Of a stretch of 64,000 bases of DNA, positions 1-64,000 are shown one piece after another. The notes beneath the pieces were generated by a model that saw nothing but the letters and a program-made list of their open reading frames with translations, had not been told where the DNA came from and did not search any database. The DNA is from Fibrisoma limi BUZ 3. Lineage in GTDB: Bacteria; Bacteroidota; Bacteroidia; Cytophagales; Spirosomataceae. The stretch spans positions 496,001-560,000 of the forward strand of contig NZ_CAIT01000010.1 of assembly GCF_000296815.2 (NCBI RefSeq), given 5' to 3'. The translations under genes were made by a program, and so were the position numbers. Every line of letters begins with the position of its first letter. The first letter of the stretch is position 1.

Positions 1-802
1 CGTAGCCACCGACGATCAGTCGCTTCAGGTACAGTTCGTTGGCGATCCGCAGGTACAGCGTCATGTCCAGTGTGTTGTGGTGGGTGCGGAATGGACGCGC
101 GGCTGCTCCACCGTGAATGGGCTGGAGAATTGGCGTTTCTACCTCCAGGTACCCGCGCTGGCTCAGGAACTGCCGAATGGAATTAACCAGTTTAGTACGT
201 TTGACGAATACGTCACGCACCTGCGGGTTCACGATCAGGTCAACGTAGCGCTGCCGATAGCGTTGTTCGGGATCGGTGAACGCGTCGTAGGTTTCTTTCT
301 CACCTTTCTCGTTCACGACCTCTTTCACAACCGGCAGTGGTCGCAGCGATTTGTTCAGAATTTTGAATTCTTTGACATATACCGACAGCTCGCCGGTTTT
401 GGTCGTGAATACGTGCCCCCGAACGCCGATTATGTCGCCGATATCGAGTAGTTTCTTGAATACCGTGTTGTAAAGCGTCTTGTCCTCGCCGGGGCACAGA
501 TCGTCGCGCCGGAAGTAGAGCTGTATCCGTCCGGTCGAATCCTGCAGTTCGGCAAAGGAGGCCGAGCCCTGAATCCGGAAGCTCATCAGCCGTCCGGCCA
601 TCTGGATGTTGCCCCAGCGTTCGTCGCCGGAGAAATCCTGCTCGGGAGCTACGACCGTATCGGGGGTAGGCTGGAACGTACCGCGGATGTCGGTTACGGT
701 AGCGGTGACGTCAAAAAGTTCGGCGGGGTAGGGGTCGATCCCCATTCGCATCAGTTCTTCCCGCTTTTGTCGGCGGTTTATTTCCTGTTCGCTCAGCAGC
801 AT
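1..802 (-). CDS. lysS: Lysyl-tRNA synthetase, class II (3' part cut by window edge)
   Basis: Charges tRNA-Lys with lysine in the cytoplasm. Translating back from the ATG at 802 gives 267 residues before the window edge. The N-terminal OB-fold anticodon-binding domain is at about residues 60-150 ([21 protein letters not shown]). The class II catalytic domain begins with [12 protein letters not shown] near 181 and motif 1 ([12 protein letters not shown]) at about 216-227; motifs 2 and 3 lie outside the window. The full family length is about 500-570 residues. The ATG is chosen because the protein opens with the usual charged helix ([22 protein letters not shown]) and a TAnnTTTG promoter lies about 20 bp upstream. 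It follows the FHA gene with a 94-bp gap, so it probably has its own promoter. Confidence 0.96.
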
Positions 803-821
803 AGTTCGCAATTTCAGGCCG

Positions 822-829
822 CAAAATTA
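822..829 (-). promoter_or_regulatory. Candidate -7 promoter element for lysS
   Basis: Read on the minus strand this is TAATTTTG, an exact match to the Bacteroidota housekeeping -7 consensus TAnnTTTG. It lies 19 bp before the lysS ATG, which would give a very short leader. I see no clear TTG at -33. A small imperfect hairpin (856-877) lies between it and the stop codon of the upstream FHA gene. Confidence 0.45.
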
Positions 830-896
830 CGTAAAGTTCTTTGTTCGTGGGCATACGCCAGTGTATTGATACAGGCGGTCGCTGCGAAATAGCCAA

Positions 897-1784
897 TTAC
901 CGAAGCTCAAAGTGTAAGGTTACCGAACCGCCGAGTTCAATCTGGTCGCCGTGCTGCAACGGATAACTCATACCCGCAATATCGGCCCGTTCCATGCGGT
1001 CGTCGGGATGGAAAATCTTGGTTTTGTTGCCACTGGCCGGCAGTCCACCGGCATCGACGAGCAGGGCATATTGACGCTGGGCCATGTTGTAGCGGATCGT
1101 TGCGTGAGCCCGGCTGACGGCTCCATTCCCGGCTCCTTTTTCTGGGTCAAAACCGGGATCGTTGTCGTTCAGAATAACAATGTCGTTGGTCCGGACACGG
1201 CCTGACGAGGTCTGGGTTGTTCGGCCGCGGCCAATGCAGAAAGTGGTTTGCTGGGTTGGGTCAAGCAAGTATTCCGTTTGCTCGGTCTGCCCGGCCACCG
1301 TGACGAGTCGGGCCAGTTGGGGAGGGCCATCCGGCTTCGAACCGTCCAGAACGATCAGCCCCAGATTGCCTTCCCGATACGTACAGTCGGGAAGCTCGCC
1401 CTGGTAAAATTCAGACTCAAATCGCCAGTTTTTGGATAAGCTGATGTAGTTATCGGCCAGATGGCGGTTAAGTTCGGTCTGAAACTTACCGGGTTGATTT
1501 GTTCGCAGCGCTACCCGGTACGATTCTTCTTCTTCCGGGGATGAACAGGCAATGCAAAGGCGCAAGCCAACCGGAGCCGCACCGGGTTCGTTCTGATAGG
1601 GGCGTAGCTTATCGACAATAAACCGGACTACCTGGTCACGGCGCTGGGCAGCTGGAGGTAGTCCGGAAGGCGCTGGTTTAGGCGAAGGGAGGGTTCCTTC
1701 CGTATCGTTCGGTTGGTCGGTTGGCTGGTCGACTCGCGACGGTGTGAGGCCGAATAGGGTTTTGAGGGTGTCGATAAAGCTCAT
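897..1784 (-). CDS. FHA-domain protein, last gene of the kinase/cell-wall operon
   Basis: A cytoplasmic phosphothreonine-binding adaptor is the likely role. The 295 residues have no signal peptide or membrane segment. A Pro-rich linker (about 18-48) leads to an alpha/beta region (about 50-160), then a C-terminal FHA domain (about 180-295). The domain shows the key binding signature: Gly-Arg at 185-186 (CIGRG) and Ser-Arg-x-x-His at 224-228 (AVSRAHATI), and ends in the usual LQHGDQIELGG strand. The middle region (LRLCIACSSPEEEESYR) loosely recalls DUF3662 of actinobacterial FhaA; this is an impression. It starts 11 bp after the SEDS-PBP gene, so the two are almost certainly co-transcribed. A reasonable role is docking to phosphorylated kinases or the fusion protein. 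Confidence 0.88.
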   Translation of the reverse strand: MSFIDTLKTLFGLTPSRVDQPTDQPNDTEGTLPSPKPAPSGLPPAAQRRDQVVRFIVDKLRPYQNEPGAAPVGLRLCIACSSPEEEESYRVALRTNQPGKFQTELNRHLADNYISLSKNWRFESEFYQGELPDCTYREGNLGLIVLDGSKPDGPPQLARLVTVAGQTEQTEYLLDPTQQTTFCIGRGRTTQTSSGRVRTNDIVILNDNDPGFDPEKGAGNGAVSRAHATIRYNMAQRQYALLVDAGGLPASGNKTKIFHPDDRMERADIAGMSYPLQHGDQIELGGSVTLHFELR

Positions 1785-1795
1785 GGCTGAGTGGA

Positions 1796-4700
1796 TTAGA
1801 AGCTGCCTAAATAACCTTGCTGTTTGAGGATTGGTGCAACGACGGCATTGGCCAGTTGGACGGCCTGAGCTGATGATTCGCCCAGTTCAATCCGTACGCA
1901 GGTTACCGTGTGCGACCGGCCTTCGGGTGTTGGGGCAAAAAAGACGTACCAGCCATCGTTTTGCTGTTCGCCCAATACAATCCGTTCGGGCGTTCCGGTT
2001 TTTCCGGCGACCCGGGCCACACTGATCTTACTGCGGCCACCGGCGTTCGACTGCTCGATCATAAACTCACGTAACTGCTCCGCATACTCCGGCTGTCGGG
2101 CCAGGCGCTGCCCGGTGGGTACAGGTTGGGCTTTGCCGGCCCGGCTCAATACATACCGCGAGGGCTGCATGACGCCGTTGTTGGCAATGGCCCCCGCCAT
2201 GCGCGCGATGGACGCCGGTGTCGACGACAGTTGGCCCTGCCCCCAGGCTAAACCCGAAAACTCACTACGGTAGCGCCGGGGGTACCGATCGCTCAAGTAT
2301 AACTTCCGCCGAACCACGAATGATGAGTCCTGCCAGTGTTCCAGTATTCGGTCGCGTTCCGGTTTTGTATGGGTATTCGAAAACGAGTAGCCCCCCACAA
2401 AATCGATGTTCATGCCCGTTGCCAGATATAGATCGGCCAGCTCGTTGTCCAGTTGGTTGTCGTTGGCCGCCCGGATAAAATACACGTTGCTGGACCGGAC
2501 GATGGCTTTTCGCATGTCGACGGACTCGCCACAGGGCTCTGATTCACGGGTGCCACGCCGGATAATCTCCTGACACGAAATAGGATAGCTCAGCGACGAT
2601 GCCCGTTCTCCGAGCTTGTTGAAGGCCGCCATTGCCGTTAGAATCTTAATGGTCGAACCGGGAGCCGTCGGGTACGTCATACCCAGGTCTCGCTCCGTAA
2701 CCAGGTACGGGAGCTTTAACCGGTCGCGGTCGGCCAAGAGCATGACTTCGGGCGTTTTTAGGTTTGGGAGCGGGTGCAGCGCCGACGCCAGTACGTCGCC
2801 CGAGGCTGCGTCCAGCACCACAACCGACAGGCGTTTATCCCGAAAATCAGACTGCGCCAGAGCCTGTTGCAAGGCCACCTGGAGCTGTGCATCCACACTC
2901 AGGGTGAGATCCCGATTCTGAGCTTTACGTCGTTCAACCTCCCGGCTGTCGATACCGGCTCGCAGGGCCGGAGCCAGTTCACTGTAATCGTATACCGACA
3001 ACGTACGGGTTTGCTGTACAGACGGACTAAACCGGTCGGCCCGGTAGTCGGTCGCGACTAGTTCGCTTTTTCGAGGTCGGCTGTTGAATCCGCGCAGTTC
3101 ACTGAGGTGCGTTGCTTCGGCGTAGTAGCCGTTGCTCTGCCCCCAGAATAGTTGCGTGTTCAAGTCACCAACCCAGAAAAACAACTGATCGCCGAAGGGA
3201 TAGTATCGCTGTAATCGCTTCCGGGTGAGTGCATTTATTTGCTGCGGATTGAGGCCGCTTTGTTGAAGTCGGGTGAGTTGCCGGCTAACGGTTTCGGGGG
3301 AACTGGCCGCAACAACCACGCCTTTTCGGTCGTAGATAGTACCGGCAGCTATGGCCCGTGTCAGTCGTTCGATGCGGGGATTGTAGCTGTACACCGGATC
3401 GCCGTTGCGGGTTACGACCCGGGCCGGCCGGACAATGTATTCATCGCCAGACCAGCCGACAACAGGAAGCAATCGCCCGATGAGGATCAGAACTCCTATC
3501 AGAAAGCCCGAAATTCCGGCCATCAGGACGGTATCATAGTGCGTTTCGAGGTACTCGCGCTGCGTAACCTCCCCCGGTCGGTGCGCTACGCTGAAGACCG
3601 CACCCATTGCCGTCAGGTTGATAATGAGCGATATTTTCCCGTAACTCAGAAATGGCACGCTGATACCCGTGAGCGGGAGGAGACCGATTGAACCGCCCGC
3701 AATGATCAGAAATTGAACGCCGGTAGCGATGGCGATGCCGGTCACCAGGAAAAAACTAAACGGCTGACCAGCCCGGCGAGCATGGAGGAATGTTCGGTGG
3801 AGCAGAATGCCCATCAGCAGAAACACCGACGCCAGGCCCGCTCCCCCGAGTTCTTCACCCAGACTAGGCAGAATCATGTCCGTGTGAGCGGCCGGCATAG
3901 CGTTGGCAAAGCCTTTGCCCAGCCCTTGCCCGAACCAGCCCCCCGACGATAGTGTCCAGAAACTATGCGCCAGGTGATCACCACCGTACACATCGTTGTT
4001 CCACGGGCTAAGCCACATCGCCTTCCGGCCAGCCAGGCGGTCGCCGACAAACGGCAACAGGTCGCCAAACGCAAAAGCAGCCATGACCAGCAGCAGAATG
4101 ATCGGCGCTTCGACCAGTAAGGCGACCCAGCCGATTCCGGTTTGCGACCGGGCATCGCCCCGCCAGAACATGGAGCCAATGACAGCGATCAGGCTGACGA
4201 GCGTCGCCAGCCAGCCGGGCAGCAACCATAGGGCCACTCCGTAGCCAACGCCCGTCGCCAGGGTCAACAACAGATTCCCCCGGGCAATGCTGTAGAACAG
4301 CAGGAACGTAAAGCAGACGACCAGTGCGGGGCCCATATCGCCGAGCAGCAGGTACAGCAGCATCAGAAAAACCGCTCCGGCCAGGGCGCCTAAACTGACC
4401 CTGAACCGCCAGCGCAGGTCAGGCAACTGCCGGATGTGTTGTTCATTGGCGGCAAAGAAGCCTGCGAAGAAGAGCAGCAGCAGGTACTTGGTGATTTCGC
4501 TCGGTTGGAACGTAAGGCCGAGGAAGGATAAGTTAACCCGTACCCCGCTGCCCTCCGGACCCGAGCCGACAAGGAGCGTCAGGGTAGCAAGCCCAATGGC
4601 GAGGACCAGCCACGTCCAGCCGGATAGCCGCACTGAGGCCCGATTGCGGAACGTAAACAGCCAGTCATATTGCCAGCGCGTATAGAACCGCCCTACGTTC

Positions 4701-5773
4701 AGTTGGGATACAACAACCATACCCACCAGCCCCAGAACGAGGCCCTGCAGGGTTTGTCCGGCAAACAGCGTATCCTGCAACGGGTCCTGAATAGCCAGCA
4801 GCGTCAGGACGGACAAGCCGGTCAGCAGCATCAGGACCGCCAGCAGCAGCGGGTCGGGCTGAAACCTGCGTAATCCCCAGAAACTGTAGACCGCCCAGAA
4901 TGATCCCAGAAATAACACCACAATACCCCAGAAGAGCCAGGTGAACGAGGCTGGGGTACGGACAGTAAACGCATGGTCGGTTTTGAGTTGGCTGTACACG
5001 ACCGAACCGATCAGGCGTAGCCGGTGCGGTCGCGCTTCAAAGGTGTATGTCTGATTGCTGGACAGGCGGCTTGTGCCTTTTCGGCTGCCAAATTCCAATC
5101 CAGGTTTAAGCGGTACTACACTATAGGCCGCGTCTTCTTTCAGGCCGGAGAAGGTAAACTGACCATTAGCATCCGTACGGGCGTATACGTATCGGTCGGG
5201 GAGGGTATCGGGGCGGGCGGTGGCCGGGTGGCGCTTGAGTTGCACCAATACCCCATCCAGCGGCTGCTCGTCCCGCATAACCTGCCCCGAAATAGCTACC
5301 GTTCCACTGCCTACCCGCACCGTTGCCGCATACGGCCTGGGGTTGTTCAGTTCCCGCCGGTACAAGGTCGAGTCGAAGCCCATTTGCTGCCGCGACAACC
5401 GAAGCCGGTTCTGAAAATCGTCGCCCCCGATTGCACTGCGCCACGCTACCGGAGCCAGTACCGCAAATGCCCGTTTGTTGATACTACCGAGGTTATCGAG
5501 CGAACCATTCTGCGCCAGCTTAGCTGGTAACGAGTCAGCCACAAGTTTTGCGTCGCGGGAGTCGGTGTAGTAGTTACCCGCTGTAAGCAGGCGCTGGATG
5601 GCGGCAGACCGAACGCCGGGTTCGAGGTTCAGTGCCTGCCCAGTGGCGTATGCCTCCCGAGCCTGGTTGAGGATGGGTAATAGATTAATGTATAACCGTC
5701 CGAAGAGCAGCAGCAACACCAGCGATGTGCCGAGCAGATACAGACGGGCAGGCGAAATGGAAGCAGTGGGCAT
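1796..5773 (-). CDS. SEDS (FtsW/RodA-type) glycan polymerase fused to a class B penicillin-binding protein
   Basis: A single 1325-residue inner-membrane protein that should both polymerise and cross-link peptidoglycan. Order: one membrane segment (about 11-33); a periplasmic region with a carboxypeptidase-regulatory/CnaB-like beta domain (about 155-245); a multi-pass SEDS domain (about 275-735) with QGLG (616-619), HTDMILPSLGEELG (about 630-643, D632 matching the catalytic Asp of RodA/FtsW) and PLTGISVPFLSYG (700-712); another membrane segment (about 750-767); then a PBP2-like transpeptidase with S1040-T-I-K1043, S1094-S-N1096 and K1258-T-G. All catalytic motifs of both enzymes are kept. Separate SEDS and PBP proteins are normally about 400 and 600 residues, so the length fits a full fusion. 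It lies 20 bp after a kinase gene and 11 bp before an FHA gene, which suggests control by phosphorylation. No frameshift or internal stop is visible. Confidence 0.95.
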   Translation of the reverse strand: MPTASISPARLYLLGTSLVLLLLFGRLYINLLPILNQAREAYATGQALNLEPGVRSAAIQRLLTAGNYYTDSRDAKLVADSLPAKLAQNGSLDNLGSINKRAFAVLAPVAWRSAIGGDDFQNRLRLSRQQMGFDSTLYRRELNNPRPYAATVRVGSGTVAISGQVMRDEQPLDGVLVQLKRHPATARPDTLPDRYVYARTDANGQFTFSGLKEDAAYSVVPLKPGLEFGSRKGTSRLSSNQTYTFEARPHRLRLIGSVVYSQLKTDHAFTVRTPASFTWLFWGIVVLFLGSFWAVYSFWGLRRFQPDPLLLAVLMLLTGLSVLTLLAIQDPLQDTLFAGQTLQGLVLGLVGMVVVSQLNVGRFYTRWQYDWLFTFRNRASVRLSGWTWLVLAIGLATLTLLVGSGPEGSGVRVNLSFLGLTFQPSEITKYLLLLFFAGFFAANEQHIRQLPDLRWRFRVSLGALAGAVFLMLLYLLLGDMGPALVVCFTFLLFYSIARGNLLLTLATGVGYGVALWLLPGWLATLVSLIAVIGSMFWRGDARSQTGIGWVALLVEAPIILLLVMAAFAFGDLLPFVGDRLAGRKAMWLSPWNNDVYGGDHLAHSFWTLSSGGWFGQGLGKGFANAMPAAHTDMILPSLGEELGGAGLASVFLLMGILLHRTFLHARRAGQPFSFFLVTGIAIATGVQFLIIAGGSIGLLPLTGISVPFLSYGKISLIINLTAMGAVFSVAHRPGEVTQREYLETHYDTVLMAGISGFLIGVLILIGRLLPVVGWSGDEYIVRPARVVTRNGDPVYSYNPRIERLTRAIAAGTIYDRKGVVVAASSPETVSRQLTRLQQSGLNPQQINALTRKRLQRYYPFGDQLFFWVGDLNTQLFWGQSNGYYAEATHLSELRGFNSRPRKSELVATDYRADRFSPSVQQTRTLSVYDYSELAPALRAGIDSREVERRKAQNRDLTLSVDAQLQVALQQALAQSDFRDKRLSVVVLDAASGDVLASALHPLPNLKTPEVMLLADRDRLKLPYLVTERDLGMTYPTAPGSTIKILTAMAAFNKLGERASSLSYPISCQEIIRRGTRESEPCGESVDMRKAIVRSSNVYFIRAANDNQLDNELADLYLATGMNIDFVGGYSFSNTHTKPERDRILEHWQDSSFVVRRKLYLSDRYPRRYRSEFSGLAWGQGQLSSTPASIARMAGAIANNGVMQPSRYVLSRAGKAQPVPTGQRLARQPEYAEQLREFMIEQSNAGGRSKISVARVAGKTGTPERIVLGEQQNDGWYVFFAPTPEGRSHTVTCVRIELGESSAQAVQLANAVVAPILKQQGYLGSF

Positions 5774-5793
5774 ACGTAGTAAACAAAGCGAGG

Positions 5794-7074
5794 TTAATTC
5801 TCGGTATTGGTGGAGTCAGCAACCGCCGTTGTGTCGCGGACGGACGTTGCGGTTGAATCCGGTACTAGGGCTGGTTCAGATCGTTCTTCCGTAGAATCGG
5901 CCGTTGTCGTTTCGTTGGAATACTCTTCAAAAGGGGCGGCCATCGAATCGGTAGCCATCGAATTCAGCGTATCGTCCACAATTGTCGGGGTGGAGGGTGT
6001 CGTTGATTGAGCAGGTTTTTGCCGTTTCAGGTAATAAATACCAAAGCCGATCAGCAGGCCGACCGCCAGGATGAGTGCAATCCACGCACCTGATCCGCTG
6101 GACCGGCGGGGCGGTTCATCCTCTACCATTGGTTCGGTATAGCCGGTGGGCTGTGACGCCGATACGGGTGACTCCAGCGTCTGCGCACGGGGCGGAGCCG
6201 ATGTGGGCCGGACACCCGAACGACCGGCCTGCAACTGTTCCACGCTGGCCTGTCCCAGCAGCACCGTCAGCTCATTGACATCGCTCAGCCGGTCGGTCGG
6301 GTCTTTAACAAGCATCCAGTTCACGAGCGTGTTTAAACTCGGGGGGACGGGTTGCCTGGACGGCAACGATAGCGCCGGGGGCGGGGTTCGGAGCACCTGC
6401 GTCATGAACGTAGCGATGCCGGCGCTGTCGGGCATGGCAAAAGGCACCCGGCCGACCAGGCATTCGTACAGGACCACGCCCAGCGAATAGTAGTCCGTAG
6501 CCACCCCCACACGCCGGGGATTATCGAACTGTTCGGGCGATGCATACTCGTACGTCAGCAGCGACTGGCCCGTCAGGGTGTGCGACTGTTCACGCAGCCG
6601 GGCGACGCCAAAATCGGTCAGTAGAAAATGCAATTCACCACTGGCCAGCGGGCGATATAGGATATTTTCCGGTTTGATGTCCCGGTGCACGATGCCCTCC
6701 GGATGGATAGCGTTGAACGCACTGGCCATCTGCTGACCCAATCGGATCACGGTCGGTACGTCCAGAGCCCCCTGCCGGATCAGTGACCGCAGATCACCCC
6801 CTTCGACCCACTCCATCACGATGAACGGGAGGGGCATGTCCAACTGCACTTCCCGAACCCGCACGACGTTTGGATGGCGGATACTGGTCATGATGGCTGA
6901 CTCCTGCTGAAACCGCCGGAGCGTATCGTCGTCGGTACCCAGTGTAAAATGCTTGATGGCCACCAGATCGCCGGTTGCTACGTGCCGGGCCTTCAGCACG
7001 CGAGCGTTGGAGCGACCCAGTTCGCCCAGGATCTCATAACCCGGAAAGTGCGTATTGACGCTAACGGTTGGCAT
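5794..7074 (-). CDS. Membrane Ser/Thr protein kinase (PknB/Hanks type), first of a pair by coordinate
   Basis: A 426-residue kinase with its catalytic domain in the cytoplasm. Kinase domain about 13-275: VAIKHF with K41, the alphaC Glu E58, HRDIKPEN at 130-137, DFG at 154-156, YASPEQ (APE-like) near 177-182. The glycine loop is degenerate: LGRSNARV replaces LGxGxxGxV. A Pro/Ser-rich linker leads to one membrane segment (about 330-349) and a low-complexity Ser/Thr/Asp/Glu periplasmic tail of about 75 residues with no recognisable domain. The first 220 residues are nearly the same as the neighbouring kinase, so the pair arose by duplication. It sits 14 bp after that kinase and 20 bp before the SEDS-PBP fusion, in one operon. 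Confidence 0.95.
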   Translation of the reverse strand: MPTVSVNTHFPGYEILGELGRSNARVLKARHVATGDLVAIKHFTLGTDDDTLRRFQQESAIMTSIRHPNVVRVREVQLDMPLPFIVMEWVEGGDLRSLIRQGALDVPTVIRLGQQMASAFNAIHPEGIVHRDIKPENILYRPLASGELHFLLTDFGVARLREQSHTLTGQSLLTYEYASPEQFDNPRRVGVATDYYSLGVVLYECLVGRVPFAMPDSAGIATFMTQVLRTPPPALSLPSRQPVPPSLNTLVNWMLVKDPTDRLSDVNELTVLLGQASVEQLQAGRSGVRPTSAPPRAQTLESPVSASQPTGYTEPMVEDEPPRRSSGSGAWIALILAVGLLIGFGIYYLKRQKPAQSTTPSTPTIVDDTLNSMATDSMAAPFEEYSNETTTADSTEERSEPALVPDSTATSVRDTTAVADSTNTEN

Positions 7075-7088
7075 CGGTAACGGTTGGT

Positions 7089-8696
7089 TTATAGCGTTGA
7101 GTCACCCGGTACGTCGGTTGCCGCCGAATCGATCGGAAGTACATCGGTTGGAAGGTCATACTTCAATACGCGACAGGTGATTCGGGTGCCCCGGTCGCTG
7201 TCGGGTGCCCGCTTGCTCAGTGTCGCATCCGGTCCAACGTTCATAAAAAAGATCTTTTCCGTTTTGTACGTATCCCCGTTTTCTTTGATGTATTTGACCT
7301 GTACAGCGATGGCAGGGAACGTAATATTGCTTGGATTGCTCAGTGTAATCTCGGCATCCCGGATGCCACCCAGTAATCCCGTTCGGTAGTTGGAAACGTC
7401 AACCCGAAGGTTGCGCCCGGCTGCGACGGCTTCCTGCCGTAGCTTTTCCCGGCGTTGCCGTTCTTCTGCTTCCTGCTGTAGCCGGAGCGCCACGGAGTCT
7501 ACCTCGGCCGTATTGGTTTCGTCGCCGGATGTAGTACTATCACTATCGGCTGAACCGGTGATCAGTTCACTAAGCGATGGCGGTTCTGCCCCTGGTTCGG
7601 ACGCGGAGTTACTACGCACGATGTAATACCCGCCCGCAGCAACAGCCAGTGCCAGCAGGATGAGGCCGATCCATTTGAATGAACTGCCGCTACCGGCTGA
7701 TTCTCTTGCCCGAGCACTTCGGGGGGCGTTCGGCACCTCGGCGGGTTCAGTTGGTAGCGAAGCTTTGGGTTGGGGCGCTACGTCGACCGGTTGTGTTATG
7801 ATCAGCGGAGTAGTGGGTCGGTTCGTAAACTGGCCCGTTCGGCTGGCCTGCAAGTAATCGAGTTCGGCCTGTTTCAGCAACCACGTTAACTCGTCGGCGT
7901 CGTTCAGCCGTTCGTCGGGCTTTTTTAGCAGCAGTCCCTGAATCAGATCCACAAGGCGACCGAGTGGCTGACCATTAGGGGCTACCGTCAGGGCTGGTGG
8001 AGCATCGTTCAGGACTTTATTCATGAACGTGACGATACCCGACTGATCGCCCATCTGAAACGGTACGCTGCCGTTCAGGCACTCGAACAACACCACACCA
8101 AGGGAGTAATAATCCGTGGCTACGCCTACTCCGCGTGGATCATTGAACTGCTCTGGCGACGCGTACTCGTAGGTCATCAGCGACTGACCCGTCATGGTCG
8201 TCGATTGTTCGCGCAGCCGAGCGACGCCAAAGTCGGTCAGCAGGAAGTGCAGTTCGCCACTGGGAAGCGGGCGGTACAGAATGTTTTCCGGTTTAATGTC
8301 CCGGTGAATGATGCCCTGCGGGTGTATGGCCTTAAACGCGCTGGCCATCTGCAAGCCCAGCCGGATGGTGGTTGGTACGTCCAGATGCCCGCCCGTTTTA
8401 ATAAGGTTGCGTAAACTTCCCCCCTCAATCAATTCCATGACGATATACGGCAGATCGGCCTCCAGTTGGACCTCCCGTACCTTCACGACGTTCGGGTGGT
8501 TGATGCTGGTCATAATGGCCGACTCGCGCTGAAACCGCCGGAGCGTATCGTCGTCGGTGTTGAGGGCAAAATGTTTGATGGCCACCAGATCGCCGGTGGC
8601 TATATGCCGGGCCTTGAGAATGCGGGCGTTGGAGCGCCCCAATTCGCTCAGCACTTCGTAGCCCGGAAATTGCGCATTAAATCGGATCGTTGCCAT
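7089..8696 (-). CDS. Membrane Ser/Thr protein kinase with a folded periplasmic domain
   Basis: A 535-residue paralogue of the adjacent kinase. The kinase domain (about 13-275) has K41, HRD at 131-133, DFG at 155-157, SPEQF near 180-184 and the same degenerate glycine loop (LGRSNARI). One membrane segment lies at about 341-360. Unlike its neighbour, the outer part holds a short charged helix, probably coiled coil (about 403-425, LRLQQEAEERQRREKLRQEA), then a beta-rich domain (about 428-515) with NLRVDVSNYRTG and AIAVQVKYIKENG that looks like an immunoglobulin-type fold. It could be the sensor of the pair; its ligand is unknown. The ATG shares one base with the stop codon of the phosphatase gene (TGATG), so translation is coupled. 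Confidence 0.95.
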   Translation of the reverse strand: MATIRFNAQFPGYEVLSELGRSNARILKARHIATGDLVAIKHFALNTDDDTLRRFQRESAIMTSINHPNVVKVREVQLEADLPYIVMELIEGGSLRNLIKTGGHLDVPTTIRLGLQMASAFKAIHPQGIIHRDIKPENILYRPLPSGELHFLLTDFGVARLREQSTTMTGQSLMTYEYASPEQFNDPRGVGVATDYYSLGVVLFECLNGSVPFQMGDQSGIVTFMNKVLNDAPPALTVAPNGQPLGRLVDLIQGLLLKKPDERLNDADELTWLLKQAELDYLQASRTGQFTNRPTTPLIITQPVDVAPQPKASLPTEPAEVPNAPRSARARESAGSGSSFKWIGLILLALAVAAGGYYIVRSNSASEPGAEPPSLSELITGSADSDSTTSGDETNTAEVDSVALRLQQEAEERQRREKLRQEAVAAGRNLRVDVSNYRTGLLGGIRDAEITLSNPSNITFPAIAVQVKYIKENGDTYKTEKIFFMNVGPDATLSKRAPDSDRGTRITCRVLKYDLPTDVLPIDSAATDVPGDSTL

Positions 8697-10141
8697 CAGG
8701 GGCGAGACGTTGTTTTAGGCGGAACAGGCTGAGCCTGCGACGAAACAGACAGTACGGTGTTGCGGAATGTATCCTGCCGGACCACAGCACTAACGGGCCT
8801 CTCTACGTTGCGGAAGTAAACCTGCTTCAACTGCAGTTTTACGTCGCCCGTGGTTTCAATCCCTGTTCTGAATCCTTGTATAACCAGATTTTCCAGGTTT
8901 ATGGTTTCTCCGTTGATAACGCGAAAGGCTACCCGCGATTGCGTAGTATCGGTCGGAACAACTACAGTTAATCGACTGGCACCTAAAATAGTCAGCAGCG
9001 AATCGTTCAGTTCCAGCGGTTTAGCAAGCCGGACCGTGTCAGCGGCCAGCACGAGCCGGTGATCGGCGCTTCGGTAGGCGGTTTGCACCAGCGAATCCAG
9101 CGGAACAGAAGCCGGCACCATCGACGTGGCCGACGAGGAAACGGTCAGGTCGGTTAGCTCGGTGTCGTCGACCGGCTGTTCTCGCTTGTCCGGCTGCTGG
9201 AATGAATACCAGGCAAAAGCCAGCAAACCGACGAACATGAGTAACCCCAACACCCACAGGCCGGGGCTGCTGCGTTTGGCAGGCTTTACGTCAGCGACGG
9301 TGTTGATCCTGCCATTCGCAGTCGGCGGGGGCGTCGATTGGGTTGGAACGGCCGTAGTGGCTGGAGCGGCAACGGTTGCTGTATTCGAGTCAGTACCGTT
9401 TCTGGCCAGCACGACCGTAATGTTGTCGTTGCCGCCCTGCTCGTTAGCCAGCCGGATCAGTTCGGTAGCCTGCTCATCCAGCGAACCCGATTGACGTAAT
9501 ACCGTCGTAATCTGCGCCTGCGTAATCATGTCGGTCAGGCCATCGCTGCACAACAGCAACTGATCGCCAGGCAGAAAGTCGGTCTCGCCTGATTCCAGGA
9601 AATCGGGATCATCGACCCGGTGGTGCATGAGCCCTACTTCGCGCAGAATCTCGTTCCGGCGCGGGTGCTGCATGGCTTCCGTCTCGGTCAGTTCGTTGGC
9701 GTCTTCCCGAATACCAACCAGCGAGTGATCGTGAGTGAGTTTTTCGAGTACGTCCTGCCGGAAGCGGTACAGGCGCGTGTCGCCTACGTGCACGAAATAA
9801 AGTTTGCTGGTCTGCTGGTCCGCTACGGCCACTGTCAGTACGCAGCACATCTGGGCCAATTTGGCGTCCTGCTGCCGATGCTCGTTGATCTGGTTGTTGG
9901 CAAACACAACGGCCTCACGCAACATCGACAGAGGATCGCCGTTGGGCGTACTCATGTACCGTTCAATGGACTCGCGGGCAATGGCTGCCGCCCGGTCGCC
10001 CCCCGCGTAGCCACCAACGCCGTCGATAACGGCTACGAGCGCACTGGAATCGGACCAGATCATGGTACTGATAAACGTATCCTGATTGTCGGTTCGTCGC
10101 TGGCCGACATCGGTTTGCCCCCTGAGTAGGATTGAATGCAT
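8696..10141 (-). CDS. PP2C-type phosphatase anchored in the membrane, with a periplasmic tail
   Basis: This should remove phosphate from the kinases and their substrates. The PP2C domain fills about residues 1-247: RRTDNQDTF (15-23), VIDGVGGYAGG with D40-G41, VGDTRLYR near 119-126, CSDGLTD at 198-204 and GGNDNIT at 236-242, which supply the metal-binding aspartates. One membrane segment follows at about 295-314, then about 165 periplasmic residues. The end (about 380-460) has repeated short hydrophobic strands (LTILGASRLTVVV, FRVINGETINLENLVIQGF, LKQVYFRNV) in the style of a right-handed beta-helix. PstP-type phosphatases usually lack a folded outer domain, so this is unusual. It overlaps the next kinase gene by one base. 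Confidence 0.94.
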   Translation of the reverse strand: MHSILLRGQTDVGQRRTDNQDTFISTMIWSDSSALVAVIDGVGGYAGGDRAAAIARESIERYMSTPNGDPLSMLREAVVFANNQINEHRQQDAKLAQMCCVLTVAVADQQTSKLYFVHVGDTRLYRFRQDVLEKLTHDHSLVGIREDANELTETEAMQHPRRNEILREVGLMHHRVDDPDFLESGETDFLPGDQLLLCSDGLTDMITQAQITTVLRQSGSLDEQATELIRLANEQGGNDNITVVLARNGTDSNTATVAAPATTAVPTQSTPPPTANGRINTVADVKPAKRSSPGLWVLGLLMFVGLLAFAWYSFQQPDKREQPVDDTELTDLTVSSSATSMVPASVPLDSLVQTAYRSADHRLVLAADTVRLAKPLELNDSLLTILGASRLTVVVPTDTTQSRVAFRVINGETINLENLVIQGFRTGIETTGDVKLQLKQVYFRNVERPVSAVVRQDTFRNTVLSVSSQAQPVPPKTTSRP

Positions 10142-10165
10142 GCGTAGGAATGGATTATTGGTATT

Positions 10166-10247
10166 CAGTTTACGCTGTACGGTTGCCGGTTTACTCTACG
10201 TAACGGACGTTTTGTGCCGAAAACGGAATACCGTACCCCGTAAACTG
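10166..10247 (-). repeat. Inverted repeat directly after the miniprotein gene
   Basis: Arms at 10166-10182 and 10231-10247 are complementary over 17 positions with two mismatches; the loop is 48 bases and holds a second small stem (10208-10225). The repeat begins 3 bases after the miniprotein stop codon and lies before the phosphatase gene. This repeats the pattern seen after several other genes here and supports the miniprotein being real. Confidence 0.6.
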
Positions 10248-10250
10248 ACT

Positions 10251-10334
10251 TCACCGGGGTAAGTTCTGAAAATGCCTGAATACCAGAAATAGCACAAACA
10301 CCAGCAAAAGCAGAACAAGGATTGAATCGATCAT
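10251..10334 (-). CDS. Candidate 27-residue single-pass membrane miniprotein
   Basis: The ATG at 10334 opens a 27-codon frame ending in TGA at 10251-10253. It begins MIDSILVLLLLVFVLFLVF and ends in a basic tail (RHFQNLPR). Almost the whole protein is one hydrophobic helix, with the positive charges after it. It starts 4 bases after the stop codon of the FhaA-like gene, and a long inverted repeat begins 3 bases after its stop, both expected for a true operon member. No family is recognised. It might be a small regulator or subunit for the membrane kinases, the phosphatase or the SEDS-PBP protein; that is inference from position only. Chance is possible at this length. Confidence 0.5.
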   Translation of the reverse strand: MIDSILVLLLLVFVLFLVFRHFQNLPR

Positions 10335-10338
10335 TGGA

Positions 10339-11358
10339 TTACCGGTTGCTTTGAAAATTGAGCGTTACCATACTGTTGAGCAGAATCTGCGCTTTGTCCG
10401 GCAACTCATACCAGACAGGGTTGGCGGGTTCGCTTTTGGGAATCAACTGCTCATTCACGCGGGTTTCGTTGCGGCTAAACGATGTGATCTGGAATGATCC
10501 GGTCGACTCGTTAAACCGAATCCGGGCGTGCGGATTGGATACGTAGGCCGACTCAACCAGCAGGTAGTTGGGAAAATGCTGATTTTCGGGTTCTTTTCGG
10601 GCGATGACGATCTCCCGGTCGCGCATGGCGTAGGTATATTCCCGGCTGGTTTCGGCAATGTAGTAGTCGAGCTGCGCCAGCCCTTCGTTGAGGCTGCGTG
10701 GCAGGCTGGAGGGGTTCGCTTTCGTTACGCCGGCTCCTACCACCGGTGCCCGACCGGGTGAGGCTGGGGGCGGTGGGGTGCCGAAATTGAATTTGACCAC
10801 GAAAGCGCCCGGTTCGCGGAAGTCGATGTGCTGGAAGGCATTCAGGTCAACATCCACTTTTTCGTAGCGGTTGGTTTGCTTAACCCGGCGGGTTACGTTC
10901 ACTTTGTCAGCCGGTGCCTGCGGTTGAGCCGTTCCGGCCAAAATACCGGTCAGCGCACCAATCACATGAATATCAGTCACGTTGACCGGTTCACCGCCAA
11001 ATTCCCGCCCGGAACCAAACTTGAAGTACCAGCTCGACGCGACCGGCGACACCTGTTCGTACTGGCTTCGGTGCGATTCAATAACCGTATTGAACGCCCG
11101 AACGGCCTCGTTGACGATCACCGGAAAGGCATTCATCCGCTCTTCGTACGTGTCGGGGTGCAAAATGATCAGAAAGTGGGCGTTGAACAGCATACTCGAC
11201 CCAACCGACTCCCGACCAATAGAATCCTCAAAGGAGGCTACTAATTCGTCCAGAATACGTTTGTTGCTGACGGAAGGTGCCGCTGCCGCTTCATGATGGC
11301 TGGGCGGAATGATCAGGCTGCTTAGTTTACCGAGCCAGCCGCCGGATTGATTGGCCAT
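10339..11358 (-). CDS. FhaA-like protein with a C-terminal FHA-type domain
   Basis: A 339-residue cytoplasmic protein, the first gene of the kinase/cell-wall operon. The C-terminal part (about 228-339) follows the FHA pattern: IVIARKEP, YLLVESAYVSNPHARIRF, a turn with SRNETRVNEQLI, then the last strands. The Arg of the GR pair is kept (IAR, with Ala for Gly), but SR is SN, so phosphothreonine binding may be weakened. The N-terminal part (about 33-130; FNAHFLIILHPDTYEERMNAF) resembles in layout the DUF3662 domain of FhaA; I cannot confirm this. The frame is open to 11484, but that start would lie inside the terminator of the upstream gene, so ATG 11358 (MANQSGGWLG) is preferred. The 27-residue ORF follows after 4 bases. 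Confidence 0.72.
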   Translation of the reverse strand: MANQSGGWLGKLSSLIIPPSHHEAAAAPSVSNKRILDELVASFEDSIGRESVGSSMLFNAHFLIILHPDTYEERMNAFPVIVNEAVRAFNTVIESHRSQYEQVSPVASSWYFKFGSGREFGGEPVNVTDIHVIGALTGILAGTAQPQAPADKVNVTRRVKQTNRYEKVDVDLNAFQHIDFREPGAFVVKFNFGTPPPPASPGRAPVVGAGVTKANPSSLPRSLNEGLAQLDYYIAETSREYTYAMRDREIVIARKEPENQHFPNYLLVESAYVSNPHARIRFNESTGSFQITSFSRNETRVNEQLIPKSEPANPVWYELPDKAQILLNSMVTLNFQSNR

Positions 11359-11463
11359 GTGCAGTCGTTTTGTGAGGATAACACCCCTATAAACGATGCT
11401 GCCGTAAATTTCTTTTGAGTGGTCGTCGGCTTTTAGGGAGAGGTAGAGGGATAAAACGCAAAA

Positions 11464-11492
11464 CGGGCGATGGAGGTAGCTCACATCGCCCG
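11464..11492 (-). terminator. Hairpin terminator after the gluconate dehydrogenase subunit 3 gene
   Basis: On the minus strand, CGGGCGAT (11485-11492) pairs perfectly with ATCGCCCG (11464-11471) and is followed by a T-rich run (TTTTGCGTTTTA). It starts 11 bases after the stop codon at 11504 and separates this gene from the kinase/cell-wall operon. Confidence 0.7.
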
Positions 11493-11503
11493 GTAAAACG
11501 CAC

Positions 11504-12148
11504 TTATTTCTTGGCTGCTTCCTGCTTCGAATCTTCGTAGCTCAGGCCATACTGCTTCAATACGTCGTCCGGTACGCCGTTCCATTGGTTCGGTACGTTG
11601 CCCATGTAGCCCAGGTCTTCAATCCCCATCTTGCTGGTGTAGAAACCAGTCATGACCAGGTTGCGCAACTGCGAAAAGAAGGATGCGCCCTGTGTCATGT
11701 CGGGAGCGACTTTGCTGGGGTAGGCTATCTGATCAACCAGTTCTATCTGCTGGGCTTTGGTACATTGCACGAACGGCTTCCCATAGCGCTTCGTACAGAC
11801 GTTGTCGATCCAGCGCAGCCCTCCGCGCATAGGCGTCTGGCTACGCGGCTGGTCTTTCATCATGAACTCGATAAAAGCCGGTACGCCTGCCTGCGACGCA
11901 CTACCCGAGCGGGCGTCGGCCGGGATGATGATGTCCGACAGTACCGTAACGGTCTGGAGTTCGTGGGGCGTAAAAAATTTCTCGGCGTTCAGTTTGGCGT
12001 CACGTTCCGCTTCTTTCTTGAGCCGCCCCCCCGGAATCTTGATGGGTGGTTTGGGAGCGGTTGGTTCTGGAACAGCGGCTTCTACCGGCCCAACGGCCAG
12101 CCCCAGCGAACTTAATGATATGGCTTTGAGGGTATCTCTGCGTTTCAT
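11504..12148 (-). CDS. Gluconate 2-dehydrogenase subunit 3-type small subunit, Tat-exported
   Basis: A 214-residue small subunit of a periplasmic sugar or sugar-acid dehydrogenase. It starts with a twin-arginine signal (MKRRDTLKAISLSSLG, then a hydrophobic stretch ending near VEA). The mature part has the family pattern: FTPHELQTVTVLSDIIIPADARSGSASQAGVPAFIEFMM at about 59-97, and RGGLRWIDN near 103-112. In this family the subunit carries the Tat signal for the complex and the flavoprotein has none, which is what is seen here: the GMC gene just upstream encodes no signal. The gap to the GMC gene holds a long inverted repeat. The substrate cannot be read from the sequence. Confidence 0.88.
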   Translation of the reverse strand: MKRRDTLKAISLSSLGLAVGPVEAAVPEPTAPKPPIKIPGGRLKKEAERDAKLNAEKFFTPHELQTVTVLSDIIIPADARSGSASQAGVPAFIEFMMKDQPRSQTPMRGGLRWIDNVCTKRYGKPFVQCTKAQQIELVDQIAYPSKVAPDMTQGASFFSQLRNLVMTGFYTSKMGIEDLGYMGNVPNQWNGVPDDVLKQYGLSYEDSKQEAAKK

Positions 12149-12166
12149 TGGTCTTCAAGTTTCTTA

Positions 12167-12245
12167 GTGTCCTGTGCGTAATCCTGCGTACGCTGCGTTT
12201 TAGAATGTTTAAACGCAAAGCGCGCAGAGATTACGTACAGGACAC
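12167..12245 (-). repeat. Long inverted repeat between the GMC and small-subunit genes
   Basis: The left arm (12167-12200) and right arm (12211-12245) are complementary over about 34 positions with a few mismatches, around a 10-base loop. The outer part (GTGTCCTGTGCGTAATC against GATTACGTACAGGACAC) has one mismatch in 17. It starts 4 bases after the GMC stop codon at 12250. No clear T-run follows, so it may modulate the mRNA instead of ending it. Confidence 0.7.
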
Positions 12246-12249
12246 AAGG

Positions 12250-14001
12250 TTAAATATTCTTCTGTTTAACCTGTTCGATGAGGTACTCTGATGTGCGCAT
12301 GGATGAGGCCAGGATCGTCCACGTAACGTTCTTGTCGCCTTGGGAAACAAACGGCGCAGCATCCACCACAAACAGGTTCTTGACATCGTGAGCCTGCTGA
12401 AACTTGTTCAGTGCCGACTTGCTGGGGTCGTTACCCATCCGAACCGTACCGACTTCGTGGATGATCCGGCCGGGGGCTGCCAGACCGTAATTCTGTTCCG
12501 GCCCCGGTTTATTCCCAAGCGGAATACCACCCATCGCGTGGATGATCTCCTCAAACGTGTCCTGCATGTGTTTGGCCTGCCTGATCTCGTGGTCCGACCA
12601 TTTGTAGTGGAATCGCAGGGTCGGTATGCCGTACTTATCTACGCCATTCGGGTCAATTTCGCAGTAATTGCTTTCCAGCGGTACGGGTTCGCCCCGCCCC
12701 GACATGCCGATATAGGCACCATAGAACCGACGCATATCATCTTTCAGACTGGCACCGTAGCCACCGCCGGGCTTTGTCTTGCCATCACGACCGGGAATCC
12801 GGCCATTCAGGTTTTCGACGCCCCCGCCGAAGCCGTATCCGGGCATTCCCATACCGCCACCGTACTCAATGTGGTAACCGCGCGGGAAGTCCAGTTTCTT
12901 GTTGTCGAGCCACCAGGGCGTGAATACGTGCATGCCCCCAACGCCATCCTCGTTATACCGCTTACGATCCATCAGCGCGGGAATAAACGCCGACCGGCCG
13001 GCTCCCGTTGAATCGTTCAGGTACTTACCGATGACACCGCTGGAGTTCGCCAGACCGTTGGGGAAACGAGCGGATTTGGAGTTGAGCAGTAACCGGGCTG
13101 ATTCGCAGGTGCTGGCCCCGAGAATTACCGTTTTGGCTCTTACCGTAACCTCTTGTAATGTCGTGGTATCTACGTAGGAGACGCCGGTGGCAAGGCCCGT
13201 ACGCTGATCGGTCAGTACCTCGCGGACCATGGCGTGATTCTGGAGCGTCAGGTTGCCGGTCTTAACCGCCGGAATCACCAGCACCGACGATGACGAAAAG
13301 TCGGCATAAGCCTGGCAGCCCCTGTTACACTGGTGGCAGTAAAAACACTGACCCCGCTCTTTGTTGATGGGCTGGGTCAGAATGGACAACCGCGACGGAA
13401 CGACCGGTACCCCAATACTCTTGCCCGCTTTCTGAAGCATCAGTTCGTGCAGACGGGGTTTTGGTGGAGGCAGGAAGTAGCCGTCCGGCTCGTTGGGGAA
13501 ATCAGGCAGGTTGGTACCGAAGACACCGATCAGCCGGTCGGTTTTGTCGTAGAACGGCTTAAGATCTTCGTAACCGATCGGCCAGTCATCGCCCACGCCC
13601 GTCAGGGATTTACGGCGAAAATCGTCGGGACCGAACCGGAGCGAAATCCGCCCCCAGTGGTTAGTCCGTCCGCCCAGCATCCGCGACCGGAACCAGTGGA
13701 ATTCGGTGCCCGGTTTGGATGAGTACGGTTCGCCTTCGATGTCCCAGCCACCCCAGGCAGCATCGAAATCACCGCCTGAGCGGAACGGAGTGCTTGCTCC
13801 GCGCCGGGGCGACTCATACGGCCACTTTAGCTGGGTTATGTACTTAGGATCGGCAGGGTCGTAATAGCCCCCGGCTTCGAGCATTAATACTTTGGCGCCG
13901 GCTTTGGTTAGGATGTAGGCGGCCATGCCGCCCCCGGCTCCCGAACCGACGATTACGGCGTCGTAAACCGTCGGTGCTTTTGTAATGTGAAATTGGTCCA
14001 T
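12250..14001 (-). CDS. GMC-family FAD oxidoreductase (gluconate 2-dehydrogenase large-subunit type)
   Basis: The 583-residue catalytic flavoprotein partner of the small subunit. The N-terminal dinucleotide-binding fold (about 15-43) reads [20 protein letters not shown] with the acidic end LMLEAGG. A FAD-contact region, [11 protein letters not shown], lies near 109-119. A Cys cluster ([11 protein letters not shown], about 224-234) matches the cysteine-rich insertion of this subgroup. The C-terminus has HEVGTVRMG and [17 protein letters not shown], where GMC enzymes keep the active-site His and Asn. There is no signal peptide; export with the Tat-bearing partner is the likely route. Similar enzymes oxidise gluconate, 2-ketogluconate or sugar alcohols, and the substrate here is not certain. 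Confidence 0.9.
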
Positions 14002-14137
14002 ATCGCCCAGGTTGGGAAGACTGTCAGCCAGCAGAAAGACGCGTCAGCATGAAGGAATTATCTGCCATAAAAGCAGCATCTGCGTCGTACCTACTGTCCT
14101 CCCAAAATACCCGGACGGATTTGTCAGAAACGGTCGA

Positions 14138-14821
14138 TTATTCTACGGTATCGTAGGTCGTGCGGACCGAAGCTGTTTTCTGATCCTCCCTGACCAATGC
14201 ATTGTATTTGCTAATGAGAACCAGTCGACCCAGGGTAGTTCGATCATTGATGTTGTGGGTCTGAGCGTAGTGGCGTAGTGGTTTTTCGTAGGCTTTAAGA
14301 TAGGGTAGGTAAATATCGACCTGGAACCGGTCTACGTTCCGGAATTGACCTTCGTCGTAAACAAAGTAGGTGAAATTGGTGGAATCCTGGTTTATCGACG
14401 TATCGTCGAAGTAACGCGCCGGATGACCAATCGGAGATTTGAACAAACCTTTATGCTGCTGGAGCCGCCGAACGACAACCAGCGGTCCGCTCATAACGAT
14501 CTCGAAAAAAGCGGGGTGCTTTCGCTTTTTGCGGGACGAAAACGACAGCGATACAAATTCGCGCACTTTGTTCTGGTCGGCATCAAACCAGCTAAATGAG
14601 CGAACCTGACCGGCCGACAGGGTCCGGATGCGGCCATCCGGCCGGCGAATCTGAACCATTTCCGCACTCCAGTTATAGGCAAGTTCGTCGGTCATGAGTT
14701 CGCCCGTAGCGAGGACTAACCGGCCTTTGTGCCAGTTAACAGGAAAATCTCCGGCTAAACTTGTAGCTAGCTGCGTAACTATAAAAAGTACTATGAAGGA
14801 GGCATTGCGGAGCGTTTTCAT
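14138..14821 (-). CDS. Exported protein of unknown function, paralogue of the next gene
   Basis: A 227-residue protein with a Sec signal (about 1-23, ending SLAGDFPV). I do not recognise the family. The core has short beta strands: KGRLVLATGELMTDELAYNW, EMVQIRRPDGRIRTLSAGQVRSFSWFD, then FTYFVYDEGQFRNVDRF near the middle and a helical end (LGRLVLISKYNAL). It aligns throughout with the protein encoded at 15171-15845 (LNYNWKAEIVQIRQ, YSASQVDHFVFFD, FTYFVYDENG), so the two are duplicates. There is no lipobox. About 350 AT-rich bases separate the two, with a terminator between, so they are separate units. Confidence 0.75.
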   Translation of the reverse strand: MKTLRNASFIVLFIVTQLATSLAGDFPVNWHKGRLVLATGELMTDELAYNWSAEMVQIRRPDGRIRTLSAGQVRSFSWFDADQNKVREFVSLSFSSRKKRKHPAFFEIVMSGPLVVVRRLQQHKGLFKSPIGHPARYFDDTSINQDSTNFTYFVYDEGQFRNVDRFQVDIYLPYLKAYEKPLRHYAQTHNINDRTTLGRLVLISKYNALVREDQKTASVRTTYDTVE

Positions 14822-15170
14822 AAGAATATAATTTTAGCTGGATTAGTGTGATTTGTGCTGATTATGTCATATCCGGATGGGTTAGGAGCGATGAACTTTT
14901 GACAAATTAACTCACTAAATAACAGCTTGTTTTTCCTATTGAAATCCTCATATATCTTAGAATGGTACGCCTGAAAGGATAAATAAGATTATGGCTGGTG
15001 AGAAAAAATAATTATGTGTAATGACAGTATAATATATAACTTTTTCTATGTTGCTAATTTATTTTACGGGTATGTTCGTTTAGCTGGAAGCTAGCGGTAT
15101 ATAAATAAAATACAAAAGCCAGATCGGTTAGGGCCTGGCTTTCATCAAGGACGTTTAGATTTAACAGAAT
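14822..15170. other. AT-rich gap with no gene
   Basis: About 350 bases between the two paralogous exported-protein genes, visibly richer in A and T than its surroundings. The only element I can support is the terminator at 15115-15142. I found no exact TAnnTTTG promoter for the 14821 start and no convincing short frame. Confidence 0.6.
15115..15142 (-). terminator. Rho-independent terminator after the 15171-15845 gene
   Basis: A perfect 8-bp stem, AAAGCCAG (15115-15122) with CTGGCTTT (15135-15142), with a 12-base loop. On the minus strand it is followed by TGTATTTTATTTA. It starts 28 bases after the stop codon. Confidence 0.8.
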
Positions 15171-15845
15171 TTATTCTCCAGCGGCTGTGCGCTGCGGAAG
15201 AATGTTGCCGGGTGTCTCCTCCTGTTTTTTCAGCGCATTGTATTGGTTGATCAGCAGGAGCTGCGATAACGTACTGCTGGTGTCGAGTCCCTGGCCGTCC
15301 AGAAAGTGCTTCAGTTCATCCCCATATTCTTCTTTCAATCGGGGCCAGATGTCGCGGGTAAAATTATCCAGGTTAGTGATCATGCCGTTTTCGTCGTAAA
15401 CGAAATACGTGAAGCTATCCAAGTCCTTCACCAGCTCTTCGTCGTCGCCGTATGCAATTGGGCTAACCACTCTGATTGGCTCCTTAGTGTGCCGCAGTCG
15501 GCGGTATACCGTCAGGGTGCCAGGTACAAATTCCTCCAGAAACAACTTCCTGATGAGCGTTTGTCTGACCGGGTAGTCAACGGCCACAAACCGGCGCAGT
15601 ATGTTCTGATTCGAGTCAAAAAATACGAAGTGATCGACCTGGCTCGCTGAATAGGCTTTGATGGTGTTTCCCTGCCGGATCTGTACGATTTCTGCCTTCC
15701 AGTTGTAATTTAACTCCCCCTCAAGCTGTGTTCCATTGAGCAGCAGCAGTTGTCCCTCATTCCAGGTTGCTTCTCCTCTGGCGTGGCTGGTACCGACTCC
15801 CACGGCGCTCAACCACAAAACGGTTAGTAGTACATACACTTTCAT
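15171..15845 (-). CDS. Exported protein of unknown function, paralogue of 14138-14821
   Basis: A 224-residue protein with a Sec signal (about 1-22, ending TSHARG). It shares the whole layout of its neighbour: NEGQLLLLNGTQLEGELNYNW, AEIVQIRQ, AYSASQVDHFVFFDSNQN, then a TLTVYRRL strand, FTYFVYDENGMITN and a helical LSQLLLINQYNAL end. The pairing of a strand-rich front with a helical tail in both copies suggests one conserved fold. I recognise no named domain. It is monocistronic: the terminator follows it and about 300 bases precede it. Confidence 0.75.
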   Translation of the reverse strand: MKVYVLLTVLWLSAVGVGTSHARGEATWNEGQLLLLNGTQLEGELNYNWKAEIVQIRQGNTIKAYSASQVDHFVFFDSNQNILRRFVAVDYPVRQTLIRKLFLEEFVPGTLTVYRRLRHTKEPIRVVSPIAYGDDEELVKDLDSFTYFVYDENGMITNLDNFTRDIWPRLKEEYGDELKHFLDGQGLDTSSTLSQLLLINQYNALKKQEETPGNILPQRTAAGE

Positions 15846-16144
15846 AACGCTGTCTTTTACTAACGGCTACTGTTGAAATACAAAGCCGTCTGCAAAAGCG
15901 TTACGAAAAAGCCGTGCCAGACTGACGGGGAATGAGCGTATTTTGCCGAGTCTGGTTATGTGGCTGAAACGGTATGGATTATGGTACTTTTTTTAGAGGA
16001 ATTGTCCGGAAAATTGGCTTAAAACGGAGTGTGCTCGTTGGGTGAAATTGTTTAGTAGCAGGCTAATTTTTTGAGAATTAAGTAGATACGAACGAAGTGA
16101 GGTATTCACTCCTCACCTTGGGGAAGGTACCGTACAATCAACAC
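15846..16144. other. Gap of about 300 bases with no gene
   Basis: Between the exported-protein gene and the end of coaX. I see no supported reading frame. A short stem (GTGAGG 16097-16102 with CCTCAC 16111-16116) about 30 bases past the coaX stop could help end that transcript, and on the minus strand a T-rich stretch lies some 30 bases further on; this is weak. Confidence 0.4.
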
Positions 16145-16921
16145 TTAACGAGTGTCGTGGCCGATGATCTCACCAACAATCCGTATGCCGTCGAGGGTAA
16201 GCGATGGAATAACCGCCGTAAAGGCTGCGTGAAGGGATGGGATGCTGCCCGACAGGCCGCCGGTAGCGATGGCAATGCAGTCGCCGTTGAGTTCGGTCCG
16301 GATGCGGTCGAGGAGTGAACGAACCAGCCCTTCATACCCAAGTACAACACCTGCCTGAATAGCATGGGTAGTGCTGGTGCCAAGGGCCGAAGCCGGTACC
16401 TCAATCGGTACTTCGGGAAGCTGGGCTGTGTTGGCAAACAAGGACCGGATGGCCGTTTTAAGGCCGGGGGCTATGGCTACCCCCAGGATCTTACCCGCGC
16501 CTGACACCGTCGTAAATGTCAGGGCGGTCCCAAAGTCGACAACCACGCAGTTGCGCTGATAGCGGGTATACGCTGCCAGGGCATTGGCTACCAGATCCGT
16601 GCCGATTTCGTGCGGTCGGAGAATCTCCAGAGGCAGTATAGGATAAACCCCGGGACCCATCACTACCGGCTCAAAACCGAACAGTGTCGTGAGCATGCTA
16701 CGCATCGTGGGCGTCAGATTCGGGACGACACTGCTTAGCACGGTTGTCTGGATAGCGCTCAGGGAAATCCCCGCTTCCAGCAGCCATAACCGCAGGCGGC
16801 TTTCATAGGAGCCGGCCGGCTCATCGGTACGGGAGGGTGTACGCCAGATGTGTTGCCAGGTAGCCTGTGAGTACAAGCCAAATACGGCGTCGGAATTGCC
16901 AATATCAACGATAATCTGCAC
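16145..16921 (-). CDS. coaX: Type III pantothenate kinase
   Basis: Catalyses the first step of coenzyme A synthesis, ATP-dependent phosphorylation of pantothenate, in the cytoplasm. The 258 residues match the family length. The N-terminal phosphate loop reads IIVDIGNSDAVFG (D6, N9), then RLRLWLLEAG, VVPNLT near 68-73, the pantothenate-site loop PHEIGTDLVANALAA at about 104-118, and VVDFGTALTF (about 128-137) with the second Asp. The end (CIAIATGGLSGSIPS) is the usual phosphate-2 region. The type III enzyme is acetyl-CoA-insensitive and common in Bacteroidota. The upstream gene is the MFS transporter, with a gap of about 137 bases. Confidence 0.94.
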   Translation of the reverse strand: MQIIVDIGNSDAVFGLYSQATWQHIWRTPSRTDEPAGSYESRLRLWLLEAGISLSAIQTTVLSSVVPNLTPTMRSMLTTLFGFEPVVMGPGVYPILPLEILRPHEIGTDLVANALAAYTRYQRNCVVVDFGTALTFTTVSGAGKILGVAIAPGLKTAIRSLFANTAQLPEVPIEVPASALGTSTTHAIQAGVVLGYEGLVRSLLDRIRTELNGDCIAIATGGLSGSIPSLHAAFTAVIPSLTLDGIRIVGEIIGHDTR

Positions 16922-17058
16922 GAGTGGGGTCGGTTAACAGGGCGAAATAAGCGTAAAAACCGCATATTTCAGAAAATGCCCCGCTCCATAACCCCAAACC
17001 CGGCAAAAAGTGGTCGCCTTTTGGGCCATCTCCACCTCGATTGACCTCCAGCCCAGGA

Positions 17059-18381
17059 TCAGATCAATTGCTCGATCTGTACCAGCTTCGGTTTTCGGGT
17101 TAGCAGGTGAATAATCGTCCAGGCCACCAGGTACGTACAACCGCAGAGAGTGAAGAGAATGTTGTAGCCACCCGCCAGATTGCCGGCGGCTTTGTACGTG
17201 TCGAGCAGACTGCCTACGAGCATCGGGAACAGAATGCCACCCACCGCTCCGGCCATCCCGGCGATTCCGGCGGCTGAACTGACCGCCTGTTTGGGGAACA
17301 GATCGGACGCCAGGGTGAAGACGTTGGTAGCCCATGCCTGATGGACTGCCACAGCCAGGCTGATCAGGCCAACGGCTACCCACACATCCGTAGCGAACTG
17401 CGCCAGAATGATCGATAACTCCAGTATGGCAAACGCAAACAGCACCGTCTTACGGGCTCGCAGCGTACCCCAGCCGCGTTTGATGAGCCGGGAGGACAGA
17501 TACCCGCCCCCAATGCTGCCGATGGTGGTGGCTGCGTAGATAATCATCAACTCCAAACTCGGCTTTTTAAGGTCCAGTTGAAACGTAGAGGAAAAATAGG
17601 AGGGCAGCCAGAACAGAAAGAACCAGTAAATGGGGTCGATCAGGCCTTTACCCGTAATGAGCGCCCAGGTCTGTGGCTGTTCAAAGAGCCTGACCCAGCG
17701 AATGGGCGTTTGTTGATTGGTTTCGGTTTCCTGCCCGCTGCGGATGTAGTCGTATTCTTCGGCCGACAGGCGTTTCTGGCGGGCCGGTACGTCGTAGAAA
17801 ATCAGCCAGAAGATCAGCCAGACGAACCCTAGTGCACCCGTGATCCAGAACACCTCCTGCCAGCCGTAGTTACTTAAAATCCAGGGCACGATCAGCAGGG
17901 CTGCCACTACGCCCAGGCTCGTTCCGGCGTTGAACAGCCCCGTTGCCAGGCCCCGTTCCTTTTGCGGAAACCACTCGGCCACGGCTTTTACGGCTGCGGG
18001 GTAGTTGCCGGCTTCTCCCAGACCGAGACCTACGCGGGCGACCCCGAACCCAAAGGCGCTCCGGGCCAGGGCGTGGAGCATACCGGCTATGCTCCACCAG
18101 ACGATCGTAACGGTGTAGCCGACTTTAGTGCCAACCCGGTCGATGAACCAGCCAAACGCCAGCAAACCGACCGCATAAGCCGCCGTGAAGGCAATCACAA
18201 TCCGGGCGTACTGGGTTTCCGTCCAGTTGAATTCCACTTCGAGCAGCGGTTTAAGCAAGCCAATGATCTGCCGGTCGAGGTAGTTAATGGACGTTGCCGC
18301 GAACAGCAGCACGACGATAAGCCATCGGTAATTTTTGCTGGTGGCGACGGTCGCCGATTCGGTTTTCTGGGGTGTTATCAT
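17059..18381 (-). CDS. MFS transporter for sugar acids (hexuronate/galactonate, ACS family)
   Basis: A 440-residue inner-membrane transporter with about 12 membrane segments, of the anion:cation symporter group (ExuT/DgoT-like). The family signature is clear near the N-terminus: INYLDRQIIGLLKP (about 33-46), then the loop motif GWFIDRVGTKVGY, GEAGNYPAAVKAVAEWFP (about 120-137) and ATGLFNAGTSLG. It starts 24 bp after eda, as the last gene of the run. The likely cargo is the keto-deoxy acid made in the periplasm by the Tat-exported dehydratases, or the sugar acid itself. The general call is firm, the substrate is inferred from context. Confidence 0.9.
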   Translation of the reverse strand: MITPQKTESATVATSKNYRWLIVVLLFAATSINYLDRQIIGLLKPLLEVEFNWTETQYARIVIAFTAAYAVGLLAFGWFIDRVGTKVGYTVTIVWWSIAGMLHALARSAFGFGVARVGLGLGEAGNYPAAVKAVAEWFPQKERGLATGLFNAGTSLGVVAALLIVPWILSNYGWQEVFWITGALGFVWLIFWLIFYDVPARQKRLSAEEYDYIRSGQETETNQQTPIRWVRLFEQPQTWALITGKGLIDPIYWFFLFWLPSYFSSTFQLDLKKPSLELMIIYAATTIGSIGGGYLSSRLIKRGWGTLRARKTVLFAFAILELSIILAQFATDVWVAVGLISLAVAVHQAWATNVFTLASDLFPKQAVSSAAGIAGMAGAVGGILFPMLVGSLLDTYKAAGNLAGGYNILFTLCGCTYLVAWTIIHLLTRKPKLVQIEQLI

Positions 18382-18405
18382 ACTGGTTTAGGAATAAGGG
18401 TAGGC

Positions 18406-19056
18406 TCAGGCTGTTTGGTATTGGTTGGGTAAGCGCTTCAAAAATTCCTGGAAGTGCAGTTTTAGGCCACTCCAGTTCCGGTTGTTGATCAGGGAGGCAT
18501 CGAACAGATGACTACCGACCCCGACGCCTGTTGCGCCAGCGTCGAAAAACTGCTGCAGGGTGTTCAGGCTGACACCCCCCGTAGGCAGCAGTTTGACGTG
18601 GGGCAGGGGCCCTTTCAGGTCTTTGATGTAAGCGGGGCCAAGCGATGTTGTGGGGAAAACTTTCACCATCGACGCGCCCAGTGCCCAGGCCCGGTAAATT
18701 TCGGTGGGCGTAAAGGCCCCTGGAAAAATGGGAACACCCCGTTCAACGCAGGTGCGGATAACCAGCTCATCGAGGATGGGGGTTACGATAAATTGAGCCC
18801 CCGCGTCCAGTGCCTGCTCCAGATCATCGAGGGTACAAACCGTACCGGCACCGATGTTCAGGCCGGTGGGGTAGTGTTGTCGGGCCTCTCGAATGCAGTC
18901 AACGGCTCCTGGCGTATTCATTGTGATCTCAATGGTGGTCAGGCCGGCTTCCTGGTATACCGGCAGGAGCTGCGTTATGACATCGGGGGGTAGGTTGCGA
19001 ACAATACCCACGATAGGAGCCTGGGCAAATAGCTCGTTCGAATAGTTGGTTGTCAT
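18406..19056 (-). CDS. eda: KDPG/KDPGal aldolase family (2-keto-3-deoxy-6-phosphoaldonate aldolase)
   Basis: Splits 2-keto-3-deoxy-6-phosphogluconate or the galacto isomer into pyruvate and glyceraldehyde 3-phosphate. The 216 residues form a TIM barrel with the family motifs: GIVRNLPP at about 17-24, TTIEITMNTPGA (about 38-49, with the catalytic Glu), NIGAGTVCTLDD (about 70-81), FIVTPILDE, PGAFTPTEIYRAWALGASMVKVFP (Schiff-base Lys in MVKVFP), and LLPTGGVSLNTLQQFFDAGATGVGVGSHL. Its ATG overlaps the dgoK stop (ATGA), so it is translated coupled to the kinase that makes its substrate, which points to KDPGal as one substrate. Confidence 0.93.
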   Translation of the reverse strand: MTTNYSNELFAQAPIVGIVRNLPPDVITQLLPVYQEAGLTTIEITMNTPGAVDCIREARQHYPTGLNIGAGTVCTLDDLEQALDAGAQFIVTPILDELVIRTCVERGVPIFPGAFTPTEIYRAWALGASMVKVFPTTSLGPAYIKDLKGPLPHVKLLPTGGVSLNTLQQFFDAGATGVGVGSHLFDASLINNRNWSGLKLHFQEFLKRLPNQYQTA

Positions 19057-20075
19057 CGGGTCGTTTCTTTTATGGCCTGGTTGCGAAACAGCATGACCTG
19101 GCCCATGCTGGCTGCCTGATCGATCAGGTCGGCGGGAATGGTCGTTGCGCGATCGACCAGGTTCAGTTCGCGGATGGCCAGTTCATAAAAACCGGTCAGT
19201 TTACTCCCGCTGCACACTACCAATGGCCAGCTTTTTTCGGTCATCAGTGGCAGGAGTTCCGTGCCGATCAATAAGCCACTCAGGTAGAATGCATTTTCGG
19301 CTTTGGTAAACGTGTCGAAAAGCTGATTGGTACGGATCGTAAACAGGCCGTTCAGAATACCCGACGATGTTGATTGCTGTATGCCCTGCCTGAAGGCCTG
19401 CACGTGTCTGGCGGAGAAATCCGTGAGCGCGCTCAGATCAACGGAGTCTTTCAGGATACTGTGGTGGGCCATCAGATCAAACAGTTCCCCTGTCATATAC
19501 GTATCGAAGTCGATCAACTGGCCATCCTGAACGTACATGTGCTTGGAGTGCGTACCGGGAAAAATGAAAATGGCCTCCTTTATTTTATCTCCGGACAAGT
19601 TGAGCAACGTAATCAGGCCAATGAGCTGCGTTTCTTCACCCCGCATGACGTCCTGTTCGCTCCTGACACCCGAGATCAGCATCAGTTCATGCGGGAAGTC
19701 CGGTTGTGGGTCAAAATGCCGGAGGCTGGACTGGCTGCCGTCGATAGCAAATGGCAGTACCGCATAGGGCACTTCTTCCATACCGATGGAGGAGGAAGCC
19801 ATGCCCGAAACTGCAACCGGAATATTCGTCAGATTTAGCGATAACTGTCGGCCCAGGGCATTGATCTGCTTTTTCAACTGTTGCCGAAAAAAGTCATCTT
19901 TCGTAACACCGGCTAATGCACCGGTTTTGCGCCAGGCATCAAACGTACCGGCAATGCCCTCCCGGGAAATCAACTCGCCGATACGTTGGTGATCGTATAA
20001 GTCCGTTAGCTGCAGGCGGAAAAACGACGTCCCCCAGTCACAGCACAATAAATACTTCGTCGTCAGACCGCTCAT
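19053..20075 (-). CDS. dgoK: 2-dehydro-3-deoxygalactonokinase
   Basis: Phosphorylates 2-keto-3-deoxygalactonate at C6 with ATP, just before the aldolase step of the De Ley-Doudoroff pathway. The 340-residue protein starts with the family nucleotide fold LLCDWGTSFFRLQL (about 10-23) and contains PVAVSGMASSSIG near 86-98, FIFPGTHSKHMYVQDG (about 170-185) with the conserved TGTHSK-like stretch, and MTGELFDLMAHHSIL. The size is slightly above the E. coli enzyme. It is cytoplasmic. It follows the PQQ dehydrogenase by 45 bases and overlaps eda by 4. Confidence 0.93.
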   Translation of the reverse strand: MSGLTTKYLLCCDWGTSFFRLQLTDLYDHQRIGELISREGIAGTFDAWRKTGALAGVTKDDFFRQQLKKQINALGRQLSLNLTNIPVAVSGMASSSIGMEEVPYAVLPFAIDGSQSSLRHFDPQPDFPHELMLISGVRSEQDVMRGEETQLIGLITLLNLSGDKIKEAIFIFPGTHSKHMYVQDGQLIDFDTYMTGELFDLMAHHSILKDSVDLSALTDFSARHVQAFRQGIQQSTSSGILNGLFTIRTNQLFDTFTKAENAFYLSGLLIGTELLPLMTEKSWPLVVCSGSKLTGFYELAIRELNLVDRATTIPADLIDQAASMGQVMLFRNQAIKETTR

Positions 20076-20120
20076 GGATAGTATAGGTAAAAACCCGATT
20101 CATTAATTGGTGGCGGTACG

Positions 20121-22340
20121 TTAAGGCAAAGCAAAGGCAACGTAGGAACCGCCCGGCTTTAACCCGTAACGGGTGCCACCGGCGGCAATGGCAACGTACT
20201 GCCTGCCGTTCACGCTATACGTTATGGGGGTGGCAAAGCCGCCGGCGGGCAGCCTGTATTCCCACACTACGTTTCCGGTCTTTTTGTCGAACGCACGCAG
20301 TTTCTCATCGTACGTAGCGGCAATGAACACCAGGCCACCTGCCGTCACGAGTGGGCCACCGTGGTTTTCGGTGCCCGTCTGCTTGAGCCCTTTCCTGACA
20401 AGCTCCGGATATTCGCCGAGCGGCACCTGCCAGACGTACTCGCCCGTGTTGAGATCAATGGCGTTCAGCGTACCCCAGGGCGGCTTAATGGCCGGGTAGT
20501 TGTCCTGATCCCGAAACTGGGTGTTGCCGTTGTTCAGATACGGTGACTGGTACGGAAAGTCATTGCCCTGGGCTCGGGGCGCTGCCACGACGGATGAATG
20601 AATATCAGATGAAGCCGAAAGGGCTGCGTTGGGTTTCGCGGTCGGGTTCAGCAGAAAGTCCACGATCGCTTCGCGGTCTTGCTGGGCAATGTGCTGAAAC
20701 GAGGGCATTCGACCGCGTCCGGTGGTCAGCAGGGCGTGAATCTGCTTTTTATCAAGTCGCTTTCCTACGTTGGTCAGGTCGGGATACGCCTGCTGGCTTT
20801 TGGCAAGGGCCTTGTCCTGACCTGGAACGGCGTGACAAACGCCACAATTGGTATTGAACAGACTAGCCCCCCGTGTCAGCGCTACCCCTTCCGACTGCTG
20901 CGTATTGCGCATCTTCAGCCACCAGAGCATGTTGTTGCTGTTCACGTAGAAAATTCCGTTCGGGTCGGCGGCCGTACCGCCCCATTCAGCGCCCCCGCCC
21001 ATTCCGAAAACGAGTGATCCTTCTTCACTGGGGGGGAGGTATTTGTTGCCCTGCCGACTGTTTCGGAAACGCTCCAGTACGTAGGCCCGGGCTTCCGGTG
21101 TACGGTCGGTGATGGTTGCTTCGGTAAGTTCCTGCATACAGAACGGTGCGGGCTTGGTCGGTACGGGCTGCGTTGGCCACGGTTGTTCGCCCGGTAGGGC
21201 CGGGTAGTTGGGTACGGCCACTTCATTGACCGGAAACAAAGGCTTGCCCGTATCCCGGTCAAAAACGAACACGTAGCCATCCTTGGTAGCCTGCGCCACC
21301 GCTTCGACCCGACGGCCTTCGTACATCACTGTGATGAGGTTCGGCGGGCAGGGCAGATCACGGTCCCAGAGGTCGTGGTGAACCGTCTGGAAATGCCAGA
21401 TGCGCTTGCCGGTGCTGGCATCAAGGGCCAGTACGCAGTTTGCAAAGAGATTCTGACCGGCGCGGGCACCGCCGTAGAAATCAACCGATGGCGAACCGGT
21501 TCCGGCGTAGACGATGCCCCTCTTTTCGTCGACGACCATGCCCGCCCAGCAGTTGGCCCCGCCGAGTTTCCGGTACGAATCGGTCATCCAGGTTTCATAG
21601 CCGTACTCGCCCGGCAGCGGAATCGTGTGGAATACCCACGCCAGTTTACCCGTCCGGACGTTGAACGCCCGGATGTGGCCCGGTGGCGCATCGCCCCCTT
21701 CCGACACGCTCGACCCGACAATGATCAGATCGCGGTAGATAACCCCAGGGGTCGTATTGCGAATCGAGAGGCTGGCTGTTTCATGACCAAGCGTTTGGGC
21801 ATCGCCCAGCCCTTCGTGCAGATCGACAATGCCGTGGGTGCCGAAGCTTTCGATCAGCGCACCGGTTTTCGCGTTAATCGCGTACAGCGTTGGTCCCGAC
21901 GAGTAAAGAATCCGCCGGTCGTCGCCGTCGGCCCAGTACGTTACGCCCCGCAACGGATGAAAGCGGGGTTTCTTGTTCGGGTCGGCGTAGGGGTCGAATC
22001 GCCATATTTCCTTGCCCGTTGCGGCATCAATGGCGAAGAGCTTATGCCTGGGTGTGGTGCCGTACAGGACGCCGTCGACCACAATGGGTTGGCACTGAAT
22101 GTCCATTCCCCGATCGTCGGCGGACAGGTTTTTGTTTTCGCCCGTGTCGAACGTCCAGGCGGGTTGCAGCCGGGATACGTTTTCTAAATTGATCTGCGAT
22201 AGGGGGGAGTAGCGGGTACCGGCCGGATTCCCGCCGTAGGTCGGCCAGTCGGTATCGGCGGTGCTGGTTTTCTCCCAATCAGGGGTGGTGCCGGACAGCA
22301 GCCAGCTACAGAATAGCACAAGTACAGTCAGGACTCTCAT
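20121..22340 (-). CDS. PQQ-dependent aldose dehydrogenase with an internal cytochrome c domain
   Basis: A 739-residue periplasmic quinoprotein with a Sec signal (about 1-16). It oxidises sugars to lactones and passes the electrons on. The eight-bladed propeller starts at DWPTYGGNPAGTRYSPLSQIN (about 31-51), with further blade motifs LFAIDAATGKEIWRFD and VLALDASTGKRIWHFQ. HHDLWDRDLP (about 321-330) is typical of the glucose-dehydrogenase type. A class I cytochrome c is inserted at about 485-565: CGVCH at 499-503 and an axial Met at 545 (GRGRMPSF). The propeller then closes (ENHGGPLVTAGGLVFIAAT). It overlaps the epimerase-like gene upstream by 4 bases. In this cluster galactose or a relative is a reasonable substrate. 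Confidence 0.92.
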   Translation of the reverse strand: MRVLTVLVLFCSWLLSGTTPDWEKTSTADTDWPTYGGNPAGTRYSPLSQINLENVSRLQPAWTFDTGENKNLSADDRGMDIQCQPIVVDGVLYGTTPRHKLFAIDAATGKEIWRFDPYADPNKKPRFHPLRGVTYWADGDDRRILYSSGPTLYAINAKTGALIESFGTHGIVDLHEGLGDAQTLGHETASLSIRNTTPGVIYRDLIIVGSSVSEGGDAPPGHIRAFNVRTGKLAWVFHTIPLPGEYGYETWMTDSYRKLGGANCWAGMVVDEKRGIVYAGTGSPSVDFYGGARAGQNLFANCVLALDASTGKRIWHFQTVHHDLWDRDLPCPPNLITVMYEGRRVEAVAQATKDGYVFVFDRDTGKPLFPVNEVAVPNYPALPGEQPWPTQPVPTKPAPFCMQELTEATITDRTPEARAYVLERFRNSRQGNKYLPPSEEGSLVFGMGGGAEWGGTAADPNGIFYVNSNNMLWWLKMRNTQQSEGVALTRGASLFNTNCGVCHAVPGQDKALAKSQQAYPDLTNVGKRLDKKQIHALLTTGRGRMPSFQHIAQQDREAIVDFLLNPTAKPNAALSASSDIHSSVVAAPRAQGNDFPYQSPYLNNGNTQFRDQDNYPAIKPPWGTLNAIDLNTGEYVWQVPLGEYPELVRKGLKQTGTENHGGPLVTAGGLVFIAATYDEKLRAFDKKTGNVVWEYRLPAGGFATPITYSVNGRQYVAIAAGGTRYGLKPGGSYVAFALP

Positions 22341-23314
22341 GGGGTGGGGTTCTCGTAAAATGCATACGTAATGGTCCAGGTAGCTTCCTGACCGGGCGCA
22401 GCCTGCAACCGGATATACGGCTCCGGGCAGGAGGTTGTGGCGCAGGCCCAGAACACGAGTTTTTCAAGCGGCTGATCGCTCGTGGCCCGAACCCCGGCTC
22501 CCGTCTTCAGGTTCTCGATGCGGATATCGTAATCGGCAGCCGTTGGTCCGAATCCCTGTAGTCCAGCGCTGTACACGTATTCTTTCCTGGCCAGGTCGCG
22601 GGTGTACGTCAGGCGGTTGCCCTGCGGCAAAATTGTCGTACCGAAGCCCCGGCCCTCAGCGCTCACCTTGAACGGAAACCGGATCACGATCTGCGGACCC
22701 GTTGGCTGTTTGTCAATCACAAAAAAGTTATGGTTGTACACGCTGGTTTCGATGGGTTTCTGGCCCGTGTTCTTCAGCCGATGTTCCAGCACCAGTTCGG
22801 GCTTGTCTTTACTCAGCCGAACCGTTTTGGTGTAGTGGTAGCCATACCCAGTCGAAGCGGTCAGGTCGTGGGTGAATTCAACCCGGTCTTTGCGGGTTTT
22901 TACCGTCCTTTTCCCGTAATCAATAACGTTGTACACGTTCGAAAACCCGTATGGTTTATCATCAGGTCGGCGCAGAACGCCTACACCAATCTTCACGAAC
23001 GCATCGCCTGGTTTGGCATCCGCAAAGCCCAGTGGGGTAAATTCTTCCACCGGGCCGTTGATGGCATCATGGAGGGTCGGATCGTACGTATCGAACCACT
23101 GATCTACGTAGCTGTGGCCTTTGTAATCAAGGCTTTTGAAGGCTCCCGACCAGTCGAAGCGGGTGCCCCGGTAGTAGCCCTGCTGCTCATCGGGCAGGTA
23201 GAGCGAGGCCGTAAGCACACCATTGGCGATACGTGCCTGCGGAGGGTCCGCTGCGGGTTGAATACTACCGCCTATACCCAGCGATATGGCCACAGAAAAG
23301 AGTAGTTGTTTCAC
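22337..23314 (-). CDS. Exported aldose 1-epimerase-like protein
   Basis: A 325-residue protein with a Sec signal (about 1-22). It seems to be a beta-sandwich of the galactose-mutarotase superfamily: YRGTRFDWSGAFKSLDYKGH near 49-68, GPVEEFTPLGFADAKPGDAFVKIGVGVL (about 90-118), LVLEHRLKNTGQKPIETSVYNHNFFVID (about 183-212), and YIRLQAAPGQEATWTITYAF at the end. Whether it catalyses anomer conversion is not shown; the normal mutarotase catalytic His is only suggested by NHNFF. It is the gene before the PQQ dehydrogenase (4-base overlap). Aldose dehydrogenases use beta anomers, so a periplasmic mutarotase beside one makes sense. Confidence 0.72.
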   Translation of the reverse strand: MKQLLFSVAISLGIGGSIQPAADPPQARIANGVLTASLYLPDEQQGYYRGTRFDWSGAFKSLDYKGHSYVDQWFDTYDPTLHDAINGPVEEFTPLGFADAKPGDAFVKIGVGVLRRPDDKPYGFSNVYNVIDYGKRTVKTRKDRVEFTHDLTASTGYGYHYTKTVRLSKDKPELVLEHRLKNTGQKPIETSVYNHNFFVIDKQPTGPQIVIRFPFKVSAEGRGFGTTILPQGNRLTYTRDLARKEYVYSAGLQGFGPTAADYDIRIENLKTGAGVRATSDQPLEKLVFWACATTSCPEPYIRLQAAPGQEATWTITYAFYENPTP

Positions 23315-23344
23315 AGCAAGCGCGTTTAAGACGTAATCGACAAA

Positions 23345-24589
23345 TTACCAGTCAACGACAGAGCCATCGAGGGCGTTATACGTTTCGGGGTTTTTCCAGT
23401 CGTGACCAACCTTATCCTTCATCTGGTTTTCGTCCAATTCGATACCCAGGCCCGGCCCCTGCGGAATCATGACTGTACCATCTTTTTGCAGCTTGAACGG
23501 ATTTTTCAGGTAGCCTTCGCCCAGCGTCACCTGTTCCTGTACCAGAAAATTAGGTACACTGGCGGCCAGGTGCAACCCCACAGCCAGCGAAATAGGCCCC
23601 ATCGGATTGTGGGGGGCTATGGGGGCGTAGTAAGCTTCGGCCATACCGGCAATGATCCGGCCCTCAGTAAGGCCACCCGCGTGGCACAGGTCCGGCTGAA
23701 CGATGCTGGCGGCTCCTTTTTCCAGGATCTCGCGGAAGCCCCATTTCGTAAAAATCCGCTCGCCCGTTGCAATAGGGATGTGCGTGCCACGAGCAATGTC
23801 GACCATCGTATCGACGTTCTGCGCCTGACAGGGCTCCTCGACAAACATCGGCTGAAACGGCTCCAGTTGCTTGATCAGCACCTTGGCGGTCTGGGGCGAT
23901 ATGGCTCCGTGGAAATCGATGGCGATGTCCATATCCGGGCCGCCTGCTTCGCGTAATGAGGCAAAATTGTCGGCAGCGTACTGGATAAAGCGGGGGTTCT
24001 CGACAATGTTGGCCGGGTTCTTTTTGGCCACGCCGGTCTTGATAACCGTGTAGCCCTCGGCTTTACGTTTCTTCATGTCGTCGGCGTTGCTGGCCCGGCC
24101 GTAAATCCGAACCCGGTCGCGGGTGGGGCCACCGAACAGTTCATACACCGGCACGTTCAGAAGTTTGCCTTTGATGTCCCATAGCGCGTGATCGATGCCG
24201 CTCAGGGCACTCGTCAGGATGGGGCCACCGCGGTAAAACGCATGGCGATAAATGGCCTGCCAGTGGTGGACGACCTGCCGGGGGTCTTTACCAATCAGAT
24301 ACGGCTCAATCTCTTTGATCGCCGTCTGAATCGTTTGGGCGCGGCCTTCGAGCAGGGGCTCACCCAGCCCGACAAGCCCGACGTCGGTATGAATTTTCAG
24401 AAAGATCCAGCGTGGCTTGACCAGGAAGGTTTCCAGTTTGGTGATTTTCACCTTGCCGTAGTCCCGGAAGGGCTCAGGCTTTTGGGCGTACGATGATTCG
24501 GGTAGCAGCAGGCCTGTACCGGCCAACCCCAGCACAGACTGGATGGCGGAGCGACGGGATACGCCGGATTTCTTACTAAACGATTTCAT
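23345..24589 (-). CDS. dgoD: D-galactonate dehydratase, Tat-exported form
   Basis: An enolase-superfamily enzyme that turns D-galactonate into 2-keto-3-deoxygalactonate. It follows the E. coli DgoD sequence closely: PRWIFLKIHTDVGLVGLGEPLLEGRA, FYRGGPILTSALSGIDHALWDIKGK, metal ligand Asp and catalytic His in DFHG, the Glu of VEEP and of TGER, APHNPMGPISLA with the base His, and VQEQ. The difference is an N-terminal twin-arginine signal (MKSFSKKSGVSRRSAIQSVL, then hydrophobic), absent from the classic cytoplasmic enzyme. The frame is open to 24655, but ATG 24589 fits a Tat signal better and the extra 22 codons overlap no ribosome-site logic. About 414 residues from this start. Confidence 0.9.
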   Translation of the reverse strand: MKSFSKKSGVSRRSAIQSVLGLAGTGLLLPESSYAQKPEPFRDYGKVKITKLETFLVKPRWIFLKIHTDVGLVGLGEPLLEGRAQTIQTAIKEIEPYLIGKDPRQVVHHWQAIYRHAFYRGGPILTSALSGIDHALWDIKGKLLNVPVYELFGGPTRDRVRIYGRASNADDMKKRKAEGYTVIKTGVAKKNPANIVENPRFIQYAADNFASLREAGGPDMDIAIDFHGAISPQTAKVLIKQLEPFQPMFVEEPCQAQNVDTMVDIARGTHIPIATGERIFTKWGFREILEKGAASIVQPDLCHAGGLTEGRIIAGMAEAYYAPIAPHNPMGPISLAVGLHLAASVPNFLVQEQVTLGEGYLKNPFKLQKDGTVMIPQGPGLGIELDENQMKDKVGHDWKNPETYNALDGSVVDW

Positions 24590-24624
24590 GGAAAGGGTAC
24601 GGTTTAGGAATAGTTTACTATAAG

Positions 24625-24680
24625 GTTTGCCGCGTAGCGACGTGACCAGAGACATTAGTCGGGCCGCTACGCGGCAAAAC
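24625..24680 (-). repeat. Hairpin between the manD-like gene and dgoD
   Basis: GCCGCGTAGCG (24629-24639) pairs perfectly with CGCTACGCGGC (24665-24675), extended by T and A runs on the outside (24625-24680). It starts 6 bases after the upstream stop codon at 24687. No strong T-run follows, so partial termination or mRNA protection is more likely than full termination. Confidence 0.65.
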
Positions 24681-24686
24681 GATGCC

Positions 24687-26042
24687 TTAGGGCCGGATTA
24701 TGGTACCATCTACTTTACGTACCTGCCAGTTCGACTTGGTGCCAATGGGGTATTTAGCCGCTTCTTTTTCGTTGATATCGACGCCCAGCCCCGGTACTTC
24801 GTTGACCGACATATACCCTTTGTTCATGGTTGGGCAACCGCTGAACACCTCTTTCATTTTGTCAGAGAAACTCACCGCTTCCTGGATGCCGAAGTTCCAG
24901 ACGGCCAGGTCGATGTGGGCGTGGGCCGCGTGACCAACCGGCGATACGTCGCCCGGGCCATGCCAGGCCGTCCGCACGTTGAACCACTCACCCAGCCGCG
25001 CCACCTTCATGGCCGGTGTGATGCCGCCGATCTGCGACACGTGAATCCGGATGTAGTCGAACCACTGGTTCACCATCGGCTCTTTGAATTCGTTGATGTT
25101 GTTAAAGAGTTCACCCATGGCAATGGGTACGGAGGTCGTCTGACGCAGTTGGGCAAACCACTTCATGTTCTCGGGCGAGAACGGGTCCTCGATGAAGAAA
25201 GGCTGGTACTCCTCTAGCTGCCGGATCATGTTGATGGCGTCCATCGGCTGAACCCGTTCGTGAATATCGTGCAGGAGTTCCACCTCTTCGCCACATCGCT
25301 TGCGGACTACGTCGAACATCTTGGGTACGGCTTTGAGATAGGCCCGTTCGTTCATGAAGCTGTCGCTTTCGCCCCCGAAGCCAGCCGCTTTGTAGTCCGG
25401 TTGCTGGTTAAGACTGCCCACACCGCCGTAGCCGCCCTGCTGAATCCGGACGTATTTGAAACCGCGATCCATGATGCTCTGGGCGCTGTCGGCTACCTCC
25501 TCGGGCGTACGGCCGCTGGCGTGCGTATAGCATGGAATGGCAAAGCGTACCTTGCCGCCCAGCAGCTTGTACACCGGCATACCGGCCCGCTTCCCTTTAA
25601 TGTCCCAGAGGGCCTGATCCAGACCGCTCAGGGCGTTGTTCAGCACGGGGCCGTTGCGCCAGTAGGAGCTAACATACGCAGCCTGCCACATATCCTCGAT
25701 GTTATCGACATCCTTACCCATGCAGAAGTCGTTGAGGTAGCTGTTGATGGCGGCTACCACGGCCACCGCCCGTTGCGTGAACGTAGCGCAGCCTAATCCG
25801 TATAGACCCGGTTCGGAGGTTTCAACTTTTACGACAATCAGGTTGGAGCCCTGAGGGGCCGTGGCAATGGCTTTGACGCCAGTAATCTTAACTGGCGCTG
25901 TTCCTTTGGCATAATTGGGCGTTTCGCGCTGGTCGCGGGCTTCCGCCGACGAAACTCCGCCGAAGAGCCCAAGTAAACTGGCCGAAGAGCCAAATCCAAG
26001 CATTTTTAACGTATCGCGACGGCTTTGTTCGTTTGGATTCAT
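24687..26042 (-). CDS. ManD/RspA-type sugar-acid dehydratase, Tat-exported
   Basis: An enolase-superfamily enzyme of the D-mannonate dehydratase/RspA group; 451 residues. The N-terminal Tat signal is MNPNEQSRRDTLKMLGFG with a hydrophobic core and SSAEA end. The catalytic half has LDQALWDIKGKRAGMPVYKLLGG, CYTHASG, metal-binding LHDIHE, FFIEDPFSPEN, IAMGELFNN, and the subgroup signatures TAWHGPGDVSP and WNFGIQEA. The family includes D-mannonate and D-gluconate dehydratases and others with very low activity; which acid is used here is not determinable. It follows susD after a gap that holds a branched inverted-repeat structure. Tat export of this family is unusual. Confidence 0.87.
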   Translation of the reverse strand: MNPNEQSRRDTLKMLGFGSSASLLGLFGGVSSAEARDQRETPNYAKGTAPVKITGVKAIATAPQGSNLIVVKVETSEPGLYGLGCATFTQRAVAVVAAINSYLNDFCMGKDVDNIEDMWQAAYVSSYWRNGPVLNNALSGLDQALWDIKGKRAGMPVYKLLGGKVRFAIPCYTHASGRTPEEVADSAQSIMDRGFKYVRIQQGGYGGVGSLNQQPDYKAAGFGGESDSFMNERAYLKAVPKMFDVVRKRCGEEVELLHDIHERVQPMDAINMIRQLEEYQPFFIEDPFSPENMKWFAQLRQTTSVPIAMGELFNNINEFKEPMVNQWFDYIRIHVSQIGGITPAMKVARLGEWFNVRTAWHGPGDVSPVGHAAHAHIDLAVWNFGIQEAVSFSDKMKEVFSGCPTMNKGYMSVNEVPGLGVDINEKEAAKYPIGTKSNWQVRKVDGTIIRP

Positions 26043-26137
26043 GAGTGAATTCTATGCGTTTAAAAGGTAAGAGTTTGCGGTTGTACTGATGACTAGTTTT
26101 TATTCCATCGACCTTAGGCACCGTGTTGTCGGAATAC

Positions 26138-26251
26138 CGTACGTGTTATCGGGTTCTTAACCCGACAAGTGCGGTTGCTCACAACCGTCTGTCTTCGGTA
26201 GGTTCTGGGGAACCTACCGAAGACAGGTTTGAGAACCTGACAGCACGTACG
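26138..26251. repeat. Branched inverted-repeat element (outer stem with four inner hairpins)
   Basis: An 8-bp outer stem, CGTACGTG (26138-26145) with CACGTACG (26244-26251), encloses four hairpins in a row: 26149-26155 with 26159-26165 (7 bp, 3-base loop); 26172-26177 with 26182-26187 (6 bp); 26189-26205 with 26210-26226 (17 bp, perfect); 26224-26229 with 26234-26239 (6 bp, sharing 3 bases with the third). Each arm contains GGTT paired with AACC. It lies between the susD stop (26286) and the next start (26042). It fits no tRNA. It could be an intergenic RNA element or a palindromic DNA repeat. Confidence 0.7.
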
Positions 26252-26285
26252 ATATAGCCACTCCAAACCCTGTACCCACCAGGTC

Positions 26286-27821
26286 CTATTTTTTATCCCA
26301 CCAGACCCGGGTATCCAGCGTGTTGGGGCCCTGCCGTCCGACGGCTTCGTTCAGACTGCCTGAATTGACGACGATCTCACTATCCGGATAGGGCAGTCGC
26401 CGGATGAAATCGCCCTTGACCTCCGAACCGGGATACGGGTTTTTCTTCAAAGCCGGGAAGCCACTTCGCCGGAAGTTGGCAAAGGCTTCGGTTCCGTCGA
26501 GGAAGGAGGCTACCCAGTATTGCGTGTTGATCTGATCAAGTTCCTTACCCGCTGCGAGCGGCTGACTGTCCAGATAGGCTTTGATGGTGGCTTCCGGAAT
26601 GGGGGCGCCGTACGACGCCATTTGCTCCAGATTGGCCCGCACGCCCTTAGCGAAGTACTCAGCCGGTGTGCCGGTTACCCACCCGCGGAAGGCGGCTTCG
26701 GCCAGCAACAACTGAATCTGCGCGTAGGTGATATGAAACTCCGGCGAGTCCAGCTTAAGCACCGTATTCAGGTTTACCTGCGAGAAGTCCCATAGGCTGG
26801 CTACGCCGTTCTGCTGGAGCACCGACGAAATTGTTACGTCGTTGTAGCCCATCGGCATACCTACCTGCACCTTGGGGTCCGACGAAGCCCGGGCGGCTGT
26901 CTGTTCCTGGCCTCCTTTGGCACCCACGTAGCGAACTGCGAAGATAGGCAGTCGTGGATCGTTGTTGTCTTTCAGGTAGTTGACAAACGGAGCCGCCAGG
27001 TAGAAGTTGGTTTTTTCGCGGGCGGCCAGGTGGTTGGCGATGTAGTTGTTGTAAATCGCCGTATGCCGGATGATCGAGTTGTCGGCGTTGGACTGAAAAA
27101 CACCGCCCGCTACCGCCTTCTTCACGTACGATTCGGCCGTAGCCGGGTCAACTTTGGTCAGGCGCATGGCCGCCCGCAGCATAAACGAGTAACCCAGCTT
27201 TTTCCACTTGGCAACGTCGCCCCCGTATAGAATGTCGGTCGTGACCGGTGCCTGTTTGGCGTCCAGCGCGGCCGAGGCTTCCTCAAACTCTTTCAGAATA
27301 TCCTTGTAGATGGCCTGCTGCGCATCGTATTTGGGGGTAATGATCTCATTCGTGTAGCCCTGTCCGGCTTCGAAGTACGGAATATCCCCATACGTATCGG
27401 TCAGGATCATGAAGATGTACGCTTTCCAGATGCGGGCCGCGTTGTACGTATTGGATTGCAGCGGATCGCTCTTGGTCTGGTCCAGCACCGCTACTAACTG
27501 CTTCAGTACGTTCCGGTAAAAATTAGTCCAGACCAACGGTGTATTGCTGTTGTTAATCTGGTCGTAGTTGCCACCCGACAGCGAACTGCCGTAGGGCGTC
27601 ACGATCTGCTGCACAATGGCAAAGTTGTAGGTCAGCATTCCCAGTGTGCCGAATCCGTCGAGGTAAGTTGTGCTGATAATGGCTTTGTTGAGCACCATCG
27701 AAGGAGCCAGCGAGGTGGGGTTCACCCGGTTGGTATTCAGTTCGTCGAACCCCTGATCGCAGCCCGTAAACAGGCTCAGCGAAAGCAGCAGAGTGAGCGT
27801 GTATATGAGTTTCGTTTTCAT
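26286..27821 (-). CDS. SusD/RagB-family outer-membrane lipoprotein
   Basis: The substrate-binding lid of a SusCD glycan uptake complex at the cell surface. The 511 residues begin with a lipoprotein signal (MKTKLIYTLTLLLSLSLFTGC, lipid-bearing Cys at 20 or 21, then DQGFDELNTNRVNPTSLAPS, the usual start of the SusD-like 2 subgroup). Helical TPR-like content appears in DPLQSNTYNAARIWKAYIFMILTDTYGDIPYFEAGQG (about 110-150), and RRLPYPDSEIVVNSGSLNEA near the end. It pairs with the SusC gene upstream (about 100-base gap). The sugar bound cannot be read. Lipid anchoring and outward display are inferred from family. Confidence 0.93.
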   Translation of the reverse strand: MKTKLIYTLTLLLSLSLFTGCDQGFDELNTNRVNPTSLAPSMVLNKAIISTTYLDGFGTLGMLTYNFAIVQQIVTPYGSSLSGGNYDQINNSNTPLVWTNFYRNVLKQLVAVLDQTKSDPLQSNTYNAARIWKAYIFMILTDTYGDIPYFEAGQGYTNEIITPKYDAQQAIYKDILKEFEEASAALDAKQAPVTTDILYGGDVAKWKKLGYSFMLRAAMRLTKVDPATAESYVKKAVAGGVFQSNADNSIIRHTAIYNNYIANHLAAREKTNFYLAAPFVNYLKDNNDPRLPIFAVRYVGAKGGQEQTAARASSDPKVQVGMPMGYNDVTISSVLQQNGVASLWDFSQVNLNTVLKLDSPEFHITYAQIQLLLAEAAFRGWVTGTPAEYFAKGVRANLEQMASYGAPIPEATIKAYLDSQPLAAGKELDQINTQYWVASFLDGTEAFANFRRSGFPALKKNPYPGSEVKGDFIRRLPYPDSEIVVNSGSLNEAVGRQGPNTLDTRVWWDKK

Positions 27822-27924
27822 GTGTCTTTAGGATTTGGGTTTACGGTATTCCGTTGACTGTTTTCGGGGCCGGTTTCGGGAGGGTAAGACAACCCAGGCT
27901 ATCCACCGAAAACTGTATACAGGT

Positions 27925-30900
27925 TTAGAAGCGGATGTTGAGGTTAAAACCAACACTGCGGGTAGGCGGCAGACCCGGCCAGAAATCCAGACCAACGGCG
28001 TTGTCGGAGGAAACCAGCGCTTCTTCGGGGTCCATGTTCTCGGTCCATTTTTTCAGCACCAGTACGTTGTTGGCGACGGCGTTGATCTTTAAGCCCTTGA
28101 TGAACAAGCTGGCAGGAAGCAACTTGGTGAAGTCATAGCCCAGCGTTACCTGGCGGAGCTTCCAGAAGCCGGCGTTGAATACGAAATCTTCGTTAATGCC
28201 CAGCGGATTGATCGATTCGTAGAAGGGCTGTACGGCCGCCCGGGTCTGGTTAACTTCGCCGTTTGGATTCACCCCGTTACCGATGACGTAGCCCACGTCG
28301 CGGCCCGGCAGGGTACGTTTTGAAAGGCCATGGCGCACGTAGTTGATGTTCCGACCGGCAATCATCTTGTGGCCCAGCTTGAAGTCAATCAGCGCCGACA
28401 GCACAATGCCCCGGTACGAGAACGTGTTCGTGATACCACCAAAATACATCGGTAGGGCGCTTCCCACGTTCTTGAGCGTGTTGTTGCGGAGCGGCATTCC
28501 GCTATTGGCGTCGAATACCTGCCGGCCCTGCGCATCCCGTAGGTACGTGAAGGTATACAACTGGCCTAAGGGCTTGCCGACTACCTGGTTCAGCACCCGG
28601 CCACCCCCGCTACTGACGGTGATGATCGTGTCTTTCTCGGTCAGGCCAAGCCGCATCACTCGGGATGTATTGTAGGAAACGTTGGCGCTGACATCCCAGC
28701 GGAACAACGGACTGCTGATGGGCGAGAAGGTCAGCAGCATCTCGATACCCTTGTTCATACTCCGCCCTACGTTGATCAGTTTGCTGGTGTACGACGAGGC
28801 ATCGGACACTTGAGCCGCCAGAATCTGATCGTCGGTCAGTTTGCGGTAATACGTCAGGTCAAGTCCGACTTTGTTTTGCAGCAGCTTCAGCTCCAGCCCT
28901 ACCTCGGCTTCCTGAATCCGGAGCGGGCGCAGGTTTTTGTTGGGGACAACCGTTGCATTAATCCCTCCCACCGGCACGAGCTGACCCGATGGGTTCGGGA
29001 AAGAGTTGTTGTCGACGGCGAAGTACAGCGCGTTGGAGTACGGGTCGACGTTGTCGGATCCCACCTGTGCGTAGGCTGCACGAAGTTTGCCGAACGACAA
29101 CCAGGCTGGCATGTTGTCGAATGCCTGTGAGAAGACGAAGCTACCACTGAGCGACGGGTACAGGATGCTGCGGTTAGACGGCGCCAGTGTTGAGAACCAG
29201 TCGTTGCGGGCCGTGGCGTTCAGGTACAGAAACTCTTTGTAGGAGATGGTCGCAGCCCCGAACAGCGAGTTGATTTCTTTCTCCGACAGGCTGTAGAGTG
29301 GGTCTTTGATACGGCCGTTCATGACGGTGTACAGGCCCGGCTGCACGAAATCCTGCACCGTTACGCTGTTGTAATCGTTGCGGGCGTAGCGGTGGTTACC
29401 CCCAAACGTAGCGTCGACACCGATGTTGCCGAACGTCTTGTTGAAGCCCAGAATGAAGTCCAGGTTGCGTTCAACGTTCTGTCGTACATCCTGCGTATAG
29501 GAGCCGTTCACGTAGCCAACCGGGGCGCGGGCAATGGGGGCGTAGCCGTTCGGAATGTTGTAGTCCTGATTCCGGATGTACGAATCCTGCGCCAGTCGTC
29601 CCTGTAGGTACAGCCAGTCGGTGAACTGGTATTTCAGCGCTACGTTGCCGAACAGCCGGTCGCGCCGAACGTTCTCGAACTTGTGACTCATGGAATAGTA
29701 CGGGTTATTCCGAACCAGAAAGCGCGAAAAGACGAATTCGTCGCCGTTGGGCAGGGTCTGGTTTTGCTGCAGGGCTTCGAACGGCATGGAGTTGGCCAGC
29801 GTAAAAATCACCGTCGATACGGACAGGTCCTGGGTGTTTAGCTGGGGCGGATTGATGTTGTTTTCCTTCGAGTAGTTAATATTCCCCGTGGCCGTCAGTC
29901 GGCTGGTAATGTTCTGGGTAAAGCCCAGGTTGATCACCTTCCGGTTGAACTTGTTGTTCTCCATGATCCCCTTGTTATCAGTATTGCCAAACGACAGGCT
30001 GAAACCTCCGTTTTGCCCGTTGTTGGCCACCGTAACGGTATTGGTGAAATTGGTCCCAACCCGGTAGAACTTCCGTACGCGGTTGAAAACCGGTTCGTAG
30101 GGCCAGGTTTCGTTATCGAACAGAATCTGGGTCATGCCCGGCTGAAATTTTTCACCAAAGCTCCAGACACCCGAAGTCGGGTTGGGCGTAGTAGGCCGCT
30201 TGCCGCCTTCGCCCTGGCCGTACTCATACTGAAAATCCGTAAAATCGAGGGGGGTATCGGTTGTGAAGTTGGCGTTGTACGTAACGCCGAATCCTTTACC
30301 GGTGCCCCGGCTTTTGGTGGTGATCATCACGACACCGTCTTTGGCCCGTGAGCCGTAGAGCGCAGCCGCCGTCGCGCCTTTCAGTACGTCGATGGTTTCG
30401 ATATCGTCGGGGTTGATACTGCTCAGGCCGTCGCCACCGTCGGAACTGTTGGACGCCCGGTTGCCAAAGTCACCACCGAGGGCGTAGTTTGAGTTGTCGA
30501 TCGGTACGCCGTTAACCACAATGAGCGGGTTGTTCTGACCCGCAAACGACGACTGACCCCGGATTCGGATTTTGGCCGAACCGGCCGGTCCCGTTCCCAT
30601 AGACGAAATGTTGACCCCGGCCAGTTTCCCCTGCAAGCCACTCACGAAGTTGGTCGTTCGGTTGACCGAAATCTGTTCGGCGTTGACCGAGGCCGTAGCG
30701 TACCCGAGGGTTTTTGCTTCCTTCTTAATCCCGAGCGCCGTAACAATTACTTCATCGATAGCCTTGGCGTCTTCGACCAACTGCACGTTGATGACCGAGC
30801 GGTTATTGACCGGAACCGTCTGGCTTACGTAGCTGATGTACGAGAAAATCAGCGAGGTTTCCGGGCCTGCATTAATCGCGTAGTTCCCCGACGCATCGGT

Positions 30901-31059
30901 TGTTGTTCCCTGCGTCGTACCAACCACTACTACGTTAACACCGGGTAACCCCTGGTTGTCGGCTCCGGTGACACGGCCCGTCACGCGGTTCGATTGTGCC
31001 CGGCTGTAATAGCTCTGGCACACGAGCAACAGAATAAGTGCATAAACCAATTTTTTCAT
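27925..31059 (-). CDS. SusC/RagA-family TonB-dependent outer-membrane transporter
   Basis: A 1044-residue TonB-dependent channel of the SusCD type. Order: Sec signal (about 1-22), a carboxypeptidase-regulatory-like beta domain (about 25-100; VTGRVTGADNQGLPGVNVVVVG), a TonB-box region, the plug (about 105-235; EVIVTALGIKKEAKTLGYA, INPDDIETIDVLKGATAAALYGSRAKDGVVMITTK, both family signatures), then the beta barrel ending in Phe (GFNLNIRF). It imports oligosaccharides or sugar acids bound by the SusD partner, powered by TonB. It starts 55 bp after the enolase-superfamily gene, so the block enolase-susC-susD is one operon. The neighbours suggest the imported compound is converted by oxidation and dehydration. 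Confidence 0.95.
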   Translation of the reverse strand: MKKLVYALILLLVCQSYYSRAQSNRVTGRVTGADNQGLPGVNVVVVGTTQGTTTDASGNYAINAGPETSLIFSYISYVSQTVPVNNRSVINVQLVEDAKAIDEVIVTALGIKKEAKTLGYATASVNAEQISVNRTTNFVSGLQGKLAGVNISSMGTGPAGSAKIRIRGQSSFAGQNNPLIVVNGVPIDNSNYALGGDFGNRASNSSDGGDGLSSINPDDIETIDVLKGATAAALYGSRAKDGVVMITTKSRGTGKGFGVTYNANFTTDTPLDFTDFQYEYGQGEGGKRPTTPNPTSGVWSFGEKFQPGMTQILFDNETWPYEPVFNRVRKFYRVGTNFTNTVTVANNGQNGGFSLSFGNTDNKGIMENNKFNRKVINLGFTQNITSRLTATGNINYSKENNINPPQLNTQDLSVSTVIFTLANSMPFEALQQNQTLPNGDEFVFSRFLVRNNPYYSMSHKFENVRRDRLFGNVALKYQFTDWLYLQGRLAQDSYIRNQDYNIPNGYAPIARAPVGYVNGSYTQDVRQNVERNLDFILGFNKTFGNIGVDATFGGNHRYARNDYNSVTVQDFVQPGLYTVMNGRIKDPLYSLSEKEINSLFGAATISYKEFLYLNATARNDWFSTLAPSNRSILYPSLSGSFVFSQAFDNMPAWLSFGKLRAAYAQVGSDNVDPYSNALYFAVDNNSFPNPSGQLVPVGGINATVVPNKNLRPLRIQEAEVGLELKLLQNKVGLDLTYYRKLTDDQILAAQVSDASSYTSKLINVGRSMNKGIEMLLTFSPISSPLFRWDVSANVSYNTSRVMRLGLTEKDTIITVSSGGGRVLNQVVGKPLGQLYTFTYLRDAQGRQVFDANSGMPLRNNTLKNVGSALPMYFGGITNTFSYRGIVLSALIDFKLGHKMIAGRNINYVRHGLSKRTLPGRDVGYVIGNGVNPNGEVNQTRAAVQPFYESINPLGINEDFVFNAGFWKLRQVTLGYDFTKLLPASLFIKGLKINAVANNVLVLKKWTENMDPEEALVSSDNAVGLDFWPGLPPTRSVGFNLNIRF

Positions 31060-31114
31060 GGGTAAGGAACAGTTAAGGAATAGTTAAAAGGCAATCAAAG
31101 GACGCTAAGCCATT

Positions 31115-32359
31115 CTACCAGTTGTGAATGGCACCATCGGGGCTTTTCAGGATCGGATGCGGGTACTTCGTATTCTCCGCTATTTCCATGAGGAACGTAG
31201 CCTTTTTCGGGTCGAACTTCACTCCAAGGCCCGGAGCGGGATTGAGGTAAAGCTTACCGTTTTTGAAATTGACCAGGTCTTCGTTGAAGTAAGGCGGTCG
31301 CTCAGGTTCGCCACCCGCCAGTTCCATCAGGCAGCGTGTAGGGCTGCTGGAACCCATCACATGCACCAGCGTAGCGACGGCGAGCGGCCCCGTGAAGTGC
31401 GGAATCATGCCTACGTAGTGCGTCTCGCACATAGCGGCCAGTTTCTTGAATTCAGAGATGCCGCCCGTGTTCGGAATAGTGAACCGGGTGTAATCGATCA
31501 GGTGCTGCTCAATGAAGTTGTTGCTGTCCCAACGGTCGCCAAACTGCTCACCGACGGCAATGGGCACGCTCGTTTGCTGCCGGATTGTTTTGTACACGTC
31601 CGGGTTTTCGGACCGCACAATGTCCTCCACGAAATACGGCTCCAGGTTTTCAAGGGCTTTGCAGATCTTGATCCCCTCGGTAGTGTCGAAGCGGGTATGC
31701 AGGTCGATGGCCCATTTGCCGCCCCCGCCCACGGCCGCATCGATTCGTTTACAGAGTTCAATCGTTTTCTTCGCGTTGTCGTAGAAGTCGAACGGTTCGG
31801 AACCATTGCCACCTGTTGGCCCGATCCGGTACGCCCGTAACCCGGCTTCAATACAATCCCGGGCGCGTTCTTCTTCGGTTTTGGCTTTGGAGGCCTTGAA
31901 TCCGGTAGCATAGCACTCAACGTAGTCGCGGGTGGCTCCGCCCAGCAGTTCGTAGACAGGTACGCCCAGCGCCTTTCCTTTTATGTCCCACAGTGCCATG
32001 TCGAGGGCTCCCTGCGCATGCAGTTTTTCACGACCTGGGGGGTAGAACATACCCCGGTACAAGTTCTGCCAGATATGCTCGATCCGGAACGGATTTTCAC
32101 CGATTATCATCTGAGCACACTGCTCAATCATATCCTTCGAGCCGCCCTCGCCGATACCAATAATGCCGCCGTCGGTTTCGATCTCGACAATGCCCCGTGC
32201 CTGATTGAAAAGTGGCTTGGTATAGCCCGGGGCCGCATAGTACCGGATTTTTGTAATCTTTAGTTTCGGTATGGCAGCCTCCGATTTGACCAGCGGAAGC
32301 CCGGCCATAGCTGCACCAGAACCCAGAATGGCGGATTTGATAAACGTTCTTCGTTGCAT
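31115..32359 (-). CDS. Enolase-superfamily sugar-acid dehydratase (MR/MLE group), Tat-exported
   Basis: The third such enzyme in the run; 414 residues. It starts with a Tat signal (MQRRTFIKSAILGSG, then AAMAGLPLVKSEA). The superfamily motifs are seen: ALDMALWDIKGKALGVPVYELLGG, metal ligand WAIDLHTRF, PYFVEDI, IAVGEQFG, GGISEFKKLAAM, and MIPHFTGPLAVA with the base His. The region after strand 2 (LRAYRIGPTGG) lacks the K-x-K acid/base pair of racemases, as in acid-sugar dehydratases that use His alone. The exact substrate is unknown. It is the first gene after lacI, and the operator at 32390-32409 sits in the short gap before its start, so it heads the regulated operon. Confidence 0.85.
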   Translation of the reverse strand: MQRRTFIKSAILGSGAAMAGLPLVKSEAAIPKLKITKIRYYAAPGYTKPLFNQARGIVEIETDGGIIGIGEGGSKDMIEQCAQMIIGENPFRIEHIWQNLYRGMFYPPGREKLHAQGALDMALWDIKGKALGVPVYELLGGATRDYVECYATGFKASKAKTEEERARDCIEAGLRAYRIGPTGGNGSEPFDFYDNAKKTIELCKRIDAAVGGGGKWAIDLHTRFDTTEGIKICKALENLEPYFVEDIVRSENPDVYKTIRQQTSVPIAVGEQFGDRWDSNNFIEQHLIDYTRFTIPNTGGISEFKKLAAMCETHYVGMIPHFTGPLAVATLVHVMGSSSPTRCLMELAGGEPERPPYFNEDLVNFKNGKLYLNPAPGLGVKFDPKKATFLMEIAENTKYPHPILKSPDGAIHNW

Positions 32360-32389
32360 ACAACTCGGGTAAAGATTTAGGAAAAGGGC

Positions 32390-32409
32390 TTGCTTTAACG
32401 ATTAAGCAA
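32390..32409. promoter_or_regulatory. LacI-type operator before the enolase-superfamily/susCD operon
   Basis: TTGCTTTAACGATTAAGCAA: a 20-base near palindrome (8 of 10 pairs) with a central CG, the form typical of LacI/GalR operators. It lies 30 bases before the operon start, in a 67-base gap directly after lacI. A TTTG that could be part of a -7 element overlaps its upstream edge on the minus strand. Its core (GCTTAATCGTT on the minus strand) recurs in the lacI promoter. Confidence 0.6.
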
Positions 32410-32426
32410 ACGGATAAAATATAAAA

Positions 32427-33464
32427 TCAGGTAACGAGTGCTTTGACTTTCGAGGAATTACGGGCAATCAGCGTGGCCTCCATCAGCACCTGTCGGGGTG
32501 GCTGTTCAGGGTCTTTGAGCTTGCTGATCAACAGCTCCACCGCCGTTTTGCCGAGCGCTTCCATGGGCTGCTGGAGATACGTAATAGGGCAGTAGTAAAG
32601 GTCGAAGGCTTCGGCCTGACCGAAACTGACAATCGCCAGGTCGTCCGGAACCGTCAGCCCTAATTCGTTAATGTACTTCAGACCACTGATGGCCAGCCGG
32701 TACGTACTAAAAATCAGCGCGTCAACCGGCTGGTCGGCGGCCAGCATCCGGTCGATACCGGCGCGTATTTCCGGTTCAATCCGGCCGAAATCAACCTCCG
32801 TAAGCCAGTCTGGGTGGAACGTAATTTCAGCATCGCGCAGCGACTCTACATACCCCCGAATTCGCTCCTGCATGTGGAACAACTGCGACCGGTACGCAAT
32901 CAGACCAATGTTGCGGTAACCACCTTCGATGAGGTGGGTCCCGGCTATGTAGGAAGCGTGGTAGTTATTCAGAACAACGTAGTCGGTCGGAATGGCCGGG
33001 AAGTGTCGGTCAAGCAGGACAAATGATACGTTCCGGCTGCTCAGGTATTGAATCTGCTCTTCGGTGTTTTCGGAGGAGACGATGATAAACCCATCGACCT
33101 GCCGATTCAGCAGTACGTTGATCAGATCCCAGGATTTATCGGCATCTTCGTCCGAGCTGCCGATAATGACCGTATAATCGTTCTTCTTGGCCTCGTCTTC
33201 TACAATCCGGGCAATGTTGGCAAAGAATGGGTTGGATATATCGGCTATAATGAGCCCAATGGTCTGGGTTTTTCCACTGCGCAGGCTCTTGGCCAGGTAA
33301 TTTGGCTTGTAATTTAGTTCAATCGCGATCTGCCTGATTTTAGCCGCAATATCGACTCCTACCCGGCTTTCTTTCTCCTTACCGTTGAGTACATAGGAAA
33401 CCAGTGCGGTCGATACGCCGGCTTTCTCCGCAATGTCCTTCAAGGATACTTTTTTCTTGCTCAT
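32427..33464 (-). CDS. LacI/GalR-family transcription regulator
   Basis: A 345-residue DNA-binding repressor. The N-terminal helix-turn-helix (about 4-27; SLKDIAEKAGVSTALVSYVLNG) and hinge helix (KPNYLAKSLRSGKTQTIGLI) are followed by a two-lobed periplasmic-binding-protein-like sensor (about 60-340; LIIADISNPFFANIARIVEDEAKK, IGSSDEDADKSWDLINVLLNRQVDGFIIVSS, and a C-terminal YYCPITYLQQPMEALGKTAVELL). It sits ahead of the sugar-acid operon in the same direction. Operator-like sites lie before its own gene and before the next gene, so self-regulation and control of the operon are likely. The effector may be a keto-deoxy acid or a sugar acid, which is inference. Confidence 0.93.
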   Translation of the reverse strand: MSKKKVSLKDIAEKAGVSTALVSYVLNGKEKESRVGVDIAAKIRQIAIELNYKPNYLAKSLRSGKTQTIGLIIADISNPFFANIARIVEDEAKKNDYTVIIGSSDEDADKSWDLINVLLNRQVDGFIIVSSENTEEQIQYLSSRNVSFVLLDRHFPAIPTDYVVLNNYHASYIAGTHLIEGGYRNIGLIAYRSQLFHMQERIRGYVESLRDAEITFHPDWLTEVDFGRIEPEIRAGIDRMLAADQPVDALIFSTYRLAISGLKYINELGLTVPDDLAIVSFGQAEAFDLYYCPITYLQQPMEALGKTAVELLISKLKDPEQPPRQVLMEATLIARNSSKVKALVT

Positions 33465-33525
33465 GAGGAGAGACCTGGCAGCGAGAAAAAGTATCGAGGG
33501 AGCGGCTCGTTGTCAGTATTACTGT

Positions 33526-33556
33526 CAAATGTAAGCTTAATCGTTTAAATAGCAAA
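33526..33556 (-). promoter_or_regulatory. lacI promoter with an operator core in its spacer
   Basis: On the minus strand: TTTG (33553-33556), a 19-base spacer, then TACATTTG (33526-33533), an exact TAnnTTTG. The spacer holds TTAATCGTTTAA (33537-33548), near palindromic with a central CG, preceded by GC to give the same 11 bases GCTTAATCGTT as the operator at 32390-32409. A repressor bound here would cover the promoter. Confidence 0.65.
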
Positions 33557-33627
33557 TTTTTTGTAGATATTTTCTAAAAAATTTCATTTTGTAAGGAAAT
33601 GTGGCCTGAATAAATGGCTCTTACGTA

Positions 33628-34365
33628 TCAAACCGATGCCTTCTTTGGCTTTGTTGTCATGAAATCTTTCAGGTAGAACGGCTCGAATGAAGCTACGTCC
33701 TCAAACCGGCGTTCGACGAAGGCAACGCCCGCCAGCTCGCCGACCGTCCGGGCCGATGGATGAATAAGCTGCGCCAGAAACCGGGCATTTGAGTGATCGC
33801 TCAGCACCGGTCGGCATTTGTCGGCACCGTCGCCGAAAAATACTACGGGGTTGCGATCCAGCACGTCGGTAAACGTTTGCTCATCAACAATTTTGGCCGA
33901 TGTAGGCATCACGACCGTATTTGCTTCGCCATACAGAGCGCAGTACACTTCCATTCGTCGGGCGTCGAGCATAGGGCACAGAATAGGAAGCGTAGAATCG
34001 GCGTTGGTGGATGTGATCCATGGCCGCACCTGCGCAGCCATGGCTTCGAGGGTATTGATGGCAATCAGCGGCTTGTCAAGCGCGAAGCATAACCCTTTGG
34101 CGGTTGAGACACCAATCCGAAGCCCGGTGTACGACCCTGGCCCTTTCGCTACGGCAATGGCGTCAAGTTGTTGGAGGTCGTGGCCGCTGTGACGGACTAC
34201 ATCGCTGATGAGCGTCGTCAGCATGGCCGAGGAGGTACGTTCTGTAAATAATTCGTAACTCCCGAGTAGTCTGGCTTTTTCCGGATTTTGAGCGGTAGTC
34301 TCGTTGATTTGATGGAGCGCAACAGAACAGACGGTTGTCGAGGTGTCGATGGAGAGAATGAGCAT
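33628..34365 (-). CDS. tsaB: tRNA threonylcarbamoyladenosine biosynthesis protein TsaB
   Basis: A partner of TsaD/TsaE in making t6A37 in tRNAs that read ANN codons. The 245 residues are in the family range. The N-terminus has ILSIDTSTTVCSVALH, then the HTERSSAML-like stretch (LFTERTSSAML), AVAKGPGSYTGLRIGVSTAKGLCFALDKPLIAINTLEAMA (about 72-112), the family signature, and CPMLDARRMEVYCALY. It lies downstream of the C-terminal protease gene with a long polypurine inverted repeat in the 105-base gap. It is essential in many bacteria. The ATG at 34365 gives a normal N-terminus. Confidence 0.95.
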   Translation of the reverse strand: MLILSIDTSTTVCSVALHQINETTAQNPEKARLLGSYELFTERTSSAMLTTLISDVVRHSGHDLQQLDAIAVAKGPGSYTGLRIGVSTAKGLCFALDKPLIAINTLEAMAAQVRPWITSTNADSTLPILCPMLDARRMEVYCALYGEANTVVMPTSAKIVDEQTFTDVLDRNPVVFFGDGADKCRPVLSDHSNARFLAQLIHPSARTVGELAGVAFVERRFEDVASFEPFYLKDFMTTKPKKASV

Positions 34366-34381
34366 AGAGGAGGAAAGGAGG

Positions 34382-34464
34382 AAAGGGAGGAGAGGAGGAA
34401 GGGACGAAAGGAGAAAGGAGTATCCCCCTCGTCCCTTTTCTCCCCTTCCTCCTCTCCTCCCTTT
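34382..34464. repeat. Long polypurine/polypyrimidine inverted repeat
   Basis: A 22-base arm of only A and G (34382-34403) is exactly complementary to 34443-34464; the bases around the arms are also almost all purine on one side and pyrimidine on the other. The loop is 39 bases. It starts 6 bases after the protease stop codon at 34471 and ends 17 bases before the tsaB start. Such a tract can form a strong RNA hairpin and also non-B DNA. Confidence 0.85.
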
Positions 34465-34470
34465 CTCCTC

Positions 34471-36132
34471 TTATTTCTTTCCTTTCAAAATTTCCTGGTA
34501 ACGATTCATATTGCCGAACAGGTCAAGCGCGGCCTTGATTTCGGGGTCAGTGCCGAACGACGACTCTTTCAGGCCTTTCTGCAAGTAGTAATGCCCCGTA
34601 ATTTCCTGCTCAAGCAGGGTTTTGATTTCACTTTTGAACGTATTGAGGTCGGCATCCTTGCTGTGCGACATCTTCGTTTTCAGCGACTTCAACTGATCCT
34701 GAATCTGATCGAAGTATTTCTCCTTCTTGGCCGAGGCTTCGAGGGTGCCGAGGTCTTTTTCTACCTGAGTGGTGTAGTCGTATTCCTTGTCGCTCAACCA
34801 CTTCACAAAGTCCTGGTATTCGGCATCGGTCAGGCGGAACTCCCGGGCGGGTTTGATCGTCGGATGCTCATGCCGGTACTTGACGGCGTAGTCGAAAATC
34901 AGCCCTTTGTTAGTCAGGCTCAGGGCAATCGGCGTCGGTGTCTGGTCCTCAACGGCAATATCGGGCGTTACGCCACCGCCGTCGTACACGACGCGGCCGA
35001 CTTTGGTTTTGAAGGCTGTTTTAAGCGAATCCGGAATCTTACCTACGCTGCCGTCGGGGTTGCGGTGGCTGTAGTCGATGGCCTGAATACAACGGCCGCT
35101 TGGAATGTAGTATTTAGCCGTGGTGATTTTCAGCTTGGTGTTGAATGACAGTTCGCGGGTCGTCTGAACCAGGCCCTTGCCGTACGTCCGCTGACCAATC
35201 AGTACCCCACGGTCGTAGTCCTGGATCACACCCGACACGATTTCGGCCGCCGATGCACTGTGACTATTGGTCAGCACCACAATCGGAATCTCAAGGTCAA
35301 CGGGTGGATTCAGGGCCGTGTAGGTCTTATTCCACTCGGTCACTTTGCCTTTCGTCGTCACTACCTCCGAATCTTTCGGAATGAACAGGTTCGAAATGTC
35401 GATGGCCATGTTCAGCAGACCACCCGGGTTCTCACGTACGTCGAGGATCAGCTTCTTCATGCCCTTGCCTTTCAACTCCTGAAAAGCAGTACGTACTTCC
35501 CGCGAGGCCGTAGCCGTGAAGTCTTTCAGATCAATGTAGCCGACCTCATTATTGATCATGCCGTAGTAGGGCACGTTCGTCATCTTCACTACGTCGCGGG
35601 TAACGCTCACGTCGACGGGGTCTTTCTGACCGTAGCGCTTTACAGTCAGCTTAACGGCCGTATTGGTCTGGCCACGTAGCAGCTTACCGGCGTCGGCATC
35701 CCGGCGCGACTTTACGTCCACACCGTCCACTTTGATAACCTCGTCGCCAATCTGCAGACCGGATTTTTCGGCGGGGGTTCCTTCGTAGATCATCAGTACG
35801 ATGTTCTTACCCTGCCGCTGGCCGATGAGGGCGCCGATGCCGTTGTAGCGGCCGGTCGTCATGGTCATGTAATCTTCGATCTCGTCTTCGGCGAAGAAAT
35901 TGGTGTACGGGTCCAGTGCCTTCAGCATGGCGTCGATGCTGGTCTTGACCATCCGGTTTGGATTGACCTCGTCGACGTAGTACATGTTCAGTTCCTTGAA
36001 CAGGGTCGCGTAGATGTCGAGGTTGCGGGCGATCTCAAAGAACCGGTCGTCGTTTCTGAACGAATACAGACCGACACTGCCTGCCAGCAGCGCTGTTGAG
36101 GCTATTAGGGTAAAGCGTTTACGAAGGCGCAT
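34471..36132 (-). CDS. C-terminal processing peptidase, S41 family
   Basis: A periplasmic serine protease that trims proteins at their C-terminus. The 553 residues start with an uncleaved or signal-type hydrophobic segment (about 6-24). The N-terminal helical part (about 30-90) leads to a PDZ domain (about 95-170; GRYNGIGALIGQRQGKNIVLM, PAEKSGLQIGDEVIKVDG). The protease core has NEVGYIDLKDF, DVRENPGGLLNMAIDI, the nucleophile in NSHSASAAEIVSG (S294) and the general base in YGKGLVQT (K319), 25 residues apart as in E. coli Prc. A C-terminal helical tail follows. It lies 27 bp after rnpA. Confidence 0.94.
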   Translation of the reverse strand: MRLRKRFTLIASTALLAGSVGLYSFRNDDRFFEIARNLDIYATLFKELNMYYVDEVNPNRMVKTSIDAMLKALDPYTNFFAEDEIEDYMTMTTGRYNGIGALIGQRQGKNIVLMIYEGTPAEKSGLQIGDEVIKVDGVDVKSRRDADAGKLLRGQTNTAVKLTVKRYGQKDPVDVSVTRDVVKMTNVPYYGMINNEVGYIDLKDFTATASREVRTAFQELKGKGMKKLILDVRENPGGLLNMAIDISNLFIPKDSEVVTTKGKVTEWNKTYTALNPPVDLEIPIVVLTNSHSASAAEIVSGVIQDYDRGVLIGQRTYGKGLVQTTRELSFNTKLKITTAKYYIPSGRCIQAIDYSHRNPDGSVGKIPDSLKTAFKTKVGRVVYDGGGVTPDIAVEDQTPTPIALSLTNKGLIFDYAVKYRHEHPTIKPAREFRLTDAEYQDFVKWLSDKEYDYTTQVEKDLGTLEASAKKEKYFDQIQDQLKSLKTKMSHSKDADLNTFKSEIKTLLEQEITGHYYLQKGLKESSFGTDPEIKAALDLFGNMNRYQEILKGKK

Positions 36133-36159
36133 GGGAGAGTCGTTTAAAGCCCGGCCAGG

Positions 36160-36729
36160 TTATAATTTCTGTAAGGCTAATTTCATACCTTTTTCTATTT
36201 CTTCAAACGAAATTTTAGCCTTGGCGGTATAAAGAAACGCAATAGCGGCCGGAGGTTGCTTCGACTGGTTCCCAGGACGAAATAAAAGTGATTTATTCAG
36301 GCGGTACGCTTCCCGGACACGTCGGCGAATAAGGTTGCGGTCAACCGCCCGTTTGAAGTTCCGTTTGGAGACAACAATCAGGATGGCGGGGAGTATTTCT
36401 GACGGATGTGAACGGTCAGACGTACCGTCAGACCGGGTTTCATCCGGATGCGAACCATCACCTTCGGTCTGACGGTACGTCTGACCGGACAGGCCTGGTT
36501 GTTGTGATGCGTCGGTCAGACGTACCGTCAGACCTTCTGGGCTCGGCTGTTGTGGATCGCTGGTCTGAGGGTACGTCTGACCGGATGACCCCTGGAGGTC
36601 CTGGGGAAGATACAACACCCGAAACGGAAAAAGGTAGAACGTTTTCGTCAACGCACTACCCTTTTCAAATAATTGACTAATAACTTTTTTGCTGCAAAGC
36701 CGCTCGGATTTCGTGAAGGTTTGCCGCAT
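36160..36729 (-). CDS. rnpA: Ribonuclease P protein component with a repeat-bearing insertion
   Basis: The protein subunit of RNase P, which matures tRNA 5' ends. The family is about 110-130 residues; this one has 189. The start (FTKSERLCSKKVISQLFEKG) and end (ILIVVSKRNFKRAVDRNLIRRRVREAYR, with the RNA-binding RNR motif) are normal. The extra residues, about 44-112, sit in the loop between VLYLP and PAILIVV. That stretch is Gln/Ser/Thr/Pro/Gly-rich and low-complexity. Its DNA contains four copies of one 21-base element in alternating orientation (see repeat entry). The insertion keeps the reading frame, so a working enzyme is plausible. Linked to rpmH upstream as in most bacteria. Confidence 0.95.
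   Translation of the reverse strand: MRQTFTKSERLCSKKVISQLFEKGSALTKTFYLFPFRVLYLPQDLQGSSGQTYPQTSDPQQPSPEGLTVRLTDASQQPGLSGQTYRQTEGDGSHPDETRSDGTSDRSHPSEILPAILIVVSKRNFKRAVDRNLIRRRVREAYRLNKSLLFRPGNQSKQPPAAIAFLYTAKAKISFEEIEKGMKLALQKL
36414..36582. repeat. Four copies of a 21-base element inside rnpA
   Basis: GGTCAGACGTACCGTCAGAC plus C, plus orientation at 36414-36434 and 36514-36534, inverted at 36466-36486 and at 36562-36582 (one mismatch). Start-to-start distance is 48-52 bases. The unit itself contains GTCAGAC twice. In the protein sense the copies are read in different frames and orientations (GQTYPQTS, GLTVRLTD, GQTYRQTE, SDGTSDR), so the conservation is at the DNA level. Confidence 0.85.
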
Positions 36730-36736
36730 GAAGTCG

Positions 36737-36815
36737 GTTTACGGTTTTTGGTTTACGATTTTAGCTCATTCTGCCAACCGTAGCGACAGATTGCCGTGAA
36801 CCGAAAACCGTAAAC
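36737..36815. repeat. Inverted repeat between rpmH and rnpA
   Basis: Arms 36737-36757 and 36795-36815 are complementary over 21 bases with two mismatches; the loop is 37 bases. It starts 3 bases after the rpmH stop codon (36819-36821). The arms are built of short G/T-rich words (TTTACGGTTTT). No terminator T-run is clear; rnpA is likely still co-transcribed. Confidence 0.75.
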
Positions 36816-36818
36816 AGA

Positions 36819-36986
36819 TTACAGCTTGAAGCGTTCGCCTTTCTTCTCGTCGGATACGGTCAGTTTCCAGCGACCCTTTGCGCGACGACGGGCCAGCACC
36901 TTGCGGCCGTTAGCGGTTGACATCCGCTCGCGGAAACCGTGTTTGTTTTTCCGCTTACGGTTTGAAGGTTGGTACGTTCTTTTCAT
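36819..36986 (-). CDS. rpmH: Ribosomal protein L34
   Basis: A 55-residue basic protein of the large ribosomal subunit; the start [18 protein letters not shown] and the core [19 protein letters not shown] are the family signature. The typical length is 44-55 residues. An exact TAnnTTTG promoter with a TTG at a 20-base distance lies directly upstream (37028-37058). It heads rpmH-rnpA-protease-tsaB on the minus strand. The ATG at 36986 is fixed by the invariant MKRT start. Confidence 0.98.
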
Positions 36987-37027
36987 GATCTATCTGCCCT
37001 AAATGCCTTGTTTTCCAAATGAGTGCG

Positions 37028-37058
37028 CAAAGGTACGGCAAGTTTAGCAGTATATCAA
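37028..37058 (-). promoter_or_regulatory. Housekeeping promoter of rpmH
   Basis: On the minus strand: TTG (37056-37058), 20 bases, then TACCTTTG (37028-37035). Both boxes and the spacing fit the Bacteroidota sigma-A consensus (TTG and TAnnTTTG). The predicted start gives a leader of about 35 bases. Confidence 0.75.
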
Positions 37059-37191
37059 GCACAACTAAAAAAACGATTTACTTTCCCGTTGGTTGATTAA
37101 CTAATTGGGTAAATGGCTAATTTGTGGATGCCCACCGGGGTTCGTTGCCATGTAACCGACCCCTTTGCCCGAATACTTACCTGACTTTTCT

Positions 37192-38709
37192 ATGCGATAC
37201 AGAATAGCTGCCGATGCCGACGCTCCTCATTACCTGGCTGTTGAAGCCGATCTGGATACCATCACCACACAAACGGTTGAGCTTCAGCTCCCCGCCTGGC
37301 GACCTGGACGTTATGAACTGCAGCATTTCGCCAAGAATATTCAGCGGTTTCAGGTCGTAGATGATACAGGACAACCTCTGCCGTTCCGCAAAATCGCGAA
37401 AGATCGCTGGCGGGTCGAGACTAACGGTGTGTCGGCCCTGACGGTACGGTATAACTACTACGCGAACATTATCAACGCCGGTACCAGCTTTGTCGACGAA
37501 GGGCTGCTGTACGTGAACCCGATCAATCTGTGTCTGTATGCCGAGGGGCGGATCGATGAAGAATGCACTTTGGAACTGGACATTCCGGCCGACTGGCCCG
37601 TAGCTTGTGGCCTACGGCAGCTTGCACCCGGTGTTTTGTGGGCTCGCGACTATTATGAACTGGTCGATTGTCCGCTCATGGCATCGCCTTTTATTCAGGA
37701 AGTCAGCTACGAAGTACAGGGCGTTTTGTTTCACGTGTGGATACAGGGTGGCTGGCGAACCGATGGAACGGATTCATTTGATCCGGAACGGATTCGCCGG
37801 GACTTCAGCCAGTTTTCGGTGAAGCAGATTGAATTATACGGCGAGTTTCCGGAAAAAGAGTACCATTTTCTGACCATTGTGCTGCCAACAGCCTTTTACC
37901 ACGGCGTAGAACACCGCAACTCGACCATGCTGGTACTCGGGCCAAACGACGAAGGCGAGGGGCTCTATCAGGATCTGCTGGGGGTATCGTCGCACGAGTT
38001 GTTCCATGCCTGGAATATTATCCGCATCCGGCCCGCCGAACTATTACCTTACGATTTCACGAAGGAAAATTACTTCACCACCTGCTTTGTAGCAGAGGGG
38101 GTTACGACGTACTATGGCGACTTGATGCTGCGTCGGTCGGCGGTATTCAATGATGCTGCCTATCTGAAAGAGTTGCAGGTGATGTTCAAGCGCCACTTTG
38201 AAACCAGCGGCCGGGCCCTGCAATCGTTGGTGGAATCGTCGTGGGATCTTTGGCTGGATGGTTACGAAAAAGGGGTTCCGGATCGGAAAGTGTCTGTTTA
38301 TTATAAAGGAGCCATCGCAGCGCTGATTCTTGATCTGCATATTCGTCGTCGGACCAACCACGCCCGCTCGCTCGATGACGTAATGCGAACCATGTGGGCG
38401 CAGTTCGGCAAACCCTTCCTCGGCTACACCCTGGACGATTACCGGGCCGTAACGGAAGCCGTGGCGGGCGAATCGCTGGACTGGTACTATGATCTGTGTA
38501 TTTTTGGCAATCAGCCGCTGGAAGCCAAGTTAAACGAATACCTGGCGTGGGTATCACTACGTATCGAATACGACGAATCCCACACTATTCATTTGCTGGA
38601 AACCGGTGATGAAGCAGGCCTGCTGCAACGGGCAAAGTGGTTCGGTGCACCGCTGACCCAAGAGCCTCACGAAGGAGCGGTTGCCGAAGAAAATCTGGAA
38701 AGAACGTAA
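37192..38709 (+). CDS. M61-family metallopeptidase (glycyl aminopeptidase type)
   Basis: A zinc peptidase of about 505 residues. The N-terminal beta domain (about 1-160) has YNYYANIINAGTSFVDEGLLYVNPINLCLY, and the catalytic part has VEHRNSTMLVLGP and HELFHAWNIIRIRPAEL (zinc motif H268-E-L-F-H272, then the Arg-Pro stretch of M61). A downstream acid (EGVTTYYGD) provides the third ligand. No signal peptide, so the location is unclear. An upstream TTG would add nine codons; ATG 37192 (MRYRIAADA) is chosen as the more usual start. A weak promoter-like TTG (37093-37095) and TAATTTG (37118-37124) lie upstream. It starts the plus-strand block and is followed after 7 bases by the GH130 gene. Confidence 0.9.
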   Translation: MRYRIAADADAPHYLAVEADLDTITTQTVELQLPAWRPGRYELQHFAKNIQRFQVVDDTGQPLPFRKIAKDRWRVETNGVSALTVRYNYYANIINAGTSFVDEGLLYVNPINLCLYAEGRIDEECTLELDIPADWPVACGLRQLAPGVLWARDYYELVDCPLMASPFIQEVSYEVQGVLFHVWIQGGWRTDGTDSFDPERIRRDFSQFSVKQIELYGEFPEKEYHFLTIVLPTAFYHGVEHRNSTMLVLGPNDEGEGLYQDLLGVSSHELFHAWNIIRIRPAELLPYDFTKENYFTTCFVAEGVTTYYGDLMLRRSAVFNDAAYLKELQVMFKRHFETSGRALQSLVESSWDLWLDGYEKGVPDRKVSVYYKGAIAALILDLHIRRRTNHARSLDDVMRTMWAQFGKPFLGYTLDDYRAVTEAVAGESLDWYYDLCIFGNQPLEAKLNEYLAWVSLRIEYDESHTIHLLETGDEAGLLQRAKWFGAPLTQEPHEGAVAEENLERT

Positions 38710-38716
38710 ACACTAA

Positions 38717-39823
38717 ATGAAGTACCCATTGACCCGTCGCTGGCTTTGCCTGCTGTTTCTGGCGGCTCAGGCCGTTTATGCCCAATCTCCCGAAAAGCCG
38801 TGGATGCTCGGTCCGTTCCGTAAACAGAACGCGGCTAACCCCATTCTGGACGCTAAGGCTACCACTACGTTTGCCTGCCCGATCCGGCAGGAAACCGTCA
38901 AATGGGAAGAGAAAGACGTATTCAATCCAGCGGCCGTGGTGCGAAATGGTAAAGTGTACATGATCTACCGAGCCGAGGATACCGTTGGTAAACATGCCGG
39001 TACGTCGCGGCTGGGGCTGGCCGTTAGTTCTGATGGCATCCATTTTCAGCGGATGCCTAAACCGGTGTTCTATCCTGACAATGACCCCATGAAACGTTAC
39101 GAGTGGGAGGGGGGCTGCGAAGACCCCCGCGTGATCGAAAGCCCGAATGGGGTTTACGTGATGACGTACACGGCCTACGACGGCGACAAGGCCCGGCTGT
39201 GCGTAGCGACCTCCCGCGACCTGATGACGTGGCAGAAACAGGGGCTGGTGTTTGGGCAGGCAGCCAATGGGAAGTACGTAGATCAATGGTCAAAGTCGGG
39301 GGCTATTGTCTGCAAACGGGTGGGTACTAAAATTGTGGCCCAGAAGATCAACGGAAAATACTGGATGTACTGGGGGGATCAGCCTCAGTTGTACATCGCT
39401 ACGTCCGACGACCTGCTGCACTGGACGCCAATGCTGGATGCAGAGGGCAAGCTGGCGGCTGCGGCCGAGCGCCGTCCCGGCAAGCACGACTACCGATTGC
39501 TGGAGCCGGGGCCGTATGCCATGCTGACGCCGAAAGGCATTTTGCTGATCTACAACGGTATGAATGACGCCAAGAATGGCGATCCGAATTTGCCGGAGGG
39601 CGCTTATGCCGGAGGGCAACTCCTGTTTGCTGCCAACGACCCGACCAGGTTGCTCGACCGTTCGGAACAGTACTTCATCAAACCCGATCAACCGTACGAA
39701 ACCGAAGGGCAGGTCAATCAGGTGTGCTTTCTGGAGGGTATGGTGCCCTTCAAGGGGAAATGGTTTTTATACTACGGTACTGCCGATTCAAAGATTGCCG
39801 TGGCGGTAGCCCCCCAGCGATAA
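38717..39823 (+). CDS. GH130-like glycosidase or phosphorylase, exported
   Basis: A 368-residue protein with a Sec signal (about 1-21, cut after VYA or YAQS). It has the five-bladed propeller pattern of GH130/GH43: FNPAAVVRNGKVYMIYRAED (about 74-93), SRLGLAVSSDGIHFQRMPKPVFYP, the GH130-like catalytic strand WEGGCEDPRVI (about 130-140), VMTYTAYDG, DYRLLEPGPYAMLTPKGILLIYNG, and WFLYYGTADSKIAVA at the end. GH130 enzymes act on mannosides (phosphorolysis or hydrolysis). An exported enzyme is more likely a hydrolase, since phosphate-dependent forms are usually cytoplasmic; that is inference. Confidence 0.82.
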   Translation: MKYPLTRRWLCLLFLAAQAVYAQSPEKPWMLGPFRKQNAANPILDAKATTTFACPIRQETVKWEEKDVFNPAAVVRNGKVYMIYRAEDTVGKHAGTSRLGLAVSSDGIHFQRMPKPVFYPDNDPMKRYEWEGGCEDPRVIESPNGVYVMTYTAYDGDKARLCVATSRDLMTWQKQGLVFGQAANGKYVDQWSKSGAIVCKRVGTKIVAQKINGKYWMYWGDQPQLYIATSDDLLHWTPMLDAEGKLAAAAERRPGKHDYRLLEPGPYAMLTPKGILLIYNGMNDAKNGDPNLPEGAYAGGQLLFAANDPTRLLDRSEQYFIKPDQPYETEGQVNQVCFLEGMVPFKGKWFLYYGTADSKIAVAVAPQR

Positions 39824-39863
39824 GTTTTGTCCATCAGCGTACGTATCCTAACCCACCTTTGCT

Positions 39864-41396
39864 ATGCAGTCGACTACGCCAGTCATGTCATTTGATGAAT
39901 ATGCCCGCTGTGATGCTACGGCCCTTGCCGAACTGGTTCGTAACGGCGAGGTAAGCCCGGCCGAGCTGCTGGAAACAGCCATTGCCCGTGCTGAAGCCGT
40001 CAATCCGGCCCTGAATGCCATCGTAACCCCCCTGTACGATAAGGGCCGGCAAATGGCCGCCGATCTGCCGCAGGCGCCTGATTCCGGTTCGCCGTTCTAC
40101 GGCGTCCCCTTTTTGCTTAAAGACCTGGAGTTGCAGTGGGCTGGCACGCCAACCAAGTCCGGCTGCGTGGGTTATCAGCAGTACGTTGCCACGGAGGACA
40201 GCGAAGCTATAAAACGGTTGAAACGAGCCGGTCTGGTGTTCTTTGGTAAAACCAATACGCCGGAGTTCGGTCTGACGCCCTACACCGAATCGAAACTGTA
40301 CGGGCCGGCTCACAACCCGTGGAAGCTGACGCATTCGCCGGGTGGATCGAGCGGAGGATCGGCCGTAGCGGTGGCTGCCGGCATTGTACCGGCCGCAACA
40401 GCCAGTGATGGGGGCGGGTCAATCCGTATTCCGGCGTCGTGTTGTGGGTTGTTCGGGCTGAAACCGTCCCGTGCCCGCGTTACGCTGGGTACTCGTTTTG
40501 GTGAAGTATGGGGTGGAGCCGTAGCCAGCCACGCCGTGACGCGCACGGTTCGCGACAGTGCCGCGCTGCTTGATGCGGTGGCTGGGCCGTTGCCGGGTGA
40601 TCCGTATGGCATTTCCGCTCCCGAGCGACCATTCGCACAGGAAGTGGGTCGCGAACCGGGACGACTGCGCGTAGCCTTTTCGACCCAGACACTGATTGAG
40701 TCGCAGCCGGTGCATCCGGAGTGTGTAAACGCCGTGCAGGAAACGGCCCGGTTGCTGGAGCGATTAGGACACACGGTCGAGGAGGTGCCGCTGCCTTACG
40801 AAAAAACGATTCTTACGCAGGCATTTTTTACAATGGTGCTGGGCGAGACAGGCGCTGTGCTGAGAGAACTCAGCGAATACCTGGGGCGGCCGGTCAGCCG
40901 GGGCGATGTGGAGTTGAACACCTGGGCGCAGGCACGACTGGCCGCAGGCTTCTCCGCCACGGACTTTGCCTATCAGAAACGGCGCTGGAACGTACTGAGT
41001 CGTAGCATGGGGCAGCTTCACGAAACGTATGACGTCTTTCTGACACCAACCTTACCACGGCCGCCTATTGCTATCGGCGATTTTCAGAATACAGTTACAG
41101 AGCAACGAATGCTTAAACTGGCCGACTCGGTTGGGGCGCTGAAATACCTGAAAGGCTCTAAAGTTGTGGACGACATTGCGGAAAAATCGCTGGGGTACAT
41201 CTCGTTTACCGCTACCACGAATATGACGGGCCAGCCGTCTATGTCAGTGCCGCTGCACTGGTCGGCCGATGGGCTGCCCATTGGGGTGATGTTTGCCGCC
41301 CGGCTCGGCGACGAAGCTACGCTGTTTCGACTGGCCGGGCAGTTGGAGCAGGCAGAACCCTGGTTTAATAAACGGCCTCCCGAACCAGCGAAGTAA
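39864..41396 (+). CDS. Amidase-signature enzyme
   Basis: A 510-residue Ser-Ser-Lys hydrolase. Motifs: [12 protein letters not shown] (catalytic Lys near 90), the glycine/serine signature [44 protein letters not shown] (about 155-200, with the cis-Ser and nucleophilic Ser), and [22 protein letters not shown] at the end. The family covers amidases, GatA-like and aryl-acylamidases; without a GatB/GatC gene nearby, a free amidase of unknown substrate is the better call. No signal peptide. It stops 2 bases before the end of the opposite-strand acyltransferase gene, with no terminator between. Confidence 0.9.
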
Positions 41397-41398
41397 CC

Positions 41399-42598
41399 TT
41401 ACACCCGTGCTGCTTCGGTGGCAGGTTTTGGGGCCGTGGCCGGCGCAAAGCGGTCTTTCAGTTTCAAAAACTGCTTCTCAAAGTATTCGTACGAGAACCA
41501 GGCGAGCAGCGTCGTAAGCGCGTAGCTGAGCACGTACAGGCCTATAGAGAAGCCGGGACCATACGGCAGAAACTGACGAACAACGTACAGGCTCAGCACA
41601 ATCGCGAAAGGATGATACATGTACAGCCCGTACGAAATCTTACCCATGAAAGTACACAACCGGTTCTCCAGGTCGACTACCGAATTGGGGTTATGGGCCA
41701 GGTTCATCAGCATAAACACGAAAAACACGGCATAGCCCTCGTAGTTTAAACCTGGAATCCGAATGCCGCTGGCCAGCATAACGCCCAGTACGGCATACAC
41801 CACCCATTGCACCGATCGCTGATACAGCAGCCGCAGCACCGGATGGTTCTTGAACACCAGATAGGCGCCAACCCCGCCGATGGCCATGCAGCCGATGCGG
41901 AAGTGAGCCAGGAAGTCAGTAATGAGCAGCATCGTAGTGCCGGCCTGGGGCGCGGAGGAACCCGGACCGTAGCGCAGCCAGAAAAACCAACCGCCCAGAG
42001 CCAGCGCGATACCGAGCAAAATCAGCAGAGTCCGACGCGGGTTCCGGCTGCCGATCAGCCACGGCCAGATAAGATAAAACTGTTCCTCAACACCTATCGA
42101 CCACGCGTGCGAACAAAGCGGCATCTCACCGTAGAGCGTCAGGGCGAAATTGGGCAACACCAGCGCGAACAGAGTTAGTTTCTGCGCGAAATTCTCATAC
42201 GTATGCTCTGATACGCCGGGGATGTAAAGGGCCGGAATATGAGGAAAGACGAAAAAACTCAACCCGACCAACAGAAAATACAGCGGCCAGATGCGCAGGA
42301 TGCGCCGAACGTAGAAATTGCCGATCTGTATGCGTCCGGCCGTCTGCCGTTCGGCCAGCAGCAGGTACGTAATCAGAAAGCCACTCAGCACAAAAAACAG
42401 GGCCACACCTAGTTTGCCGGCTTGGTAAACGATAGGGTGGTCGTTGACATTCGTGAAGGTGTCGGTATAACCAAAGGTGGTCTTGTATTGCTCAATATGA
42501 TGCACCACCACGGCCGAAGCTGCGATGAATCGAATTCCATTAAACCCAGGAAAATAGACCAGCGATGACTGCGCCGGAGGTATGGTGTTTTGAACCAT
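41399..42598 (-). CDS. Membrane acyltransferase, family 3 (OafA/YrhL type)
   Basis: A 399-residue integral membrane protein with about 10 segments that transfers an acyl group to a sugar or lipid on the far side of the membrane. The family marker is near the N-terminus: FNGIRFIAASAVVVHHIEQ (about 19-37, the pair of His), followed by KLGVALFFVLSGFLITYLLLAE and FYVRRILRIWPLYFLLVG. GVEEQFYLIWPWLIG (about 170-184) is the other family signature. The neighbours do not tell what it acylates; O-antigen or exopolysaccharide is usual for the family. Confidence 0.92.
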   Translation of the reverse strand: MVQNTIPPAQSSLVYFPGFNGIRFIAASAVVVHHIEQYKTTFGYTDTFTNVNDHPIVYQAGKLGVALFFVLSGFLITYLLLAERQTAGRIQIGNFYVRRILRIWPLYFLLVGLSFFVFPHIPALYIPGVSEHTYENFAQKLTLFALVLPNFALTLYGEMPLCSHAWSIGVEEQFYLIWPWLIGSRNPRRTLLILLGIALALGGWFFWLRYGPGSSAPQAGTTMLLITDFLAHFRIGCMAIGGVGAYLVFKNHPVLRLLYQRSVQWVVYAVLGVMLASGIRIPGLNYEGYAVFFVFMLMNLAHNPNSVVDLENRLCTFMGKISYGLYMYHPFAIVLSLYVVRQFLPYGPGFSIGLYVLSYALTTLLAWFSYEYFEKQFLKLKDRFAPATAPKPATEAARV

Positions 42599-42637
42599 AA
42601 CGTTGATTAAAGAGACTTACGGCAGCAAATAGTTGCC

Positions 42638-43888
42638 TTAAAGTTCCGTATAATCTAACTCTTTGCCAAATGTCTCCTCAATAGTGGCCAGGGACCAGAC
42701 GCCAATGGCAAAGCATAGAAAAGCGACCAGCCCACCGGCCCCTATAACGCCAAGGGATGGTTTCAGGGCCTGAAACAACGGAATAGTCAGTAACGTAGTA
42801 GCCCGTACGTTATTGGCAACAGACGTCGTAGCCGTAGCGCGAAGATTGGTGCCGAAGTTCTCGGCCGTAACGGTCAGGAACATGGCGATATAGCCAATGC
42901 CTAACCCCATACCGAGACAAACGGCGTAGAAAGCGCTCGTAGAGCTAAGACCTCCAAACAGGTAGATACCAACAAAAAGGGCGGTGAGGCCCATCATCAG
43001 TCCGATGGCTCCTCGGCGTGAACGTAGTCCCTGGCTTAAAAAACCACTGCCCAGATCACCGACCACCATGCCGATGTAGGTGTAGAGTACGCATTGGCCG
43101 GGCTGAATAGGCTCGGCAATGCCAATCGCCTTCCCAAACTCATTGCCAAACGTAGCCAGTATCCCAATGACGAAGTAGGTTGGCACGGCAATGCCCATGC
43201 AGCGAAGGTAGCGCACGAACCGTTGTTTGTTCGAGAACAAAGCCCAGAAGTTACCCCGGCTGACGTTCGTGGCTTCGGCGCGTTTGTACATGCCGGATTC
43301 GAGTACGCTGACCCGTAGTAGTAGCAGGGCTAGCCCCAGGCCGCCCCCAACAAAATACGTAGTGCGCCAGTCGAACAACTGCACAGTGAAAAACGCGACA
43401 ACGGCCCCCAGCAACCCAACACTCGCTACCAGCGACGATCCGTAGCCACGTAGCTCCTTGGGCAGAATTTCGCTGACGAGTGTAATCCCGGCACCCAGTT
43501 CGCCCGCCAACCCCAGACCGGCCACAAACCGGAGCCCGGCGTAGGTAGTGGGATCGTTAACGAATCCACAGGCGATGTTGGCCAGCGAATACGTAACGAT
43601 AGAGCCGAACAGCACCGAGAGCCGCCCCCGCTTGTCGCCCAGAACGCCCCACAGAATACCGCCGAGGAGCAAACCCGCCTGCTGGAAGTTGTACACTCGC
43701 CCGCCGATGATAGAGATGTCGGTTTCGGACAGACCCAGATCTTTCAGGCTGGGTACCCGGACGATGTTGAACAACAGTAAGTCATACACATCGACAAAGT
43801 ACCCGAGAGCCGCCACGATGACCGGCAGCGAAAATAGCGGACGCATGGATACCGACGAGGATTGAACAGCGGTGGTTGACGATTGCAT
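42638..43888 (-). CDS. MFS transporter, first of three related copies
   Basis: About 417 residues, some 12 membrane segments. The motif LGGILWGVLGDKRGRLSVLFGS after segment 2 is the MFS signature, and LRFVAGLGLAGELGAGITLVSEILPKELRGYGSSLVA is typical of the sugar-porter/AAHS groups. It is close in sequence to the products of 44694-45938 and 45971-47239 (shared FFVDVYDLLLF-like start, GGGLGLALLLLRV, WFVIGILATF-like stretch, ETFGKELD end). ATG 43888 (MQSSTTAVQSSS) is preferred; a longer frame to 43990 would run over the terminator of the next gene. Substrate unknown. Confidence 0.85.
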   Translation of the reverse strand: MQSSTTAVQSSSVSMRPLFSLPVIVAALGYFVDVYDLLLFNIVRVPSLKDLGLSETDISIIGGRVYNFQQAGLLLGGILWGVLGDKRGRLSVLFGSIVTYSLANIACGFVNDPTTYAGLRFVAGLGLAGELGAGITLVSEILPKELRGYGSSLVASVGLLGAVVAFFTVQLFDWRTTYFVGGGLGLALLLLRVSVLESGMYKRAEATNVSRGNFWALFSNKQRFVRYLRCMGIAVPTYFVIGILATFGNEFGKAIGIAEPIQPGQCVLYTYIGMVVGDLGSGFLSQGLRSRRGAIGLMMGLTALFVGIYLFGGLSSTSAFYAVCLGMGLGIGYIAMFLTVTAENFGTNLRATATTSVANNVRATTLLTIPLFQALKPSLGVIGAGGLVAFLCFAIGVWSLATIEETFGKELDYTEL

Positions 43889-43970
43889 AACGGGTTGAAG
43901 ACTAGCCGTTGGCAAGATAGAAAAAAGCGTCGTCCCTCCGTGAGGGTATTGGGCATTTGGGGCATAGAAA

Positions 43971-43999
43971 AAAGACACGGCGTAAAACACCGTGTCTTT
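43971..43999 (-). terminator. Terminator after the 44032-44442 gene
   Basis: AAAGACACGG (43971-43980) pairs perfectly with CCGTGTCTTT (43990-43999), loop 9. On the minus strand it is followed by TTTTCTATG. It starts 33 bases after the stop codon. Confidence 0.8.
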
Positions 44000-44031
44000 A
44001 GCAATTCATCTAATAATCTCACTATGAGAAC

Positions 44032-44442
44032 TCAGTTCATGGTTATCTGGCGGGAAGGCAGCGTTTCACGAATGCTTGGTGTTGATAGCTTAAACGTTCG
44101 CTCTTCAGTCTGGATGCCATCGGAGATCCGGAACGTGTACCGGCCGTCGCCGATCTGACTCAGGTCGAATTGTTGCCGGAAGCCGTTCTTCTTGCCACCT
44201 TTTGCCGGCAGCACTTCCCGGAACATCACCTCGCCTTTCTCGTTTGTCAGTTGAAGTTCGATTTTGCTACCAGGTTTATATTTTTCCAGGCACATCCACA
44301 GTTTAGACGGATCAGCGGCCGGGAACATTGCCACTCCAAATGACTTTTTCTGGGTCAGGTCATCGTCTATAGCAAAGGACGATACAGACACACTCATGGC
44401 AAAAAGCAGGGCTCCGATGGTTGACTTGGCGAACGTTTTCAT
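44032..44442 (-). CDS. Small exported protein of unknown function, beta-sandwich type
   Basis: A 136-residue protein with a Sec signal (about 1-24, ending SFAIDD). The mature part has alternating strands: KIELQLTNEKGEVMFREVL (about 60-78), GFRQQFDLSQIGDGRYTFRISDG (about 87-109) and ERTFKLST. This pattern (turning a short extension motif plus DGRYTFRI) resembles the small periplasmic DUF3244-type proteins of Bacteroidota; I hold that loosely. It lies alone between two MFS genes, with its own terminator. About 250 bases upstream separate it from the second MFS gene, with nothing else visible. Confidence 0.7.
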   Translation of the reverse strand: MKTFAKSTIGALLFAMSVSVSSFAIDDDLTQKKSFGVAMFPAADPSKLWMCLEKYKPGSKIELQLTNEKGEVMFREVLPAKGGKKNGFRQQFDLSQIGDGRYTFRISDGIQTEERTFKLSTPSIRETLPSRQITMN

Positions 44443-44693
44443 TGGGTTGACGGATTTGTGTGATAACCTTTAATTGTCAATCCAAAGAGTGAGAGGCATT
44501 CGCTCAGCGCCGGGCTTGGTGAGAAACGGTTAATAAAAAGGATGAACGGCGGATGATTTTTTTGTAAAAAACCAAGCCAGATGGGCTTTAAATGAAGATT
44601 ATCCGGTAATTATTATATTACTGTTTGTGGAAGAAATGCCCATTGAGCCCGTCAGATTAGGCCGACCGTTCCGCAAACTGTCAGAACTACAAT

Positions 44694-45938
44694 TTACTCG
44701 TCGACAAAGTCCAGATCCTTGCCAAAGGTCTCTTCCAGTCGGCTCAGCGACCAAAAAGCCAATCCATAAACTACCACACCGAGGATGCCTGCGGCTATGA
44801 GTGCGCCAACCGATGGTTTAAGGAACTGGAAAAGCAAGGTCATTGGGATGAGCGTACCCCGAACGACGCTGGGTACCGACGTAGTGGCCGTTGCGCGGAG
44901 ATTCGTACCGTACAATTCGGCTACCATCGTCAGATACATGGCAATGTAGCCGGTGCAGAAACCGGCCAGACCACAGATGGTATAAATCCCCTCGGCTGTA
45001 TCAATGCCACCAAACAGGTAGACACCGCTTAGCAGCGCACTGAAAATAAGAAGCCCCGTGATGGTTTTGATACGGGATTGCAGCCACTGACTCAGCGGGC
45101 CACTCAGCAGGTCGCCACCGGCCAGTCCCACGTAAATCATCATGACGCACCGCCCCGGTTTCACTCCTTCGGCAATGCCCATGGCCTGCCCCAGTTCGTT
45201 GGCGAACGTAGCGAGAATACCGACGATAAACCACGTAGGCATACCAACCGTCACGCAACGCAGGTATTTTATCGTTGACGGCCACGATCGGAAAAACTGC
45301 CAGAAATTTCCCCGGCTAACGTGCTTATGTTCGGCTTTCATCCGGCTGAACAAACCAGATTCGAATACGCTCACCCGCAGCAGGAGGAGGAGCAAGCCCA
45401 TACCCCCGCCCACGAAAAATGCCGTTCGCCAGTCGAACCACTCCTGCGTCAGGTAAGCGGCTCCGGCACCAAAGTAGCCAATACCTGCCACCACCGCTGA
45501 GCCGTAGCCCCGAATCTCTTTGGGCAGAATCTCGGCTACCAGTACCATAGCAACCCCGATTTCGCCGGATAGGCCAATGCCGGCCAGAAAGCGCAGGAAA
45601 GCATACGTATTGACGTCATTAATGAACCCGCAGGCGATGTTGGTCAGGGAATAGGTGAGAATGCTGGCAAACAAGACGGACATGCGGCCCCGACGATCGC
45701 CGAGAACACCCCACAAAATGCCGCCAAGCACCAGCCCTGCCTGCTGACAGTTAAGAATGAACGTACCGGCCCGTGATACCTCGGCTTCCGACAACCCCAG
45801 CGATTGCAGGCTAGGCACCCGCACGATGCTGAAGATGAGCATATCGTACACATCGACAAAAAAGCCGAGTGCCGATACGATGACTGGTAAAGCAAACAGA
45901 GGCCGTAGAGAAGGGCGGGGTGGCGCAGCAACTTGCAT
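44694..45938 (-). CDS. MFS transporter, second of three related copies
   Basis: 414 residues with about 12 membrane segments. Same layout as the adjacent copies: RPLFALPVIVSALGFFVDVYDMLIFSIVRVPSLQSLGLSEAEVSR at the start, LGGILWGVLGDRRGRMSVLFAS, LRFLAGIGLSGEIGVAMVLVAEILPKEIRGYGSAVVAG, then GGGMGLLLLLLRVSVFESG and a final SRLEETFGKDLDFVDE. It begins 32 bp after the third copy ends, so the two are one transcript. Duplication followed by drift of substrate preference is the simplest reading. Confidence 0.88.
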   Translation of the reverse strand: MQVAAPPRPSLRPLFALPVIVSALGFFVDVYDMLIFSIVRVPSLQSLGLSEAEVSRAGTFILNCQQAGLVLGGILWGVLGDRRGRMSVLFASILTYSLTNIACGFINDVNTYAFLRFLAGIGLSGEIGVAMVLVAEILPKEIRGYGSAVVAGIGYFGAGAAYLTQEWFDWRTAFFVGGGMGLLLLLLRVSVFESGLFSRMKAEHKHVSRGNFWQFFRSWPSTIKYLRCVTVGMPTWFIVGILATFANELGQAMGIAEGVKPGRCVMMIYVGLAGGDLLSGPLSQWLQSRIKTITGLLIFSALLSGVYLFGGIDTAEGIYTICGLAGFCTGYIAMYLTMVAELYGTNLRATATTSVPSVVRGTLIPMTLLFQFLKPSVGALIAAGILGVVVYGLAFWSLSRLEETFGKDLDFVDE

Positions 45939-45970
45939 AGGAAGCAGGCAGAACGTAACCAGGACTTGGG

Positions 45971-47239
45971 TTACTCTTCCAGGTAGTTAAGGTCCTTCCC
46001 GTGTGTTTCAGGAATGGTCAGGGTCGAATAGAGCCCAATGGCAAAGCTAATCAGACCGACCACCGCTCCGGCGTTGATAACGTCGAGCGAAGGCTTCAGA
46101 GCCTGGTAGGTCAGCGTCATGGGGATCACCAGGCCACGTACCATGTTCGGTACGGTGGTGGCGGCCGTGGCCCGGAGGTTGGTACCAAACTGCTCGGCCC
46201 CGATGGTCACGAACATGGCCCAGTAACCGATGCCAAAGCCCAGAGCCAGACAGAGGCCATACAGCATGGTGGGCGATGAAACGCCCGCGTAGAGATAAAC
46301 CAGACTGAACACCAGCGCCAGCGACATCAGCAAAGCAACCCCTTTTTTGCGCGACGACAGCGCCTGGCTTATGAAGCCGCTGGCCAGATCACCGGCGGCC
46401 AGCCCGACGTAGCACCACATGATGGCTAGTCCCGGCTGAATTTCTTCCGCAATACCGAAGGCTTTCCCGAACTCGTTGCTGAACGTAGCCAGAATGCCGA
46501 TGACAAACCAGGTGGGCAAGCCGATGCCGATGCATTTCAGGTAGCGCACGAGCCGGTTGGCGTTGGTAAAAAACGACAGGAAATCGCCCCGGTTTACGTG
46601 CTTCTGCTCCGAAACGTCGGTAAACATCCCCGATTCGACCACGCCTACTCGAAGCAATAGCAAGCCAAAGCCCAGCCCACCGCCTACAAAAAAGGCCATC
46701 TTCCAGTCGAACAGTTGAACCGTAAAATACGCAACCACAGCTCCAAATAGTCCGATTCCGGCCACCAGGGACGTACCGATGGCCCGTTTTTCTTTCGGCA
46801 GTACTTCGCTCACGAGCGTAATGCCCGCGCCCAGTTCGCCGGCCAGACCGATGCCCGCCACAAACCGCATCAGGGCATAATACGTGGTTGGGCTCATGAA
46901 CGTAACGTCGGCGACGAATCCGCAGGCTACGTTGGCAATTGAATAAGTAATGATGGAGCCGAATAGTACGGATAGCCGCCCGCGTTTATCGCCGAGAACA
47001 CCCCACAGAATGCCGCCGAGGAGCAGACCGCCCATCTGCCAGTTCAGGATGCTGGCCCCAACGGTCGAAATCTCCTCGGGCGTCAGGCCGAGGTCTTTCA
47101 GGCTGGGTACGCGAACAATGCCAAACAGCAGAAGATCGTAGATATCGACAAAATAACCCAGTGCGGCCACAATGACCGGTAGGCTGAAAAGTCCGTGCGT
47201 AGTAGTCTTGGGTTCGGAGGAAACGGTTGGAACGGCCAT
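45971..47239 (-). CDS. MFS transporter, third of three related copies
   Basis: 422 residues. It matches the two neighbouring copies along its length (HGLFSLPVIVAALGYFVDIYDLLLFGIVRVPSLKDLGLTPEEIST, LGGILWGVLGDKRGRLSVLFGS, MRFVAGIGLAGELGAGITLVSEVLPKEKRAIGTSLVAGIGLFG, ETHGKDLNYLEE). Compared with the others it has a short insertion before the second third (DVTFMSPTTYYALMRF). No substrate can be read, but related transporters carry aromatic or sugar acids. It is the first gene of the two-gene transcript and the last upstream of the membrane-protein/M1 peptidase unit. Confidence 0.88.
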   Translation of the reverse strand: MAVPTVSSEPKTTTHGLFSLPVIVAALGYFVDIYDLLLFGIVRVPSLKDLGLTPEEISTVGASILNWQMGGLLLGGILWGVLGDKRGRLSVLFGSIITYSIANVACGFVADVTFMSPTTYYALMRFVAGIGLAGELGAGITLVSEVLPKEKRAIGTSLVAGIGLFGAVVAYFTVQLFDWKMAFFVGGGLGFGLLLLRVGVVESGMFTDVSEQKHVNRGDFLSFFTNANRLVRYLKCIGIGLPTWFVIGILATFSNEFGKAFGIAEEIQPGLAIMWCYVGLAAGDLASGFISQALSSRKKGVALLMSLALVFSLVYLYAGVSSPTMLYGLCLALGFGIGYWAMFVTIGAEQFGTNLRATAATTVPNMVRGLVIPMTLTYQALKPSLDVINAGAVVGLISFAIGLYSTLTIPETHGKDLNYLEE

Positions 47240-47312
47240 ACGGCTAAATCAGTAAACAAAGATGATTCTGCAATTATACGAAATGACCAAAGAAGTAAGA
47301 AGTAATAATCCG

Positions 47313-48311
47313 CTAACGATCACTGGTTGGCACCGATGAATCCGGTTCGTCCAGCTTTTCGTGCGTGTCTGTAGGCGCTGGAATTGCTGGTTCCGATACG
47401 GGTTCGTCAGTCGTGGGACTGGCCGAAAACGCAACCGGCCGGGGCTGCGGTGCTGGTTTGGGCAACGTTTCATAGACATGAGCGGCTGTTCCGAGCGCCC
47501 ATACTTTCAAACCAACGCGGGTAAAAATCAATACCTGCTGGATAACCAGCATAATCAGGATTGTTGGCCAGTTACGCATCGTGATCAGGCTATCGAACAG
47601 AAAATACAGGGCAAAGAAGCCGGTGCCGACCAGGATGAGCAGCCAGTAGAGTCCATACGTTTGGCCCAAGTTACGAAATACCAGCCGACCTGCCCGCCCA
47701 AAGGCGCGGAACCCGTTGCGGACGTCTTCGCGGAACATCAGCACCTTAGCGTAATCGCCGATGCACAGAATCAGGGTAGCGGTCAGCACGAAGAAGAGGA
47801 AAAATACCAGTCCGACATAAAATATTCCCTGCTCGGTGAGCGTATCGCTCAACATAATTCCCACCAGCGTGCCTGTTACCAGCCAGATCCCGGCTCCGAC
47901 GCAGATGAACAGGAACGTTACGCCGAATAAACCCAGGTAGCGCTGGAGGTAATGACTGCAAGCCTGCCAGAACGTACCGGCGCTGAACCGAATGCCCAAC
48001 TGATTAAAATGCAGCAGAATGCCACCCGTAAAAAAGATGCTCAAAAAGACATAAAGCACGCCCAGCCACCGGCCAACGCTCATCAGCGGACTAATGGCTC
48101 GCCCGCTACGGTGCATGAAGTCGGAGAAGACGGTATAGTCGAAGCCACCAAGCATATTCAGCGGGCCTAGTGAGTTCTGGTCTTCGGCTTTGAGCGTGTT
48201 ATACATGGGCAGGGCCGCCAGCAGCCCCAGGGCGAGTGTAATGCCGTAGATTAGCCAGATTAACCGGCGCGAAGCAAGGGTTTGGCGTAGGGCCGTTGTA
48301 AGTGCGTTCAT
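47313..48311 (-). CDS. Multi-pass membrane protein of unknown function
   Basis: A 332-residue protein with about six membrane segments (for example about 20-37, 75-97, 115-145, 160-185, 215-240) and a Pro/Glu-rich cytoplasmic or outer tail of about 60 residues (PQPRPVAFSASPTTDEPVSEPAIPAPTD region). I do not recognise a named family. Its start is 12 bases after the M1 peptidase stop, so they form one unit. A partner or assembly role with that peptidase is possible but unproven. Confidence 0.7.
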   Translation of the reverse strand: MNALTTALRQTLASRRLIWLIYGITLALGLLAALPMYNTLKAEDQNSLGPLNMLGGFDYTVFSDFMHRSGRAISPLMSVGRWLGVLYVFLSIFFTGGILLHFNQLGIRFSAGTFWQACSHYLQRYLGLFGVTFLFICVGAGIWLVTGTLVGIMLSDTLTEQGIFYVGLVFFLFFVLTATLILCIGDYAKVLMFREDVRNGFRAFGRAGRLVFRNLGQTYGLYWLLILVGTGFFALYFLFDSLITMRNWPTILIMLVIQQVLIFTRVGLKVWALGTAAHVYETLPKPAPQPRPVAFSASPTTDEPVSEPAIPAPTDTHEKLDEPDSSVPTSDR

Positions 48312-48323
48312 ACGGTTAGTCGG

Positions 48324-50300
48324 TTAAAAAAGCCACGCCAGCCACTGCATCCAGTTTTCAATCCAGAACAGAAATTTCGTCGCAAACTTAGCCGCCGGGG
48401 CCGACGATGGCTCCAGCGTCAGGCTATTGTTGTTCAGGTCAACGTCCATGAAAATTTTCTGCTTCGGGTCGATGTGTGCCCACACAACTTTCGCTTTCTC
48501 GTTGAGCGTAAACGTGCGCTGACGCGCTTTGCCGTCCCAGAACAGCATCAGTTCGTTGCCGTTGTCGAAATGCACCCGTACGTCGACGGGCATTTGCCCA
48601 TCACCCAGGCGCTGCACCGTTATGGTTGCCTGCTGTTCGCCGTTGCGGGGCCGGTTTCGGATGTCGGTCAGTTCATAATCAATCACCTTGTCGCCGTAGA
48701 GCACCTGATCGAAGAACCAGTTCATGTCTGGACCATATTTACTGCCGAGTCGTTTAGGCACGATCTCGTTCACGATGGCAATGAAGTCGTCGGCGCAGGG
48801 GTGTTTGAATTTCCACCGGTTAAAATACGTCTGCATGATTTCGTCCATCACACGTCGACTAACCAGGCCTTCCAGTGTTCGGAGCCAGGTGGCTGTTTTT
48901 GAATACGTCAGCACACCGTAGTAACCCTGGGGTAACTGCCAGGTATTGCCGAACGAGGAGCCAATAGCTGGGTTATCGAGGTGAACATAGCTGTCGCGGG
49001 AGCTTTCGAGGTCGCCCATGCGGAACCCCAGCAGGTCAATCTGCGAGGAGTTAGGGCCGTAGGTTTCGTCCATGATCCGGCCTTCGTAATACTGGTTAAA
49101 GCCTTCATCGAGCCAGGCTTCTTCAAATTCGTTGGATGCCAGCAGTTGCATAAAGTACTGATGCCCAAACTCATGGACGGTCACCACCTCCGGGAAGCGG
49201 GCACCGTCGGGCAACCCCCAGGCTGTTCCGGCCGTAATAAACGTCGGGTATTCCATCCCGGCCGAACCGCTGGCGTGAAACGGCGGGTCCACCACGGTCA
49301 GGTTTGGAAACGGATACTTGCCGACGTATTTGTCGAAGTAGGCCAGGGCCGCAATCGCTGCGTCCATGTGCCGCTGGGCCTGATCCATATGCTCGGGCTG
49401 CATCAGCAGTTCGATGCTGACCGGGCCGCCGGAGCGAGGCTGCCATTTTCCCGTAACAACCTGAAAGTGGGGCGATGCCGTCCAGGCAAAATCGACTACG
49501 TCCTCGGCGTGCCAGCGGATCGTTTTGGTGTTGTTGGCGCCCATGTTTTCACCAACCATCAGGCCGGTGGCGCCCACCCAATAGTTTTTCGGGGTGGTGA
49601 TGGCTACATCGTACACCCCATAATCGGCATAAAACTCCGAGTGGGCGTGAAACTGGTGGCAATTCCACTGGCCGGTTTTTGCGTAGCGGGTGCCGGCCGG
49701 TTCGTACACGCCAATCTTGGGAAACCACTGACCCACCAGAAAATAATCGCGGCTGTAGCCGGTCCGGGCGAAGATTTTGGGCAGTTTCGCCTGAAACGTA
49801 ATATCGAGCGTAATGGTCTCGCCCGGCCCAACAGGTTTGGATAACGGTACGCGGATGACCGTACGGTCGTCGCGATTGCCGTCGTCCGGCTGGATGAACT
49901 GGTATGCCAGCGTTTCGCCCCCGCGGACCTTCATTGACGTTACGTCGATGGAACCATACGGGTTTTCCTTTGTATCGCGGTCAATTTCGGTGCCACGCAG
50001 TTGCCCGCCCGATTCCCGCATGAACGTCGTTTGTTCGTTGCGGAAAGCGTTCAGGTACAGATGAAACCGCAACTCCCGAATGACATCGTTGGATGGGTTG
50101 CGCCACACCAGCGTTTCGCGGCCGTTCAGCTTTTTGGTCGTCGGATCGAGCGCCACCTGGATCTGGTAGTTAGCCAGGCGAGGGCTTAGGGGCTGCGGAA
50201 AAATGGCTTTCGGCGACTGCGCAAAGCCCGGCAGTGTCGTGACAAAGCCAACGAGAGCAAGCCAGCAGCGAAATGTCATGAGGAAGATCAGTTTAGGCAA
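48324..50300 (-). CDS. M1-family metallopeptidase-like protein, exported
   Basis: A 658-residue zinc peptidase with a Sec signal (about 1-27, FAQS). An N-terminal beta domain leads to the catalytic domain with zinc site VHEFGHQYFMQLL (H376-E377, H380) and the third ligand Glu399 in EAWLDEGF, 19 residues after the second His as in M1. The substrate-recognition element is GSAGMEYP where classical members have GxMEN (Asn replaced by Tyr), as in other M1-like proteins of this phylum. A C-terminal stretch may end in a membrane-like helix (KFLFWIENWMQWLAWLF). Function is probably degradation of peptides in the periplasm. Confidence 0.88.
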   Translation of the reverse strand: MPKLIFLMTFRCWLALVGFVTTLPGFAQSPKAIFPQPLSPRLANYQIQVALDPTTKKLNGRETLVWRNPSNDVIRELRFHLYLNAFRNEQTTFMRESGGQLRGTEIDRDTKENPYGSIDVTSMKVRGGETLAYQFIQPDDGNRDDRTVIRVPLSKPVGPGETITLDITFQAKLPKIFARTGYSRDYFLVGQWFPKIGVYEPAGTRYAKTGQWNCHQFHAHSEFYADYGVYDVAITTPKNYWVGATGLMVGENMGANNTKTIRWHAEDVVDFAWTASPHFQVVTGKWQPRSGGPVSIELLMQPEHMDQAQRHMDAAIAALAYFDKYVGKYPFPNLTVVDPPFHASGSAGMEYPTFITAGTAWGLPDGARFPEVVTVHEFGHQYFMQLLASNEFEEAWLDEGFNQYYEGRIMDETYGPNSSQIDLLGFRMGDLESSRDSYVHLDNPAIGSSFGNTWQLPQGYYGVLTYSKTATWLRTLEGLVSRRVMDEIMQTYFNRWKFKHPCADDFIAIVNEIVPKRLGSKYGPDMNWFFDQVLYGDKVIDYELTDIRNRPRNGEQQATITVQRLGDGQMPVDVRVHFDNGNELMLFWDGKARQRTFTLNEKAKVVWAHIDPKQKIFMDVDLNNNSLTLEPSSAPAAKFATKFLFWIENWMQWLAWLF

Positions 50301-50348
50301 GGCTAATTACTAAAAAGGCGGCTGGATTCCAAGGTGTAGCGGATAGAC

Positions 50349-50428
50349 GGCTGATCGATCGATGGAATTGATCAGCCCTACTAACTACACAGCCGGTTCC
50401 GCTATCTACTTGAAGCGAAACCGGCTGT
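50349..50428. repeat. Two hairpins after the lipoprotein gene
   Basis: GGCTGATC (50349-50356) pairs with GATCAGCC (50370-50377); ACAGCCGGTTCCGCT (50389-50403) pairs with 50414-50428 with one mismatch. They start 16 bases after the lipoprotein stop and lie before the M1 peptidase gene. No T-run follows either, so they are intercistronic hairpins more than a plain terminator. Confidence 0.6.
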
Positions 50429-50444
50429 TCGGGCAGGCGACAGA

Positions 50445-50855
50445 TCACTTTCTGGCTACGACCGTGTATTTTACGTTGTTCCGGAAATAATTCAGCGTGA
50501 CCTCTTTTCCGTCGATGGTACCGTATCGAATGCTGTTGCCGATGTACATATCGTACGTGGCTCCGCTGGCTTTGCGCAGGGTCAGCTCACCGGCCAGTAG
50601 TTCCTCTTTGTTCAGGGTCAGCGTAACGGAAACGATCGACGTATAGCCCCAGATTTTTACTACGGCAACGGTGCCCGATGGGGCCGGAGCCGGTGCGGCC
50701 GGTGATTCTGAACTGACGGATACGATCTGATACGTACCGGTGTAGTCAGGGGCCGGTTCTTCTTCGTAGGTGCCTTGATCGGGGCTACAGGCCGTTAAGT
50801 ATATAAATACGGTAAAAACCAGTAGCCGTATGGCAGACGGAATGAAAAACTTCAT
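50445..50855 (-). CDS. Small lipoprotein of unknown function
   Basis: About 136 residues from ATG 50855. It starts with MKFFIPSAIRLLVFTVFIYLTAC, a lipoprotein signal with the Cys followed by SPDQG, then a Pro/Glu stretch (YEEEPAPDYTG) and a beta-rich part: GTYQIVSVSSE, VAVVKIWGYTSIVSVTLTLNKEELL, YDMYIGNSIRYGTIDGKEVTLNYFRNN. The pattern is like small lipocalin/META-type lipoproteins, but I cannot name the family. Upstream frame to 50900 is less likely as a start because the lipoprotein signal begins at 50855. A plus-strand gene starts 127 bases away, divergently. Confidence 0.65.
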   Translation of the reverse strand: MKFFIPSAIRLLVFTVFIYLTACSPDQGTYEEEPAPDYTGTYQIVSVSSESPAAPAPAPSGTVAVVKIWGYTSIVSVTLTLNKEELLAGELTLRKASGATYDMYIGNSIRYGTIDGKEVTLNYFRNNVKYTVVARK

Positions 50856-50982
50856 AAAGTAACGAATCAGTATTAAGTTGATTACAACGCGTAAGCTCAT
50901 GGAAAAGTAGGTTCTTTATCTTTACGCCCTGAAGCGAACAAAAGTATAGCTTCTCACCGTAACTCACTGTACTTGTAACTTA

Positions 50983-52689
50983 ATGAAACATCTATCCCAC
51001 CTATGGGTAGGCCTTGTGCTGCTACCCCCTGTCCTCTATTTTATTTTTTTCTCAATCTACGCCATCAACCTGCCCATCGGCGACGATTTGATTGTAATTC
51101 TCCGATTTCTGATTGAGTGGGACTGGGCCGATACGGCAACCCGGAAGTGGCATCTGCTCAGTCAGAACTTCATCGAACACCGGCTGGTCTTTACGCGGCT
51201 ATCGGCTTTACTGACCCGCTGGCTGTCGGGAGAACTCAATTTCAGGCTGGTCATGCTGGTGGGTAATGTGTGTTTGCTGGGTATTCTCTGGCTGTTTAGT
51301 CGCCCCATCGTGCGCACCCGGACCGACTGGTGGTATGTACTGCCGGTGTCGTTGCTGTTGTTTCAGCCAATTGCATACGAAGGCAACTTCTGGGCTATTG
51401 CCTCGACCAACTACATGCCGGTCTGCTTCTTTGGCTTCCTGACCTTCTTTCTGTTAAGCCGTCAACGCATCCGCTGGGACGGGGCAGCCGCTTTAGCCGC
51501 TGCGGCCGCTACCCTGACGTTTGCCAACGGACTGCTTATTTGGCCTCTGGGTAGTTTGATACTGCTTCTCCAGCGCCGTGTCCGGTCGCTGGTCGGGTGG
51601 AGTTTGCTGGCAGCCCTTGCTTTTTACTTGTACTACGTTGGGTTTGACTACGTGAACCGCCCCGACATGGTGCATAAGCTCGTCTATCTGTTTCCTGATG
51701 TAATGGCGAACCTGCTGCTGTTGTTTGGAGCCTTTGCCAATCCGATGGACAGAAGCCACGCATTGAGTTCGTTTGACTACATACCGATGCTTTTCGGTGC
51801 GCTGCTGTTCGGGTGGATTCTGTACGGACTGTTTGTGCTGATCTGGCAAACGCCCTTGCTGAACGGGCGTCGGGCGGTAGCAAACCCGCAGTGGACGTAC
51901 TTCCTGATCGGATCTGGTCTGTTTCTGTTGTTAAGCTGCTGCGCGTTTGCGGCCGGCCGCACCCTTGAAAACGTAGTGGTGTCTGAGAGCCGCTACCGGA
52001 ACTTCCCGGTGTTTTTGCTGGTACTTGGCTACGCGCTGGCTTTTCACTTGTCGACTGATTCATGGCGACCGGTAGTTGGGCGAACTGCCCTCATCGGTAC
52101 GCTGCTGTTCTGGCTGAGCAGCTACCTGGTATACACCCCCAGGCTCGAATCAATGCAGCGACATCGGAAAGCTGGCGTTTACAACTGGACTCACAACCGT
52201 TCGTGGGCTATTTATGGCGATGGCGGCTATTTTAATAGGGCGTCCATGCACCTGTCGAACTGGGCCGAGCGATACGCTGCCAACTGGTATGCGTTCCCGT
52301 CGTACCTGACGATTCCGGCAGCTTCGGCTAAAACGAAGCTGTGCGAGAGCCGGGCCGTCAGCGCTACGCTCAACGTAACGCCGGGGCTGGATGTGCTGCA
52401 CATAGAATATCCGGAATGCACGGAGATGAATGGTGAGCCATACGGTATGCTGCAGTCGGGCCGATCGGTGTGGTTGTTTGGCATTACGAAAAAAACGAGC
52501 TTGCGACGGCTGCTGACCAACGGGGAGTTTGAAACGCGCTACCTGATTGGTGATCTGATTCTGAATACCAAGTCAGTAGATGACCTGCCGGCTGGTAAAT
52601 ACCGGGTTGGCGTCGCTCTGTTGAAAAACGATAGCCTGGTAGCCGGTACGTTGGTACCTAACTTTACCATGCAGGTAGCCAGCCGCTAG
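50983..52689 (+). CDS. Large membrane protein of unknown function, glycosyltransferase-like topology
   Basis: 568 residues. The first about 390 residues hold about 10 membrane segments, starting at LWVGLVLLPPVLYFIFFSIYAIN (about 7-29), followed by a loop with GDDLIVILRFLIEWDWADT (about 33-51) placed where GT-C enzymes have catalytic Asp residues. A soluble C-terminal part (about 400-568; AIYGDGGYFNRASMHLSNWAERYAANW, and VSRYLIGDLILN-like strands) follows. The layout is like membrane lipid-linked sugar transferases of the GT-C fold, but no signature lets me call it. It is alone: divergent from the lipoprotein and 156 bases before eno. Confidence 0.7.
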   Translation: MKHLSHLWVGLVLLPPVLYFIFFSIYAINLPIGDDLIVILRFLIEWDWADTATRKWHLLSQNFIEHRLVFTRLSALLTRWLSGELNFRLVMLVGNVCLLGILWLFSRPIVRTRTDWWYVLPVSLLLFQPIAYEGNFWAIASTNYMPVCFFGFLTFFLLSRQRIRWDGAAALAAAAATLTFANGLLIWPLGSLILLLQRRVRSLVGWSLLAALAFYLYYVGFDYVNRPDMVHKLVYLFPDVMANLLLLFGAFANPMDRSHALSSFDYIPMLFGALLFGWILYGLFVLIWQTPLLNGRRAVANPQWTYFLIGSGLFLLLSCCAFAAGRTLENVVVSESRYRNFPVFLLVLGYALAFHLSTDSWRPVVGRTALIGTLLFWLSSYLVYTPRLESMQRHRKAGVYNWTHNRSWAIYGDGGYFNRASMHLSNWAERYAANWYAFPSYLTIPAASAKTKLCESRAVSATLNVTPGLDVLHIEYPECTEMNGEPYGMLQSGRSVWLFGITKKTSLRRLLTNGEFETRYLIGDLILNTKSVDDLPAGKYRVGVALLKNDSLVAGTLVPNFTMQVASR

Positions 52690-52785
52690 AACCAGCCGGA
52701 ACGCCATCAATCCTGTGGCTAATTGTCGGGTCGCTCTCAAACTTTGCATGCTATTTTGTTACTTTGCCGATGGTTTGAAACCTAG

Positions 52786-54123
<1,338 letters not shown>

Positions 54124-54125
54124 CA

Positions 54126-54193
54126 GTTTGTGGTTTGTAGTTCGTAGTTTAGTGGGGTTACCTGCATCAAACCACGAACTACAAGCCACAAAC
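54126..54193. repeat. Long inverted repeat between eno and the FtsB/DivIC gene
   Basis: Arms 54126-54150 and 54169-54193 are 25 bases, with two mismatches; the loop is 18. It begins 2 bases after the eno stop codon and ends 10 bases before the next ATG. The arms are made of short G/T words (TTTGTGGTTTGTAG). Both genes are on the plus strand, so it sits inside a likely operon. Confidence 0.8.
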
Positions 54194-54203
54194 CATAAGC
54201 ACT

Positions 54204-54515
54204 ATGCTGAGCCGTTTTCTTCGCCCGCTGCGTAACTTCTACCTCGCTACCGGACTGGTTTTGCTCGTCTGGATGTTGTTCTTCGATGCCAACGATCTGC
54301 CGTCGCAGGTGCGTAACTGGTGGAAACTGCGCGAGCTGGAGAAGGATGCGGTTTATTTCCAGGACAAGATTCGGGACGTACAAAACCAGCGGCAGGAAGT
54401 GCTCGGCAATGATCGGCTGCGGGAGAAGTACGCCCGCGAACGGTACCTGATGAAGAAGCCCACCGAAGATGTATTCGTCATTGTGGACGAAAACAACGAA
54501 CCGATTGAAAAATAG
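54204..54515 (+). CDS. FtsB/DivIC-type septum formation protein
   Basis: A 103-residue bitopic cell-division protein that acts with FtsL and FtsQ/DivIB in the inner membrane and periplasm. A single membrane segment (about 14-29; LATGLVLLVWMLFF) is followed by a coiled coil (about 37-65; RNWWKLRELEKDAVYFQDKIRDVQNQ) and the conserved end (RLREKYARERYLMKKPTEDVFVIVDE). The family is short and this matches it well. It is placed just after eno and 56 bases before the phosphatase gene, an unusual partner set for a division protein. Confidence 0.85.
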   Translation: MLSRFLRPLRNFYLATGLVLLVWMLFFDANDLPSQVRNWWKLRELEKDAVYFQDKIRDVQNQRQEVLGNDRLREKYARERYLMKKPTEDVFVIVDENNEPIEK

Positions 54516-54571
54516 CAACGGATGAAGGGCAGGGGATAGATCTTGCTCTTCGCCCGTTGCCCCACGCTACC

Positions 54572-55090
54572 ATGCTAAGCGTTCTTTTCGTATGTTACGG
54601 TAATATATGCCGGTCGCCGGTTGCCGAAGGCGTATTCCGGGCGCTGGTCGCAGAGCAGGGCCTGAATGAGGTGATCCAGTGCGATTCGGCCGGAACGGCA
54701 TCGTACCACATTGGCGAACTGCCCGACCGACGTACCCGCGAGAATGCACTTGAGCATGGATTGACACTGACCCACCGCGCCCGCCGTATTACCGGCGAGG
54801 ACCTGGCTCAGTTTGATTACTTCGTAGCCATGGACGAAGCCAATTTTGAGGCTATTGAGAAGTTGAGTCACCGCAGTGTTGGCCTGCATCCCGACGATAC
54901 GATTTTTCTGCTACGAGAATTTGACCCGGCTGTCAACGATCAACCAAATGTACCGGACCCGTATTACGAAGGACCGGAAGTATTTGAAGAGGTTTATCAG
55001 ATTGTACTTCGCTGCTGCCGCCAGTTGCTCGCCTATCTGGCCCAACAACATAACTTGGTTTTACTGAGCGAACGAGCGGATGAGCAGTGA
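54572..55090 (+). CDS. Low-molecular-weight protein-tyrosine phosphatase
   Basis: A 172-residue cytoplasmic phosphatase. The start MLSVLFVCYGNICRSPVAEGVFR holds the catalytic C-x5-R loop (VCYGNICRSP), and DPYYEGPEVFEEVY (about 130-143) has the general-acid Asp. The tail of about 15 residues after the family end is charged. ATG 54572 is preferred over the upstream TTG at 54557. The role may be removal of tyrosine phosphates from proteins such as capsule or stress regulators. It lies between the FtsB-like gene and gpmI, gaps of about 56 and 39 bases. Confidence 0.93.
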   Translation: MLSVLFVCYGNICRSPVAEGVFRALVAEQGLNEVIQCDSAGTASYHIGELPDRRTRENALEHGLTLTHRARRITGEDLAQFDYFVAMDEANFEAIEKLSHRSVGLHPDDTIFLLREFDPAVNDQPNVPDPYYEGPEVFEEVYQIVLRCCRQLLAYLAQQHNLVLLSERADEQ

Positions 55091-55129
55091 TTGTCGCTCG
55101 TTCGCCCGTTTGCCTTTTCTTTTTCGCTC

Positions 55130-56710
55130 ATGAACAAAAAAGTCATTCTAATTATTCTCGATGGCTGGGGGATTCCGCTTAAACCCGAGGTGTCAGCCAT
55201 AGAAGCGGCTAATACGCCGTTCATGAACTCGCTTTACCCGGTTTATCCAAACAGCACCCTGGAAGCCTCGGGGCTGGCGGTGGGGCTACCGGCCGGGCAG
55301 ATGGGCAACTCGGAAGTGGGACACATGAACCTGGGTGCCGGTCGGATTGTCTATCAGGACCTGGTTAAAATCAACAAAGCGGTTGAGGAACATACCCTCG
55401 ACAACGAGCCGGTGCTGGTCGATGCGCTGAACTACGCAAAAGCCAACGGTAAGAAAGTGCATTTCATTGGGCTGGTATCCGATGGTGGCGTTCATGCGCA
55501 CATCGAGCATCTGAAAGGCTTATTGTCCATCGCCCACAACAACGGCCTGACCGATGTGTTCGTCCACGCGTTTACTGATGGTCGCGATACCGACCCTAAA
55601 AGTGGCATTGGTTTTCTGACAGATCTGCAAGGACACATGGCCGCTACCACTGGTCAGCTCGCTACTGTAGTCGGGCGTTTCTACGCTATGGACCGTGATA
55701 ACCGCTGGGAGCGGGTGAAGGTTGCCTACGATGCTATGGTGCACGGAATCGGTGACGTAAAAAGTTCGCCCGGGGGCGTAACAACGGCTCTGCGCGAATC
55801 GTACGATGCCGATATTACCGACGAGTTTGTGAAACCCATTATCGTGACGCAGGTCGATGGATCGCCGGTGGCTACGATTGAGGAAGGCGACGTCGTGCTG
55901 TGCTTCAACTTCCGCACTGACCGTGGTCGGGAAATCACCATTGCACTAACGCAGAAAGACTTTCCGGAGCAGGGCATGAAAAAGCTCAACCTGGACTACG
56001 TTACGATGACCAAATACGATGATGAGTTTCAGGGAGTGAAGGTCATTTTCGAGAAGGATAATCTGCACAATACGATCGGTGAAGTGATTTCGAACGCCGG
56101 ACGCACACAGATTCGAATTGCCGAAACCGAAAAATACCCGCACGTCACGTTCTTCTTTTCAGGTGGGCGCGAAGAGCCTTTCCCCGGTGAAAAACGCATT
56201 CTTTGCCCGTCGCCGAAGGAAATGACCGTCTACGATGAGCACGGCAACGCTACAAAAGTACCGGTAAAAACGTATGACCAGAAACCTGAGATGTCGGCCT
56301 TTGATATTCGGGACGCCATCATTCCTGAACTGGAAAAAGCGGAAACCGATTTTATCTGTCTCAACTTTGCCAATACGGACATGGTCGGTCATACGGGTGT
56401 GTTTGAAGCCGTTGTAAAAGCGGCCGAAACCGCCGATACGTGCGCACAGGCCGTTGTCGAAGCTGCGTTGAAGAGTGGCTATACCGCCATTATCATCGCT
56501 GACCACGGTAACGCCGAGTATATGATCAACGAGGACGGTACGCCCAATACGGCCCATACAACGAATTTGGTGCCGTGTATTCTGGTCGATAACGAGTATC
56601 GGCCAACCATCCACAGCGGTAAACTGGCCGATATTGCGCCGACCATTCTCCAATTGATGGGCGTTCCGCAGCCACCGGAAATGACAGGTGTGAGCCTGAT
56701 CAATTCGTAA
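55130..56710 (+). CDS. gpmI: 2,3-bisphosphoglycerate-independent phosphoglycerate mutase
   Basis: Interconverts 3- and 2-phosphoglycerate in glycolysis using two manganese ions. 526 residues from ATG 55130 (MNKKVILIILDGWGI), the usual length of about 510-530. Motifs: metal ligand ILDGWG, nucleophile Ser in GQMGNSEVGHMNLGAGRIVYQD (about 59-80), HAFTDGRDTDPKSG, GRFYAMDRDNRWER, LNFANTDMVGHTG and IIIADHGNAEYM. An upstream TTG frame adds 13 codons with no family match. It completes a set with eno three genes upstream. Converges with sucB on a bidirectional terminator. Confidence 0.97.
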   Translation: MNKKVILIILDGWGIPLKPEVSAIEAANTPFMNSLYPVYPNSTLEASGLAVGLPAGQMGNSEVGHMNLGAGRIVYQDLVKINKAVEEHTLDNEPVLVDALNYAKANGKKVHFIGLVSDGGVHAHIEHLKGLLSIAHNNGLTDVFVHAFTDGRDTDPKSGIGFLTDLQGHMAATTGQLATVVGRFYAMDRDNRWERVKVAYDAMVHGIGDVKSSPGGVTTALRESYDADITDEFVKPIIVTQVDGSPVATIEEGDVVLCFNFRTDRGREITIALTQKDFPEQGMKKLNLDYVTMTKYDDEFQGVKVIFEKDNLHNTIGEVISNAGRTQIRIAETEKYPHVTFFFSGGREEPFPGEKRILCPSPKEMTVYDEHGNATKVPVKTYDQKPEMSAFDIRDAIIPELEKAETDFICLNFANTDMVGHTGVFEAVVKAAETADTCAQAVVEAALKSGYTAIIIADHGNAEYMINEDGTPNTAHTTNLVPCILVDNEYRPTIHSGKLADIAPTILQLMGVPQPPEMTGVSLINS

Positions 56711-56720
56711 TGCAAGTATC

Positions 56721-56773
56721 TTTATAACGCAAAAGCCCCACTTCTCACGAGGATGGGGCTTTTGCGTTATAAA
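56721..56773. terminator. Bidirectional terminator between gpmI and sucB
   Basis: A perfect 20-bp stem, 56721-56740 with 56754-56773, loop 13 bases, G/C-rich near the loop and A/T-rich outside, so it forms a terminator in both directions. The gpmI stop is at 56710 and the sucB stop at 56782, which fits ending both convergent transcripts. Confidence 0.9.
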
Positions 56774-56781
56774 GAGGGCTG

Positions 56782-58464
56782 TTAAACGTCCAGCAGAATC
56801 CGGGTCGGATCTTCCAGCAGTTGCTTAACCCGTACCAGGAAGCTCACCGATTCTTTACCATCGATGATGCGGTGATCGTACGACAGGGCAACATACATGA
56901 TCGGTCGCACCACGATTTCGCCGTTAACGACTACTGGCCGCTCAACGATGTTGTGCATACCGAGGATTGCCGACTGCGGGGCGTTGATAATCGGCGTCGA
57001 CAGCATCGATCCGAAGATACCGCCGTTCGTGATGGTGAACGTACCACCAGTCATCTGCTCAATGGTCAGCTTATTATCGCGGGCCAGACCAGCCAGCCGA
57101 ATGATCTCTTTCTCGATTTCGGCAAAGCCCATCTGCTCGGCGTTGCGAATCACCGGTACCACCAGACCCCGTTCCGTTGACACGGCAATCGATACGTCGC
57201 AGAAATCGTTGTATACGATCGTATCGCCGTCGATCTGGGCGTTCACGGCCGGGAACTCCTTAAGCGCAATGCAGACTGCCTTGGTGAAGAACGACATAAA
57301 GCCAAGGCCTACGCCGTTTTTCTCCTTGAACTTGTCCTTGTATTTGCCGCGCAGATCCATGATCGGCTTCATGTCTACCTCGTTGAAGGTAGTCAGCATG
57401 GCTGTTTCGTTCTTCACGGCTACCAACCGGCGGGCGATGGTCCGGCGCAGTGAGGTCATTTTCTCCCGGCGCTGGCTGCGATCACCTGATGCGGCCACGG
57501 GCGCTGGCTGAGCAGCGGGCTTCGGCTTGTCGGCCGGAGCAGCCGCGGGCTGGGCTTGTGCGGGTTGCGGAGCCTGCTGGGCGGGCTGAGCGGACGGTTG
57601 TGCTTTTACGGCATCTTCCTTCGTGATGCGGCCACCAATACCGGTACCCTGAATCTGTTGCGCTTCAACCCCTTTTTCAGCCAGAATTTTAGCCGCAGCC
57701 GGCGATGGATAATGAGCCGCATAGCCTGACTGGGTGCTTCCGTTCTGGTCAGAGCCATTGTTGCCGGTGTTGGCCGTAGCCTTTGATTGTTGCGCCGGTG
57801 CGGCTGGTTGAGGAGCCGCATCAGACTGAGCAGCCGGAGCACCGGTTTCGATCCGGGCAATCAGCGCACCAATGGGCAACGTTTCCCCTGCTTCGGCAAC
57901 GATGCGCAGGGTACCGGCCGCTTCGGCTGGCAATTCAAACGTCGCTTTGTCGGATTCCAGTTCGCACAAAACTTCGTCTAGCGCGACCTGATCGCCGTCT
58001 TTTTTATTCCACGATGCAATGGTTACCTCCGTTACAGACTCACCAACTGCCGGAACTTTCATTTCGATAACAGACGAACCGCTGGCCACCGGAGCTGCGG
58101 CCGGCTCGGCTACGGCCTGAAGGGCAGGCGTGGGTTCTGATGCGGGCTGCGGGGCCTCTGCCTGGGGAGCGGCCGTCGGCGCAGGTTCGGCTGCGGGAGC
58201 CGGCTGGCTGGGAGCCGCGCCGTTTGAAGCACCGTCGTCGATGGTGCAGATGGCCGCGCCGATGGGTAATACGTCGCCCTCCTGCGCCAGAATATGCAAC
58301 ACACCGTCGGCTTCGGCGGTCAGTTCAAACGTCGCTTTGTCTGAATCAAGGCCACACAAAACCTCGTCCATTTTTACCTGATCGCCCTCCTTTTTATACC
58401 AGGTACCAACCGTAACTTCGGTAATCGATTCCCCGACTGCGGGGACTTTCATTTCAACGGCCAT
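56782..58464 (-). CDS. sucB: Dihydrolipoyllysine-residue succinyltransferase, E2 of 2-oxoglutarate dehydrogenase
   Basis: Carries the lipoyl arm and transfers succinyl groups to CoA. The 560 residues have two lipoyl domains where most relatives have one: about 1-77 and about 132-208, each with the lipoyl-lysine site (SDKATFEL). Ala/Pro linkers separate them from a peripheral-subunit binding domain (about 248-285; [20 protein letters not shown]) and the catalytic core (about 330-560), with the end [12 protein letters not shown]-type motif ([13 protein letters not shown]) holding the active-site His. It follows sucA after a gap with a long inverted repeat; the two are one operon. Confidence 0.94.
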
Positions 58465-58479
58465 TCTGATGTAGTTTTC

Positions 58480-58534
58480 GGTTTTCAGTTTTCGGTTTTC
58501 AGTTTGCCGGTCAGAAAACCGGAAACTGAAAACC
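58480..58534. repeat. Long inverted repeat between sucA and sucB
   Basis: Arms 58480-58500 and 58514-58534 are complementary over 21 bases with one mismatch; the loop is 13. The arms repeat the words GGTTTTCAG and TTTTCGG. It starts 17 bases after the sucA stop (58552) and ends 15 before the sucB start. Both genes should be translated from one message, so the hairpin may set their ratio. Confidence 0.8.
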
Positions 58535-58551
58535 TTACCCGTAAACTGGGT

Positions 58552-61347
58552 TTATGCAAATGCTTTCTGGATAAGTTCGGCTTGTTCCTGCGTATGCACT
58601 TTGGCGTAGCCGGTAGCCGGTGATGCGGCTGCTTCCCGCGACACGACGCGCATGTTCAGGGTTTGTGCAATGCCAACCCGCAGCAGATAGGTCCAGTAAC
58701 CGGTGTTTTCGGTTTCTTCCTGTACCCATACGTACTCGGCTTTTTTATACGGTTCGAGCACCGCGTTCAATTGCTTGACAGGCAGCGGAGCCAGTTGTTC
58801 GAGCCGTACGATGGCAACGTCGTCGCGTTGGTCAGCCTGTTGTTTCTCGAGCAATTCGTAATAAACCTTACCCGTGCAAAGCAATACGCGTTTGACCTTT
58901 TTGGCCTGAGCGTAGGAATCACCAATAACCTCCTGAAAGCTGCCTTTCGTGAGTTCGTCCATTGATGACACACACTTAGGATGGCGCAGCAGCGATTTCG
59001 GCGACATAACGACCAGCGGCTTCCGGAACGGCCACACCAGTTGCCGACGCAGCAGGTGGAAGAAGTTCGCCGGTGTCGAAATGTTAGCGACCACCATGTT
59101 GTACTCGGCGCAAAGTTGCAGGTAACGCTCAGGACGGGCGTTGGAGTGCTCGGGTCCCTGGCCTTCATAGCCGTGGGGGAGCAGCATCACCAAACCGTTC
59201 ATGATGCCCCACTTCGATTCGCCCGCCGAAATAAACTGATCGACCATTACCTGCGCGCCGTTTGAAAAGTCGCCAAACTGCGCTTCCCAGATGGTGAGTG
59301 CGTGAGGGTTGGCCATCGCGTAGCCAAACTCAAAACCCAGCACACCGTATTCCGACAGCAGAGAGTTGTAGATCTGGAATGTAGGTTGACCCTCGCGGAT
59401 GTGGTCCAGCGATGAATACGCCTGATTTGTCTCCGCGTCGTGCAGAACGGCGTGGCGGTGGGAGAACGTACCCCGCTGCACATCCTGTCCGCTAAGCCGC
59501 ACGAGTTTTCCTTCTGCCAGCACGGAGCCATACGCCAGTAGTTCGGCCGTACCCCAGTTGATCTGTTTTGTTTCAAACAGCATCTGTTGCCGGTCTTTCA
59601 GCAGTTTATCAATCTGCTTGAGCGGTTTAAAGCCTTCCGGAATGGTAACCAGCGCCTTGCCGATCGTATCCAGCGTTTCAGCCGATACGCCGGTTGCCGG
59701 TGACTGATCAAAATCCTCCGGGGTACTAAAGCGTAGCTCAGCCCAGTCGAGGTCGAGCCGTAGCGGTTTATAGGGGATTTCGGCTTTCTGCTTCACGCGG
59801 TCAAGCCGGTCCTGTAGCTGCTTTTTGAACTCGGTATCCATCCGGCTGGCCAGTTCGGCATCCACATCGCCCCGTTTGATGAGCAGCTGGTTGTAGATTT
59901 CGCGCGGGTTCGGATGCTTGTCGATCAGCGAGTACATTGTCGGCTGCGTGAACTTCGGCTCATCCGATTCATTGTGGCCGTACCGCCGGTAGCACACCAT
60001 GTCGATGAACACGTCGCGGTTGAACTTCTCACGGAACTCAACGGCCAGCTTAGCACAGAAAATCACCGCTTCCGGATCGTCGCCGTTTACGTGGAAAATG
60101 GGCGCATCGATGATCTTGGCAATATCGGAGCAGTAGATCGACGAGCGGGCATCTTCAAAGTCGGTTGTGAAACCAACCTGGTTGTTGATAACAAAGTGGA
60201 TGGTGCCGCCGGTCTGGTAACCCGCCAGCTTGGCCATCTGCGTTACTTCGTATACGATGCCCTGGCCAGCCACAGCCGCATCCCCGTGAATAAGGATCGG
60301 CAGAATTTTGTCGAAATCACCGTTGTATTCCTCATCGGCCTGTGCCCGTACGAACCCTTCAACAACGGGGTTAACCGCTTCGAGGTGCGACGGGTTAGGG
60401 GCTAATTTTACGTTGATCTGCTTGCCGGTCGGGGTCTCGGTCAGGCTGGCGTAGCCGAGGTGGTATTTTACGTCGCCGTCGCCGTGTACCTGCTCTGGTA
60501 CGTTCCCTTCAAATCCATCGAAGATGCTCTCGTACGACTTGCCCAGAATGTTGGCCAGTACGTTCAGGCGACCCCGGTGGGCCATGCCGATCATGACCTC
60601 TTCAACACCCAGTTCGGCTGCGGTGCTGATGATCGTATCGAGGGCCGGGATGGTGGCTTCACCGCCTTCCAGCGAAAAACGCTTCTGCCCAAGGTATTTT
60701 GTCGCCAGGAAGTTTTCCAGTACGGTAGCCTCGTTCAGCTTTTCCAGAATACGCTTCTTCTCGTCAAGCGTAGGCGTAAACGTCAGCGCTTCTTTCTCGA
60801 TCTTGTTCCGTAGCCAGTTTTTTACGTCCAGCTCCCGGATGTACATGTATTCGAAGCCGATGTTACCCGCGTAAATCTTGCGGAGCGACTCCATAATGGT
60901 CCGCAGGGTAGCTGGTCCGATGCCCAGCAGCTTCCCTGACTCAAACACCGTATCCAGGTCGGCATCCGAAAGCGCATAATCAGGAAGATCAACGCGGGGC
61001 TGGCGATCTTTACGGGGTTTCAGCGGGTTGGTGGTGGCGAGCAGGTGGCCCCGCGACCGGTATGCCTTGATCAGGCTGGCAACCGAAACTTCCTTCTCGC
61101 GGTCCGACGGGTCGGCATGTTTGGTATCTACGGCCGGGGCTGAGCTCTGGCCGTTGGTGGCGGCCCCATTCGTAGCAGCCCCGTTGGTTTTGCCGTTGGC
61201 TTTTTCGCCGTAGGTTAATGAGAATTCGAATCCTTTGAAAAATTGCTGCCAGCTTTCGTCAACTGATTGAGGGTCTTGCTTATAAGACTGATAGAGTTGA
61301 TCTACGTAAGCCGCGTCAGAATTAGCGATATATGAATACTGGTCCAT
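58552..61347 (-). CDS. sucA: 2-oxoglutarate dehydrogenase E1 component
   Basis: The thiamine-diphosphate enzyme of the complex that decarboxylates 2-oxoglutarate in the TCA cycle. About 931 residues from ATG 61347 (MDQYSYIANSDAAYVDQLYQSYKQDP), which is the usual N-terminal E2-binding motif; the frame runs 16 codons further without family support. Motifs: FSLEGGEATIPALD (about 220-235), MAHRGRLNVL (near 260), HGDAAVAGQG (about 340-349; His of the active site), TDFEDARSSIYCSD, GDDPEAVIFC, VDMVCYRRYGHNESDEP, and the C-terminal WVQEETENTGYW. It is the only E1 here, so this pair should be its complex. Confidence 0.97.
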   Translation of the reverse strand: MDQYSYIANSDAAYVDQLYQSYKQDPQSVDESWQQFFKGFEFSLTYGEKANGKTNGAATNGAATNGQSSAPAVDTKHADPSDREKEVSVASLIKAYRSRGHLLATTNPLKPRKDRQPRVDLPDYALSDADLDTVFESGKLLGIGPATLRTIMESLRKIYAGNIGFEYMYIRELDVKNWLRNKIEKEALTFTPTLDEKKRILEKLNEATVLENFLATKYLGQKRFSLEGGEATIPALDTIISTAAELGVEEVMIGMAHRGRLNVLANILGKSYESIFDGFEGNVPEQVHGDGDVKYHLGYASLTETPTGKQINVKLAPNPSHLEAVNPVVEGFVRAQADEEYNGDFDKILPILIHGDAAVAGQGIVYEVTQMAKLAGYQTGGTIHFVINNQVGFTTDFEDARSSIYCSDIAKIIDAPIFHVNGDDPEAVIFCAKLAVEFREKFNRDVFIDMVCYRRYGHNESDEPKFTQPTMYSLIDKHPNPREIYNQLLIKRGDVDAELASRMDTEFKKQLQDRLDRVKQKAEIPYKPLRLDLDWAELRFSTPEDFDQSPATGVSAETLDTIGKALVTIPEGFKPLKQIDKLLKDRQQMLFETKQINWGTAELLAYGSVLAEGKLVRLSGQDVQRGTFSHRHAVLHDAETNQAYSSLDHIREGQPTFQIYNSLLSEYGVLGFEFGYAMANPHALTIWEAQFGDFSNGAQVMVDQFISAGESKWGIMNGLVMLLPHGYEGQGPEHSNARPERYLQLCAEYNMVVANISTPANFFHLLRRQLVWPFRKPLVVMSPKSLLRHPKCVSSMDELTKGSFQEVIGDSYAQAKKVKRVLLCTGKVYYELLEKQQADQRDDVAIVRLEQLAPLPVKQLNAVLEPYKKAEYVWVQEETENTGYWTYLLRVGIAQTLNMRVVSREAAASPATGYAKVHTQEQAELIQKAFA

Positions 61348-61374
61348 GACGAAGACGCGTCGTTGTTTGACCTG

Positions 61375-61382
61375 CAAAGGTA
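61375..61382 (-). promoter_or_regulatory. Candidate -7 promoter element for sucA
   Basis: On the minus strand: TACCTTTG, an exact TAnnTTTG, 27 bp before the sucA ATG. A TTTG lies 14 bases further upstream (61397-61400), closer than the usual 19-21, so the -33 box is uncertain. Confidence 0.5.
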
Positions 61383-61397
61383 GAGTATTGAGCAAAC

Positions 61398-61423
61398 AAA
61401 AACCGGTAAAATTTCCGGTTTTT
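61398..61423 (-). terminator. Terminator upstream of sucA, after the ABC permease gene
   Basis: AAAAACCGG (61398-61406) and CCGGTTTTT (61415-61423) form a perfect 9-bp stem, loop 8. On the minus strand the stem ends in a run of T, the form of a rho-independent terminator. It lies about 130 bases after the permease stop codon (61557) and would insulate sucA. Confidence 0.65.
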
Positions 61424-61556
61424 ATTCTATCCGTATGGCAAATCCGACGCGTTTATTATCATAACAACTGTGGCGCCGGATTAGTTGACGCGCTGTTGGC
61501 TACCGGAAACAGCCCCAGTACGTTGCATCAGGAACACGTAGCCGAAACCAGCCAAT

Positions 61557-62798
61557 CTATTCCTCTGCCAGCGTTTGGGATATGTTCATTCGGTAGATAC
61601 CGATCGCCGGTAAAGCAGCGGCCAGGAGCCCAATCAGAACCGCCATGCCAAGCAGTAGCCACTCTTCCGGCAGAATTGTGAACGATGTGAGGTCGTAGTT
61701 ATACTTCGACGAGACGGTGGCGGAGAAGAACCATAGCCCGACGCGGCTAAAGACGATACCCAGCACAAACCCGATCAGGGCCAGCACCAACCCTTCGAGC
61801 AGGAGCATGCCGAACAACTGCGCCCGAGTCGCCCCCATCGACAACATTAAGGCCATTTCGTACCGGCGTTCTTTAAGTGAGTTGTATAACGATACAAAAA
61901 CGCTGATTCCGGAAATAATAATGATGGCAATAGCCAGGCCCCGCAGAGTTTCGACGCCAACGCCCAGCAGGTCGAACAGGCGGTTAACCTCGATGTTGGG
62001 CAGGGCAGCCTGCAATTTTGAATTGGTGTTGATACCCCGTGCCAGCATCATGCCCAATGGATTCCGAAACTGAATCAGCATGCTCGTGATTTCGCGGGGT
62101 TCATCCGCATGAGCTTCACCCTCTTTGTGGTCATGTTCTTCGCCTTCCGCATGTTCCTCGCCTTCGTCGTGGTGTTCTTCGCCGTGTTCGTGAATAGCCC
62201 AGATGCTCGATACGTTGGTCAGAATCAGTTGATCGGCTACGGTATTACTGGGGTTAAGAATGCCGACTACCTTATATTTTGAGTCGGCGTGCGCTTCGCC
62301 GTTTTCATCCAACCCGTGCTGCCCGGAGAACGTATCGCCGATTTTCAGACCGGTAGCCTCTGCTACGCGTGGGCCAATAACGGCTTCGAGGTCTTGTTGG
62401 AACAACTCTCCCTGCCCGACCGTAGCGCCGAAATGATCAAGGTATTTTTTGTTCGTACCGACAATTCGGAACGACCGGTAATTATCGCCCATGGCCAGGG
62501 GGATGGCCGTTTTGATCATGGGGTTCCGGGTAAGCCGTTCGGCTTCGTCGAGCGGGATGTTGCCAACCGGCGCGTCGATCTGGTAGATGCTCGAGAGGAT
62601 CAACTGTAGTGGACTCCCTTTCGCACCAAGCACCATGTCGATGCCCCTGATGTTTTTGCGAAACTGATCATCCAGTTGCTTGTTAAGCAGCAGCAGTAGC
62701 GAAATGATGGTGATCCCGAGGGTCATCAGTAGCCCGCTCAGGAAACTGCTCAGGGGTTTATCGTTCAGGTTACTCCAGCTAATTCGGAATAAATTCAT
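61557..62798 (-). CDS. ABC transporter permease (FtsX/MacB type) with a His-rich loop
   Basis: A 413-residue inner-membrane permease. One membrane segment at about 17-38, a large periplasmic domain (about 40-280), then three segments (about 285-307, 325-350, 377-402), the usual layout of LolC/MacB-type permeases. The core motif near the second segment (SLYNSLKERRYEMALMLSMGATRAQLFGMLLLEG) is the FtsX-family signature. The periplasmic domain holds a His/Glu/Asp-rich run (about 203-231, ten His in about 30 residues), which may bind metal. The ATPase is not in the window, though it may be near. The cargo could be a lipoprotein, lipid or metal. Confidence 0.87.
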   Translation of the reverse strand: MNLFRISWSNLNDKPLSSFLSGLLMTLGITIISLLLLLNKQLDDQFRKNIRGIDMVLGAKGSPLQLILSSIYQIDAPVGNIPLDEAERLTRNPMIKTAIPLAMGDNYRSFRIVGTNKKYLDHFGATVGQGELFQQDLEAVIGPRVAEATGLKIGDTFSGQHGLDENGEAHADSKYKVVGILNPSNTVADQLILTNVSSIWAIHEHGEEHHDEGEEHAEGEEHDHKEGEAHADEPREITSMLIQFRNPLGMMLARGINTNSKLQAALPNIEVNRLFDLLGVGVETLRGLAIAIIIISGISVFVSLYNSLKERRYEMALMLSMGATRAQLFGMLLLEGLVLALIGFVLGIVFSRVGLWFFSATVSSKYNYDLTSFTILPEEWLLLGMAVLIGLLAAALPAIGIYRMNISQTLAEE

Positions 62799-62885
62799 GG
62801 CCGATGATTACGGAGATAGATGATAAAGTCGGTTGGGTACGTACAAACAGTTAGTCTACCGTCGAAAAGTACGAGACCTGCAACA

Positions 62886-63317
62886 TTATTGCAAATCTAG
62901 CCTAAAATGATGACTGACGATGTTGAACCGCTTTTTGAGGTATAATCGATGGGCATCGTAGCGGGCTGGATTGTGACCCGAGTCCAGTGTTACTACCTGA
63001 CAGCCGGCCTGGCGAGCCTGTTCAATTACGAAATCAAGCAAGGCACCGGCATACCCTTTGCCGCGGCCTTCGGGTAAGGTCGACAGATCGTCGATATACA
63101 ACGTACGGCCACTGTGCAGGAAGTGCTGGATACGGTACCCTGCAACGGCCGGTACCGTATCGCCGGTATCAACAAAGGCCAGTTGAAATCGGTCTTCCTG
63201 CTGTTGCAACTGAATAAGTGCTAAAGCCTGCTCTTCGGTCAGATGAGGACGGAGCGCCAGCAGCGCGGGCAGGCACCGCCGAATATCAGGCTCGGTAGTG
63301 GCCAGTCGGATCGTCAT
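62886..63317 (-). CDS. GNAT-family N-acetyltransferase
   Basis: A 143-residue cytoplasmic acetyltransferase with the acetyl-CoA-binding motif A: TLYIDDLSTLPEGRGKGYAGALLDFVIEQARQAGCQVVTLDSG, where R/Q-x-x-G-x-G/A is replaced by GRGKGYAG. The end (YDAHRLYLKKRFNIVSHHFRL) is also typical. The substrate cannot be predicted. It overlaps hemC by 4 bases (ATGA), so the two are one transcript. Confidence 0.88.
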   Translation of the reverse strand: MTIRLATTEPDIRRCLPALLALRPHLTEEQALALIQLQQQEDRFQLAFVDTGDTVPAVAGYRIQHFLHSGRTLYIDDLSTLPEGRGKGYAGALLDFVIEQARQAGCQVVTLDSGHNPARYDAHRLYLKKRFNIVSHHFRLDLQ

Positions 63318-64000
63318 GGTAAGTGTTCGTGGATACTACGCAAGATTTCATCGCCCCCGCGGGCCAGAATGCTCTCGGCCAGTTCGTGACCCAACTGTTC
63401 GGCCTGCGCGGCCGGTGCCGTGAATGTTTCGCGGAGTAGCTGCTGACCATCGAGGCTGATCAGACCGCCTGTTAAACTGATCTGGGCGTTTTCAATCGTA
63501 GCCAGGGCAAACACGGGGATGCTGCAACCTCCTTCGAGCCGCCGTAAAAAACCACGTTCGGCTTTCAGGCAGGCTTCGGTTGGCTCGTGGTTCGTCAGTT
63601 GGCGAATAATCCGCAGCTTGTCCGGAGCCAATGTATGAGCAGCTTCAATAGCTACACTGCCCTGCCCAACGGCGGGCGTAAAATCCTTAACAGGAAGGTG
63701 TTCGACAATCAGATCATCGTACTGCATCCGGTGCACACCGGCGTAGGCGAGAATCAGAGCGTCGCACTGGCCTTCGTCCAGTTTGCGCAGGCGAGTTTGC
63801 AGGTTGCCACGCATATCAACCACGCGGATGTGTGGACAAAAGTGCTTCAACATAGCCACCCGGCGTGTCGATGAGGTACCGATCACGAACGACTGGCCGC
63901 TGGTTAATGACAGATTCCGGTTGCGGCTCACGAGTACGTCGTTGACCTGCTCGCGCTCGGTGAAGGCAATAATACCCAGATCGGTGGGCAGCGATGATTG
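63314..64000 (-). CDS. hemC: Hydroxymethylbilane synthase (5' part outside the window)
   Basis: Joins four porphobilinogen units into hydroxymethylbilane in heme synthesis. The frame stays open to the window edge: codons up to 64000 read QSSLPTDLGIIAFTEREQVND, so the 5' end lies past it and an apparent start at 63931 is internal. Visible motifs: FVIGTSSTRRVAMLKH (the IGTSSxRR signature), VVDMRGNLQTRLRKLDEGQCDALILAYAGVHRM, AVGQGSVAIEA and the cofactor-linking Cys in RRLEGGCSIPVFA. Roughly 75-100 N-terminal residues are missing. It ends overlapping the GNAT gene. Confidence 0.95.
   Translation of the reverse strand, partial: QSSLPTDLGIIAFTEREQVNDVLVSRNRNLSLTSGQSFVIGTSSTRRVAMLKHFCPHIRVVDMRGNLQTRLRKLDEGQCDALILAYAGVHRMQYDDLIVEHLPVKDFTPAVGQGSVAIEAAHTLAPDKLRIIRQLTNHEPTEACLKAERGFLRRLEGGCSIPVFALATIENAQISLTGGLISLDGQQLLRETFTAPAAQAEQLGHELAESILARGGDEILRSIHEHLP

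Follow-up and report, generated by a model that had tools for sequence, protein, structure and literature searches.

A natural one-chain SEDS polymerase and class B penicillin-binding protein, linked to kinase, phosphatase and FHA genes, in Bacteroidota and Acidobacteriota

In the RodA-PBP2 and FtsW-FtsI systems, a SEDS protein and a class B penicillin-binding protein (PBP) are coded by two genes, and the C-terminus of the first and the N-terminus of the second both lie in the cytoplasm. A locus in Fibrisoma limi BUZ 3 raises the question of what it means when the same enzyme families, with the same catalytic motifs and the same cytoplasmic termini, are instead coded by one gene that also carries extra N-terminal domains. 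Our window, the whole stretch of DNA analysed, is 64,000 nucleotides long; the minus-strand frame at 1796-5773 is open over 1325 codons, and the plus-strand frame there is riddled with stops. A preliminary description had these coordinates right and left the strand unstated. It also placed SEDS protein and class B PBP on a single chain of 1325 residues, and this is borne out, both Pfam domains being above cut-off in the one frame (FTSW_RODA_SPOVE, PF01098, 142.4 bits against 26.4; Transpeptidase, PF00905, 89.3 bits against 22.1, residues 983-1316). Features are collected in Table 1.

Table 1. Features of the fusion gene and its neighbours, in window coordinates
Feature	Coordinates	Strand	Evidence
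Fusion gene, 1325 aa: membrane anchor at the N-terminus, then periplasmic domains, SEDS polymerase and class B PBP	1796..5773	-	single open frame, Pfam, related loci
Helix with membrane anchor at the N-terminus, residues 8-44	5642..5752	-	model; hydropathy peak 17-35
Periplasmic N-domain, residues 45-150	5324..5641	-	model; own HMM
CnaB/transthyretin-like beta-sandwich, residues 151-253	5015..5323	-	model, Foldseek; PF13620 below cut-off; own HMM
Extra membrane helix taking the chain back to the cytoplasm, residues 274-301	4871..4954	-	models, hydropathy
SEDS polymerase domain, residues 308-731	3581..4852	-	PF01098; FtsW/RodA chains by phmmer; model
Helix pair inserted within SEDS domain, residues 501-538	4160..4273	-	alignment, model
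SEDS catalytic Asp D632 in HTDMILPS	3878..3880	-	D in 75/75 rows
Membrane helix of the class B PBP, residues 736-772; short cytoplasmic linker from SEDS C-terminus	3458..3568	-	model, hydropathy
Pedestal of the PBP, residues 773-982, including invariant NPR and G..DR.G residues	2828..3457	-	invariant alignment columns
Transpeptidase domain, residues 983-1316	1826..2827	-	PF00905; Foldseek
SxxK motif, S1040 to K1043	2645..2656	-	75/75 rows
SxN motif, S1094 to N1096	2486..2494	-	75/75 rows
K1258-T/S-G motif	1994..2002	-	K in 74/75 rows
FHA-domain protein, 11 bp downstream of fusion	897..1784	-	PF00498 22.0 bits, cut-off 20.7
Ser/Thr kinase 1 (single membrane helix), 20 bp upstream of fusion	5794..7074	-	PF00069 158.5 bits; hydropathy
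Ser/Thr kinase 2 (single membrane helix, C-terminal region past it)	7089..8696	-	PF00069 153.6 bits; hydropathy
PP2C phosphatase, one membrane helix	8696..10141	-	PF13672 51 bits; NCBIfam Stp1 195.7, below cut-off 230; hydropathy
FHA-domain protein heading cluster	10339..11484	-	PF00498 23.7 bits

Is the fusion real? A single frame of more than 1000 residues is present in 74 of 78 related loci from Bacteroidota and Acidobacteriota, and a frameshift or assembly joining error is thereby ruled out. Two of the remaining four (L075 and L090) reach a contig end, L035 picks up the query near residue 620, roughly 100 bases into its contig and with other sequence before it, and L078, from a MAG, is interrupted near query residues 217 and 640. 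At the SEDS/PBP border itself, none of the four is split. This also bears on whether the fusion might exist in DNA only, one frame whose protein is made or cleaved as two. A methionine close to the border in the window, M751, would suit such a reading, but it is conserved in just 24 of 75 rows, so an internal start there is rejected, and in the rows listed the two halves meet in a short in-frame stretch; we regard a fusion in DNA only as extremely improbable. The 75 aligned rows are the window plus 74 loci; two of them (L061 and L065) are identical to each other. The four domains are under purifying selection in Bacteroidota pairs, with omega at 0.02-0.12 in six pairs wherever dS was computable. 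For SEDS and PBP in two Acidobacteriota pairs omega is 0.08-0.15, and it is saturated in some domains of the pairs L087-L088 and L042-L050. Values of 0.39-0.46 for L083-L084 come from the N-terminal-domain columns, where Acidobacteriota rows start upstream of the likely start and have no sandwich.

Both active sites had been described as intact, and by sequence they are: D632, S1040, K1043, S1094, N1096 and K1258-T-G are all in place. The first five residues are invariant in all 75 rows, across two phyla, and K1258 is absent only from L091, which matches the query up to residue 1223 in that frame. Model and hydropathy together place D632 in the periplasmic TM7-TM8 loop. The PBP is of class B, with SxxK, SxN and KTG motifs and a membrane helix ahead of the pedestal; no GT51 domain appears among the Pfam matches to the fusion at E 0.01. 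In Foldseek searches the core model matches P. aeruginosa PBP3 at E 6e-15, and the best 50 of 927 matches are all PBP chains. The fusion misses the NCBIfam equivalog cut-offs for FtsW (144.1 against 337.5), RodA (114.2 against 336.7) and PBP2 (91.7 against 455), a yardstick on which the RodA gene of the same genome scores 346.7 and its FtsW-like gene, whose best score is to FtsW, only 241.9. The PBP neighbouring this RodA is PBP2-like (430 against 455), and the other PBP of the window's genome in our trees scores best on SpoVD (304 against 688).

The SEDS domain shows some variation. Hydropathy gives 7 + 3 membrane helices in the Acidobacteriota member L086, to which the window adds a helix pair (residues 501-538); alignment and model find this pair in L041 and missing from two Acidobacteriota rows compared. 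In the window's relatives, the Spirosoma-Larkinella group, the SYGGSS-type motif takes the form SYGKIS. Because of this variant and the inserted helices, the polymerase may differ in detail. The altered motif could also suit a protein with one non-catalytic half, acting as sensor or regulator: a synthase-like receptor serving a kinase system, whose folds would bind lipid II or glycan, a role that the adjoining kinase cluster and the extra periplasmic domains would fit as well. However, the catalytic residues checked in both enzymes are retained across two phyla, which would be unexpected were catalysis dispensable, and we consider a receptor of this kind improbable. A dead enzyme is likewise unlikely, given conserved catalytic residues and purifying selection.

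Ahead of the enzymes, a CnaB-like domain had been proposed. The structure model of residues 1-330 (pLDDT 90.9) has a beta-sandwich at 151-253, which may be of CnaB type; the Pfam match is below threshold (CarboxypepD_reg, PF13620, 23.1 bits under a cut-off of 32.3) and the Foldseek matches to the N-terminal model are mixed, intradiol dioxygenases ranking as high as the CnaB-type pilins SpaD (1.9e-4) and SpaA (2.3e-4), with target TM-scores of at most about 0.5. An HMM built here for the N-domain (45-150) detects it in both phyla, matching six of 11 Acidobacteriota fusions at iE < 1e-4, two of these six (L084 and L086) being seeds of that HMM. A corresponding HMM for the beta-sandwich gives good matches in five of seven further fusions from the phylum Bacteroidota, a trace of 24 residues only in L128, and no match in L130 or in any of 11 Acidobacteriota fusions. 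Probably, these N-terminal periplasmic domains sense or dock.

The taxonomic spread of the single chain, which the preliminary description had left to be mapped, takes in two phyla, Bacteroidota and Acidobacteriota, a range that reflects the sampling, since the genome searches centred on members of these two. Presence is patchy (15 genomes among 395 from Bacteroidota, 46 among 200 from the window's own family). Among 14 matches in plasmid records, one, from Spirosoma oryzicola, spans the greater part of the query. Two other candidates proved not to be fusions: a Monoglobus match consists of two separate genes, and a Rhodococcus plasmid match from a second search is an unfused ftsW.

Phylogenies of both halves place 25 fusions in one clade with 100/100 support, in the SEDS tree (46 rows) as in the PBP tree (36 rows), where branches are long. 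These fusions were 12 of the 75 aligned rows and 13 of 15 further fusion regions; the actinobacterial SEDS gene of L147 is split over two frames, and the longer frame alone entered the tree. Additional SEDS genes are present in all seven genomes examined, two in the window's genome, which has other transpeptidase genes too, and two in each of the other six (in G397, one of the two lies in pieces at contig ends). With such other enzymes encoded in the window's genome, the fixed partnership suggested in the preliminary description may or may not be exclusive. An origin of the fused SEDS from resident RodA or FtsW is rejected, with p-AU of 9e-5 for a RodA-like and 5e-4 for an FtsW-like grouping. 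A sister relationship between the fusions and the actinobacterial pair is weak in the SEDS tree (83/43) and absent from the PBP tree, though the AU test does not reject it (p-AU 0.245). Descent from an actinobacterial kinase-linked pair would be an attractive history for these sequences, and is neither shown nor rejected.

The best clue to the use of the fusion is its neighbourhood, which the preliminary description did not mention: an operon-like cluster with FHA, PP2C and kinase genes. BLAST with the window genes finds PP2C, Ser/Thr kinase and FHA genes nearby on the same strand in 59 of the 63 loci (out of 78) with sufficient flank; of the four other loci, L086 and L087 do have FHA genes when Pfam is used. 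The next recognised gene lies at a median distance of 6.5 bp on the upstream side and 22 bp on the downstream side. The setting surrounds fusions of both phyla and is less complete at the distant members L127 and L138. A sigma-70 promoter scan was uninformative (two found against 5.4 expected). This linkage also weighs on a more mundane account, that the gene is a third ordinary SEDS-class B PBP pair, fused by chance, redundant for elongation or division and merely adjacent to the kinase cluster. Domains and catalytic residues are indeed those of ordinary pairs, and the patchy presence would fit a dispensable gene. However, the three gene types adjoin the fusion steadily in both phyla, unfused pairs occupy the same kinase/FHA setting, and the AU test sets the fused SEDS apart from resident RodA-like and FtsW-like rows; a redundant pair is therefore rather unlikely.

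The nearest counterpart of this neighbourhood is the actinobacterial fhaA-fhaB-pstP-rodA-pbpA-pknA-pknB cluster, a grouping given in a review (PMC3989709), where FHA, PP2C, SEDS, class B PBP and Ser/Thr kinase genes are likewise together, but in another order and with rodA and pbpA as separate overlapping genes that the fusion joins. The unfused order FHA-FHA-PP2C-SEDS-PBP-kinase-PknB occurs in Actinomyces oris (by annotation) and in Nonomuraea and Arthrobacter (by BLAST). Among unfused rows of our trees, the cluster is complete in L145, L146 and L147; L114 has no more of it than a PknB-like frame upstream, and Monoglobus (L113) no more than an FHA gene. FhaA-like traces below cut-off in some FHA homologues of the fusion clusters may recall the actinobacterial arrangement: the FhaA N-terminal domain (PF12401) scores 22.4 bits against 25 in L086 and is weaker in L087, L130 and L140; it is absent from L041 and not listed for the window's FHA protein at E 0.01.

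The fusion is not categorically new, as single-ORF SEDS-PBP fusions are already in print, a precedent that the preliminary description did not bring up. Nygaard et al. 2023 (PMC10449877) state that they exist, citing the Rhodococcus RHA1 genome paper; there too one chain combines SEDS and PBP. The genome cited is that of an actinomycete, and the accessible text gives no family, context or phylogeny. Slin_1280 of Spirosoma linguale, listed as an 'FtsW/RodA/SpoVE family protein' within a table of PBP genes (PMC8225782), is probably an orthologue, going by the genus of close relatives and the PBP listing; the entry, as available, carries no remark on fusion. The same paper reports unsuccessful efforts to edit the S. 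linguale genome. In the literature searched, which took in few subscription papers, we found no account of a two-phylum fusion family or of its kinase linkage. Engineered fusions are a further point of comparison, being hand-made, unlike the natural one. RodA-PBP2 and SpoVE-SpoVD constructs work as one functional chain (PMC6207328, PMC10449877): a fusion of E. coli RodA and PBP2 shows activity in vitro and brings back rod shape for the most part in vivo (PMC6207328), and a second RodA-PBP2 construct with activity has the PBP after the SEDS protein, the same order as here (PMC10449877). Both RodA-PBP2 constructs have glycine-serine linkers.

Taken together, we think it likely that the gene codes for an additional, kinase-regulated, bifunctional peptidoglycan synthase on one chain, with both activities and their regulation inferred from sequence. 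The SEDS part would polymerise lipid II to form glycan. From its C-terminus in the cytoplasm the chain would pass through the short linker into the PBP membrane helix, and the periplasmic transpeptidase would cross-link the new strand, much as in RodA-PBP2 or FtsW-FtsI, at an obligate 1:1 stoichiometry. Class A PBPs also hold polymerase and cross-linker on one chain (GT51 and transpeptidase), but their polymerase is GT51 and that of the fusion would be SEDS, a different family; the output may be the same, with SEDS replacing GT51. Such an enzyme would work alongside the ordinary SEDS enzymes, and would probably be switched or recruited through reversible phosphorylation involving the membrane Ser/Thr kinases, PP2C and two FHA proteins, in the manner of actinobacterial RodA-PbpA/PknA-PknB. 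More tentatively, and with somewhat less than even confidence, a single ancient fusion of a kinase-linked pair may have founded a separate class of synthase, the SEDS counterpart of class A PBPs, kept in Bacteroidota and Acidobacteriota with its own kinase/phosphatase/FHA switch and a task outside elongasome and divisome, for instance repairing the envelope or changing shape.

Coupling of SEDS and PBP, and whether the partners need to separate, has been approached via engineered fusions (PMC6207328, PMC10449877). A natural, long-conserved fusion would be a ready-made 1:1 synthase for structural and kinetic work. Its steady linkage to genes for Ser/Thr kinases, phosphatase and FHA proteins allows phospho-control of a SEDS-class B PBP unit to be tested beyond Actinobacteria.

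The fusion gene is a single open frame of 1325 codons whose product carries, in Pfam, a SEDS polymerase domain (PF01098, 142.4 bits) and, C-terminal to it, a transpeptidase domain (PF00905, 89.3 bits, residues 983-1316); the match to a carboxypeptidase-regulatory-like domain (residues 161-228) scores under the Pfam cut-off. The best NCBIfam scores are to the FtsW, RodA, SpoVE and PBP2 models, each far below its cut-off, so that by name the protein is none of these four; as a yardstick, the RodA of the same genome passes the RodA cut-off and the FtsW-like gene falls under the FtsW one. The catalytic residues named in the preliminary description proved to be correctly positioned when checked in the fusion sequence. 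Across 75 aligned rows (74 different sequences), D632, S1040, K1043, S1094 and N1096 are invariant, and K1258 is kept in 74, the exception being locus L091, which matches the query only up to residue 1223 in that frame.

Among related loci in named genomes, one frame of more than 1000 aa is present at 74 of 78. At two of the other four (L075, L090) the frame runs off the contig end, at L035 it begins at about query residue 620, close to the contig start, and in the metagenome-assembled L078 it is broken at about query residues 217 and 640; none of these four is split at the SEDS/PBP border. The abrupt start at L035, preceded by what resembles a transposase end, is either an insertion or a contig artefact. 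Identity to the window fusion is 95% within Fibrisoma, about 65-81% in Spirosoma, Larkinella, Fibrella and Rudanella, about 40% in Pedobacter, Mucilaginibacter and Ferruginibacter, and about 30% in Acidobacteriota. Wherever dS is unsaturated among six Bacteroidota pairs, omega is 0.02-0.12 for the N-domain, CnaB-like domain, SEDS and PBP alike, and two Acidobacteriota pairs give 0.08-0.15 for SEDS and PBP.

Features observed in the window and at related loci
Feature	Location	Coordinates	Observation
Fusion gene	window, minus strand	5773-1796
SEDS motif (residues 710-715)	window	3629-3646	SYGGSS becomes SYGKIS, SYGKVS or SYGNVS in close relatives; SYGGSS or SYGGTS retained in most other Bacteroidota rows printed
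Incomplete frame downstream of cluster	window, minus strand	2-811	lysyl-tRNA synthetase-like, by eye
GMC-type oxidoreductase-like frame	window	12250-14001	judged by eye
PQQ-dependent dehydrogenase	window	20121-22340	with cytochrome c domain; PF01011, 654 bits
IS transposase-like end	L035, Spirosoma MAG contig	1-105	before abrupt fusion start, by eye
Entire FHA-PP2C-kinase-kinase-fusion-FHA cluster	L112, Spirosoma oryzicola plasmid unnamed7 (137 kb)	9378-19934
Swt1-like HEPN joined to FHA	L127	11435-12805	HEPN 90.1 bits
Swt1-like HEPN joined to FHA	L130	11479-12753	HEPN 78.2 bits

In the model of residues 1-330 (pLDDT 90.9), the chain begins with a membrane helix and a helical N-domain, then forms a beta-sandwich (151-253) and ends in another membrane helix. 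Among the Foldseek matches listed for this model are pilins that carry CnaB-type domains as well as intradiol dioxygenases (E about 1e-4), at low TM-scores, so 'CnaB/transthyretin-like' is a fair label for the predicted sandwich and as far as a label may go. An HMM made here for the sandwich gives a good match in five of seven further Bacteroidota-phylum fusions and a trace in L128, with no match in L130 or in any of 11 Acidobacteriota fusions; the N-domain HMM matches six of those 11 at iE <1e-4, two of the six being seeds of that HMM. In the model of residues 245-1325 (pLDDT 80.6, pTM 0.73), SEDS helices and the D632 loop are followed by a long helix (736-772) leading into the PBP; the best 50 of 927 Foldseek matches are all PBP chains, headed by P. 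aeruginosa PBP3 (E 6e-15, target TM-score 0.58). An insert in the SEDS domain, present in the window protein and L041 and absent in L086 and L087, is a helix pair, so the catalytic loop would stay outside. The C-terminus of SEDS proteins and the N-terminus of class B PBPs are both cytoplasmic, hence a short linker is enough to fuse them, and the junction is indeed such a linker.

In the SEDS tree (46 rows), 25 fusions lie on one side of a branch with support 100/100, and 16 rows of ordinary RodA and FtsW, among them those from genomes that also carry a fusion, are set apart at 100/100; four actinobacterial rows adjoin the fusions weakly (83/43). AU tests rejected both a group of the fused SEDS and resident RodA-like rows (p-AU 9e-5, or 8e-4 once E. 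coli RodA was included) and a group of the fused SEDS and resident FtsW-like rows (p-AU 5e-4). The PBP tree, of 36 rows, places the fusions in one clade (100/100) and four unfused cluster PBPs in another (100/98), and a constraint joining the two is not rejected (p-AU 0.245). The phylogenies fit a single fusion event; the fusions may also be directly related to the actinobacterial pair.

The phyla sampled for the fusion were Bacteroidota and Acidobacteriota. From an even draw, 27 of 395 Bacteroidota genomes match at 1e-30, 15 with fused frames of more than 1000 aa and 12 with frames of at most 685 aa. In genomes G013 and G269 the search flagged one stop in the matched stretch; the frames are open over 1222 and 1353 residues, respectively. 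Among Acidobacteriota, at least 10 of 396 genomes match at 1e-60, a lower bound because the profile is mostly Bacteroidota-built and the limit strict; nine have frames of more than 1100 aa and one (857 aa) lies on a 3.5 kb contig. Within the window's own family 46 of 200 genomes match, and they come from 7 of its 36 genera; in the family of a Pedobacter genome (G399) 41 of 201 genomes match. These counts by phylum and family indicate that the fusion is patchy in its distribution but old. Two fusions occur in Acidobacteriota G395 (L086/L135) and G396 (L083/L136) and in several Bacteroidota-phylum genomes (G131, G931, G940, G970), so duplication occurs and specialisation is possible. The plasmid location in S. 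oryzicola suggests that the cluster is mobile and accessory; the plasmid record names the homologue by its SEDS half only.

On the fusion's strand, genes for an FHA protein, a PP2C phosphatase and two kinases precede it, the nearest at 20 bp, and a second FHA gene follows after 11 bp; the phosphatase and each kinase have one membrane helix. By BLAST to the window genes, same-strand PP2C, Ser/Thr kinase and FHA genes lie close by at 59 of the 63 loci (out of 78) with enough flank. L015, L084, L086 and L087 fall short in this BLAST comparison, though FHA domains are nonetheless present by Pfam at the last two. Related settings surround more distant fusions in both phyla, some less complete (e.g. 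L127, L138), and several cluster FHA proteins show sub-cut-off traces of the FhaA N-terminal domain. The HEPN-FHA genes, both from divergent Bacteroidota-phylum genomes, directly follow the fusion.

Unfused counterparts are known. Actinomyces oris has the order FHA, FHA, PP2C, RodA, PBP2, kinase, PknB, but with separate, overlapping RodA and PBP2 genes; Nonomuraea and Arthrobacter share this order by BLAST, and Monoglobus has an FHA gene followed by separate, overlapping SEDS and PBP genes. PMC3989709 describes the mycobacterial and corynebacterial operon, and reports PbpA as a PknB substrate.

Our literature search, with subscription papers mostly outside its coverage, found no description of the fusion family or its kinase linkage. 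Nygaard et al. 2023 (PMC10449877) do mention SEDS-PBP fusions encoded by a single ORF, citing an actinomycete genome, and a table of Spirosoma linguale PBP genes in PMC8225782 includes Slin_1280 as an 'FtsW/RodA/SpoVE family protein'. According to PMC6207328 and PMC10449877, SEDS-PBP fusions made by engineering are active, and one chain is thus compatible with function. The window's genome has two other SEDS genes, one a RodA with a PBP2-like neighbour and one FtsW-like, and others are present in all six further genomes searched (one of those in G397 is fragmented at the ends of contigs), which argues that the fusion is an additional synthase. On the preferred mechanism it would both polymerise glycan and cross-link it on one chain, and would do so under the control of the neighbouring kinase circuit.
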